From: Watersipora subatra
Lineage: Eukaryota > Bryozoa > Gymnolaemata > Cheilostomatida > Watersiporidae
Length of the DNA stretch: 64,000 nucleotides
NCBI RefSeq assembly: GCF_963576615.1
Contig: NC_088711.1
Span: 36,940,121-37,004,120, forward strand
Reading direction: 5' to 3'
Each line of letters opens with the position of its first letter. Position 1 is the first letter of the stretch. The notes beneath the pieces were generated by a model, which was not told the origin of the DNA, ran no database searches, and was given only the letters and a program-made list of their open reading frames with translations. The position numbers were made by a program, and so were the translations under genes. This document shows positions 1-64,000 of this stretch, piece after piece.

Positions 1-278
1 AACCGTCACAAAACGCTTGACAAGCTTGGTTTAATAAAAGTTAAGACCGGAAATTGAAACGCCGAGGAACAGAGAATAGAACGATAAAGTCTTGCGCATT
101 TCACGAAAAAAACGTGCACTTTTCACCAGTCTATAGCATTGTTCCCAAGGTTTCGGCAATTAACATAGGAGTACAGAAATCGTTTCATTCTGGTCGATTT
201 CAATTTTTCATTTTCAATTTCATTTGCTGACACATTTGAGTACTTTCGTATTCTAACTGATGTCCAACGAAGTATAAG

Positions 279-537
279 TAAAGGAAATGACGATGATATT
301 TTTTAAGTTCTTATGAGATTATTACAATAATTAATTATAAGTTTGGATGACTACAGAACAATGACTACGTAGTACAGATTTGCAAAAAATCTAACGCAGT
401 GTAAGTAGCCTAAAGGGAAAGACGATGATATTTTTTCTAACGGTTCTAATGAGATTATTACAATAGTTAATTATAGGTTTGGATGACTACAGAACAATGG
501 CTACGTAGTACAGATTTTCTAAAAATCTATACCAGTG
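279..537. repeat. Two-copy tandem duplication, period about 132 bp
   Basis: Two adjacent segments share the same order of words: GACGATGATATTTTTT, then GAGATTATTACAATA, then TTTGGATGACTACAGAACAA, then CTACGTAGTACAGATTT. The shared word CGATGATATT recurs 132 bases later. The copies differ by scattered substitutions and small indels, so the duplication is not very recent. No coding capacity was recognised. Confidence 0.75.
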
Positions 538-1356
538 CATTTTACTTCTAATATTGGCCGATATTGCATTTCTCTTTTTGCAGGAGGAGAGATATAAACA
601 TATAATCTTTTCCTTTCATTATTGCTATTTGTTGTATATAATAACACCCACACCCAGTACATTACAGCTACCATTGCAGTTATCCTATTTGACTGCTAAT
701 ATTGCATTTCTCAACCATCAGTACCCTTTCTTTTTTCCAATATCACTTTGGTCGTGGGCTGTATGACAGTGGAATTTCTAGTATATATTATATATCACTA
801 TAGCTATAGTGTAAAAGTCAGAAAAGTTTATAACTAGTAACTTCGGTATTTTGTTATTATCAGAATGGCTTAAATATAACCTAAACGGAACGAACAATGA
901 AAATGTTGCTGTTTGTTGACATTTTTACTAGACAGTCGAACATACACAGACAGAGTTAATCTGCTCCGATATCTGCCTCTTATATAAAAACTGTCATATG
1001 GTGGAACAAACTTTTTTATAAGATTGCGAAACACTTTGTTTAATTCTTTCCACAGCCCATAACTGAATGATAAAGAATTTAGCTAATTACACAATAGCAA
1101 AATAAATGATATGAATCCATGTCAAAAAACTGAACAGAAAGACCATATTATGTCAAAACTTCAAAAACATTTGTATCTCCACTCTAGGTAAGGTAATTTT
1201 CATTGCAAAATGCAAACATGCAAAATTTCTTCAAACAACAGATTTTGTAAGAAAGAATCCGATGAACATGGAAAATGAAACAAAAGTAAATAAACAATAA
1301 AAAGTATATGCCATGTTGGTTCATACCTCAGCTAGTTGAAGTTATTTAGAGTGGCT

Positions 1357-1550
1357 TTAATCTAATAGTTCAGAAACTCTGATCTAATTGTCTGAGATCT
1401 CTGATCTAACACTCCAGTATGCCTCATCTAACAGTACAGTATCTCTGATCTAACACTCCGGTATGTCTCATCTAACAGTTCAGCATGTCTATTTTAAGTC
1501 CTGTAGATCTGATCTAACAATCTAGTGTCTCTGATCTAAGAGTCCAGTGG
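1357..1550. repeat. Degenerate minisatellite, unit about 24 bp
   Basis: The words CTGATCTAAC and CATCTAACAG alternate with CAGTATCT or CAGTATGC through the stretch, giving roughly eight degenerate units. It lies just beyond the donor of the second RRM exon, so it is probably in an intron of the minus-strand RRM gene. Confidence 0.65.
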
Positions 1551-1629
1551 CACCAGTCATATTCTCTGAAATTCAGTCATACCATACTGTTCATCAGAAT
1601 GATATAATTGGCAAAACATAATTACTCAC

Positions 1630-3709
1630 GAATTCTTCGACCCTTGAAGTTGTAGTCATTGAGTTTGCCAACAGCCTGGAGAGAGGATGTAATGTTGTCA
1701 TACTGAACAAAGATGAAACCAGAATGAACAGTGAGATCTGCAAAAAGGGAGATAAGATTAAACTTCAAACATTCGTATGGCAAACCAGTCAAGACGGGCA
1801 GCCAGCATAAGGCAACCAGACCAAGTTTCATGCTTTTGAATGTTGTAATTTCCAACAGGGCCTTTTGTAGAAGAAAACTTAAAAGCAGCAAAAAAGCAAG
1901 AAAACGTCACACAATTCTCATTGAATTTATATTATGACAAATATACAAACAGAATATTTATATAATGTTTCTATATATCATAAAACCTCTTTTTAAACAC
2001 CATGACGCTACATTTTTTAACCCTTCCCATATAGAAGTGTTTTACAAAAGGTGACGTTTAAATTTGTGGCGCTGTATTTTCTGACTAGCTCGTCAGAATT
2101 TTGGGTAGATAAATTTAACCATTTTATGGGTGAAGTGAGGCTAATGTCGCCTATATTTTGCACTCTCCTTTGAGCAGAGCAACATTAACGCCGTCGGCCT
2201 CAGCATGTATAGCATGCTGAGGCCGACGGCATTAATGTTTCATTAATGCTTTCAGCATGCTATACATGCCTTCAGCATGTATAGCATGCTGAAAGCTAAA
2301 CCGTTTTCAGATACGCCGAAATATTAGACAAAGTCAAAATCAGACAGGGAAGAATTTGAGTAAAATATATAACTGTAGCTGAATACAGTTATTAATTATT
2401 TTGATGGTGTTGCTTTTAAAAATTTAAAGAAAATCATGTTAAACTTTAGAGTTAGAAAACTGACTTCGATACGCCGTCTTACAGGTAGGTGTTCCTGAAG
2501 AGTATTCCCATCATTCATCAAAACACTTTAAAGTCTTCAGTTTACCATCATAATATTTTAACTTCACATCATGAGAAAAGTGTTTTGATCAGTTCAAACA
2601 AATTAAGAGAAAAACTGAAACTGTAAAGGTGTTTAAATGCGAATTAATTAGCAAGAAATGGCTACATAAAGTATGATTTATTACAATGAAAAGTGAATTG
2701 ATACTGATACAAAGAAAACGAACTGACAAAGCAAAATAAAAATCAAGAATATGTTAAGTAATAATAACAAAGAGTACATAGAAATGCATGTACAAAAAAT
2801 TTTATTGTTGCTGCAGAAGCTAACCAACCTAATTTTAAATATAAAGATACTGTTACCTCTTGATACTGGTACAAATGTAAAAATGAGATATCGAAATTAA
2901 ATACATCAGTGAAGCGCACGAGGGTATTTTGTCTGACTGAACCAAAAGAGAATGTAGAGACAATTCCTAATCAAGAATGTCCATGTGAACATGTTTTTGT
3001 TTTACAATTTTTCGCGATTGCCCTTTGCAACAACTGGAAATCGAAGATTGAAATTGCGCACCGTAATAAAACATCGAAATTGAAACAGCATAATTGAAAA
3101 TTGCAAATAGGCGAAATGAATAATAAATTTAAACAAAAAATTTTTTATTCAAAAGAACAAATGCGAAAGGTAACAATAATTTAAAATAAAACGTACATAT
3201 TTAGCTTTAATCGTAATAGCTTTAACCGTAGGTGAGCTAAATAAGATAAGAATGGCATAGCTTTGTGGTTAGGTGCGCGTAGTTGCATACTTGCAATTGT
3301 AATTGTAACAGTTGAATTCCAGTCTGGTAGGGATTTATTATTGCTAGATTGTAATCGCTATAGTTGAACATATCGACAACAGAAACCAAAAGACAAACAT
3401 TGAGATTTATATATACTCTTGATGTATATACATCAAGAGTCAATTCTCAATATTGGCTGAGTTATCTAAAACTGCGTTCATATCAGAAGAACGCTAACTC
3501 TCACAGAGGTACAGCAAATCGAACTCACCATAGATTCTACCAAAAGGACTGAACAGCGCTATTAATTCAGCTTTTGAGCATATATTGCGGTTGGTGATGA
3601 TACCACTGACAAAGAGCCGACATCGCACAGCCTCTGGGTCTTTACTGTCGCAGAGAAATTTCAGACTTTTGTGTCTTAAAGCTTGATCTTCTAAGCTATC
3701 TTCTGGCAT
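1630..3709 (-). CDS. RRM-domain RNA-binding protein, hnRNP C/RALY/NCOA5-like (partial, two exons)
   Basis: Two minus-strand exons join into one RNA recognition motif. The upstream exon (3709 to 3529) ends at donor GTGAGT and carries an RNP2-like core, RLFVSGI, followed by ELIALFSPFGRIY. The downstream exon (1737 to 1630) follows acceptor TTTTTGCAG and starts DLTVHSGFIFVQYDN, the RNP1-like core, ending GKLNDYNFKGRRI before donor GTGAGT. Both junctions are phase 1, so the domain reads through without a break. A short FGRI linker followed directly by a GFxFVQY strand resembles the single RRM of hnRNP C, RALY and related proteins; that family call is inference. ATG 3709 directly follows an AG, so it may be an internal residue after an acceptor rather than the start. 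The 1.8-kb intron contains two perfect hairpins. Downstream exons should lie below 1630 or outside the window and were not found. Confidence 0.7.
2181..2296. repeat. Two consecutive near-perfect hairpins
   Basis: Hairpin 1 has arms 2181-2207 and 2213-2239 (27 bp, one mismatch that would be G-U in RNA) with a 5-nt loop. Hairpin 2 has arms 2248-2268 and 2276-2296 (21 bp, perfect) with a 7-nt loop. Both share the core CAGCATG...TATAGCATGCTG. They lie in the intron of the RRM gene and on its antisense strand as well. No target-site duplication was identified. Confidence 0.85.
3415..3440. repeat. Perfect 26-bp palindrome
   Basis: The 26 bases beginning ACTCTTGATGTA are exactly self-complementary, with no loop. 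It is just outside the upstream RRM exon, on the intron side. Confidence 0.8.
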
Positions 3710-4792
3710 CTAATGAAAGATATTGACGTAATAACAATGTTTTAGCTTGTCAATACCTACTCATAATTGGCATTGAGAATAGTGAAGGGTTCTAAGAATT
3801 GAAGTGCTTATCTCAAATTCTTTAAGAACATACCTACCTAATTAAAAATCGCCTAGTTCATTATGACCACCAGGTTACCAGATTACTTAAGAATGATAGA
3901 GACATATGGAAATACATCAAATCTAATAGCATCTCTGACTAGGGAAAGATCTCGCTTTTGCGAAGAAGGCAAACACCCCTAAAGGTGAGTGAATTCTGTC
4001 ATTCCACCAAAAATTCCTGTTTTAATAAAGCTGAAGGTCATACAACACATCAAAAAATGAGATTGACTTTCATGATATTCTAAAGCTGACCTACATCGTC
4101 TAAGGAATAGAGTACTACAGCATTATAGAGCCTAACTAGTTACTGTATTAACAAAATTTTATCACAATATAATATTATGAACGATATTAATTTTGTGTCT
4201 TATACAGTATCAAAGAAGCTTGAGGACAAAAACTCGCAGCATAAATAATTAGACTTGCACACTTGCTTTTTACCATCGGATCATGTTGTAAAGCAACAAG
4301 GAGAGCAATTTGATCAATAAAACTATATAGTCATACTTTTTGAGTTCATGAAATACACTACTCTGCAGCTACTGTTGTATGCTGATATTTGCAGAGCCCA
4401 AACTATATTGAAGCCTGAAGTGACAGCAGTTGCGTGAAGTGTCGTAAGTTACGGATTAGTACACGATTCGGATGAAAGCGCAGAAAAAACTGAGGCCTCC
4501 TTTTTCTTTTTTGAGTAAACTACATTTAATTATACAGCATCCACAGTTAGAAAAAAACTTTACTGTTTACTAATCATGACTTACCAAACGTGCAAGAGCT
4601 AGAAGTTTAATAAAAGAAACTATAGGTGGTACTACTGTACGGATATGTAGGTTAGGTGTGGGTGAGAAAAATGAGATGGTGATGAGGTGTATGCGATGTG
4701 GGGTAAAATATAAGAAATATGAAAGCTGTTGTTTATAACTCAGGTCCGAACTTCTCATCCAATATTCCGTTGAATGACTTCAGACACGAGCT
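3710..4792. other. Intergenic or intronic, nothing recognised
   Basis: Short open frames only, none with family signatures or convincing splice-site pairs. AT-rich single-copy-looking sequence. Confidence 0.5.
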
Positions 4793-4997
4793 AACATACG
4801 CATACCTGCCAAATCTCACGCATTGGGCGTGAGACTCACGCAATCACCCCAAAGAAAAAATGAAAATGCGTGAGAAATGCGCGAGATTTTTGCCCCAATT
4901 TCCACAACTTTATATATACTATCATTGATACATCAACTGCCCCAAAACCAAATCTCACGCACTGCCCCACTCTTGGGTTGGCAGGTCTGAACATACG
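4793..4997. mobile_element. hAT-type MITE with 8-bp target-site duplication
   Basis: The element itself is 4801-4989 (189 bp). Its ends are CATACCTGCCAA and TTGGCAGGTCTG, which are inverted copies except for the outermost bases. It is flanked by identical 8-bp repeats AACATACG (4793-4800 and 4990-4997). An 8-bp TSD with CA...TG termini is the hallmark of the hAT superfamily. Internally it repeats AATCTCACGCA in both orientations (for example 4811 and 4950). No transposase is encoded, so it depends on a partner elsewhere. Its TIRs differ from those of the hAT element at 45.2 kb, so that element is not its obvious parent. Confidence 0.85.
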
Positions 4998-5777
4998 TGT
5001 TCTTTTAAGAGTGCGTGAGTATCATCACACTTCAAGCAATCACAATTTTCTTTTTTAATTTAACAGTATAGATATTTACAACATCTGTATTAGTGAAATT
5101 CCAACACTAACTTTTTAATGGTACAGACGTTTCACGTTCGAGTCAACTGCGGTAGCGCTTTTCAACTTTCAAGACCGTTCTTGGTTTAGCTGCTACATTA
5201 GCAGGAAAAAAAATTGTCATCGAACTTGTAACAATTTAGGATTGAAACGCTTTTGCCTTTCGGACTATTCACTGCTGCATTACACGTAGAGAAGACAAAT
5301 CTGATTTATTCGATTCGCTGAGGATTTGGTTTTCATAAACACATCATCGCTTTATTTTGCGAAATATATCGTCGTACATGTATATAAGAGTGCGAGAATT
5401 ACGTCACCCGCATAGCATTGCATTTGAGTAAAGCAATAGTGCTTATTAAGTTTTGGTTGACCAGATTTGTTCAAGTCTATCACTGTGTTTAGTAACAAAA
5501 CAGTAGAATGTTCTGAACTAGCAACCTGAATATCAAACAGCAAATCACGGAATACGTCTGCTCGTACCCGATCCTTTCAGAGGCACTCACCGCTATCAAA
5601 ATACGGAGACGACAACTCCTTTAATACAAATCAAATAGTAAAATTAAAACTAACCAATGAAATTATTTACAAAAATGCTTAATACTTTCACCTACATTAA
5701 GTTTATTACTTGTATATGTAATAGCCTTTTACACTTTACATCTATATATACATGTATATATTATATATATATATATT
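4998..5777. other. Non-coding stretch ending in an AT-rich microsatellite
   Basis: No gene was recognised. The last part (about 5745-5777) is TATATA-rich sequence that forms the left flank of the first Helitron-like element. Confidence 0.5.
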
Positions 5778-6158
5778 TCTCAAAGTATGTCCGTGTGTAT
5801 GTCGTATGTCTGTCTGCATTCCGGCTATAGCTATTATTAGAATAACTGCAGCTGGACAACAATGCTGATGCAATGCCATGGAGTACCGTCATTAGAAGCC
5901 TAAGAGCTTACTGTAATTTTCCATTGGCAATGTGCCAGGCTAATAGCTTGAAAGCTACAGTTGTTTGACAATGTTTTAAAACTAGTACATTTGTTTTCAT
6001 TTTCCTCTTAAATTATTTAAACTACATGTACACAAAACACTTCTCTCATGATATGTAGTTTGAAAGTTACATTGGTAAATATTGTTATATGTTAAATACA
6101 AATCAATTTTTTGTCCAGACCTTTTTATTACCCGAGCATCGCCGGGTAGCACAGCTAG
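5778..6158 (+). mobile_element. Helitron-like non-autonomous element, copy 1
   Basis: The 381-bp element starts TCTCAAAGTATG and ends with a short hairpin, TACCCG...CGGGTA, followed by CTAG and a T. A 5' TC, a 3' subterminal hairpin and a CTRR end without terminal inverted repeats is the Helitron pattern. Copy 3 at 28967-29347 has exactly the same length. No Rep/helicase coding is present. Confidence 0.6.
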
Positions 6159-6180
6159 TATAATTATATATATACATAAA

Positions 6181-6539
6181 TCTCAAACTTTGTGTGTGTA
6201 CTTCAGTTTGTCTAGCTGTAGCTATTATAGTATTGGAATGAAGAACTCGTATCGCAGAAGATTTGATCTCGAAACCTCCCATTCATCAGGCAATTATTTT
6301 ACCAATTAAGCTACGCGAGATTGATGTACTCAATAGGCGATATATGTCACTATATGGGTGAAAATACGCATACCACTCTGCGTACGGTGCCACATCATTT
6401 TACTTACATCAAGTACTAGCTTATTCAAATTAATCATCGGCAATGTGCCATGCTTATGACAAGTGGCAAACAACTACATTGCCTGTAACTGTTTATAAGC
6501 TGATTTTTAATACCTGTGCAACGCCGGGCAATCCGCTAG
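6181..6539 (+). mobile_element. Helitron-like non-autonomous element, copy 2
   Basis: It starts TCTCAAACTTTG 22 bases after copy 1 ends, and finishes with AACGCCGGGC, a few bases and CTAG followed by T. The interior (about 6230-6330) contains, on the minus strand, a tRNA-like stretch with a B-box-like GGTTTCGAGATC and an A-box-like TAGCTTAATTGG. The same tRNA-like core is found in copy 3. The call is Helitron-like, but a tRNA-derived SINE sharing these ends is possible. Confidence 0.6.
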
Positions 6540-6889
6540 TAATTCCAAAAAAACCAGCACAATATAACTACTACCATAATGTAATCATGAAAACTTCTGA
6601 ATATTTTTTATTTCACTATAGCCTTGCAAATAAAATCTTCAAGTTTTTCTATTAATCCCTTTGTAAAAGTATAACTTCTTAAGTCAACAATTAAAATTTG
6701 TTGTTCTAATTATAAATAGGCAAAGGCAGAATCATATAAACAGTGGATGGAAGAAAGCTACCATTCACCTCAAAAGTAAGCCGCAACCCGCTAATAAAAA
6801 AAAGAGATTAATGTGTGAGGCAATACTCTTCTCTTTTAAAGTATAGATAATGGAGCTGTCAAAAATTTATGACTAATTTCAAATTCAGA

Positions 6890-9785
6890 TAAAATATCAA
6901 CAAAGGAGCTATCAACTATCCGTATAAATCCAGAAAAACTGTAGAAAACGTATACTTTATCGAAGAGTTTGTGACACTTTTGCTCGGAAAACCGGCCATT
7001 TCAAGATTATGGGTGATAGAGTTTATTGATGAGATCTCCACTGATGGACCGAGAGATATCTAAGATTGTTTTGTGGACTGGGTACTATGGAAACATCGGT
7101 GAACATTAAAAAAGGATGTTGAACCGTTCGCTCAAGCTGGGCCACGAAGAGTAGCTGCAGCAAGAAAGAAGGCCCTGCGTCAGAAACTACAGCGAATGGA
7201 GGCCCTAAGAGTTATCGAAAAAGTTGAAACCCCAAGGAATGGTGCGCACCTTGTATAGTGGTCCTAAAGAAAAATGGAAAAATCCGTGTCGGTATTGATT
7301 TAACCAAACTGCACGAGTCTGTACTTCAGGAATTTCATACACTTCTTACCATGGAAAAGACACTCAGCAACTTAAGAAATGCAAAATTCTTCAGCAAGAT
7401 GGATGTAAACAGCCGTCGGTACAGGCAGATGAAGCTAAATAGTACATATCAGAAAGTAACTACATTCATCATGCCACTTGGTAATTCTTTGGTATTATCA
7501 ATTATATTGGGAAGTTCTTTTCTTCATTAGCAAATGACATGTCTACCTTAAGGGAACCGCTTCTGAAGGATAAGGAGTAGATTTGGGACGCAGATTAGGT
7601 CAAGCAGTTTGCAGCACTGAAGAATAAATTGGCGTCAACAGTCACCCTCACACCTTATAAGCTGGAGGCAAAGGCGATGGTAAGCACTGATGCCTCGTCC
7701 TATGGCCTTGGTGCTGTCATAATATAGAGAGTTGGAGATGCCTGGAGGCCTGTAGCTTACGGGCCTAGAACCATGTCTCCCACTGAGACCAAATATGCCC
7801 AGATAGAGAAAGAAGCGCTAGCAATCGCTTGAGCATGTAAAAAATTTGACTTTTATCTGGCAGGGAAATAGTTTTACATCGAGACCGACCACAAACCGCT
7901 CATTTCAATTCTAGGAAAAAAGGAATTAGCTAGTTCAGCGATTCGAGTTCAGCATTTCTATCTAAAACTAATGGCATACAATTAAGATATTTTATCCATG
8001 TCTGGTCAGAAACTGGTTTTGGCAGATGCCCTGTCACGCTCACCCCTGCCGGGTTATACAATAGATGAGAAGAATGACATTGTGAATAAGATGGTAGAGG
8101 CCCTTCCAATTTTTCATGCAAGATTAACCAGCTTACAGGCGTCGACGTTATATTACAAGGAGGGTAGAGAGCTGCTTCAGTACATCATCAACGGTTGGCC
8201 AGTCTTTCGCAAAGTGTGTCTAGACTTACATAAATTCTACAGCTACAAAGAATACTTGACAACCATTGAGGGTATAGTATAGTGTACAAAGATGATAAAG
8301 TGTTCATATCATCATCAGAGAGGAAAAGAGTCGCGAAAATGTGTAGAAAACATAGATCGCGGCCACCAAGCAGACCCCATGCTTAAGTCGAGCTTAAGAG
8401 GTTGTGTGGTGAACAAGAATGACGACAGCTATTCGAGAACAAGTAAGAGGCTGCCCAAAATGTATTGAGTTCAGACGAATCCCTAAGGAGCCGCTGTGTC
8501 AGACACCTCTACTGGGACGCCCTTGGTGAAGGATAGCAGCAAATGTGTGCAAGAAAGACAGTCAAAGTTATCTGGTGATAATTGACTACTACAGTCGATA
8601 CTATATACTATATGTCACAGAGAAAGTGAAAACATGTGAAGCAAACAAATCTCTGCACAGTGCTGCACAATGTTATATGCTTGCTAGGAATTTCACACAC
8701 ATTGGGTAACTGATAACACAGCTTACTTCAAAGGAGAGGAATTCTAGAGAATTCCTTAACTTTGGGATATTAAACATTTTACGTATGCGCAATGGTACCC
8801 ACAAAGCAGTGAAGATTCAAATCGGGCCGGCTAAACTGTTAAGGGTTTATTGGACAAAAACTTAAATTTTCAAGCTGCATTGTGTAATTCCAGAGACAGC
8901 CCTATAGCGTCCAGGTATTCTCGGCCTCAACTCATGTTTAACTGCGATCTTAACTCGATGGGCATCTTCAACAACCATTCTGTTGACGAGCAGAAGTTTT
9001 TTCATAGAGATAGTTTTCAAAACTCGCCAGGCACACAACTAAAATAGTCGCCATTGCGCTCATGACAGGGGTCCACTGGGGTTGCTTCAACCAGTAAAAA
9101 TTATTGAAAGGACAAAGCGGAAGCTGCAAATGACCGCGATCATTGGGACAAATGGAAGAGAAGTTCTAGTAGAGAAAGATGGGATCCTTCTTCAGAGAAA
9201 CCGAGCTCAGATATTCAAAGTAAGTGATCGCCACAAGGATTGTAGTGGCACTACGGAGCCAGGTGTGTCAGCACCTGCAACAGGTAGTAAGTTTAAGCTC
9301 CCATTTCACTCGTCAGTTGTGGCAGCAACCAGGCCTGTGTCAGTGCTAATGTCCACTGGTGTGTCAGCACCAACCTCACCGACGATTGCAACAGCAATCA
9401 GAAGTGTGCCTGCACTGTCATCTACTGGTGTGTCGGCACCATCTTTGACAGTGGTTGCGACAGCATCCATAGATGGGAGAGCATTTTTATCAAATGGTGT
9501 GTCAGCACTAACTTCATTGTCGGTTACGACAGCAACCAGAAGTGCACTAGCACCGTCATCAATGGCCGGTGTGTGTCAGCAGCACCCACATCGTCAGTTG
9601 CGACAGCAACCAAAGGTGAGTCGGCATTTCCACATACACCGTCAGCTGTGACAGCAACCAGAGGTGTGTCAGCACCTCCTCCTACATTATCAGTTATGAC
9701 AGCAAATGGGAAGAGACAAATGACAACAATGTCCTATCAAACTAAAGCTGGGCAAGTGAGTAAACATCCCCATAGACTAGATTAG
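6890..9785 (+). mobile_element. Decayed Ty3/gypsy retrotransposon (pol remnant)
   Basis: Pieces of a gypsy polyprotein appear in order but in shifting frames with stops. About 6940-7060 resembles the segment between protease and reverse transcriptase. About 7130-7480 is the start of reverse transcriptase (RMEALRVIEKVE, KKNGKIRVGIDLTKL, NAKFFSKMDVNS). About 7590-7960 is RNase H (STDASSYGLGAVI, IEKEALAI, TDHKPL). About 8000-8280 is the connection region with DALSRSPLPGY. Integrase traces follow at 8860-9230, ending RNRAQIFKV. Most of the palm domain is missing between 7530 and 7590, and no intact gag or clear LTR pair was found. The element is therefore a dead, internally deleted copy. Confidence 0.8.
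9250..9720 (+). repeat. 69-bp coding-type minisatellite at the 3' end of the gypsy element
   Basis: GGTGTGTCAGCACC-type words begin at 9358, 9427 and 9496, a 69-bp (23-residue) period, with degenerate copies before and after at shorter spacing. The translation is Ser/Thr/Ala/Val-rich with a recurring GVSAP motif. The frame is continuous with the integrase C-terminus from 9082 to about 9560, then shifts by one frame. It may have encoded a repetitive tail of the polyprotein. Confidence 0.65.
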
Positions 9786-9789
9786 TAAC

Positions 9790-12780
9790 GGTAACAGCCA
9801 TTTTTGATACTTTCACTGACCAGTAGTGATATCTATTTCTGTGCCGTTGGCATTTCTGTTATAGATGGCTGTGGTGTTAGGAAATTCTATTGTTAATAAC
9901 CTCAATGTCCCTAATATTAATACCGTATCCATCCTAGGGCTTAATTGGTGTCAGGCATCTAAATATATTTAGTCTCCCATTGAAACAGTCGGTACAGAGA
10001 AACACATATTCATCCTAATTAGGCCACTAAGGTTCACCACTAAACAGCAGTCTCGAAAGGAAGTGCCTTTCGTAGATAGTAGATACCAATTTATTATCTG
10101 TCAAGCAAATCGTTGAATTTTTCTATAATGAACTACGCTTTCTGGACCTTAAGCCAATACCGTGTAGAATATTCCCCATGAATTTTGAAAAATACAACAA
10201 ACTGACGGCTAGTCGTCCTATTAGGTATGTCAGCTTTTTACCCCGAGTGGAAGGGGAAAATTAAAGGACATGTAGTGCTAAAATACCGCAGAACCTTTGA
10301 ATTTAATATTGCCTATAATTTGCCGACACCAAACTTTGCATAGGTCATCTTCTGGAGATGCAGGAACCGAATGTTTATGGACGGTCGACACCCTACCGCA
10401 GCCACACTCCAAAAATGTAAGGCAAAAATTTTGAGGGTTATGGGTCTCATATAAAAAAATTTGCACTGTCCTAGCACTTCTTGAGTAATGCACTTTATGT
10501 CCTCACTTCACACATTTTGTTGTTCGTGTCTCGCTTTCCCACTTTTTTTTATGCCTCACTGACAAGTTTTATTTTCGAGATAATGTACATTTCCTATATA
10601 GAATTTTGTTGATGCTTTTAGTTTGATGGTGTGATAACACCTGTCGGGAGTATATGTGCTTGGAAGAGAGGTGTAATAGTATGTCAAAGTCAAGAAATAG
10701 ATCATAGCGATAACGCCATTGAATAGAATCAACGAATGTTCATCCTTGACTGCTCACCGACTCACAACTAGAGGTGAAAGTTGTTTATACACTACTGTAT
10801 AGATAACAAAAAATTAAAATAAAGACAAAATTGGAGTAGAGTTTAGCAAATGATTAAAACTTAGCTCTAAATGTGTCTTTAGCAGGCTAAATTCATACAA
10901 GTTAAATTCAAAGTTTATGTTATGTAGCATCACAAAAGTCTAGAGTACCAAACGCATTGCTATCAAATATCTCTTACACCGCTGTTAGCCCCTACATCTG
11001 TTTAGAAGGTAAGAACTCCTACGGTACATAGTAAAGCTACATTTTATTGCAGGTCATAACCACTAAATAAGTATTTGTAACTTTGTGAGCGTAGGTAGTG
11101 AATTACAACAATTAAAAACATGTTTTGTCATCGTAATATCCTGTCTTTAGGTGGTTTTTCATAGCATGGGAACGAATTAATTTGTATTTAGTTAATTTAT
11201 ATAGGAAATAGTGTTTTTGGATACAAGACAATTGACATACGAGCTTAGTCCCAAAACAGTCTCAAAAGTCCTGCATGTCTAGTTACAAGGTAGACCCCTT
11301 CTACACATCATAAACATTGATTCTATACTTTGCTGTGGTTGATCCTGCTGCCTCACTTTAGAGAGGAGTGAATTTGAGTAAAAAAAATCTGCCATTTTAT
11401 TAGTTGCCGAATTTATTTGAGTATCTCCATCTTTGTTGTTTATTTGAAGATTTTAAGAAATTATCTAGTATGTTTCTTACGCTGCTTTTTTAATTTCTTT
11501 AATGTCGGGCATTTTTTAGCAATATTTTAGCTAAGAGAACTTATTAAAACATAATCTCCATTTGCTCTGTTGATTGCTGGGTGTCTACTCAAAGAAATTT
11601 TGTGACTAGATGGGATCCCATGAAAACCTTGATAAAGGTGTGTTTTTGATGAGTTCTTATAGTACACATCAAAATTAACATGTTACAAAATAAATGTATA
11701 CAATAGGTAGCTGTTAAAATGTAAGCTCATGAAACAAAAATATTGTTTATATTGCATACTTGCTTTTTGGTTATAATTTAGGAATGCACACCTTAAAACT
11801 CTCTCTTCTACTCTAAGGTTTATGGGATTTCTGCCGCGATGGATAACTATTCTGCCTATATTTTACTTTCATTGAATATGCGATGAAATGTAATTTGTAA
11901 TGTCTTTATGTGTTATTATGAATCTTTATAAATGTGTATGTATAATATGTGGGATGTAATGAGATATGGTTCTGTTGCAAAATCTGAAACCGACAGAGAT
12001 AATTTATGAAACAAACTACGAAATTCGAGGTGCCCCTGAAAATTCAGCTGCTATGCGCATTGAAAGGTTGTCTGAATGAAGTTGACCTTGAAAGCTTAGA
12101 AAAGCTAATTGTTTTGTTAGCTGTACATCTGACAGTGCGTGTTAATGATTTCATCATGTTGGCATCTTGCTAACAATCAATTGACATCTGTGTGCCTGCC
12201 AGTAAAGTTGCTAATATCAATTAGTAAGTCTTACAAAAGTAAATCTATATTTTTTACTTATTAAATTATAAATATGGCTTGTAGTTATCCTCAAATGTTA
12301 TTAATTGTTATTTACATGTAGTTTTATTGACTTGTTGATGGCGCCTATTTTGTGTTTTTATTTTAGTTGGTTAAATTGAATTTTTGAACATATGAACTTT
12401 TCTATTGTTGTGTAATGAGAATTTTTACATAATTAGCGAGCAGCAGCATTTGTGGTGAAACAATTCCATCAATTCTTGTAAAGCTAAAATATGCTTATAT
12501 GATATATGATTATAATTTCTGCCAAGATTGTTATGTTGACACAGTGTTTTGCTCTCGCAAGAGATAATTGCCTCATAAGCCTAAATGACTCATTTTGTTT
12601 ACTGAAGAAGCTTGTCTGTTGCCTGAACATTTTCAGGGAAGTAGTATCACAACAACATCATAGCAAACCTGCACACTGGATAAAAATGTAGTTTCCTAAC
12701 AATGAATGTTGTTTCCTCCTGTTGATTCAGAGTGTTGCATCATAAAAAGAGTTACCTACAGTGCACTTTTATGTGCCAAG
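9790..12780. other. Three kilobases with no recognised gene
   Basis: AT-rich sequence with only short open frames. No domain signatures, splice-consistent exon chains or clear repeats were identified. Confidence 0.45.
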
Positions 12781-12789
12781 GATAACGAG

Positions 12790-13090
12790 TTGGTTTCAGC
12801 CTCCTGCGGTTGGGTCCAGCTAGTTGTATTTTAGGCTGCGTTCATTGCACTCTGTTAGTTTTGGCAGAGTATTATAAGTTTGTTTCTGTTTCGTCATGTT
12901 GGACCCTGCAGGTTGTATCACAGGAAACATGGAGCACGGCGCACTTTGGTGGTTTCAGCGAAGTGCCAAAGTGGTCTGGCAGAGTGGTCTTTGGTGGTCC
13001 AGCAAAATTGTAGTTCGGGTAGTGCTGGCTGGGTTGAGCGTACTACGCTGGTTTTGGCAGAGTACGAGTTAGTTTTAACTTTTTCCTGTT
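12790..13090. repeat. Degenerate GTTGGTTTCAGC-type minisatellite, block A
   Basis: GAGTTGGTTTCAGC, GGTTGGGTCCAGC, GTTTTGGCAGAGTA and TGCAGGTTGTAT words recur imperfectly. The same words form the denser block B at 14.1 kb, about 1 kb away. Open frames here (67-70 codons) are by-products of the repeat. Confidence 0.6.
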
Positions 13091-14084
13091 GAGTCTGTGG
13101 GTGTGTTTAAAAATTTGGGTTCAGTGCACTCTATTTGCTATAACAGAGTATAGCGACTTGAATCACAAAGCTCAGTGGAAGTTTCTCTTGTAGTGAACCT
13201 AAAAAAATCGCAAATGTTATTCTGGCGAGCATACTATAAAATGAGTGGTGGTCCTGCAAAGGGCCGTGGGGGAGCAACTCCATGAGCATTCATTTCCAAA
13301 GGACAGATGAAAAGACGAGGCGACCAAGCCAATATACACTATATAGAGAAAGGACTTCTGTGACAGAGGTTGACCTAAAAAAGATGACAGACGCCATTTA
13401 TCGAGATTTATAAAAAAAATTGTACACAGTGAACAATCTTTAACGAATTTATTTTCCCTATTCGTATGTTAGAAGAATTTATTTATGGTCATAATTGCTT
13501 GTCAGAATAATCTAAGTGTCTGTTCTAATTAAGTACTAGCTGTTAAAGTCGTTAAGTAATATTTTTCCGTTTTTGTTGTTACTTTTTCTCGAGATAATAT
13601 TTTGTATTTAGCTTTTTTCGTTATCAAGATGTGTCTCACTGTTTCCCAAAAGTATTGTTCCCTACGTAATATATAAAAAATGTTATGGACTTTTTGTTAG
13701 AGTTTAGACTATTTAATATCAATAATCTGTACAATATAATAATAATTTAACAATAATTTTTTTATTGTTACGAATGGGAAAATTTTACAAAGTCAGCAGT
13801 CGGGAAGGTGATGTGATTGGTCAGTTTGAATAATAACTGTTAATCTCTAGGCCATCCGCTTATGTAATATAAATACTGCTGCGACTTTTTAAGCAGGTCA
13901 GCTTGTGTTTTGCACTTGAAAGAGACACATGATATTATTACTATAGGCTAACAAAATCAATTATTCGTTGGAAAAATGTTTTTTCTAATTATTATTAAAA
14001 GACTAACATCAAGCTCAAATAGGATTACAGCCAATAATTAGATGACTAAAGAGTTATTGTTCTTACAAGAGTTGTGTTTCCCTC

Positions 14085-14430
14085 TGTTGGTTTCAGCAGG
14101 TTGTAACGTCCGCAGCGTTGGGTTCAGCGCACTCTATTGGTTTCAGCAAAGCACAATGGAGTTAGTTTCAGCAGAGCACAAGTGAGTTGGTTTCAGCAGA
14201 GCACTAGTGAGTTGGTTTCAGCTCCTTCCTGTTGGGTTCAGCAGGTTGTATTGCAGGCAGCGTTGGGTTCTGTTCACTCCGTTGGTTTTAGCAGGGCACA
14301 AATGTGTTGGTTTCAGCAGGTTGTAACATTGGCAGCGTTGGGTTCAGCACACTCTGTTGGTTTCAACAGAGCCCAAATGAGTTGGTTTCAGCTCTCCCTG
14401 TTGGGTTCAGCAGGTTGTATTTCAGGAAGC
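14085..14430. repeat. GTTGGTTTCAGC minisatellite, block B
   Basis: Repeats of GTTGGTTTCAGCAGAGCAC, GTTGGGTTCAGCAGGTTGTA and GCAGCGTTGGGTTCAGC alternate over about 350 bp. A 141-codon frame (14137-14562) runs through it with low-complexity FQQ/SWF/SAG content and no family resemblance, so it is not called as a gene. Confidence 0.7.
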
Positions 14431-14570
14431 ATTGGATCTAGCGCAGATGCGCCAGAAGTGAGAGTTGTCTCCACCTCACTCCTACAAGTTTTTTCACCCT
14501 CTTGTCCCTTACGTCGTGAGAATATAGTACTACATGTACTTTACATCTATCTGCTATGCTAGTTAAATAC

Positions 14571-16660
14571 CGACTGAACTCGTACACCGACAATCAACCT
14601 CTTGTACTAGGTTACCCTAAACGTTACTATTTACATCTAATAATCCGTAAAATACAACAGCTACCGTATATCACAGTTCAATCTAAAAAGCATTACGAGC
14701 AGCGAAGATGGGTAGAATAGAGTTTTATGCGAGGAGACTAGCGTTATGCAAAACTTTAACGCATCTTGCTTAAAAGAACAAAAGCGTTTTATTTTGATCT
14801 AATTAAATTTGCGCTTCGAAGTTCGTTTGTTGAGTAGGCTCTCCATAAAGACTAATATAGTAACTGTAGTCAGAGTAACGCATGCTCTGATGTCGGAACG
14901 AGTAAAATCATAGAAGAAACATAGTATGAGTTTGAACTTTGAAGTATAAGTTTACTCTATGAGTAAAACGTATATTTAACAGCTTTAGCGCTTTTTTAAA
15001 AGGTAAGCCTATAGATGTAAACTATTGAAGACTTCCCATATTTTTTGTGCCTAAAGCTAACAAATGTTTTCATATTTCCGTTTTCTGCAACAAAGGCTAC
15101 GCATATATCGAGACATCCTGACTTATCCCCTCTGATGTGATTCATAATAGTTCTTACATGTAATAATAAAAAATACTACACCACTCCCTTCATCGTTCTT
15201 CGTTTAATTTGAGACTGTGAGAATTTTGCATGTAAAGTTTATGCCTCAGTAATTGTTCAGCGATGTTAGGATTGACGAGAAAACTTCTTTACAGCAAGCC
15301 AAAGGTATGGCAACATAATGTTCAATAAGATTCATTCGTTGTGCCTCAAGTATCGTACTTATCTGGACAATTTTGTGTAGCTTTGTCGCAAGTTTAGTGT
15401 TCAGAGCTGGTAATAGGATATTAAATTTCACACTACGGTTAATTATCACACTTTTTTAATCTGTAGTCCACGGGTGCAAATTAGTCTGTGTCTTATCTAT
15501 CCACGGATCCGCTTGATTATTTTCTGGTTTGGCATCAACAAATTTTTATACCATGTTTTTGACAAAGTCTGTATGCAATATTCCATAACCATAGTCTTTG
15601 TCAGATTATGGAATGTTGTTATCTTTGGCAAAATTGTTTCTGTAGTGATCTTGCAGTTTCTTTTTGTTAATACCCACTTTGGCATATATGGGTTTCCCAT
15701 AAGTTATCATCATATATGTAAAGGAAAGCAAAAAACTCTTTTTTAAGCATTGTTGGTTGATTCTAGATGTTATTAATGACCAACAATGGTATCTATGGTG
15801 CTTTAACAACTGCTTTAATATCACTGCCACAATCCCTTCCTTTCTAAAATAGTGAGTTCCTACGTTTGTGAAAGAATCATCTAAAATGGTTATCGAATAT
15901 CTGGACTGAAAATCTAGTGATAAATTTTCCCAACTCTGCTCATAAGTAACTTTTAACATTTTGTGAATCTTTCAAAAGCGCAGAAAGTACCAGCAAAGTA
16001 AAAACAAAAGTGCCAGAAGGTTATCTGTGAAAAAAGCACTAAAATAAATTTTCCGCTACTTACCTGTAAATATTTTAAAGATTTTCTTTCATAAAAAAAT
16101 AAAAATTAGCTACTATGTATGTTTTCCAAACATTTCATTGCTACAGTCGGACTATTTTTAGCTGTTCAGTCAATTCTAAGTGTTTGTAAAATATTTCACC
16201 ATTCTTGGGATCTAAATAGTACCGATCATAGGTAATAGCCTAATGATAATGTGCTAATCATTCCTACAGTTTGAAAATATAAATCAACACATAAAAGTAT
16301 GAATAAACTTCAAGATCAACACTCATGGTCTGTCTGTGTTATGTTTTACGTTTATCGAACCCAAAACAACCTAGTTTATTAACTATTTAAGGGTTTTAAC
16401 AAATTTAATTGTTAAATTGTAAAATATGTTTTTAATTAAACTCATATTAAGATTGCATTTACTGATTACATTTTGTTCATTTTTATTATTATATGGAGGA
16501 CGTTTTGATGGATGTGTTTTTGTTTACTGTTGGTTTTTGACCATTAGGTAATTTATGTTGCGTGTAACTGTGAGAGAGATTTATGTTCTCCTGGACTCTA
16601 AGCCTAGTTCAGGGCCGATCCGTTATGAGTTAAAAGTTATAAACATTGTCATTGTATGTA
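14571..16660. other. Presumed upstream region or first intron of LST2
   Basis: No exon encoding the expected short N-terminus of LST2 was recognised. A decayed open frame on the minus strand at 15246-15959 is listed separately. Confidence 0.4.
15246..15959 (-). pseudogene. Possible decayed coding fragment, family unknown
   Basis: On the minus strand one frame runs from 15959 to 15246, interrupted by three stops (the first TAA at 15606-15608). The open pieces are 117 and 67 codons in the same frame, which is long for this AT-rich background. No motif was recognised. It may be an old transposon or pseudogene, or chance. Confidence 0.2.
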
Positions 16661-16666
16661 TTTCAG

Positions 16667-19600
16667 AAAACCGATAGCGCATTACTGGCTCAGTTTTACC
16701 ATGCAGATGTGGATCTCTGCACTGTCGCAGCCGAGTTGGATAGTTTTGATGGCCGCAAGAATCCAGCTCGATGTGCGGCACTCGTTGCTCAATTAAGACA
16801 AGTTGGTTAACTTTAATCGCGTGTATATCACTGATCTTTATACATAACTTTCTTCAGAAGGTCAATGCATAGTTCGATTTAGGTTGATGGTATAAGATAT
16901 TTGTTGTTGTCTGAAATACCTGTCTGATGTGCAGTTAGAAAAATGATGGACAGAATAATTGTTGCCAATGTATTTATGTCTCGCTTTTTACACAGACTTT
17001 AAAACAAGCTTGACAGCTTGTTTTATATTGGTCAATTATAGTTTAGCTCATTATATTTTGATTAATTACAATTTGGTTTATTGTATTATGGTTAATTACA
17101 GTTTTGCTTAACGTGCATTGGCTGATGAAGTTGCACATTGTTGGCACTTTCCACAAGTGCTATTCATTTTATAACAATTGTTACCATGGTTAGAGAGCAG
17201 TAGTGACATAGTGAATGCCTAACCTGCAACCTGTTAGGTTTGAATTTCCAAAAGAGCCACTGGTCGTGACAGGAATGACATTCCCTTAAATTGCCCTTTA
17301 TTGCTCTAGAAGGCCTGATCTACAAACATCAGGTGGAGGTTCAATAAGAGAAATATAAAATAAATTAATAATCAATAAAATGAAGTTTATAGTTACCATA
17401 GAAAGGAGTGAGTGGGAGTGCAGGCTTGGAGACACAGGAAATGGATGATATAAGGTAGAATGGAAAGAGCCACGCTGTTTAATTTACTCTAAGTTAGTCC
17501 AGGTCAAGCTTAGATTCATTTAACTTAACATTTTTTATATTTGATATTTTTACCTTTTTATGAAATCAGCCTTTTCACTCATAAAACTGTGATGCTTCGT
17601 GACACCTCGAATGACGTATGTTGGAAAAGACTTCAGCTATGGAGTCAAATATTAGCTCAAATTTTCCATTGTCTGACCAGCAGTGGCCTGGTAGTCTCTG
17701 ACATGCAAGCATCAGGTCTGGGTTTAATTCCCAAAAGATGCCTCCAGTGGTGACAAAAATGACATCTAACCTTAAATTTCTCTCTGCAACTGGGCATGTC
17801 TCCAGTCGATGAGGCTCACTGGCCACTGGGCTCAAACATGTCCAGCCAAACACACAGAGGCTGTGTTTGTGTAACAATGCCCTTAGAAACACACACAGCC
17901 TCTGCTTGCAGTAAGCTAAACCATAGACCTATTAACTATACAGTATAGTTAATAGGTCTATGAAGCTAAACAGACATCATACTCCATCTTCAAGGGATTG
18001 CTTAAATATATGATATACCATGGTATATTTTTTGAACCATTAAAAATACAAAAGGCACATTCCAACGATAGCAGTGATGAAAGACTCCAAACAAACACTG
18101 ATGCATTGAGTCTAGTGCCGATTGCGTTAAAAGCATGCCTTAAACACATCTGAAAGAACTACTGCCTAGTATAGTTAGGCCATGATAGCTACTTCAAATC
18201 AATTCTACCAAGATTTGTCATCAGTGTTGTTAGGTTGTGTCACTAGGATGATTTTAAGACTTAGGTTGTTGGGAACTCGCAATGCTCAAGTTTTCATTCT
18301 TCTATTGAATATGAGCATTGATATTTATCAAGAACTGAGAAGGTAATTATTGAAACATTGTCAGAATTTCCAATAATCTATCAGGCCTTCTATCTGATGT
18401 CTAATAATCTTACTTGTGCATATGTTGTAACTATATCTTATCTAGCAAACTCATTTTTATTGTTAGCATCTTCCATGATGAGTCATGTTTGACCAATGCT
18501 GTAGTCTGTTTACATTTGATATATCTCGAATCAACTTGCGCAAGCAATTATTTCGAGGAGGCAGTTAACCATGCATTATTATCAGTAACAATACAAACCT
18601 CTATATTCATGTGTTTTACTGTTCAGTATCAGGACCACGTGCTGAGACTCATCCAAAGCATGATGGAAGAGGTAGTCCCTGAGCAGAGGGCATCAAGAGA
18701 CTTCAGGATTAAATACCCAGAAGATCTCATCCAAGATGGTTTGGCTGGTCAGCTATGGTTTGGGGCGGAGGTAAGAGGTATCGCTTTATCAACTAGAACT
18801 AGGTATTGCTTTATGACTGATTATTCCTCAATATCAGGAACATTATATGCCGTTATTCATTCTCTAATACATATTTAGGAATGTAGCCTCAGTGTTCCTG
18901 AGGCTGATTCCTAAAGTTGTGAAACATTCTACAGTAACAGCTTTTATATACAGTGGAACCTCGGTTCTCGAACTCGATTCATTCCAAAAGGTTGGTCGAA
19001 AATCGAGTTGTTCGAGATCCGAAACAGGTTTTCCCATTAGAATTAATATCCTACAGGATTAAATTACTCGCGGAGTTCAATTTTGCGAGAATTGCCTTTT
19101 AATGCATATTCGGGGACTAAATTATTCGCAGATGATCACATTCGCGAATAAACTAATCCGTGAAAGCAGCTAGCAATAGAGCAAAACTTTCACGTGCGTA
19201 TACCACGTGTTTAGGTTTCTATTTAGCTAGGAAATTTATGTCGATTATGCTAAGCTATAAATTTTTGGCTGAATCCAGAGGTTTTCATGAATATTTATCG
19301 ATTTGGAGGCTTTTGGTGAACCAACAACTTGTGGTAAGTTATGAGTTTTTTCAACGTAAAGAACTGCAGGAGAGTTTTTTGCGATGATGACGCCGTGCCG
19401 AATTTCAAATAACGTGTGACAACCTTGAACAATTTTGTAAAGAAGTGTGATGCAGTTACTGTGTGTGATGCAGGCAATGGGCTTAACTGAAAGCCCCGGC
19501 GATGATTTTAAAACAGTTTGGAACTCAGCTACGTTTACTAACTCTGCCTAGCGGTTAGTTTTTAATTTGAGGTAGTAGTTATTCTCCTTTGTGTTAAAAA

Positions 19601-22600
19601 GTAAAACAAATTATTCGCGGATTTTAATAATTCACGGAATTGCCAGTACGCGAATTTGTGAATTAGTAAATCCATCGAATAATTTCATACTGTGGGGTGT
19701 ATGTAAGTTTTAATCCGTTCCAAGTCGATTTAATAACTTCGGTAGAGTATTTTTCAACATTTTACACCATAAACTGTACTGTATACTGCATACTATAAAT
19801 AGAAACGGGTAGATATAGATCGTGTCTAAACTTTTATAAAAGATTTTTTATCTATGATGAAAAAAGAAAACAAAAAGAAAACAAAATCATTTCGTATGTT
19901 TGGGTCTTAAAACATCGAAAACATTAAAGGTTACGATACAATACAGAAATTGATAATGCAACAGCAAAAAAATGCAACAGATCAGTTACATCAAGAATGG
20001 TGTGAAAAAGAAAATAGAAACAGCAATGGCACGTTCACTTCACATCTTTGAAGAAGAATCCTTCTCCAAAACAATTTAGGGTAACTCGACTGGAAGAGTT
20101 GTGTTCCTAGAAAATCTCTTCGATAGAGGCGACGTTCTCTCAAATTTCGCCTTTGTGTATTGAATTAATGACTCGAAACTTTTCCTTTTTTAGACAAAAT
20201 TCCAAAAGTTGCTCATAACAATGTCGTTAAATGTATAAACATGTTGTTTTCGGAGCTGTTCCGAACGTTTAATTCAAATGCCCATGTTCCGGTTTGGTCG
20301 AGAACCGAATTTATGGTCGAGAACCGAGACGAACAAATCTCAAATTTTTTGGTCAAAAACCGAGTTGGTCAACAACCGAAGCGTTCGAGAACCGAGGTTC
20401 CACTGTATTTGATTTTTTCTGATTTTTGTTAGAACTGGGTCTAGATTTCCCTCTCTAATTCTGACCCTTTGTTCTACAGGAAAAGATTTAGCATTTTTCA
20501 AAATTCTAGTGCAGCTAATAATAAGGATTGTGCATGTGTTATTCTTATGGTATTAAAATACGTTTGAAAAAACTAAGTTAATAATTGAAGTATTGAACTT
20601 CTCTGTCTATTTTATTCTTGCAATAGTCGTATCTACGAGTGGTACATAATCGTTATGAATAAATTCCTTTGCGGTGTCTATCATGCTCCTCAGCTAGTTA
20701 AATTGATAGTTAGCGTGATAAATGTAATAATAGTTTATCACATTTTTCCTTGACCTTTGCTTCAGTTCTGCTGCAAATTTGCCAAATGAAAACGTAGAGG
20801 CACTTTATTTTAATTAAAATAAATTCCCATTCGTGCAACTGTGTAGTGTTAAGGATGTTACACAACTTCGCAGTGTTAAGCATGTTGTACATCTGTACAG
20901 TGGTAAGTATGTTGTGTATGCTTTATTCTAAGTAAGGGTGTATTAAAAATAGATTGGCATGAAAAGAAAATAGATGTTTTTCTTTTTTATTCTCAAATAT
21001 TAATTATCTTTATTATAATCTTTGTTTGTATTTTCATTCTGTTTCTGCAGGATATTTTATATATAGCTTCTTCTCGATCAGTGAATGTTCATAAGGGAAC
21101 AGCGGCAGAACACTTTGTTTTAACAATAAACAGAGTACTACTATCCTAGTCGCTGGGAAATCAAAGAGATTTATCTATTACCTCAATTGCTGGGGGTTCA
21201 TGATGGAACAACAGTAGCTTCCTCTAATCTCTGTTACCAATACAACTCGCGTTAACTTTGCCTTGAAAATTTAGTGTGACTTTGCCATAGACATAGAGTT
21301 TAAATCTGCCATAAACATGTAGTGTGGCATTGTGGTAGACATGGAGTGTCACTCTGTGGTAGACATGGAGTGTGACTCCGCTATAGGCATGTAGTGCGAG
21401 TTTGTCATCGACACACGGTGTGACTTTGCAACAGGTATGTTGTACGACTCTGCCATGTACATGTGTGTGACTTCAACATAAAAATTCAGTGTGACTTTGC
21501 CATAGACATGCAGTGTGACTGCCATAGACATGTAGTGTGACTCTACCATAGACATATAGTGTGATTTTGTCATAGACATGTAGTGTAACTTTGCATTATA
21601 TATGCGCTGTGACTTTGACTTAGACATGGAGTGTGACTTTGACATAAACATGTAGTGTGACTTTGCCATAGACATATAGTGTGACTTTGCCATAGACATG
21701 CAGTATGCTTGTGACTGCAATCAGACCTTGCCATAATCACTCTCTACAACATAAGTTTGAGTGTATATTCAGCTCAACTTATGAAGTAATTTCTATCATA
21801 CGACACCTGAAATTTCTCAAAGCATTACAGTTTTGTAAGTGAATGTAAAACGATGGTAAATATAAAAATAAAACATAAAAAATAATAAAACATATAAATT
21901 AGATTGGTATAAACTTATAAACTAAATCTAGTGTAAGTTGGAGTAGGTTACACTGCATGTTTCCTTCACTCACTCTACCATCAGTCGTACACATTGCTGA
22001 GTGTACCCTTTCATTCAAGTGTCTGTTAAATGGGGTGACAATAAAATCTTTTCTTTCACTAATTTATGCTATATTTATTTCGTTTTTGTTAAGTTTTTGT
22101 GCTTCTAAACAAATTAAACCAAAATAAATTGCTCCAGTATGTCGTTCTCTGCTCCTCAGTTTTTAAGGCAGTGTTATTGAAGTACCAACTTTTAATCAGC
22201 CAAAATTTCTGGTGCAAAAAACTGTGCTTCCTTATTACATTAGAGGAAAATTAGGTACCATCATCCGGTTAGGTACCATCATCCGGTTAGGTGCCATCAT
22301 CCGGTTAGGTACCATCATCCGGTTAGGTACCATCATCCGGTTAGGTACCATCATCCGGTTAGGTACCATCATCCGGTTAGGTACTATCATCCGGTTAGGT
22401 GCCATCATCCGGTTAGGTGCATCATCCGGTTAGGTACCATCATCCGGTTAGGTACCATCATCCGGTTAGGGTACCATCATCCGGTTAGGTACCATCATCC
22501 GGTTAGGTACCATCATCCGGTTAGGTACCATCATCCGGTTAGGTACCATCATCCGGTTAGGTGTCATCATCCGGCTAGGTACCATCATCCGGTTAGGTAC

Positions 22601-25600
22601 CATCATCCGGTTAGGTGTCATCATCCAGCTAGGTACCATCATCCGGTTAGGTGCCATCATCCGGTTAGGTGCCATCATAGGTTATCAATCGAATTTGTGT
22701 GGAATTTATTACTCGCAATGGAGATTGAAAGACTGAATTCTGCTAGATTTAAGAAATGGTAAAACTAACGACACCGAGTTATTGTTATGGAAAACAGGCA
22801 ATGTCTAACATTTACAGCTACATGTATAAGAGTACTCTGTTATTAACAAAACTCACTTAAAAATTTATGAGTGGCCCCCAACTTGTAGAACTCAGTATTA
22901 GTGGCTCCGCCAGAGATCTAATAGTTAGCGCCGTGTAATGATGATAACGAGTGACGCCTCTGTTAGTGCTTAATTCTTCAAAGCTACTGAATCGGTAGTA
23001 CGAGGTGCTCACCCCATTGTCCTGGTGAATATTTTTACAAAATTGCCAAGAAAATTTTTTCAAAGCTTCTAGTACGAAGGCAGGTCAACTATTAGTCAGT
23101 ATGCTATCGATGTATAGCTAAAATTCCCTTTTTTAATAGACTATTTTATTCAGCTATAAATGCGACATGTTTCGAGCTATTTACAATACCACTTCTTTGA
23201 GAACTCACCTTGTATGAATATTGTAATCTTTACTATAAAGAGAGCGGTGTCCGTCTGTCCAAAGCCACGTCAAGAGATTAAGAAATAAAATTGCTTCTCG
23301 CGGGCATTGATCTCAGGTACTCCGATTCACAGTCAGCACTCTAACCATTATATCACTAAAGTATCCAATTGTATCTGCACTTGAACGAAAGGAATCAATT
23401 ATCCCCATGCGTGGAGCCAACAAAAATAGCTATACGACCCATCCTAAGCGTAGTTTCGCTTTGAAAAATCTTTTATTTTTTATTGCAGTTTATTAATTGT
23501 TAGCAATGACCAGTCATGCTAGACGCATTACAGCTACGAATTTTTACTAATTTTAGATCTATGAACTTTGGGTGATTGTTATTGAACAATAGTACTGCTG
23601 ACAGTTATTCATATTTTATCAGTAATAATAATGCCATAAACTGTAATAATATTGATAAATCATTCGATTCGGACATGCTCACAGTCTTTTCGAAAATGGC
23701 TGAAAACGTGTTCGTTCTCGTTCTGCAACACATTTGGGGTATTTTTCATGGCATCAGCTTATGTAACATTTTAAGATGATTGTGATTTGTGAATTTACAA
23801 AGGTTGTGACAATTTATACTGTCAAATATTTGGTTTTATCGAATATGTAATTTTGTCCCGGTAAAGAAATAAATTGGGTAGCGAAAGAGTTAATTATGCA
23901 CATACTGATCACTCATGACAATCTCTCACACGGTTCATGGGACTGAGCCCAGTATAGAGATTTGCACGTAACAACGTATAATTGAATAGAAGATTCTCTC
24001 ATGTAACTAAAAATTCCAAGTTACTTCTTTGGAAGACTTAAACAACTCTGGATATAATTTTTAACATCAATGCTAAATATCCTAATCAATTTGACGGCTA
24101 ATATAGGGATTTGCATGTAGCACTAAAAAGTACCACAAACTCATAAAATTGCATTTGTAAGAAAAGAAGTTGACAATCTAATCAGTAATATTGAAGAGTT
24201 TGCCTCAAACTGATTTCAAGAGGTTCTTAAAAAGCCATTGCATATATTGCCATGCAACGGTATATGTGTTTACACATGGTGGGACACAAAGTGTTAAAAC
24301 AACAATGTTCTCTGTTCGCTCTAGTGTCTCGCAGCTGGCTCAAGCATACTGAATAGAGAGATAGAAAGTGAGAGCATGAGACCTCTTGCCAAGAGTCTTA
24401 CCAAACAACTTGACCAACTAAGGCGGGCGCTTAGAGATCAAAGCACTCGTGACCCTCTCTTCTACCCTGATAAGATTAAGAGTGCATTCATCAAATTTGA
24501 CGAATCGTTTGCAGAGTTTGAGTTAAGGTATTGTACTATACTTTCCAACTTTGTAGCATCGGGTATAGTTGTAATCAAATAGGTTTTAGATTCTTTTTGC
24601 ATTGCATTCTATTTTGGACACTAGTCAGTGTAATTAAAAGAGTCAGGTTGTAGTAGATAACTGTAGGAGTCAAGTTCTCTCTGTTAAGGCTGGTTCACAC
24701 TATATCGCCATATGACGGCGTTTTCCTTTCGACGTTCATCGTTGATTATGTGAACCGTAAACCGATGGTATTGACGAAATGACTCGGATACATCGGTAAA
24801 GTTTGCAGCTGTCAAACTTTCCCGATATTTCGCCGAGCATTAACGACCACCTGTGCGGTGCGAACCATTTATGTGATATTAATTTGTGGTCACTGATAGC
24901 ATGATTTACTTATTCTCGTTTATGATAGTCGTTGCTGAACTAGTATTTGATTCAAGCATGTGAAACAAAGAGGTTTCTTCGCGAAAAATTAAAAAGAAAA
25001 ATGAAAACAGTACGTCATGGAGTATTTGATGATGCAAATGCGGATGGGTTTGTGATAGTGTGAACATCGTTATCATTGACGATCACCAAAGTATTATGGC
25101 ATCAATGCCGAGATATGGCGATATAGGTTGAACCTGCCCTTAAATAATTGTGCATGTGTTTAAGTATAATTTTACCTTAATCAGCATTATTCTTTGCTCT
25201 TCTATCACATATTAGTGTTTTACTTTGATTTGCTTACCGACAAACCTTATTGTTTGTTACAAATACATTTTTTTATACCAGCTACCCAATAGATATAGGT
25301 TGTATTCAGCTTCCCTACGTTTATATGTGAGGAGTATAAATGTGCCTCCGGATTTCGATCACTCGGGAATGTCAAAGAATTAGGGTAATTATGTATACTC
25401 CATTGTGTACAAGGGTATTCAATACCCAAGTCAGGTAGGCCAAATTCAAGGCATCTGTCAAGACATTTAAGACAAGACTGTCGAGACATTTTTAAAAAGC
25501 AATGCCCTGGTTCCCTAAAAGTATTTATTGCTTGTAGTCCATGAGAAGTGAATGGTTGCCTTTTAGAAAACGTGATTGGAAATTGTTGAAAATGTTTTTA

Positions 25601-28600
25601 TTGGATTCGTCTACCAATCATACTCGTATTCATGGAGATTTATTGTGCCAATCGCATATCATTGAAGGCCACATAAAGAGGTTGATTACCAAAGTCTGTG
25701 AATTTGTATAGACTTAAAAATTTGCTTATAAATCGTTTATTTTGATATAACGATGACTGTTTTTAGTTATTATATTATGCGTACTCCAGAGAGAAGACGC
25801 CAGACCTCGTGGTCAATCAGCAAACTGCCATTTTCTATAAAACTTTTGCTAATTACGGTCGCTATTACATTTAACGCTCCAGCTCTTCTTTTGACAAGAT
25901 CCTAATAAAATGAGTACTATGATATCTGAGAGAGCGTTTTCCTTATCTGTAAAATAGGGCTCTTGGGCCAGCTAACTGTCTTACCATCTTAACATTTTTG
26001 ACCAAATAGTGAAGTGAGCATTGTATCGGTATGATGATTGTTCAATTTATGCTAAAGTTGTTTTAGAAGAGCAAGAAACAGTTTGAATGTTGTATTTTTG
26101 TATGAAGTGAAAGACTGAGAATTTTATTGAGTCAATGTCCTTGTATTTATATCACCTACCTGTATTAATGAGATTCAAGAGAAGGTTGTCATTAAACATA
26201 AGTCAACTAAATACTGTTGGTGTTTTTTCACATTCAAATGAAACAAGGTGAAATTTACTGCAATCAATCAGATGTGTTTTAACAACTACTAGCAAGCCTG
26301 TTTCGACATGATATTGTTATAGAGATATTATACCTTGTTGCTATGTAGTAATGGTCAGTCTCAACATGATATTATAGAGATATTATACCTTGTTGCTATG
26401 TAGTAATGGTCAGTCTCAACATAGAATTGTAGAGATATTATACCTTGTTGCTATATAGTGATGGTCAGTCTCAAAGTGATATTATAGAGATATTATAACT
26501 TGTTGCTATGTAGTAATGATCAGTCTCAACATGATATTATAGAGATATTATACCTTGTTGCTATGTAGTAATGGTCAGTCTCAACATAGAATTGTAGAGA
26601 TATTATAACTTGTTGCTATGTAGTAATGGTCAGTCTCAACATAGAATTGTAGAGATATTATAACTTGTTGCTATGTAGTAATGGTTAGTCTCAACATGAT
26701 ATTATAGAGATATTATACCTTGTTGCTATATAGTAATGGTCAGTCTCAACATGATTATACAGATACTGCGCTTCGGCATGTACACGTTAATGGTATGCGA
26801 CGGTAGTAGCTGCGCTATAGCTGCCAGCTGGTAGCTGCCATTTTGAGAGGCTAAGCGATCCATGAAAGGCATAGTGTTTAAAGACTGTCACTACATCCTT
26901 ATCTAGTGCACATACTATATTTGTTTTCTGTCATGTTCCCAGTAGTGTCTATGCATAAAAAAGATGAACAATTGTGAATGACCTTCAACTTTTGTATGCG
27001 TTTTAGAATAATTGCTTTAGATTTTAAAAGACAGAGGATTTGGAAGATCGCTAGCATAAATTCAGTCTCACAGAAGGGTGTAGTTTTTTAAAACTGCTTT
27101 AATCACACATGAGCAATTGTTAAACATACATGTGACATATTAAACCTTTGCTGACAAATCCCCAGCAATAATCTTGTGCTGGGGATTTGTCCCTGCGCTA
27201 TATCTTCCATCTCTGACTTCATGCCAATTTTTAATTTTAAACTTTCTCTTGCAGCTATGTGACCGCCATGGTACCTGTCAAGACCGTCAAGGAGTATGAC
27301 ATGTCTCAAGAGGTGACTGTTCTTTTTAGTGAAACCGTTAGCAGGTGGGTCACTGAGGTGGTTTTCAATCACGCCTCTGTTATTTTCTATTAAAGGTGGC
27401 ACAACAATAACAATACCTCGGGCGGGCGTGTTTGAATCTATAGTAATGCGAAATAGTAGGTGGAAGATTAGCGGAAGAAGTAATTCTAGGTGTGCATGTT
27501 TAGTCACGTCTTAATCTTGCGTACATACCATTATCTTGATTGTTTAATGCTCTCTTGATATTTCATGTATAGTTTCATCCTAATAGCCTTAATCTCACTT
27601 TTGCCAGAGCACTTGCCCATGGACTCATCACGGGAGACATGCTAGAGTACTATGATCCGGTGCTAATGTTTACCATCCCACGGCTCGCTATTGTCACTGG
27701 TCTCGTCTTCTTCCCCCAAGGTCCGCTCAACCCGGACAGGCGGTCACAAGACCTATCTGAACTTTTTCGTCCATTCCAAAGTCTGTTAAAGCGTATCAGG
27801 TGAGACGTACGAGTTGAGTAGTCTGTAACTAATAGAGACTCTGTTGGATAGCCAGAGACTTTCTTTTTAGTTTGAAAGTTGAATGAGGCTTGGGGGGGGC
27901 GATGAGTTGGAGCGTTATTTATCAAGTGATGTTATAGTAAGAATGTGCTGAAATCTTACTAAGTAAAATTGTTAACATTGTATGGCGAGTATCATTCACC
28001 GACCACCCATGTTTTAAGGGTACATTGTGGGTGTAGTAAATGAATTGACCGGCTTCGTCTTGACTCAATTTGTTTTATTTCTGTAGTACACAAGAGTTCT
28101 TTAGTACACAAAAATCATTCTTTAGTACACGAGACATTACTTTTTCATTTACAAGAAGTCACTCTCTGAGAAACAAGTAGTTACTCTCTATGATATGCTT
28201 AGTTACTCTCTAGTACACAGGAAGTTACTCCCAAGTCTATTTTGCACCAATGGCTCCCATGGTATGTTCTAAGGTCATTAAGATCATCAGAGATGTTGTC
28301 TCAGAGGTTTGTAACTACTCATCTATGACGTGTAGCAATGTATTGTTGAACAATGATCTGGGCGTGTCTCCATATATTTAAAAAGCCATCAGTCTTCTCT
28401 CCAATGACTGCTTAAGCTATAAATATCTGCTTTGTATTTTGTAGCCCAAGTGTGTCCATTCGATTCTCTTATTCATACATTGACGTAACAGACTACACTA
28501 ACACAACCTTCTCTCAGTATGCCTGATTCTATAAACATTGTCAATACTAGGGGTCAGGATGATCAGAGTAGTACACAAACATTTTAGCAGATTAGATGTT

Positions 28601-31600
28601 TTGACAGTTCATCTAAGATTTTTTCAAGTACAGAGCTAGCGCAACAGGCTTAAATATGTTAGAATCTTCTCCTTGGTGCCAAGTCATACAAATGCCTTAA
28701 AATGTTTGATGCAGTTAAACTTTGATCTATGCAGACCTTTTAAGACAAATTTTTGGCATATTTGATACAAAATTTGATATTTGTTTAAGCATACGAACTA
28801 CTTTTCCACATAGAATGTCCAAACATTTCTCAACACATTTCAGTTTTTAAAATCAGTATATACGTATGCAGTTCTTCTTTGCTTCATTTAATTTTATAGT
28901 GCTTACAAAATGTCAAACAATGCTTCATAATTTTCATTTTTATTTGAAAATCACAAATATCCATGACTAGCCGAATTCCCGGCGTTGCATTGGTATTAAA
29001 AACAGCTTATAAACAGTAGCAGATAAAGTACACTAGTTGCCATTGGCTAATTTGAGTAAGCGTATTGCTAAACTTACTAATAAGAATGATGAGAGCAAGC
29101 TTTAGTCACTTGCGCATAGCGCAGAGTCTCTCTGTGTATTTTAACCCAGATAATGACTCATATCGCCTGATGAATCCGTTGCATCTTGTGTAACCTAAGG
29201 GGTTAGCTTGTCGACTTGTGAGAGGGATTTCGAAGATCAAATCTTCTGCGATACAAATTTTTCATTGCCAGATTTTAATCAGCTATAGCTGGACAGACAA
29301 CGAACGGACAGACAACGAACGGCGACAGACGATGACAAATTTTGAGATTTATCTATATAGTTTAGTAGGTTTGGTAAAACAGTTGAAGGCAACGAGTTTT
29401 CTTAAAATTAAAACAAGTATAACTTAGGGTTTATACCTGAATATATAATTTAATCTATACCATAAGGTATATTAGCTTCTTATCTCTATCATTATTCGCA
29501 TCTACTTCTTATTACATTCCCTGTATAACCAAGGCTACACCTCTTTATGCCGGTTTTCAGTGAAGGAGCCTGGGAGTAGTCTAAAGTCTCCCATTTATTA
29601 TTTCTTTGTTAGTTTCTTACGTATAGTTTAGTTTCGTATTTATGGTATAGTCTTCGCTTTCTTTTGATGGTATAAAGTACTTATCATCAAGTTTTTTAGT
29701 TGCCAAACGAATTGAACGAAACATATTGTACAAGAATATTCTCCACAGTATGGTGTTCACTTATAATGAATATACCTAAACCAGATTACCTTTAGGTTTG
29801 ACCGTGTAGAGATTGATTTACCAGTGCAATGGTTGTATGAACTGTTATTGGGAGTGGTATTAGTGTGTTTAGTTATTGCTACCTTCAGAGTTGTTTATTT
29901 CATTTCCAAGCTTTTGGGCCAAGCGGATAAAGGTTTTGCTGTTTAGAAATTTCCTAAATCTACTCATAAATAATATTCATAGGTTACTGTTTGGGAGGTT
30001 TTAAGACGATGTCATTAAAGCATCTTCAAGTCTCTCATAGTCTCTTCCAACATAGTTTCACATTGTTTCAAGTTTGTCTCAAACGGTAGCCTAGTTCAGA
30101 CATACAGTATGTGTAGTTAAATGTGCCAATTAGGATAAATATAAACTTTATCATCACTGGTTAATACCGTTCAAAGCAAATTAGACCATGAGATAAAATA
30201 ATGCTTGCTAGAAGTAGGATCAGTAAGTTTATTTTTAAAGGTTGACTTGCAACAAAATTCACATTACCGTAATTTGATATGAAAAGATTCACCATGTCTT
30301 ACTCTGTTGTGTTGTAGGTGCCAAATATGTGGAAAGGTGATTACAAGCTCTTAAAAGCTCAAAAACGGACAGAAAATCGCAGCCACACGAGACCGCCGTA
30401 GTTTGGATTCTCTTTTCAAAACGGCTCAAATGTGATGTAGTTGTGAGAGATGGTTTCTGTTTACACTTTCTTGCAACCTTATTCGTCGAAATAGTTTCAC
30501 AAGTATACTTCACGAATTCAATAAAACTATGTCTATTGATCTTACGCTTCTGTTTTATCGTCATCGTAATGCTGTCACTTTTAGCACTGATATCTTATAA
30601 CTTACCGTAAAAAATCGTTAAACTTTTTAACCTTACCTCGAATGAGTACATATCATTGTCTGATAATCATGACGAGCCTGTTGGTCACCTGTGATAATCG
30701 AAAAGTGCTGTAAAAATTATTTGCGAAGTATTGGGTCACATGATCACATTACGACTTGACGATTGAATAATGCCGAAACAAAACTGTAAAGTAGCGAGCA
30801 TCTATATTTGATACGGGGTCTTCGGTAAAACCCGAAATGTTTGTCATAAACTAGTACTACGACAAGTTTTATATTGAGCTTTGTATTGGCCTTTCAATTC
30901 ACATGAGAATATACGTGACAAGACGATAACCAAATTTCGTGGTTACGTCATCGAAATAAAGAGATTCCAATCTACGGCAGCTTTTCGTTTTTGAGCTTTT
31001 AAGAGCTTGTAATCACATTTCCACATATTTGGCACTTACAACACAACAGAGTAAGACATGGTGAATCTTTTGATACCAAATAACTGTAATGTGAATTTTG
31101 TTGCAAGTCAACCTTGAAGTAAAACTTAATATTGTGGCCTTTCAACATACTGGTGTCTGAATCCTGTAAGTTCAACCAGATCTTATAGACTGGACTGATT
31201 CTTGATGACACGCTTGGGTCTGTGTGTTTACAGGGAGCTCCTATGGACACTCACACAAAATGAGTTACGCTTCCTTGAGCGACTCCTTTGTAACCTCGAG
31301 CAAGCGGCGGAAGAGGACACAACCCCTGTGTCTACATCAAAAACACAAACGGCCGAACTGGATGCCCTGAAAACCCAGAATGCATCTCCTAGTTTATTCA
31401 ACGACATATCGAATGTACAAAGTTTCAATGGCATGAACTCGGAGAGTTCTCGCGCTGATGACTTTAGGGCAGCTCTGTTCAACATGCTTGACGGGTTGAG
31501 TTACCCTACTGACCAGGCTGCAGGTTCAGCGTCAGAGCAGCCTGCGGACTTACCTCCAGAGTTAGGTAACAACAACCTTTCTCAAACAACTAACACTTCG

Positions 31601-34404
31601 GATAATTCCACATTAATTGTCCTCAACGAAACAATTCAGCCATTGACTGAACTTAGCAATGAACCCAACCATGCAATAGCCAGGATTGATATGCCTTCTA
31701 CTCGAACTAGAGAACAAAACCCTAGCCATACTTCAGTCACATCGCGCAGCAGACGCGCGAAGAGGCAGCAATCAGCAGACCCCACCACTTCACAGCCTTT
31801 ATCCTCTGAGTTTGTCTTCAACCTTCCTGATGGCGCTGCTCAAGATGTTGACGATATGGAGGTTTCAGCTTTTGCTGGCCCGTCTCAAGTGACTCTCCAC
31901 AGGTCTGTCTCAAACATTCTTCCTGGCAGAGTCACCAACCTTACTATCGATGATGAGTCGACAGACTCATCGGAAATATCAATGAGTGACTTCGAAACAA
32001 GCTCAGGAAGTGAAAGTCCAACAATGCGACACAAACAGCTGTCTGCACGACCTCTGGGTGACGAGAAGGCGGATAGTCTGCGTGGCAGATATAGAAATGC
32101 TCAAGAGCTGCTTCATAAGTTATTTGTATGCATATCAGGTAAGCATGGCTGTTGCTTTTCTGGATAAAAGCTAATCCACACGAAATTAATGTGATGTTAT
32201 TAAACAATATTAGCTTGGCAAAAAAGTTTGCAATCTTTAAACAAAAAATAGAATTGTTTTCTACATATTATAAAATCATCTTACTCTGGTGTATTTTTGA
32301 AAGCACAAAAATTAAGTAATCTGATAATTCTATGGCACTCACAAGCATTGATGAAAGCAGCTTAATATATATGTACCAAAAGTAGTATTAAATTGTAAGA
32401 TGTTTGACATTTTTTGCGTGTTTGTAAATGGCCATCGGCCAGTTATTATTAGTTAGTTGTTATCAGTCAATGGTAATTGGTCAATTATTATTATTCGTTC
32501 ACTATTGGTCAATTATTATTAGTCACTTGTTATTGGTTACTAATTCTTAATCACTTACTATTGGTCAATTATTATTAGTCACTTGCTGTGGGTCAATTAC
32601 TATTAGTTACTTGCTATTGGTCAATTATTATTGTAAGCCATTCATTTTTTTTATAATTTTAGTTAAAAAATGGTTAACTGTAATGATAGTCATTTTCCAT
32701 TAATAACATTTTTAAAATTTTATAATGAACCATAAAAATGTTAAATTTAAGTTGGTTTGTGTTTAGATTAGTTGTATGTTTATGTAACTCAGAAATGTGT
32801 AATATCAACTTGAGAATACAACTTTACTTCTAAAAACCTCTTTCATCCATGCTCACGTGTAAAATCTTTACTGGCATTCAAGGAATTGAGTGACTTTCAT
32901 CAGCTGTTTGTAATAACGAAGATTTAGCAAATTTTGTAGTACTTTATATCAACTCTACTACTGAGTGTATTACAAATAAAACTGATTGGCTGTTTGCGCT
33001 TTTTCATTGGTTAGCATAGCTACATTAGGACCTGTTTAGGAAGTGTCTGATTGGCTGATCATTACAGCCTCAATGATCAGCTAATGAATATGTTAGTAAA
33101 TTCATCTTGAGAGAATAACTGACGATTAATAATAGGTGATTATGATGAGTTTGTTCAGCAATGGGTCATCTCGAGCTGTAATATTTTTATTTTATCATCT
33201 TTTTCAGGTGTTGCGGACCAGTTACAGTCTAACTTTGCCTGTGACCTTAGGAATATTCTTAAATGTGTCTTTGAACTGCACACTGGTGATGACACATTTG
33301 TCGACACCCTTGACAAAAAACCTTCGGCTGTTCCTCAGACATCTGACAATGAATCTGAGCCTCTCCAAGGTGAGTTACATGGTGGTGAAAATCAGATGCC
33401 AATCACCGTGATAAGGTGTTGACTAGTTGAGACTCGGAGGTTTACTATGATGTTAGCATGTTTTAAACATTTCATCGATCTATTTGAATTGATTACAAGC
33501 ATTATTATTGGATGTCACTCTGCCTATAGGTGAGCTGGTGATTTTTTTACATTCCTCTCTTGACTGCACATCGCTATAGACATGCTGGATAATGTTATGG
33601 TGTTTGTTGATTTGGTCATTGCGGTTACCTTTTGCTTTGTGATGACACCATTATTAAAATACATGTACAATATATTATTATCGCAATCGTGCACAGTATT
33701 ATAGAAACATTGTACGATATCCTGGAAACGTATGGTATCATAGAAACAATGTACAGTATCGTGGAAAAAATGTAGTATCGTGGAAAAAATGTACAGTATC
33801 ATGGAAAAAATGTACAGTATCATGGAAACATTGTGCAGTATCAAGTCAATTTGACTGTATTTTCCGGTCTGCCACGTTGTTTCTCTTTTTTTGTTGTTGA
33901 CTTTTTTATATCTTGCTAATTCTCTGCATTCCAATCCCGTTCAGCTTGTCTCTAAATGGCATGATTTCTTGTAGCACCGCCGGCGTGGGTTCCTGACTCA
34001 GAGATGGACAAGTGCTGCTCATGCAGATTGCCTTTCACAGTGATACGACGGAGACACCACTGCAGGAATTGTGGTCTCGTAAGTATCACCTACTGCGTTG
34101 TTACCAGTTCTTGCTAGATATTTGGAGTTACCAGTTCTTGCTAGATGTTAGGAGTACATTCTGTGCAAATTCTTTACACCGATATTACTCAGGCTTTATC
34201 TAGGAGCAGCCACTTCCTTATCAGCAATTATTTTAGATATTCTGTGCAAGATGCTCTGCTAACTCAGCCCCTCTGCCTAACTACGGGTATGAGCAAGCTG
34301 TGAGGATATGTAACCTATGCTATGTCTATAGGATTAATCCTTTTTTCATGGATGACAGCACCCAAGAGACCTATAACTCTGCCTCAAGAAGGCAGCAGTC
34401 CTAG
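16667..34404 (+). CDS. ZFYVE28: Lateral signaling target protein 2 (LST2/ZFYVE28) orthologue, 5'-partial, nine exons
   Basis: Exons: 16667-16801, 18627-18770, 24325-24527, 27255-27344, 27608-27799, 31234-32138, 33208-33369, 33975-34078 and 34237-34404 (stop TAG 34402). All have AG/GT borders and agreeing phases, giving 700 residues plus stop; the human protein is about 890. Residues 1-220 match the conserved LST2 N-terminal region ([60 protein letters not shown]). The large sixth exon encodes a Ser/Thr/Asp/Glu-rich linker ending in the conserved [17 protein letters not shown]. The C-terminus, residues 611-685, is a FYVE finger with [17 protein letters not shown] and four CxxC pairs. LST2 proteins bind endosomal PtdIns(3)P and reduce EGF-receptor signalling. 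Lys 74 here (codon 18711-18713) aligns with human Lys87, reported as the regulatory mono-ubiquitination site. Exon 1 (about 13 residues) was not found. Confidence 0.95.
17195..17340 (+). mobile_element. tRNA-derived SINE-like element, copy A
   Basis: Shares with copy B (about 17680) a B-box-like GGTTTGAATTTCC, then CCAAAAGAGCC, GTGACAGGAATGACAT and CCTTAAATT. The upstream part contains an A-box-like tract. It lies in the intron after the first visible LST2 exon. Confidence 0.5.
17680..17830 (+). mobile_element. tRNA-derived SINE-like element, copy B
   Basis: Contains an A-box-like TGGCCTGGTAGTC and a B-box-like GGGTTTAATTCCC at tRNA-like spacing, followed by the same tail as copy A (CCAAAAGATGCC, GTGACAAAAATGACAT). 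Same strand and same LST2 intron as copy A. Boundaries are approximate. Confidence 0.55.
17913..17971. repeat. 41-bp perfect hairpin flanked by 9-bp direct repeats
   Basis: Arms 17922-17940 and 17944-17962 are perfectly complementary over 19 bp with a 3-nt CAG loop. The hairpin is bounded on both sides by AAGCTAAAC (17913-17921 and 17963-17971). It lies in an LST2 intron just after the second SINE-like copy. Confidence 0.85.
18949..20407. mobile_element. TA-flanked DNA transposon, Tc1/mariner-pogo-like, non-autonomous
   Basis: The ends are CAGTGGAACCTCGGTTCTCG (18951) and its inverted copy ending GGTTCCACTG (20405), bounded by TA on each side. Variants of GGTCGAGAACCGA recur as subterminal repeats near both ends. 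CAGTGGAACCTCGGTT termini with a TA duplication are typical of pogo-like and related elements. No transposase frame is present; the interior holds another element (19051-19695). Located in the second LST2 intron seen here. Confidence 0.75.
19051..19695. mobile_element. Nested non-autonomous element inside the TA-flanked transposon
   Basis: The left end (ACAGGATTAAATTACTCGCGG) and the inverted right end (ACAGTATGAAATTATTCGATGG) are similar. Internal TTCGCGAATAA and ATTCGCGGA motifs recur in both orientations. Boundaries and target duplication are uncertain; TA precedes the left end, but a matching TA is not clear on the right. Confidence 0.45.
21280..21715. repeat. Degenerate minisatellite, unit about 24 bp (CATAGACATGTAGTGTGACTTTGC)
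   Basis: Roughly 18 imperfect units in an LST2 intron. The minus strand stays open for 123 codons as a periodic MSMAKSHY-like peptide, which follows from the unit being near a multiple of three. It is not treated as a gene. Confidence 0.8.
22251..22678. repeat. Homogeneous 18-bp minisatellite (ACCATCATCCGGTTAGGT)
   Basis: About 24 copies of an 18-bp unit over 428 bp, many identical, with occasional GTGCC, GTGTC and single-base slips (for example near 22420 and 22469). Because 18 is a multiple of three, both strands are open over long parts of it (an IIRLGT repeat on plus, an MMVPNR repeat on minus). It lies in an LST2 intron. Confidence 0.95.
23222..23470 (+). mobile_element. Repeat fragment with TCTTTACTAT...GTCCGTCTGTCCAAAG start
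   Basis: The start resembles a second copy at 36740-36990 (TTTACTAT, GTG, GTCC, TCTGTC, AAAGC, AGA-ATTA in the same order). A degenerate antisense tRNA-like core follows. The 3' end could not be defined. Confidence 0.4.
24684..25143. mobile_element. TTAA-flanked MITE, piggyBac-like target site
   Basis: TTAA at 24684-24687 and 25140-25143 bounds a 452-bp element with inverted ends: left GGCTGGTTCACACTATATCG, right (inverted) GGGCAGGTTCAACCTATATCG. ATATCGCCATAT follows both ends. There is no coding capacity. TTAA duplications point to piggyBac-type integration, but a Harbinger-type 3-bp TAA duplication is an alternative. It lies in the intron after LST2 exon 24325-24527. Confidence 0.65.
26304..26757. 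repeat. 55-bp minisatellite, about eight copies
   Basis: The unit contains GAGATATTATACCTTGTTGC, then TATGTAGTAATGGTCAGTCT and CAACATGATATTATA. Copies differ at a few positions (CATAGAATTG versus CATGATATTA variants), suggesting spread of sub-variants. It lies in the same LST2 intron as the TTAA MITE. Confidence 0.9.
27153..27191. repeat. 15-bp perfect stem-loop just upstream of an LST2 exon
   Basis: Arms 27153-27167 and 27177-27191 are perfectly complementary (GACAAATCCCCAGCA and its inverse) with a 9-nt loop. It sits about 60 bases before the LST2 exon that starts at 27255, so it could lie near the branch-point region. Confidence 0.75.
28075..28235. repeat. Degenerate tandem repeat with TAGTACACAA and GTTACTCTC words
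   Basis: About five or six imperfect units of roughly 27 bp (TTTAGTACACAAAA, TTTAGTACACGAGA, AGTTACTCTCTAGTACACAGG). Intronic in LST2. Confidence 0.55.
28967..29347 (-). mobile_element. Helitron-like non-autonomous element, copy 3 (inverse orientation)
   Basis: Read on the minus strand it starts TCTCAAAATTTG and ends with AACGCCGGGAATTCGG and CTAG followed by T. Its length is 381 bp, the same as copy 1. It contains the tRNA-like core seen in copy 2 (ATTTCGAAGATCAAATC on plus). It lies in the LST2 intron between exons 27799 and 31234. Confidence 0.6.
30238..31115 (-). mobile_element. Long-TIR non-autonomous DNA element, copy 1
   Basis: The element begins AAGGTTGACTTGCAAC and ends with the inverted copy GTTGCAAGTCAACCTT. 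Similarity continues inward for about 180 bp on each side (GATTCACCATGTCTTACTCT, TTGTGTTGTAGGTGCCAAAT, CTCTTAAAAGCTCAAAAACG). Its interior aligns along its whole length, in opposite orientation, with the element at 62620-63521. No clear target-site duplication was found. A 91-codon open frame (30289-30564, minus) mostly overlaps the terminal repeat and shows no known domain. The element ends 118 bases before the large LST2 exon. Confidence 0.8.
32440..32640. repeat. Degenerate tandem repeat (ATTGGTCAATTATTATTAGTCACTTGCT)
   Basis: About six imperfect units of 28-39 bp in the LST2 intron after exon 32138. Confidence 0.7.
33690..33850. repeat. Degenerate 18-24-bp tandem repeat (TACAGTATCATGGAAAAAATG)
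   Basis: Seven or so units with variants GTACGATATC, GTACAGTATCGTGG and GTGCAGTATC, in the LST2 intron between exons 33369 and 33975. Confidence 0.75.
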
Positions 34405-36276
34405 TGCCACGACATCCTTAATCAAAATTTAAACTTGTACTTGCGCTTCGTGTTTTTAAACGAACACGTGTTTTTTGCTTTCAGAGATTTTGCTGAATCA
34501 ATTTTGAGATATTTTTCTGCAATTTAGATAATTTTGTATGAAGTGTTAGTATGCCAAAGTAATCTCTTATGTATATTTTCCCATCTCTTTTTCATGGTAA
34601 ATTAGTTCTAACAATTATGTTATATACACGAGTTCTTTTGTTTTAGTTGAGTTATACGGATATTATATACTTCATTTAACATCTAATTCATTTGAGGCCT
34701 TATTGCCATCATTTACACCTAAAATATTTCATGCATGTTAAATGCATTCATGTTTGCTCTTGTGTTCACAATACCAGCTGCATAGGTCTTCCACGCTCAT
34801 CGGCTTGCATTTCAGTAATTATATGTAATCTTTCTACAGTTTGTAGCCATTTTTATATATTTTAAAGCAAACTAATACAATATGAGCACTTGTTGCCTGC
34901 CGCTGTCAACCCAATTCCTGTCATTCTTTTGACAATTGATGATTAAACTAGTCTAGTCTATTCACTTGTGCCAGGATGTTACTGCCTTGCCATTAAGGTA
35001 AAATAAACTATGGTACTGGCAGCAGTTGAGAGCATTATTGATTGCATGCAGTGTGCATTGCCCAAATAAAAATATGCCTTGCGTACTGAACTGGTTACGG
35101 CCAGGTTACGGCTAAGACGAGACAAACACCACAAGTAATCAGTCTATAGCTAATGGGCCAAAGCTTTCTCTGCTAAACGTACTCAGCTTTCTTAACTTCT
35201 TCAAAACATTTCTTCAGTCTTTTAGTTATCCATTCTTCATCAGCACCTACAACACTGAGTAAAATTTGAACCTATCGGTAACCGAAACGCTTCAAAGGGT
35301 TTGCTTGGAGTTGTCCTTACTGTTCTTAACTGTCATGTGAGAAAAGACAACTTCCTTCCTATAACGTTACAGCCGAGGTCTACAGCGATTAGCTGAGGTA
35401 GCTTTTTAACTTTCTAGAACGAGTTACCCAGTCTATGTAAGGTCTTTTACGAGGCTAACTTCAGCCTTCAGCAAACTGATCCTTGCTAATCCTTACTTAT
35501 TCGTAAATGAACTGCTAATGTCCGCTACCTGCAGTACATGAAAGATTGTAAATAAAATTTATGGAGCGATAAGCTAGCAGCTTGCAAACGCAAAATGAAA
35601 AAGAATGCAAGTCTTTTGTATGGGCAGCTTAATATTACAATATGGTTAGGATATAGAGCATAAGCTTTCATTAGTAAAGTTAATCAAACAAATTCCCAAT
35701 TGGGATGTTAACCACTACGCTATTTAGATTGCGTTTACAGCAGTGAGAGAGCAAGCCCTGGCGCACTCGTTCACCTCATTAAGTAGTACTGGAGATCTGT
35801 TTAGCTGCTTTGTGTATTTTCAAGGCTATAACAATGTGTTATACTCACTAGTATTTTGCACTGATAGCTATTACAAATTTTACACCGAATACTGTTACAA
35901 AGCTGTTGTTTTATTATTATATTTTGGTACTACAGACCCGTCAAAAATTTGAATGACAACTGCATTTTTAAATTAACTTTAATACAACATCTTTGATGAT
36001 CATTAACAGTGAGTACAGTGGTTTAAATGTCTGCAATTCATTGTTTCCTGTACAGAACTCCTCTACTGACCAGAGTCTGTTGTAAATTGTATAAAATAAG
36101 ATTTTAAAAACTACTTAATGTAAAATCTTTGTCAGGGTCTCATTCAGTTACGCAAGGTGCAGATTGCATATTAATAAAGTGATACAATAACTTAAGCTAA
36201 TAAAACTAGCAATATTCATAAACAATCAAATGTTAATAAAATCAAATTGTTTTTCTACAGATTTCTAAAGCAATCT
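34405..36276. other. Spacer between convergent genes
   Basis: Probably includes the 3' untranslated regions of LST2 (plus) and of the minus-strand gene at 36277-40689. No other gene, RNA or clear repeat was recognised. Confidence 0.5.
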
Positions 36277-39200
36277 TCAAAGTGCTGACAGCCTGTCTAT
36301 GAACTCAGACGTGAAGGTTTCTATAGCCATATTTGAAACCGAAACTGTGTGCAAGTTTTGAGATTTGTCCAATCCTTCAGCATCAAAGGTTGCTGAAGTA
36401 ATCATAAGCTCTACTGACTGTCTAGGGTACATGCCAGCAATAAAGTTACATGAAATTTTCTTGGTTGTGGTCAGCTTGGTTTTATTGAGTATTCTGTATT
36501 CGATAAATAGTTGTTCCTCAGCGCTGTGTCCTCTCAGAAGGGAAGTCTTGTCAGCTGTCATTCCAGCTGCGCTCCGACCACAAGTGTAGATTGCTTCTAG
36601 ACCATCATGCAACCGGTTCTATGAACAATGGCAGAATGATGTACAACAGATCCATGTAAATAGTCTGTAATAATTCTATCATACATTTCTGCCAACTCAA
36701 TAATGACTTGGTGGCAAACGCAATAAATCTCAGGCATCATCTTTACTATGATAAAAGCTGTGTTGGTCCATCTGTCTAAAGCTATGCTTAGAAATTAGGA
36801 AAAAAGATTGCACCAAACAGGAATTGAACCCAAATGCTTGGTTAAGCAACCATGCACATTACCAACTGCACCACTCCAACACCTTGCTCCAATGCTAAAT
36901 AATTATGAACTTGCCAACTACACATGCCGATTCTCACGGCGCGCAGGATTGCTAGGGTGCTATTATGATATAGTAAACAGAATCCTGAGAAATTTACAAA
37001 AAATTCTTCTTTCTAGATGTTAATGCAAGGAATAGCAATTAGTTGTATTTATACAGTAAACAATTGAATTACATGGAGGTGAAAAGTAATTGTATTTTAA
37101 GAATTTTAAAATTCACTTTTCAGTTATGAAGCAGCATGATAGTAGCAAATAAAAACAAAATTTGTTAAAATGATATCGAAAAATCCTACTCAGTGCTACA
37201 AAAATTCCAAAAATGCTGCTTCACATTGTTTACTGGTTTCGTCTAAATCAACTTCAGCTTTACCTTATAAGCCATGATGGACAAGTCCTTGTATCTCTGG
37301 ATATCCATTTGACGTGTGCATATGTAGACTTTACACCCATCAGTACTCAGCCACTTATTAAGCAGCTGTTTCCACAATAGATATACCTGGCTGTTGCCAT
37401 CTTGCAGCCCCATCCAAGTAGTCAGCCCAGCATTAGAGGAAACACTGGCTAGCTGTAAGGCAAGACGTAAACAGAAAAATGAATATTTAATGACTTGAAA
37501 ATTCATTTAATGCAGCGGTTCTTAACCTGAGTTCCATCGAACCTTAGGGGTTGGATGAGTCAGTCACAGAGGTTTGGCGAATGTCGAAATATGTACATGT
37601 AAGTGTTCACTCAGAAGCAACAGAAGAAGTCACACTGATTTGCAAGGTCAGCTCTTTATGAAAAGATATGTAGTTAATTGTGAGTTCATGCATTTTATTG
37701 ATACATGTACTTTAAATGTAGTGATATTAATGCACAGCTCACTTTGTGCACCAGTGAAACATATACCTATGTATTTAATGTGATAAAAAAAAATTTTTAA
37801 TATGGAAGGGTTTGGTGAAATCACATATGAAAATGGCGAGTTTCAGTACGTCCAACAAGGTTAAGAACAACCGCTTTATTTTCTCTGTGACAAAAAATGT
37901 AAAACTTAATAAAAATGGAAAATCGTAAAAAAGTATTATTCCACAGATTTGATCTACATTAATTAGCGCAAAACAGTGAGAGAGTAATTAACAGCGTGTT
38001 TCCTTATACAGAAACTGATGATGGCTGAGATAAGTGGCAGAATAAGAAGGTAGCTGAAAATAAATTGGTGAGGTTGATATAGCATCAAGTAAGTTATATT
38101 GTGGTATTTTGAGAATATGGTCATTCAGCGAATGGAATCAGTAGGCTAGCTGCTAGTAATGAGCTCGGCAGCAAGCAACCACAGTTGTGCACGTAAATGC
38201 CTAAGAAACTGAATAGGATTAGAATACGTACGATAAATGCGATTTACTAACTGTAATACATGACATCTACTAACTGCGATACATGTAATCTACTAACTGT
38301 AATACATGTCATCTACTAACTGTAATACATGTAATCTACTAACTGTAGCACATGTCATCTAACTATAATACATGCCATCTACTAAATGTAATCCATGACA
38401 TCTACTAACTGTAATACATGTAATCTACTAACTGTAATACATGTAATCTACTAACTGTAGCACATTTCATCTAACTATAATACATGCCATCTACTAAATG
38501 TAATCCATGACATCTACTAACTGTAATACATGTAATCTACTAACTGTAATACATGTAATCTACTAACTGTAATACATGTAATCTACTAACTGTAGCACAT
38601 TTCATCTACTAACCTTGCCAGACTCTTTGTTTGCCGCAAACCTTTGATCAAGCTCAGTCATTTTTACATCAGAAGAAACAAAAGCCAATTTCTCATCAAT
38701 AATTTCTGGTTGAGCGTAATCCAGAAAAAGATTTTTTTTTTCTAAAAACAAACAAGATTCTTACTAACAATACATGCATAGTGATGGTTACTTTCCTGAC
38801 ATTCTAATGCAGTGATATACAATTATATATACAAACATCAAAAACAGTATATTAATATAATATATCTATTCTATGTTATTTTATACCACGTGCATTATTG
38901 TGCTCACACCGACATTTTGATTCTTTCTACATACTGTACTGTATATACGATGACTGTCACATGAAACTTGCCCAACTATCAACTCGTGTAGCTCTGAAAG
39001 ACACAGCTTAAGCACAGTAACTCAAAAGAATATTATATTTGCAATTACTGTACAGTATTTACTGTATATTTTACAGCAGTTGATATGCCATAGGAAACAG
39101 GCGCTAACTTAAACAGTAATATACACTTCAAATTGTTTTCATAAAGCTTCTTGCCTCAGTAAATAACAAACATTACACGAGTTGAAAAAAGTGAAAACTT

Positions 39201-40689
39201 GTTACCTTTCTTTTGTATCTCTCGCCGAGCATCAATGATGAGCTGATCATTGCGATAGTCTAAGGGAAGAGAATAAGTAGAATTGTCGTAGTGCTGCATA
39301 ACCTTCCTAAATATGACCTTGAACCATTCATACACCACATCTCCTTCAATAACCACTAGACCAGTCCGAAGGTATATCTTTATGGCATAATCATCGGCGA
39401 CAGTCTAGATGGAAGGTTAAGCTCATATTTAAGTATCAACACAATTCAACAGATATTACTAACATGATTCAACTGATATTACTAACATGATTCAACTAAT
39501 ATTACTAACATGATTCAACTGATATTACTAACATGATTCAACTGATATTACTAACTTGATTCAACTGATATTACTAACATGATTCAACTGATATTACTAA
39601 CTTGATTCAACTGATATTACTAACATGATTCAACTGATATTACTAACATGATCCAACTTATATTAGTAACATGATTCAACTGATATTACTAACATGATTC
39701 AACTGATATTACTAACATGATTCAACTGATATTACTAACACGCTTCAACTGATATTACTAACATGATCCAACTGGTATTTCTAACATGATTCAACTGATA
39801 CTACTAACACAATTCAACTGATATTACTAATACGATTCAACTGATATTACTAACATGATTCACATATATATACTGAAACATGATTCACGCAAAAACAAAA
39901 CTCACCGTTAGAACCTCAGAACCATGAGAACTGCTATAGTTCTTTGTGTACGTAAATTCAGGTGAAGGAAAATATGCCTGAATGACGCGAACCCAAAAAG
40001 CTCCCAATGTCGTTGAGCCGCCCTTTTTCACAGGTCTGATGTAAATGGATCCGATAGAAAAATCAAGGAAAACCTCTTCTCCAACTTTATTTTCAACAAA
40101 CTGTTTCAGATGATTTTCTAACACAACGGAACCTTGGGCAGCCATGAAGGCAAGCTGTAAATACATAGGCATTGGTTATACCAGAAAAAAGAAAAACTAC
40201 ATTTTGTTATATTCTAATAATAGTCACCTATATTGTTAGTATACTGATTTTGTACCTGTCAAAACCATGCAAGCATCCAAATTATTCAAGACTTTATGTG
40301 AAAATACTTATATTTACACAATAGCCACACAATTCAGTCTTGTCTTTGTCAGCCTCACATTAGAAGGTAGTAGTTACAATGATCACACTTTAAGGGAGAA
40401 CCTTCTAAGACTAAAAACCTATACAGTACATGAAAGCAAACCTTTCTTGAGCGTCCAACCTAGATGGAAACTTCCACCACCCTTCAAAAAGGTTTAATTA
40501 GAAGCATATTGTCTTTGTCAGGCAGCAACTCAGAAAAGGGAGTAAGTGTAGTGGTATGTGACTGAGTGGCCAGTAGTTAATATAAAAGCACCGCGACCTA
40601 TTCTTGTTCACAAACAGAGCCATCTTGTTAGCACGCTGAACTAGTTCATGCTGTAGTAAGTCATTCATTTGCACCTTTACATCATCCAT
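36277..40689 (-). CDS. Six-exon gene of uncertain family, possibly phospholipase-D-like
   Basis: Minus-strand exons: 40154-39906, 39404-39206, 38741-38614, 37452-37264 and 36618-36277 (stop TCA on plus at 36277), with agreeing phases (0, 1, 0, 0) and AG/GT borders. They encode about 368 residues. A likely first exon starts at ATG 40689 (MDDVKVQMNDLLQHELVQRA), but its donor is weak and undecided; ATG 40142 is an alternative start. The protein has no signal peptide or membrane segment that I can see. The last two exons read like a phospholipase-D fold: a segment with LLNKWLSTDGCKVYICTR, then KISCNFIAGMYPRQSVELMI followed by TSATF. An HxKxxxxD motif is not visible, so catalysis is doubtful. This family call is inference from pattern only. 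The gene faces LST2 tail to tail. Introns 2 and 4 contain tandem arrays that fill most or much of them. Confidence 0.7.
36740..36990 (-). mobile_element. tRNA-derived SINE-like repeat, inverse orientation
   Basis: On the minus strand, between about 36890 and 36820, GGTGCAGTTGG (A-box-like) is followed at tRNA-like spacing by GGTTCAATTCC (a match to the B-box consensus). The plus-strand start resembles the repeat at 23222. It lies between the last two exons of the minus-strand gene. A tRNA cloverleaf could not be drawn, so it is not called a tRNA gene. Confidence 0.5.
38245..38614. repeat. 23-bp intronic array that begins at a 5' splice site
   Basis: About 16 units of 23 bp (plus-strand TAATACATGTAATCTACTAACTG) with a higher-order period of roughly 116 bp, seen from two near-identical five-unit blocks. 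In transcript sense each unit carries GTTAGTAGAT. The true donor of exon 38741-38614 reads AAG then GTTAGTAGATG, so the last unit overlaps the functional 5' splice site. Confidence 0.9.
39425..39875. repeat. 23-bp intronic array filling the second intron
   Basis: About 19 units of TGATTCAACTGATATTACTAACA, mostly identical, occupying nearly all of the 499-nt intron between exons 39906 and 39404. In transcript sense each unit carries GTTAGTAATATC, again donor-like. The unit differs from the 38.2-kb array except for the shared TACTAAC core. Confidence 0.92.
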
Positions 40690-41339
40690 GCCCAGTGGCT
40701 GGGAATGAACTGAGTGTTCTCTAAAAGTAAATTTCTACCTGTTCAATTCTCTACATTTTCCACAAGTTTGCCAGATGTACACCTACATGAACGTAAGTGG
40801 AAAGAGCAAGACAGCTTTTAATAAACTCAGTCAAAATGCATGTTTTGGCAAGGTGTGACTTTCAAGTTCTTGCTAAATTCTCTTTTTTGGTTTCTGAACT
40901 GGCTATCCCAGGTTAACCACGAATAACACTGCCTAATAACTAATGCTACTAGCCCCTAGATAAGGTCTAATTTAAATTACTGACTCTTACAATCAATCTA
41001 TTTTGATGATTGAGGTAACCAAGATTTTAAGTTTGACCTTTCTATGAGTGAGTAATGTATATCCAGTTCTAAATGAGAATTACTATTGGTAAAGAATATT
41101 GTGAAGAAAAAGGCCGAGTTCCTCTACCTGTTCCCCAAGAATCAAACCACTTGAGTACAAGGCTATGAGAATATATATTTTGCAAAAATATATTTTTGGG
41201 TACAGGTAAATTTGCAATAAACATATAAGTAACAGCACAGCGTGAGACTTCCAAGCACTCTGCTTTCCTTTGCTAGTCTGGGCTCTTTTTTATAGTCCTC
41301 GTCTGCTGCTAAGCCTCACTCTCAGTTGCAGGGCTGATT

Positions 41340-43010
41340 CATTAATCAACTTTCGGCCGACCAAAATTTTTAGTGAAAACCATGTTGTCGGCTGTGGAAA
41401 CCTATGCCCAGGAAGCCTTGCAGCTCCATGAGCCACCTAGAGGTCGCTGATTCTCAAACCGTCCTTGTTTTCTCAGGGTCAGTAGTCACCCCGTCAGTAA
41501 TGACCACATTGTCCAGGTAATTGATGAAAAAGCACCTGTGATTGAAAAAGCTCGCACTTGGCTGGTTTGAGTTCAGCTCCCTTCAGCTGCTAGAACACCT
41601 CCTCTAGTCGGTGCAGGTATGTATCGAAATCTGGTGCAACGACTATTATATCTTTCAGGTAAAGTAACAGTGTCCTCCAGTGCAGGCTATGCACCATGCG
41701 CTTTATCAGCTTATGAAAAGTGGCTGACACGGAGTAAATCCAAATAGCAGAACCTTCCACTTTCACAGACTGAAGTGAAGAGCAAACGCCGACTTTTTCA
41801 TAGCTGCGTCATTTAACAACACCTGCCAGTAGCTCCTGACCAGGTCCGAATTACTAAATGATTAGCTGTCAGAAATGGTCTCAAGGCTGTTGTCGATCCA
41901 AACAAGGGAATAGGCATCCTGATAAGTAACTGCATTCAGCCAACGGTACTCAACAAAGAACCGCCCAAACACCACTAAAAACTCTAAGCGTCTCCAGTGG
42001 GCTTGATGAGCCCTTTGTTGAAAAGATCTTGCACTTGTCACTCTGCCTCGATCTCCTCCTCTTTTCCAAGCTGGTGTGGAGGTTGACGTATAACCGAGTT
42101 CCCTCATTCAGTAGAACGGAATGCTCCATCTCATATGTCTGTCCCATGTTTTCCTCACCAGTGCTGAACGTCCTCTGGTAGTGTGCTAACAACCTTGCTA
42201 GCCGCTCGGCTTGCCCCAGCTCTGTGAAATTTTTTTTGCCTGCTTACAACAGGTCCTCCAGTTAGACTGGCACACCTGCCTCCGCTGTTTTTGCACTCAA
42301 TGTTGCAAAACTTGAGACAGAGAGGGACAGTTCTTTATCCACCTGACAGTCTTCCACACCTGTGTTCAAGTGACAGCTCAATGGTCTTTGAGCTGTCACA
42401 ACCATGGTGACAGCTCAAAGATGTAGAGGTTGGCTGCTAAGGTTTAGGCACCGTGTGACTGTGCTTCCCTTTGGCCCAGGCTGGTTCAATCTTGTAGCCA
42501 GCAGCAGACTCTCTGGGCAGCCCTTTATCAGTCCCAACATAAAGTAATTTAGGGTGGCGACTCAACATGAAATGGCCATCTGTGTCTGAGCCAGCTCCAC
42601 CATTTCTTTCATCACCTGTATTTTGCTAAGCAACAGCAACCCGTGAATATCCTTAGAAGTCAACGGAAGCTGCTGAAACTCCATAGCACACTGGTGGGCA
42701 AACAAAAAGTGCATCATTCCCAAGATGGCATCACTGCTTATGTGGCTCACCATAAAGACCTTCTCCGTTTTTACATCGTGAAGCCGCATGAGTAGGGGTA
42801 TGACTCCGTAGAATGGCAGTTGGTTCCTATCAGCCATAAAACCATGACTGTCACTCTCTTCAAGTAAATCTCTCCTGCTTTGAGAGAGCTTGTCAAAAAT
42901 TTGCTTACCCAGTAAGTTTATGGTACACCCTATATCAATCAGGCTATATTGGCACAGCCATTTCAGTAGCCCACCTTCGGCCAACCAAAAGTTCTAGCAA
43001 AGGCCGTGTC
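41340..43010 (-). mobile_element. Decayed Ty3/gypsy retrotransposon, second element
   Basis: Minus-strand frames, broken by stops and shifts, run in polyprotein order. About 42984-42562 is an aspartic protease region (LIDIGCTINLL in place of the usual DTG motif, DAILGM, HQCAMEFQQ). About 42192-41862 is the start of reverse transcriptase (LAHYQRTFSTGEENMG, VEYRWLNAVTYQDAY). About 41850-41430 holds fragments up to a STDPEKT-like segment. RNase H and integrase are absent. A TTCGGCC(G/A)ACCAAAA word and the sequence after it occur both at 41350 and 42975, bracketing the remnant. It is a different lineage from the element at 6.9-9.8 kb. Confidence 0.75.
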
Positions 43011-45224
43011 ATCGGCTGAGTCAAGGCTCAGCCCTGGTGTCAGTCGCTCTGTTGTCTTCTCTCCTCTTTTTTGTTCCTAGGCACAGCAATCGGCCGTCAC
43101 AATATAATGAGTTTTCCTAAAGCCTTATGTTTATTTTAGAACAACAAAACAGATACAATAATTATACCTTTAGACAATAAACTATAAAAATAGAAAAGTA
43201 ATTGTCTGAGACTAAAAATTATAGTCACCCTTTTGTTTTTTTGGGTATCGACTCTTCGGCTTGTTCGGCTGACACGTCTGTCCGCCATGATGAAGCTGTG
43301 TTAAAAGAGTGAAGATTATGAGTGAACGCTCCTAGTTTTATACTAAGCATTAGCATTGCTGTCCAGGAGTGAAACTATATGTCTCAGGTCTTTGATTGTG
43401 AGTCTTGGAGTTTTAGATAGTTTTTGGCTACGTCTTGGTGTTTTATGTTAGCGGAATTGTCATCATATCGAATGACTAATTATAAATTATTATTTGATGT
43501 CTGGCAATACCAAATGCACATGACACAAGTTGCTATTGTCTGGGTGCTGTTGTTGATAGGAAGTCTAGTTAGGCATAGATCTTAAATTGCACTCTTCAAG
43601 ATGTAATCCATGGTTTTGATCTGGGATTCAATTACAGGTTTTGGTGATTAGCTAAAATTTTTTCGATCCAAGCACTCAAAGCTGTAGTTTATAGAATGGG
43701 TGAGTCAAAATCTACGAGTTGACCTGCAATGGTGATTATCCCATGTCCAGAATTTGTGAGTGCTGTAAGCGTGAAATGCTTTTCCATTAAATATGCTAGG
43801 AGAGTTGCATTGATGGTGTATTGTCTTGTTCTTTCCTTATGTCTTACTGGAAATATTTGGTTCTAGATAAGACAGCATCATTCAGTAATGTCAGCTGGAG
43901 TCTTTTTTGACAACTGTGCATCATTCCAAATCATTAACCGAGGATGCTCTATGCTATAGGAGCCAACTATCTGATGTATCGTCGATTTATCTACCTATTT
44001 GAAATCTATCCATCTACCTACCAATGCCCTTTCATGCAAGGTGGCCAACTCATAATTACCAACGCCCTTTAATACCTCTGCCAGCTTGCTACCAAGTAAT
44101 GGTCCTGACTAAGTGATGATCTAGGTTTAGGCAATTAATTAGTCTATATCATAAACTTGCCACTGGTTTCTATGTTGAGAACATCTAATAATTTCACTAA
44201 CGCTGGTGTTCACTAAAGCTGTTCACTATTTCACTAATGCTGGTGTTTATCAACCAATCGCAGTCGTTCTACATATACAGTGATACTTTCTTCTAAAAAT
44301 TTACTACTAACCAACTTCTACAAAAAAAAACATGCTATACAATAAATGAATGCTTTCTATAGCTAAACATTCGTTAAATATCCCCATGTTACCTGAAAAC
44401 CAAGAGGCTGGTTATATGCTTACTGGGCCTGAAAAAGGCATGTTATTACAATGCATTTTTTGTCCCATAGATAACTGTAAGATTTTTTAATAAAATGCTT
44501 TCCTATAGTAGTAAATGATTATAAAACGCAAGGTACCAAATGAGAACGTGTTCAGATTTAGGCGTACGAGTCTCTGCATGTAGGGCTTCGTAGCAACTCA
44601 AATATTGGTTTCAAGAGTGCTGTCTGTCAAACAACGAACGACTAGAAATACAATTAAAACTGTTTTATTTATTGTTGTAAGTTTTATCGCTTTTCGTACT
44701 TGCTACTTTGGAAGCTCTGTGCGAATTACCAACTTACGAAGGTCGAGGCATAGATTAGAGATTCACGAGTAATTGCAAAGTAGCTGCGTTTCGATAGCAA
44801 CTTCAAGCGGATTCTTGAGACAGGTAGTAAGCGCCAATGAAGTTATCGTAAGAAATTCTGGTTTACGACATGTTCGAAGACGGTTGTGCTATATTAGCGT
44901 CCCTAGTTTTTTCTATGCCAGTTGAGCCGTTCGTTAGCGAGAGGCAAGAAAGGTGTCAAAAACTCTCGTGACAGGAGGCACAAAAGCGCGATTGTCCTGC
45001 GTAATATGATGCTGTTTGGGAAATTACTTACACGCAAAGTTGCTCCTATTTATTATACAATTTAATTTACCAACTCCAAAACTATCATGAACGATCACAA
45101 CTATTCAGAAATATCTCAAGCGCCAAGTAGTAGTACAGCCACGATGGATTGGCATGCATTATCGGCAATAGGCTTTTGTTGGTTTTCAAATCATGGATTG
45201 ATAATGAAAATTTAAATTATATAT
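43011..45224. other. Non-coding stretch between the gypsy remnant and the hAT element
   Basis: No gene, RNA or clear repeat was recognised in about 2.2 kb. Open frames are short and lack signatures. Confidence 0.45.
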
Positions 45225-45897
45225 ATTATTTGCAGTGTCTGAAGTGGAGAGAGATTTTTGGGGGTACTCTGTCATGCTAAGACGGTGGTGTCCAGGACTA
45301 ACAGCCCTGCTCGCGGGGTGAGTCCAAGAGGGGCGATGCGCCCTCTCGGTAGAGGGGGTCCGGGGTACCCCCCCGGAAAATCTTTTTAGCATGAATGCCC
45401 CTAAATGATGATGTTGTTTTCCATAACTTAAAACATAACTTACCACAGCATGCGTGTATTAAAAATGTTTATTTTACATACATAACCTGGATGAAAAAAC
45501 AACAACAACAAGACATGTTTTAATACATGAACAGAGTATCGTATGACCATCAACATTCACATGCTGACAAATAATGCAAAACAAGGTCAAAACAGCAGAA
45601 TGGGATTGATATGGGATTGATATGGTAAACTTACCTGAAATAATAAACAGTCGGAGCAAGAATGGTGAGGAAGGTATACTGTGAGCTACCCCATAGCAAG
45701 CTATCATCTATTGAATGAAAGCAGTACAAGATTGCAACCTACTATCCATGTAATGAAAATGACAACCCTACAGTGAGCTATCATCTATTTAAGGAACCCA
45801 CTAGCTTACAAAGCAAGCTATCACCTATAACAAAGCATAAGCATGTGCATAGTAGTTGTCACTACCTTCTGGCTTTTTCTTTTTCACCGATATAGTG

Positions 45898-48800
45898 TCA
45901 CTGGCTGCATGGTGACCTCTTTTCAGCCAGTTTTTCAGTTGGATTGAAAAGATGAATAGGAGGACCAACAATATTGACAACCATGAGGCCTGAAACTTGT
46001 TTAATGTTTAGTCTATTCTTTTTAGATGTGATGATGGTATTCATAAGACTAAACCCTCGTTCACACTCGGCTGTGCTTACTGGGATACACTTGACCATGT
46101 TTTGCAAATTTTTCAATGATGTATTAGAGGTCTTACCTCCCATAGCCTTGTACAGTCTAAAGCCATTGATGATCTGTTCTTTCACATCTACATCAACTCT
46201 GAACCTATCACAAAGACTTTCAATACTTACCTCTCCAAACCTGGGCACCTCTTCATAATTGGCTGGCCACAAACATGGGTCTAGGAGTGACACTTGAGAG
46301 AGGAGCTCAAAATATTCATCACTATGCTTTTGGCTATTGGCAGCCTTTTCACCTTTCCTTGAGCTCACTGTAAACAAGCGGGAACTAAGAGAGTTTGTCA
46401 GTGACTGAAAAAACCTACTTGCATGTATGAGTACAACCCTCTTGTTTGATAGTACCACTCCCTTGAACTCTCCAGACTCACAGGACACCAGGGCCTCAGA
46501 TTGATACTTACCTGGCACGTCTATGTATCCTCTCATTGCTTTGATTGTTTGGTCAATCAAAGAATTAGCAGTTACCAATGAAACATCCCTGTTCTGCAAA
46601 AGTAAGGAAAGCCTAGAAACCTCTTCCAGTGCATCTAACATAATGCCTAGATTGATGACGAAGTTTTGGCTTGTTAGAGTTGCAACAAATCCTTGAAACT
46701 TAGTATCATTTGGGTGGGACTTGAAGTGGGCAACAAGACTTTCAAAGGATACGTATATTGCTTTTGCTGTCCTCAGAGAAGATGCACACCACCTTGTATC
46801 TAGAAGCCTATCTTCCTAAACTGGCTGTCTAAAGATTCAGCACACTGCTTCACTTCCTCCTGCATCTTGGGAGACTGGCTATATAAAGAATGCAAGCTGG
46901 TGACAAATATCTTGAATGAGCTGATACCACCGCCTACCTCTTCAATTGCATCACCAACAGCAAGCTCTAATTTCTGGTTAGAGCAATGCCATAAAATGAT
47001 GTCTGGGAATCGGTCTAACAGTAGACGTCCAACCCCAGAAGTTGGACCAGTCATAACTGAAGCACCATCTGAGGCAAAGCAGATAAGGTGGCGCTTCAGA
47101 TATGAGTGGTCAAACCCGTGGTTGCTAAGCGTTTGTATCAAGCAATCTACAATAGATTTAGCATCAGCAGTTTTCAAATGTACCAAATCTAAAAATAAAG
47201 TGGTGGAAATGTCATCAACACATGCCCTGAGGTGGATAACAAGTCCCTCCTCATTGCTCACTGTACTGCTTTCATCAATCATTACTGAAATCTTTGATTG
47301 GTTCTGAATAATATGACCAACCAATACCCCTCTCATATCTGAAGAAATACTCGAAATCATACTTGCACATGATTTGTCACTAACGAGGATACCGCTCATA
47401 TTAATCCCATTCTGCTGGTAACATATAATATGATCAGACAGGTCACTGTATGGTCTATTCATTTTTGCAATGTTATAGGCTACATGAATTACTTTTTTTG
47501 TTGAGGTCTGGTGTTTGGCGGATTTATTTGCCAGCATCTGCTGAGTGATGCTGTTGCTCTTCTTAGCTTTAAATACTGCCTCTGATGATTTATGTGCCTC
47601 CGAGAATAAATGTTTGGCTATCTTACCCCTAAGCATAGACAACTTAGTGGTGCACTGTTGTTTAAAATTGGCAGCACCACTGTCTAATGGCTCAAAGCCG
47701 ACCTTAATCTCCATCCACTCTGCTGATGGGTTCATTCCTTTAGTGTGGTTCATCATAGGAATGGGGGCCTTCTGGCACCACAAGCAACCTACATGGTTAT
47801 TTTTTGCGATGATCCATGGATACTTGCTCTTCACATCTCGCAATGTTTTTGAATTCCTTCACCAGACATCAGGCCAATTTAAATATAATACAAAAAAACC
47901 ATATGACCCTACAATATTCAACAAACTAATCTTAGCATTCAGCCACTCACAGTTTGCACCACCACCATTCCTACCAATAAGTGAAGTTTAGATTTTAAAG
48001 AAGGAATTTTCACACACTACATTGAGGGGATAACCCATAGAAAGTACAAATCATAAATCAGAAAAGTGCCCATCACACCAATAATGATATATCAGGAGAG
48101 GAGTATTAGAAGAAAGAAGACATTGACGCCACATACCGTTACAAGCTGAGAAAACAGATTGGTTATGCTATATTACTGCTAGCTACACATTTGTTAGCTC
48201 AGATATACTTACACCAGAGAAGGTAATCTTAAGTTCCTTTGAATTGAATAGAGAAATTAACAAATATTTATATTTGTTTTTGAGCAGTGCATTATTTTTC
48301 TATCTAATCACAGATATCGTGTTTGCAACTCACCATCCACATTGCTGATACTTGAGATCACATCATTTTGTTCTTCACCATCTAACAAAAAGAATTAAAT
48401 GAGAATGGTTTGGGACAAAATGTGACAACATGTATAAGTTCTTACAGTTTTAAATTCCAATAAGCAGCCAAAATTAAATTGGTCGACTCACCAATCACTA
48501 TGGCCTCACTGAGATTTGATTCTGCTGACTTCTCAGCCTCATCATTCATATTAGATACTACAATAAGAATACATTGTATAGCACATTTGAATTAAAAAAA
48601 CTTTGTAATCTTTCCAATAAAGGACTTCGCTATCACGTTGGCAAGCACCACGGGCACCTGGGGAATCCCAATATAAACTACGCATCACCCACCAACACAG
48701 CCCCCTCCCTGTGTTGGTGGGTGATGCGTAGTTTATATTTGGATTCCCCAGGTGCCCATTGCAGGCAACCTACCATCTACATGTGGGATGTTGCTAACAA

Positions 48801-49623
48801 CAGATGTTGTTACAACTGAGTCGGATTCATCACTGGTTAAACTCTCAACCGCTGCATTGTATGTCGATTCTAAAACAAGGTTTTAAAAATAATGGTAATG
48901 TAACAACCTGTGACTAAAGAATTGAAAAGCCTATTGTGCATGTATGTGCATAGCATGGTGCCTACCCACTTTGTGTTGTTCCCTTATGATAACTCAAACC
49001 TGCACAGAAGCAATAGCACTTACTTACCACTTTTTGAATTACTAGATCCAGCATGTGCTTCAGCAGGGCTGCTGGTCCTTTTTACTATAATAAATAATTA
49101 AATAAATAAGCTTGTGACAATGATGAAATAAAAATCATATTTGTATAGTAAAAGGTCTGGACATGCAACATACAATAGGTGACTGGCCAACAATTTTTTC
49201 ATGATCATAATTGACCCTTTGTACTAAGCTAGTGACTCAAGTTGAGCCAAAAAAATTTTTTGATGGTATTACAGCGAAGTGAGCAAATCAGATACAATAC
49301 AAGTTTAAGTAGTTGGTGAGACAGACATCACTGACCCTGTGTTGTGTCCAGTAAAAACTTAAAAGTGGGCCTAGCTGCACAACCTGGGTGCTCTATAACT
49401 ACGGAGTCTCAAGATTGTGATGTGAGTGAGTCAAGAAACCCTATGGACAGTCCACACAGACCCCAGACACAATACAGTCTCATACCCGAGCCATCATGAA
49501 TATTATTATATGATAAGCTCAGTCACTCACTATTTTCTTAAATACAGACTCTAAACTCATGATAGTCACTAATTCTTACTCACCTTTGAAGAAGTTATCT
49601 ATTGGCCCATGCCGTTTCATCAT
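45898..49623 (-). pseudogene. hAT transposase gene (ZNF862/KIAA1586-like), six exons, disabled by one stop and one frameshift
   Basis: Exons (minus): 49623-49584, 49084-49028, 48869-48774, 48557-48492, 48381-48334 and 47908-45898. All introns are phase 1, so the four middle exons are symmetric and could be skipped without frame loss. The N-terminus MMKRHGPIDNFFK resembles the short basic start of KIAA1586/ZNF862-type hAT proteins. The middle exons are Ser/Asp/Glu/Asn-rich. The main exon has a BED/TTF-like finger (CLWC, then HLFSEAH), catalytic-core motifs VMIDESS, SDGASVM and LWHCSNQ, and the C-terminal dimerisation segment with VSTAECERGFSLMN. Two lesions are present: an in-frame TGA at 47859-47861 (after WPDVW) and a single-base loss near 46803-46810, after which LLDTRW continues in another frame. 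The exon sum is 2,318 nt, one short of a whole number of codons, which supports a one-base deletion. It would excise and reinsert the element if intact. Confidence 0.88.
48652..48757. repeat. Long hairpin: 49-bp arms, 8-nt loop, one mismatch
   Basis: Arms 48652-48700 and 48709-48757 are complementary except at one position. The hairpin lies in the transposase intron between exons 48774 and 48557, starting 16 bases after the 5' splice site. Such a structure would make a strong RNA hairpin in the pre-mRNA. Confidence 0.95.
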
Positions 49624-50118
49624 GAATTGAAAGAAACAATGAAGAAACTAGTAAAATAAGCAAGAGTTTATTCAAAACTACCATCAAAAACACAAGAAAA
49701 GAATCCAAGCAATGATTATTCGAGGATTCCAGTTGATTGTGGGGCCCGTTGATTGTGTCGGTTGACAAAAAACTGATCGTTTCTCAGGCTTTTGACAAAA
49801 TAATTTAGTTGTTCCGCTATAATAGCGGAAAACTAACTGAAGAAATCAAAGATCGTCCTCTTTTATTTCTTCGTTTCCGAGATCGGTCTCTCGTCTCGAA
49901 AACGCGCACTGTTTCTTGGTGTAATGAACTCGGGCTAATATAAGTTTGGGAAAAAAAGTTGTGTGAATATTTCACTTCATTCCATTTTATCGCATTTAAT
50001 AAGATATGAGCAACCTTATATGAGGGGTACGCCTCCCAGGGAGTACCCCCACTAATTCTTCTTAGGGGTACGCCGTACCCCTGCGTACCCCCCCCTCATT
50101 TCGAACACTGATTATTTG

Positions 50119-53100
50119 ATGTATATACTATATAGATATATATATACACAGAGAGAAAAAAATGATTGTAATTTGATTTAGCCAGGGTTAAGATTTAATA
50201 ATATGTTGATAATGATCTAAAAATCACTGTTACTCTTAACACATACCCTTACTGATTGAATAATGATTTGATAATGATAATTAATGGCAAATTAGTCAAG
50301 AGCTGGAGTAAATAGTGAGTCTATCCCACATTTAACTGATAACTCAAACTTCAATCACAACTGATCATTCTTAAATCAGTGAAGCAAAATGAAAAAATCA
50401 ATCATATGACACTGAAGATTGATTTGATACTGATCACTAATTAATTTTTGACAGCCAGGACTATCAAAATTCAATCGCATACTTCCTCATAAATCTGTTT
50501 TAAATCATTGTTGAAATGAATCAAATTTGAGACAGTTGCCATTTAATATTGATTCTACAATCCACAGCAGTTTAGACCAAGAGTTGTTCCCACTTAAATT
50601 TGATTATGCATATCCCCACCACTACTTTTATTACTACTAGTACTACTGCAAGTACTACAATGGTGCTGCTACTATTAATACACAATGAAATTTTATCCCC
50701 CAATAATAAATGAATCAACCTTTCTCTGGTCCACCTCTTGTCGGTACTAATTTTGTTATGTGTCAGAGTCAGCCAGGGTCTTTGGGTGGGTGAGCCAGAC
50801 CCTGGCTATGTCACAGAGATCCCCCAACACAGCTATACTTCTGAATCTTTTGATTTTAATGTCAAATAGTCTGGTAGCCAAGTCCCAGCCAAGCTACAGT
50901 TAGGGTGAACCGGTGCACAAAACATCCGCTCAATGCCCAGCAATGAGCACGCCGGACACCCTGCAGTAAGTAAGCGCTTTTTGGCTCTGGGCTGCATCCT
51001 CCTGTTAGCAAAGAGGATTTTTGAGATTGAATAGTATAAAAATGGTGCATAACGGCCCTTGAGTAGGGGGGGGAGGGGTTGAATTTTTAACCTAATTAAC
51101 CCTCATCTCCACTCCCTGCCTAGATTTGGTCGAGGCCTTGTTTTTGCGTTTTGAATTTCATGCTCCTAGAGATTCATTTTCATATTAGATAATTCTTAGT
51201 GAGCATCCGGTGTGAATCATTCTAACTTGTCTTGTCTCAAACTACCGCTCTTTCGACCCGCTGACCCTGCAACACTTAGTTTTACCTAAAGCAAAAATGC
51301 TCATTTCTGTGATTGTTGATGGAATGGCCTGTTTCATCAATATCTCAGTGTAAGCTTTTAGTATCTTGGTCTATCATTAAGAAACGAGTTCAACACAAAT
51401 AACAAAGGTGACTCCTAATGAAATCAGGAAACAGATACAAACAGGTCTTCAAACACCCTTTGACCACCAACGTGGAAATTCAAATGCATAATTGAGTGTC
51501 CAGGTCTTTGCTTACGAACCAATTGTCAATAGCTATAAAACCCAGACAAGGTTTATGAAACCTGCACTATTCATTCATGCAATGGTTGATATCTTGTTTA
51601 TATTGGGTTTATTTATGGTAGTCATACACAATTCAAAGTAAGAGCTGTGTTGCCTTTAGTGAAAAATAATCAGTGAGCAGATAAATCCTAATATCACGTA
51701 TGATTAGACTGAACATTGCATAACATTGTAATACTGAGCAGTAGTTGCTATTGTGTTACAAACTTGTTATCACAGCAATTTATTTTCCCCTCACCCAAGC
51801 ACATCTCCACTTCATGCCTGAATAACAGATTTTTTGTGAGGACAACTTATTTTGGCCTATCTGATAGTATGGTGACAAACAAGAGTGGCAATCATTCTGC
51901 TTGGAGACCTGGAGTATCGCTAAGTACCCAAATTTAGCACTTCACTTGCAACAATGATTCAAGTTGATGTAGAGGGACAGGTCATGAAACTTTTTAAGTG
52001 CCACTGGACTGAATTCTCTTATGAGCAAATGAAAATGAAAAAATTTGTTGAACACAATGAGATTGAAATCTTACAATTAGTTTTGTTGGTGCAGGCATTC
52101 TATGAAACAGAATATCATTTTTTTTAAATTAAATGATTATAGCAGGGCTGTAGGCATGGTACCCGCTGTTGGTGAAGTCAGGCCAATTTTTAGTAAGGCC
52201 AAACATTGAGAAACATATAAGAAATCATAATAGACGCAATGATAATCATAATAGACGCAAAGTGGGTCAGACCAGGCAACTTTAGTACTAATGATGCCTA
52301 CGGCCTGGGTGATAACATGATTGCTGATTTATTATCCAAGGAAATTTCTCTTTCATGTTTATTCACTGTTAACCCCTACTGGGTTTTATTATTATAGCCG
52401 GGATGCTGTAGATTATTATCTGTGAAATGTTATTATGCATGATTGTACAGTAGTGACACTGCCATGTTATAACAGTTCAGTTGTAATCACTACCTCATTC
52501 ATAATTCCGAGACCTTATTAATGCGGCTTTTCATCTTGCTTTAAAATTTGGCTGGAATACAATCATAGCTTAATTATATTCACACATTGATATGAAGGCT
52601 GTGTATCATATCATTGCCCGTGAGCTTTCTACAAGTTATGCCTGTAGCACAGAGGGTCGGGCAACCATTATTACTTCATGAACATTTCAATGGAAATATC
52701 ATGAACTATGATAAAGAAAGTTACAAAAGACAAACCTGATGGGAAAAGTAACAGTTTTGGATAGCTATTACCAATTGATTAGCGCCTATCAGGTATATAC
52801 TATTGACATTGCTTGGTTATATCAATTCAAAGGACTAGACTAGTGCTCTGACTTATGCAATGATAACAATTTTATAATGCTTTTTGTAAAAACTTAGACA
52901 CTGGCCAATGTAGTTCATCGTATGCAGCGAGCTCGGCTAACGATGAACTCATGATATATAGCCTGGGCAAGCCCACACAAATAAGGGTGTTTGTTGTTGT
53001 GTTGTATGCAACAACCACCTCCACCTAATAAAAAACTTGTAGTGGCTTGCCCAGGCTGGAAGATATCAAATTCAAACATGGTTATCTGCTAGTTTTCAGA

Positions 53101-56100
53101 TTGTTTTAAATCATAAACTTTGGTTGTATAATAGTTCAGTTTGTTCAAACCTAGCTAGATATTCTCTCAAGAAAGATTTTCAACATGGCACTGTTGAGTT
53201 CAATGAACTAAGGTTTCTTTGCACAACTTTGCGGAAATCGTGTGTAGCCAAACACCGTTTTTGGCCCAAGACTGCTCTGCTCTGATCGCTGGGGTAATGA
53301 AATACCGGAAAAATAATACACAACAGAGTAAATTTTTGAGAATTGTGTGATTGCATTAAGCTTTTGCCTAAAAAATTTAAAATGGTAAAATACGAAATTT
53401 CCTCTAGCAACTTATCTAAGAAAGCTTATAGGAAGCTTATTTGTTATAGAATTCCAAAAGCCAAATTAAACTCACTAAAAAATGGTAGTATGTAAATATG
53501 TGAATCTGTATTCACACTGTTGTTTTGATTTCATTTTATGAAACAGGTTTGAGCTTCACCAGATACTCAATCATAATATGTTTAGCTTGGATGTCAACAG
53601 TCTAGTAATATAAGGGCCAAGACTGGGATCTCATTAACAAATCCAGACTACCATATCATCAACTTAGCTGCACAGAATACAGCAAGTCATAGCTCATGTT
53701 CTACCTGCAACACAAAATTGAGCTGTCATTTACAAAGCTGTTTATTAATGAGCTTATGCAGAAGCAATGAAAGCTCTTCAGGCATGCTCTCCATCTAATG
53801 AATCCAATGAAATAGCTGGCCAAGGACTGACATGATCAACTTGCAATAGTTGTTTTAAATTTTCTATTAAACCTTGGACTTTTGTAGTAAGGAAATAGCT
53901 ATGATCAGAATATTGTTGAGTTTCAAATCTGGAATAATTGAAAAATCGCCTCATTGCATGTTATTGGTCTACTCTGGAATGTCAACAGCATAATTATTAT
54001 AGACTTATTTAATATTGAAAAAATTCATTTGAAGCAATTGAAATTTCACAAGCGTGACTAAGTTGTGTACATATTAATAATTAGAGCTTTGTATATATTC
54101 TCCTTGATAAACATAGAATTGTGTTGTGAAGCTCTTGGACTAAATAGTTGTACATGTAAAACTAGGTAAATTTATAGTATCACACCTTTTCACATTTGCA
54201 GAAAATTGGAAGGAGCTACAATAAAGGAATGTTGAAAACGGGGCAATCAGCCAAACATCGCTTTTGTAGGTAGTTTTAGATATAATTGATAACAATGTTA
54301 AAAACCCTCTGTCTAATATTATTGGTTGTATTGTTTTATTTATTATTTAGTTTTATTGTTAGCCTAAGCTCAGTCTCAGGTTAGTTGCAGTTGATATATT
54401 TTTATATACATGCTAGATGGTAAACTCGTTGGCTGTTATGCTACATCCTTTCTAATTCAGCCAGCCCAATATTATCTACTAGCCAATGCCCTAAAACCTC
54501 TGTTGGATTGTGCATAAACTGCTATCTTCCACAATCTAATACTACAATTATTTAATACTATATGATTGCTTATTTATAGCGTGGTTATACCTTGTCTCAT
54601 TAATAACAGATGCTATGAGTTACATAACTTAACTCAATGATGGGATTTATGTTGTATATGAAACAATGACGCTGTGAGTTATTGGGAGTGCTTGCTTTCA
54701 GTGTGGGCCAGCGCAACAACTAGAGTGACCTGGTAATATTACAACCACAGCTGAGAAGAACATTTTTATAGACAAGCATTTAGCTATTATTATCAGTTAC
54801 TTTGTTCTTTTAGATATCAGGATGTTTCTCTGAGCACTGTACACTATGATACCAAGCAGTCTTAATACGAATATTCTGTAATGTGCTTTTGCAGTAGAAA
54901 CAGGTAGTTGAAACCACCCCTTGATCGACAGCGAAACTCATGATGCTTTGAAATGAGTATGATTTAAATGTAAATTTATATATGGCTTGGCACTTCAATT
55001 ATGGTGGCCTTTTGAAGGGAGTGGTTTTTGGTAGAGCTTATTGTATGTCAGGTTTTGAGGCAACTGAAGCCATTCTCCCATTATCAATGAAAACAAAAAT
55101 AAAGTTTCAGCTAATCCTACAAAATTATTGGGCAATGCAGTCACAGTTGTTTAACCAATGCTTCATGGATATCATTAATGGCCAATTGATGTTTGTCACT
55201 AGTATGACTGTATTTCACCAGAGATACAATAGCTAAGAAAATTTACCATCTTGTTAAAATTCAAGAATAAACTTGACTCTGAAATCCTCTAATTGTAGCA
55301 TGTAGCTAATGTATCCAAACTGCTGCAATCTAAGCTTGAAGCTGTACTATTGACAACATTTTATTGCCTTAATATTTGAATGATGGCTTCAAACAACCCA
55401 TTCAATGGGCATTGTCTGACTCAAATCTCCTAATTCTACTTTCCTAATTCAACAAACAAAATTTAGTTTGTGGAGTCGAATATAAGTGAATAGTACAGTA
55501 TTAGTTGAGCCATCTGTAAGCTTTCTACTAGAGCTAAAAGGATGAAATACTACTTTAAATTACTACATTACACTTATTTAGGATTTTTTGCCTTGCCTGA
55601 TATCGATAAAATACACTTAATACCAGCAAAACCTTTGGTTGGGAGCAATGATCTGGCAATTGTTTTCACTTAATCTGATACATAAAAATCTTTAGTGCAT
55701 TTTATTTTACTGAGTGAAGATTGATTTTTCCTATTAAGTTGCATCGTCGTTTGTAGTACTCAGAAAATCTGTAATCTGTATGATTATTTGACATTTGTAA
55801 GTGTTGCTTAAAACATGGAGTTAAGGTAGTTATATGTGAGCCAAGGGGGTGGCCATGGTTGGCCATGAGCTGACATTTATGCACAGTATCATATAGATGT
55901 CGATTTCGCTGCTTATTGGTGCTATGTATACACAAAATTTGATTTACGTGGTAATAAGCAAAAACCATGATAGTAATGCATTCCTGACACCGCACATCTT
56001 CGCTACTGTTGCAACATCTATTTGATACTCAACCCAACTGAAATGATTAATGCATCCATAATACAATATTCAGTATAAGATAAGCTATTTGTTTTCAAGT

Positions 56101-57030
56101 CAAACCAAATAGCTACACTACACATATTGCGTGGTGGGGTAGAGGCACGGCTCTTTCCTTCTCCAAGAGAGCCTACCTAGACTAACTCATATCCATTATG
56201 TCTTTTTTTTACTTATGTTGCCATCTTAGGGTTTTTAAAATTCTCTGTATTCCTAGCTTAAAAATACAAACTAAAATCATTGCATTCCACGATTAACTAT
56301 TATTCACAGTATTTTTGGTCAATACATGTACAACAAATTGACCATGTTTTGCTTTACAGCTATAAATGTCCAATATCTATGATGATGATAAGCAGCTCAG
56401 GGGCTGGGCAGCCTATTCATCGCATTGACCAATGAAAACGAGGGAGGCATTTTCAAATCATCCTTGTAGAATTAAAGCTGGCAATGGTCATTTTGCACTT
56501 GATACTGTTAAAGCGATCACCTAGTAGGATACACAACACAATTGACAACTATTCAGATAATTACCAAATATATCGTAGTGACGACATAGACAATATTGAA
56601 GCAAGTAACCATGAAGAGCTTGTGTCATCTGTGCCATCACACTTTCTGCAGTCATTTGGATAATCAATTGTGAAAGCCTGTCGTGGTGAGTTTGTATAAC
56701 CTACAACATGGCACTATTTAGCCAAAAAATTATCATAAATGTCATACTAATATTTCTGTCACTAAGCAATGTAAAATTCCTGAGAACTACATCATTGGAT
56801 ATCACAAAAAATTATAGAACACACGCATACCCCTTGGAGCAAGAGTAATGGTGGCTGTATTGAGATTTTTAAGACTATTCACAATCCCAAATCTTTTATA
56901 ATTTAATATATATTAGCTGTTGTTTAAAACATATAATAGAATATTTAACCTCACAGAAACAACAGAACCACTATGAAGAAATTGCTCACATATTCAACCA
57001 AAATATATCATTTAATTTTTTATATCAATT
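50119..57030. other. Nearly 7 kb without a recognised gene
   Basis: AT-rich sequence with short open frames only; the longest (84 codons at 54982 plus, 97 codons at 55702 minus) show no known motif. A small foldback at 52960-53057 is listed separately. A possible acidic exon near 56500-56690, ending at CGTG then GTGAGT, could belong to the gene that follows, but it contains a stop (TAA at 56660-56662) in the likely frame. Confidence 0.4.
52960..53057. repeat. 98-bp foldback element with 14-bp perfect inverted ends
   Basis: AGCCTGGGCAAGCC at 52960-52973 is matched by its inverse at 53044-53057. The interior contains GTTGTTGTGTTGTATGCAAC. It may be a very short MITE; no target duplication was recognised. 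Confidence 0.6.
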
Positions 57031-57040
57031 TTATACCAAG

Positions 57041-60000
57041 ACGTTGATGAAGATATTTTTATAGAACTGATGGAACACCAGCTGGCCAACCTTCAGCCTA
57101 ACATAATTTCAAGAACTCAAACTCTCCTTATTAGGAAACAGAAGGAGTTAAAACGAGTAAGTTGAAAAACATTAATTCAAATTGTAAGAGTACGTTGAGT
57201 AAATCAATATTCACCATTGAGTTAGATAACTCCGAATCATTAACGCAGAGTTAGATAACTCCTAATCATCTACCCTACCTACCCACATAACTATATTACT
57301 ACTTGTAGCCAGAGCTATTAGTTATGACTTGTATTATTATCATCACCCAGACCTTAACACAGAGTTAGATAGCTCCTAATCATTAACGCAGAGCTAGATA
57401 ACTCCTAATCATTTACCCTACCTACCGACATAACTATATTACTAGTTGTAGCCAGAGCTCTTAGCTATGAATTGTATTATAATTATCACTCAATTTTTAA
57501 CACAGAGTTAGGTAACTCCTAATCATTAATCCTACCTACCCACATCACTATATTGCTAGTTTTAGCACATTTACATGAGCTATTAGTTATGAACTGTGTT
57601 ATTACCTTTATGATTTTTACCTTTGTACCAATTTTTATCAATTTACCGTTGTGATTTTATAGGTGACAAGCTTGATGATGAAAAGCAATGTGTTTTGAGG
57701 GGCAAGTCAACAGCCACCAGCCTGTTTATGGAGAGACTTTCGCAAAGTACCTTGGATGAAACCAGCAGAGGAGCCATTGTATTGACAAATGAACAGGAAT
57801 GCATCTACCTGGTTTTGCCAACAGGAGCAGTGTTCCTGATGGCAACTGAGGTAGATGCATGTCTGGCCTATGTTAAGTGTTTGTTTGTGGTTAACCAGAG
57901 GTACCACATCCAAGCCCATTCATCAGTTGGGGTTCTGCATTGCATTCTACAACAACCTCTGCATTGCAGATGAGACTTCTTCAAATGATGGGGATAGTCA
58001 AGTAACAGCTTTTCTAGAACTCCAACTGATGGTATCTTGGCTGGTGTCGCTAGTACTCAATTAAAATATTTTCTCTTTTATAATTATTTGTAAACATTTA
58101 CATGTAAATGCTTCATTGCAAAACAGTTCATTTTTAACCTTTTTATTCATATTATAGCTTTAATGTTATCATAATATATTTTGCTTATACATATATTTAA
58201 CCTCAGTATTTCATGAAAATAAAAATAAGAAGTTCATAGTAATCAGTTCACTCAAGTGTGTAATTGTTTTCTCCTGGTATAAAATTACAATTTTATTGTA
58301 ATTTAAAAATGACAGTACCATGAGTGAACAGGGAGCATCCATAGCAGCACAGCACTGAATCACAGAATGATTTAGTTTTGGTTATTTCCACAAAAAGCAC
58401 CCCTGTACAACAACTTGACTATCAATCATAATATGATTGAAGAAGCCCTAGTATACCTGTACATTAGCTCAATTATCAATCATAATATGATTGAAAAAGC
58501 ACTAGCATACCTGTACAAAAGCTCAACTTTCAATCATTATATGATTGAACAAGCACTAGCATACCTGTACAAAAGCTCAACTTTCAATCATTATATGATT
58601 GAACAAGCACTAGCATACCTGTACAAAAGCTCAACCATCAATCATTATATGATTGAAAAGGCACTAGCAAAGGTGTACAAAAGCTCAGCTATCAATCATA
58701 AGATTATTTAATAGCCACAGTATGCGTTGGCATAGGTAAATCATTATTAAATGCAAATTAAATCAATTTTGAGGACAGTTTTGTCACCCTGAATTTAGAT
58801 TTATTAATGATTTAAAATTCAATCAAAATTTCTCTCTGTGTATATTTAAGGTGATTGGTATAATAATGGTTAATACTATACTTGCTTTAACCAAGAATTT
58901 ACATAATAATGTAATGTAAACTCTTGCTTTAGCATAACTTTTTATATTTATCAATATTAAATGAATCTATTGTTTGTAATTGTATTGGTAGAAACAAGGG
59001 AATTAGGAGGATAAATACAATCAAATTTATTATTTGTGACTTCCCTCAGAGCTTGACCAAGTATATCAATCTATGAGCTTTTTAATAATTTAGACATCAT
59101 GTTTTCAACATCAACAGTCAACAAGAGCTCGAGTGCATCACATAACCTGGAAATGTCTCTGTTATGTTCTGATGCACAGATGTCTTTTAGTGGGTGTACA
59201 TGGATATGGTATTCACCCTTCCTACACATTAACTCATACAATATCATATTCTTTTTAGGTTTGTGTGTGCGCATTTTATCGCGGAAGGGTTGTGTGCTGT
59301 TACTTTCTTCTACTATTTTCAGAATATACTACCAGATGGCTACACATATGAACAAAGGAATGAGTTACAGTGGAAAGAAAATGAGTTCAATTTCCATGTC
59401 AAAAAGCTCAGTAGTCAAGCCAGTATAGAAAGCTGGCTTACAAGATTTAAAAGCAATTTTCGTTTGAGAACTTGTTGCAAAAGACCCCCAACTAAGAAAC
59501 TGATATTCCGTGTAAGTATCAATACCCATCAAACCAAAACACTAAGTGTGCTGTATATTTTACGACTCACACAAAACCTTATCTTGTACTATGTCAATGA
59601 TTTTGAACAATGTATATGTTTGTTTAAAGCTATGGGACTGATAACAGCTGTTTATCGAAATACCCCAACTATGGGCTCTGTGTTATAGGCAGGATATGAT
59701 AACGAGAGGTTTGTTTTTTTACAAAAATTTCTTTAATAAAAGTGTACCCCAAATAGCACAGAAACCCGCACCGCATATTCAAAATTTTGTTGTTTGGTCT
59801 ATGTCTTACATGGTTTCTATTCAATGAAAGTAAGCTTTGTCATTTGCCAGGGGGTAGAAATATCATAGTGAAGGTAATATTTGAAGGAGTATACATCAAG
59901 GTACAAGCATTACTTTGTATCATATCAGAATTTGAAGCTGTGTGATCCACTCATCATCAGATATGCTGGAAAAAGGTTTGCATTTAATTGAGGGTTAATT

Positions 60001-60879
60001 TCCTAGATGCCTGTGCGACATATGTGAAAATACTTCCCTTCCCACTCGAAAGTTATTTGGGGAATGCCTCTAAGACAATAATTACTGGTCTCTAGACAAT
60101 GTCTCAATTCATTTCAACATATCTTTAAGAAGCCTTTTCACATTGTGCAGAGTTTTTTGCTGCTTTAAAAATCATTGTCATGAAAAAGCCAGTATATGGC
60201 ACAATATGTGTCTATAGGCTAACCTGGTCTACCGTCATGAGATTCATACACATGTTGTTTGAATCCAGGTTGCTGGTTCTGTTTATATAATGAATAGCAT
60301 TCCATGTATTTACTTGCAGGTAACAACACAAACAACTTTGACTGCTTCTGCTCTTCACCTCCTTAGTTTTTTAGGTGTATACATGGGCTATGGTCAATTG
60401 TATGTGGTGTTGCATTGCATGTCACACATATAGTGTATACCACAAAGTTCAATGCTTGGCATGAGTCTGCAATTGATATTACATACGATAAAAGATTGCA
60501 TGAAATGTTATTGTCCTTTCATTTGTCTAGTTTATACTCATTTAAGCCCGAATTGTATGGCTTTATAGCTTTATTATATATATGGCCTCTTGTATGATTT
60601 TATGTGGGCCTGTGCTGCCGAATTATTTTTTTATACTTAACATTTATGTTCGATCATTAAGGTAACAACAGCAACAATTTTGTGGAGGCAGCATTTAGAT
60701 TTCTCAAGGACACAGTTCTTCATCGAGCTAGAGCATTTAACTGTGTCCATTTGACTGAGTATCTGATCACAAAATTTGAAATATCAAGTTGTAATAAACT
60801 TCTTGATATTGCCCATGGCAGGAAAGAGTTGAGACACAGAAGGAAACGACCTGCAACCTCATCAGCAGTAATAAAGCAT
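57041..60879 (+). CDS. Fragmentary MULE/SWIM-type transposase-derived gene (partial exons)
   Basis: Candidate plus-strand exons: 57041-57156 (DEDIFIELMEHQLANLQ, donor GTAAGT), about 57663-57850 (DKLDDEKQCVLRGKSTATSL, donor GTAGAT), 59323-59511 (acceptor TTTTCAG, donor GTAAGT) and 60662-60879 (donor GTGAGT). The third exon (SIESWLTRFKSNFRLRTC, then KKLIFR) resembles the N-terminal region of large MULE-like proteins with SWIM fingers. The fourth (NNFVEAAFRFLKDTVLHRAR, then KLLDIAHGRKE) resembles their conserved segment NNYVEAAMRxLKD...LLDxANGR. The catalytic DDE core and the SWIM finger are not visible, and phases between exons were not all reconciled. This is therefore either an incomplete domesticated gene or a decayed transposon. 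The first two exons are less certain than the last two. Confidence 0.5.
57216..57605. repeat. Three-copy tandem repeat, unit about 150 bp
   Basis: GAGTTAGATAACTCCTAATC, then CCCTACCTACCCACATAACT, then TTGTAGCCAGAGCTATTAGT recur in order three times with moderate divergence, between two candidate exons of the MULE-type gene. Confidence 0.85.
57800..57859. repeat. 60-nt imperfect hairpin with 11-bp perfect base
   Basis: TGCATCTACCT (57800-57810) pairs with AGGTAGATGCA (57849-57859), followed inward by paired TTGCCA/TGGCAA and AGGA/TCCT blocks around a short loop. Size and bulge pattern resemble a microRNA precursor, but it overlaps a candidate coding exon and there is no evidence of processing. 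Confidence 0.5.
58415..58711 (+). repeat. 54-bp in-frame repeat, about five copies, each with an internal palindrome
   Basis: The unit encodes 18 residues (YLYKSSTFNHYMIEQALA and variants) in one uninterrupted 98-codon frame from 58415. Each unit contains CAATCATAATATGATTG or CAATCATTATATGATTG, a near-palindrome. Copies two to four are almost identical. No flanking splice sites or domain were recognised, so coding status is open. Confidence 0.85.
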
Positions 60880-61699
60880 GTGAGTAGCAAGTGGTAGATG
60901 AGGTGGATTAGTTCAATTTTTGTTATTGGACATAATTTTAGAGTAGGGTAAGTTGAGTTACATGGGGATGTCGTGTCAGATTTCTTGAAGGCATGCAGTC
61001 CAACTGCTTAGATAGATGCCTCCTGATGCGAGAGTTTTTGACACCACTTTTGCCTCTCGCGAGCCGTTAGGCCAGAAAAACATTTACAACATCTCTGGAT
61101 TTCAGTGAGTGACTGAAGAAACTGTTGTATTAGTCAGTCAGTACAGTCCTCGTTTCTTTCTCATCACCAGAACAAGTAATTATGACTGGGGCTCCTGAAT
61201 AATGAATGCATGAATTTTGTTTTTACATACTGGAACTTGTTAAGCCCACTCTGAGTTGTACTATTATCTGCTTACCGGCATAAAGACTTCAATAACCTGA
61301 CTTACTTTGAATGAAAAAGATAATAAGAATGGGATAAAGATTTGTGTAAGAAATGGCAACCACTGTGATAGGCACTAAGACATACCGATGAAAGCATAGA
61401 AGAGATATGAATGTAAAACAGAAAACGAATTGCAAGGCTAAAAGAAAGGTAAGAAAGTATTGTGTAATGCCGTGAATATCTAAATGTATATCGTATGTTG
61501 AGTAATGCGTATACGCCATCATCTGCTCAGAGTATATCCATAAATGTATTAATAATCTTATTCTGTAATATTATTGTAGATTACTGATTATTATTTCTGT
61601 AGCCCCATATTGACAAGGACAGGTGCTTGCAATAGTTGTTTTCATTTTATTTGGCAGATTTCTTGTCGTTATCTCTAATCTCTACTTTTATGCCTGTCT

Positions 61700-62060
61700 T
61701 CTTGTTGAAACAGATTACATAATATACTCTGTCTTGTATACCCACTGATAATAAGTATCCATAGTGTTTTATGTCTACTGTGAATGGTTATGACATACTC
61801 TGTGTTGTACATGCACACCTATTGTGAACAGGTATCACATACTCTGTGTTGTAGATCTACTATCAACTGTTACAAATATCACCTGCTTTACGTTGTACAC
61901 ATACAGTGAACATATATCACTGTATGTGTACAACGTAAAGCAGTATCACATTGTCTTCTTTTTGCATTACCAAATGTTGATTTTGTGTATTAAAACCAAT
62001 TGTGAATAGTGATTACATACTTTGTATTGTTTTACACCTCCTACTGTTTAGTACTAACTA
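61700..62060. repeat. Degenerate tandem repeat with TATCACATACTCTGTGTTGTA words
   Basis: Four to six degenerate units of about 45-60 bp (CATACTCTGTGTTGTACATG, TATCACATACTCTGTGTTGT, GATTACATACTTTGTATTGT). One unit has become a perfect inverted duplication at 61883-61943. Confidence 0.6.
61877..61949. repeat. Perfect 27-bp hairpin flanked by TATCAC direct repeats
   Basis: Arms 61883-61909 and 61917-61943 are perfectly complementary with a 7-nt loop (ACATATA). TATCAC occurs immediately outside each arm (61877-61882 and 61944-61949). Confidence 0.9.
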
Positions 62061-62619
62061 CTGTAACTAGTAAAACATACATAGTAGTTTTGTGTTACAA
62101 AATAAAGAGAGCTCCTTTACTTTCAGAAACCTGTTATACTTATTGTTTAGCACAATACATGGAACCAGGCACACATTTTTGGTTTAAATTTTAAACTTCT
62201 TTTAAAATTAGAAATCATCGCAACAAATTCTGGTCCAAATCCCAAACAACATTCAGGTGGAAAAGGTATAGTGAGTGATCCATTTCTAAGAAGTTAAACC
62301 TTTTCATGTTTCTAGTAGAGGGCTCATTTGATGGTTCTCAGCTGTCGCTGGCACTCCTAAATTTGTGGTATGCGCACATTGAATCTTCAGTTTAATTGTA
62401 CAGTCACTCGAAGTTATGTAACATGGTCTGTTTGTTGGCAGAATGTATGGTTTGTATGGTTTTCTGGTACTGGTCTCTGTCACATGAATCCAGTGATTTT
62501 GCATTTGGAGTCACTGAAGTAAATCTTTCAAATGAATGCCTACTCGCACTGGTACATGAATGTGAAAAAGACCCAACTGAGCGTTCTACAGCGCTTAACA
62601 TATCATTTGTGTAAACTTA

Positions 62620-63521
62620 AAGGTTGACTTGCAACACAATTCACATTACAGTTATTTGGTATTAAATGATTCACCATGTCTTACTCTGTTGTGTTGTAGG
62701 TGCAAAATATGTGGAAATGTTATTAAAAGCTCAAAAACGAACATTTAATCGCAGCCATCTCGAAACCGCCGTAGATTGGAATCAGTTTGTTTCTCTAACG
62801 TAGTCAATCCATTTGGTTATTGTTTTGACACTTGATGTTCTCACTTATATTGAAAGGCCAATAAAAGGCTCAATATAAAACTTCTCGTAGCACCAGTTTA
62901 TGTCAAACACTTCAGGTTTTACCGAAGAGCCTGTATCAAATATAGATGCTCCCTACTTTACAGTTTTGTTCTGGGTTGGTCTAATCTCTAGTCTTAATCT
63001 GATCATGTGACCCCATACTTGCAGCCAAACAGCGCGAACAATTTCTGCAGCATTTGCCGACTTATCCCAGGTGACCAACGGGCTCCTCGTGTTTATCAGA
63101 GGATGATATGCAATTCTTCGAGCTGAGGTTTAAAAATTAAACGAATTTTTACAGTAAGTTTTGAGATATCAGTGCTGAAAGTAACAGCATTACAATGAGG
63201 ATGAAATAGGCGCATAATGAAAATAGACATGGTTTTATTGCATGCATGAAGTATATTTGTAAAACTATTCCGACAAATGAGGTTGCATGAAAGTGTAAAC
63301 AGAAGCCAACACGTTCAACTACATCCCATTTGAGCAGTTTTAGAAAGAGATTCTAATCTACGGCAGTTTCGTGATGGCAGCGATTAACTGTTCGTTTATT
63401 AGCTTTTAGGAGCTTGTAATCACATTTCCACATATTTCGCACCTACAACACAGCAGAGTAAGACATAGTGAATCTTTTGATACCAAATACTTGTAATGTG
63501 AATTTTGTTACAAGTCAACCT
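62620..63521 (+). mobile_element. Long-TIR non-autonomous DNA element, copy 2
   Basis: Starts AAGGTTGACTTGCAAC and ends with inverted CAAGTCAACCT. It aligns over its whole length with the reverse complement of 30238-31115, including TTACCGAAGA near the middle and GTAAACAGAA near the end. It diverges by many substitutions and several small indels, so both copies are old. No target duplication or transposase was recognised. Confidence 0.8.
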
Positions 63522-64000
63522 ATCGTACCCAAAACTGTTCCTTTGTGAACCCATAATTCGCCGGTAGACCTGTAGTTGTCTCCCTCATTAAAAAACTAGT
63601 ACCCCGGCAGTATGGAGTAGCGTGAGAGACTGTCAGGTGTAATAACCGTATGTACAATTATTCTGGAATATCAGTGGGTGATCCATTAGCGCAGTTGTTT
63701 ATGTGTCCGTCATCCATGTTTAAAGTTGTAAGTACAAATTTCGTATGATGCAATATTTTTTTCCAAAAGAATCATCATTATACGGCTCTTATCAAGGTAA
63801 AGAGATTCAATAGAGATTAGTTTGTGGCTGAATCGTTTATCTAGTGCAGTAAATATTCACCAATGCCAGACACTATTACTAACTTCTGCACTAGCAATGT
63901 ATGCAGCATCATTTTGAGTACGTTGCCCTGCTACAAGAGTCCTTTGTTTACAGTTCTTATCATTCATCGAGGTTCTTCTAGGTATTGATAATAGCCTTGG
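63522..64000. other. Non-coding end of window
   Basis: No gene or repeat was recognised in the last 480 bases. Confidence 0.4.

Follow-up and report, generated by a model that had tools for sequence, protein, structure and literature searches.

Transposase genes with several exons are known among DNA transposons of the hAT superfamily. The maize element Ac is 4565 bp long and carries a five-exon transposase gene (PMC3260210). The medaka element Tol2, which is flanked by 8-bp duplications, has four exons that are found in two kinds of mRNA, spanning exons 1–4 and exons 2–4, with the short product inhibiting excision by the long one (PMC4818426). For BuT2, a member of the Tip group, five exons have been predicted, and the element has end primers starting with CAGTG, 12-bp terminal inverted repeats (TIRs) and an 8-bp target-site duplication (TSD); the same source places hAT elements at 2.5–5 kb in length, with TIRs of 10–25 bp and a TSD of 8 bp (PMC3942097). 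In Hermes, the subterminal repeats serve as binding sites for BED finger domains, and target duplications follow the pattern nTnnnnAn (PMC10368747). Among host genes, ZNF862 is listed as hAT-derived, and its seven coding introns have been counted as gained de novo (PMC3257199).

Taken together, Ac, Tol2 and BuT2 weaken the statement in a first-pass annotation of the DNA studied here that introns are few or absent in most hAT transposases, although three cases are not a survey and do not disprove it. We have analyzed a window of 64,000 nucleotides from the bryozoan Watersipora subatra (the whole stretch of DNA under study), which contains a hAT element whose gene is predicted to begin with a series of small exons.

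Element ends and subterminal repeats

The hAT transposon at this locus is genuine, belongs to a known type and is structurally complete, with a length of 4878 bp (45233–50110) and a transposase gene on the minus strand. Its tips read CAGTGT (from 45233) and ACACTG (to 50110), and lie in imperfect 14-bp TIRs, CAGTGTCTGAAGTG at the left end (45233–45246, plus strand) and CAGTGTTCGAAATG at the right end (50097–50110, minus strand), which are identical at 11 of 14 positions. The same 8 bp, ATTATTTG, stand immediately outside both tips, at 45225–45232 and 50111–50118, so that the CAGTGT ends and the perfect duplication claimed in the first-pass annotation are both present. Across the whole window, there are 484 CAGTG...CACTG pairs with a spacing of 300–8000 bp, and only the element's own pair is flanked by a perfect 8-bp duplication, compared with the 0.007–0.014 such duplications expected by chance among these pairs. 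The length, TIR and TSD of the element all fall within the hAT range of PMC3942097, and count as evidence for a hAT transposon. We note that, set against the Hermes target pattern from PMC10368747, this single site has the expected T at position 2, but T instead of A at position 7.

Short GTACCCC/GGGGTAC repeats are clustered just inside both ends, with three copies on the left (starting at 45261, 45362 and 45365; cluster 45261–45371) and five on the right (starting at 50024, 50043, 50065, 50075 and 50085; cluster 50024–50091). All eight lie in the outer 150 bp, with none in the interior of the element and two in the remainder of the window, and shuffled ends contained at most two copies in 2000 shuffles. 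This layout matches that of hAT subterminal repeats, making the repeats putative binding sites, although their sequence differs from that in Hermes, where the subterminal repeats hold AAGT (PMC10368747). The locus combines several of the features by which the superfamily is recognized, namely an exact 8-bp TSD, short TIRs in the 10–25 bp range, subterminal repeats at both ends and a C-terminal dimerization domain.

Self-comparison of the window (with rows under 60 bp dropped) gave no second copy of the element, and a tip pattern built from the two ends gave one extra match in the window, with two mismatches, which does not exceed chance (3 found, compared with 3.7 expected). The element is known here from one copy, so that its mobility and family structure are presumed.

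Small upstream exons

Exon 1 (MMKRHGPIDNFFK, 49584–49623) opens with an ATG start and ends in phase 1. It is followed, likewise on the minus strand, by exon 2 (49028–49084, 57 nt), exon 3 (48774–48869, 96 nt), exon 4 (48492–48557, 66 nt) and exon 5 (48334–48381, 48 nt), all four of which are of phase 1-1 and of a length that is a multiple of three. The donor of exon 1 is GTGAGT and those of exons 2–5 are GTAAGT, GTAGGT, GTGAGT and GTGAGT, all in the pattern G/GTRRGT. When the stretch of 1727 nt that separates exon 1 from the large exon was scanned for exons, the four phase-1 candidates obtained were precisely exons 2–5, forming a chain of four, alongside a single phase-0 candidate (48693–48776) and no phase-2 candidates. 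In 2000 dinucleotide shuffles of this stretch, the phase-1 chain length was 0 in 1923 cases, 1 in 76 and 2 in one. The site thresholds of the scan were chosen with the exons already seen, which biases this observation in its own favor, but the gap to the shuffles is wide, and the evidence for the four small phase 1-1 exons is good. The 89-residue linker that they encode contains 25 Ser/Thr and 17 Asp/Glu residues, in agreement with the earlier description of the middle exons as short and rich in acidic residues and serine. The proposal of six exons joined exclusively by phase-1 introns is borne out for introns 1–4, but neither for intron 5 nor for a main exon that is a single open frame, as discussed below.

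Compared with known multi-exon hATs, a set of four small cassette exons that keep the frame amounts to a modest variation. Ac, with its 4565 bp and five exons (PMC3260210), is likewise a multi-exon hAT, although a plant element. BuT2 has exons of 133–500 nt in a 2775-bp element (PMC3942097), whereas the small exons here measure 48–96 nt. With Tol2 the element shares both a multi-exon hAT gene and 8-bp duplications (PMC4818426), but the short Tol2 form is without most of the BED finger, whereas the Watersipora element carries its finger in the large exon, downstream of the small ones. Alternative N-termini produced by exon skipping, as suggested in the first-pass annotation, are plausible by analogy, and given the Tol2 precedent would not be new in kind. 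No six-exon hAT transposase was found in the open-license literature, where a count of zero is no proof of absence in print.

Two further observations concern this region. Intron 3 contains a 106-bp palindrome (48652–48757) with 49-nt arms that are 98% complementary. A reading of the exon 1 peptide as a PCNA-binding motif (PIP-box) was dropped, as the Gln that a PIP-box usually carries is absent.

Large exon, frame break and fifth junction

The main exon had been taken to be one open frame, but is split into two minus-strand open reading frames (ORFs) in different frames, of 352 residues (46800–47858) and 305 residues (45898–46815, ending at the stop codon), which overlap at 46800–46815. The first part carries a zinc-finger-like C-x2-C ... 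H-x5-H pattern (47592–47786) and two candidate catalytic Asp residues, in IDESS (47274–47276) and SDGAS (47067–47069); the second carries DTRW, CIPVSTAECERGFS, the hAT dimerization region and a candidate catalytic Glu in AECERGFS (46060–46062). These two Asp residues and the Glu are candidates for the catalytic DDE residues of an RNase H-like core. Read through the two ORFs, the motif order is the finger, IDESS, SDGAS, WHCSNQ and DTRW, and then CIPVSTAECERGFS / AECERGFS. Past the stop codon, AATAAA at 45468–45473 (minus strand) is a possible polyadenylation signal, and ATTAAA also starts at 45524.

The dimerization domain is recognized by Pfam (Dimer_Tnp_hAT, PF05699, 45973–46095, minus strand; E = 4.7e-5, 23.5 bits against a cutoff of 21.4), through a short match of 41 residues within the 305-residue part. 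In a phmmer search of the PDB, this part gave weak matches to four sequences (E 0.009–0.011), two of them Hermes transposase and two labeled "transposase", and the likeness to Hermes lies in the dimerization region (E about 0.01); an unrelated EF-hand protein was also matched by two sequences (E 0.04–0.06). The 352-residue part gave two Pfam matches to unrelated families, far below their cutoffs (E 0.1 and 0.35), and chance-level PDB matches alone (E 0.65–0.7). Neither ZNF862 nor KIAA1586 was among the PDB matches of either part. Relatives of the 305-residue part were absent from the bacterial/archaeal and viral contig collections, and those of the 352-residue part from the bacterial/archaeal, viral and phage collections, which says little given the content of these collections.

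No single intron of 30–600 nt joins both frames with the donor patterns tried, and no slippery XXXYYYZ site is present at 46780–46900. The break at 46800–46815 is either damage to this copy or a place where the sequence itself is wrong. The uninterrupted transposase coding sequence that marks an intact autonomous hAT is not found in this copy. Unless the break reflects an error in the sequence, the copy is probably incapable of producing full-length transposase. The element's earlier description as a complete hAT transposon, which mentions neither the break nor the difficulty at the fifth junction, is apt for its ends and TSD, but not for its coding frame, the copy being probably coding-defective.

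A second difficulty lies at the junction between exon 5 and the large exon, where a fifth phase-1 intron had been proposed. The candidate acceptors are 21 AG sites from 48236 to 47788, with scores expressed as percentiles of the AG sites in the element. Joined to exon 5, 19 of the 21 meet a stop within 100 codons, including the best-scoring ones at 48145 (97th percentile), 47970 (94th), 48236 (91st), 48016 and 47908 (both 90th) and 47856 (83rd). Counting from the first base after the acceptor on the minus strand, 47856 leads to a stop after eight codons, and 47908 enters the frame of the main ORF and then meets an in-frame TGA. The frame stays open solely through two poor acceptors, both in phase 1, at 47836 (first base after the acceptor, minus strand; 14th percentile) and 47788 (30th percentile), the latter of which would remove the start of the domain, and the fifth intron as proposed is not confirmed. 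The scoring matrix is a rough, hand-made one on which exons 2–4 themselves reach only −0.7 to 0.3 (2.8 for exon 5), so that intron 5 may use a weak acceptor.

Alternative readings and genomic setting

Taking these observations into account, the locus is very probably a hAT-superfamily DNA transposon inserted at ATTATTTG, and, as the copy is probably unable to make full-length transposase, a disabled member of a once-autonomous family, provided that the frame break is not an error in the sequence. In its working form, the minus-strand gene would have been transcribed from the right end of the element, and the small Ser- and acid-rich linker exons would have been spliced onto the large exon with its zinc finger and catalytic core. 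Binding at the tips and at the clusters of GTACCCC repeats, the resulting enzyme would excise the element and insert it through cuts staggered by 8 bp, in a Hermes-like cut-and-paste reaction.

There is some chance, though clearly the lesser one, that the element is instead intact and active, with both the frame break at 46800–46815 and the poor fifth junction being sequencing or assembly errors, a reading that is compatible with that of a transposon. With its exact duplication, the element may not be very old, and the three candidate catalytic motifs are preserved across both sides of the break; set against this, two separate errors would be required, as the problem at the junction does not depend on the frame break. 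It is unlikely that the small upstream exons are foreign to the transposase and that the real protein begins within or near the large exon. The stops met from 19 of 21 acceptors, the poor quality of the two open ones and the richness of the linker in Ser/Thr and acidic residues would fit such a reading, but four consecutive phase-1 exons with strong donors, unmatched in 2000 shuffles, and the ATG start and GTGAGT donor of exon 1 argue against it. Tandem exon duplication, which would account for the shared phase of the internal exons, is more improbable still. Exons 3 and 5 resemble each other at p = 0.03 as protein and p = 0.07 as DNA (300 shuffles each), but none of the other five of the six exon pairs falls below 0.05 (protein 0.07–0.98, DNA 0.10–0.72), and a single value of 0.03 is unremarkable among 12 tests; with one of six pairs at p = 0.03 by protein and none of six below 0.05 by DNA, duplication was set aside as unsupported.

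The finger-like pattern preceding the hAT core, C-x2-C ... H-x5-H, may resemble that of ZNF862 and KIAA1586, which are hAT-derived host genes and not transposons. That the locus is itself a domesticated host gene of this kind is extremely unlikely: the multi-exon structure and the putative resemblance of finger and start would be in keeping with it, but the matching tips, the exact duplication, the subterminal repeats and the broken coding frame all speak for a transposon. A link between ZNF862 or KIAA1586 and a hAT transposon of this type was not found in the open-license literature, which does not show that there is none in print. We consider it a long shot that the element represents a hAT lineage with interchangeable phase 1-1 cassette exons yielding graded isoforms, and that, if ZNF862-like genes descend from such intron-bearing elements, some of their "de novo" introns were inherited. 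Skipping any cassette exon would then keep the frame. The de novo intron count for ZNF862 (PMC3257199) would merit a second look if its source element already had introns. Nothing here connects the introns of the element with those of ZNF862. Should the cassette exons prove to be in frame in further copies as well, the family could be used to ask whether transposase-derived host genes inherited introns from the element. The element itself contributes a multi-exon hAT with well-defined limits and clearly arranged subterminal repeats.

In the surrounding DNA, no RNA families or tRNAs were found in the window at the thresholds used. The window holds 22 ORFs of at least 110 residues, and the 10 outside the element that were scanned against Pfam gave one weak match, to DUF4240 (E 0.04, below cutoff). 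Upstream of the element, on the plus strand, lies an LST2-like gene, presumably ZFYVE28, with an exon near 18.6 kb (E 8.1e-13), weak similarity around 32 kb (E 0.008) and a FYVE-type RRHHCRNCG motif at 34 kb. The element is inserted some 11 kb past the last recognized exon of this host gene.

Palindrome and repeats within the hAT element

The hAT element (45233–50110) carries a near-perfect palindrome of 106 bp at 48652–48757, inside intron 3 of the minus-strand transposase gene, with arms of 49 nt that are 98% complementary and are separated by a spacer of 8 nt. As RNA, this palindrome gives a folding energy of –103.6 kcal mol–1 (for 130 nt, including flanks), and a check of its flanks for a target duplication revealed no obvious one. 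We also observed a degenerate repeat with a unit of ~39 bp at 45688–45828, downstream of the transposase stop, present in three copies, two of which show similarities of 62% and 77% to the reference copy; a 20-bp core of this unit is found one further time, at 45809.

Inverted-repeat sequences elsewhere in the window

Self-comparison of the window yielded two mutually inverted copies of an element, at 30224–31128 and 62615–63521, which are 81% identical over ~900 bp and carry long terminal inverted repeats (~144 nt at 93% and ~173 nt at 84%, respectively), and which constitute a foldback or MITE-like family. At 61883–61943, a 61-bp palindrome has TATCAC on either side and in this resembles a very small foldback insertion that duplicated 6 bp. 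We note, however, that the sequence on its left forms the last part of a tandem array, and that the TATCAC match may belong to this array, since the array unit itself begins with TATCAC.

Host gene and minisatellites

Exons of an LST2-like host gene lie on the plus strand at 18600–34100, and a FYVE-type zinc-finger motif is encoded at 34049. Minisatellite arrays are found at 22251–22678 (unit 18 bp), 26317–26755 (55 bp), and 38245–38613 and 39444–39887 (23 bp each).
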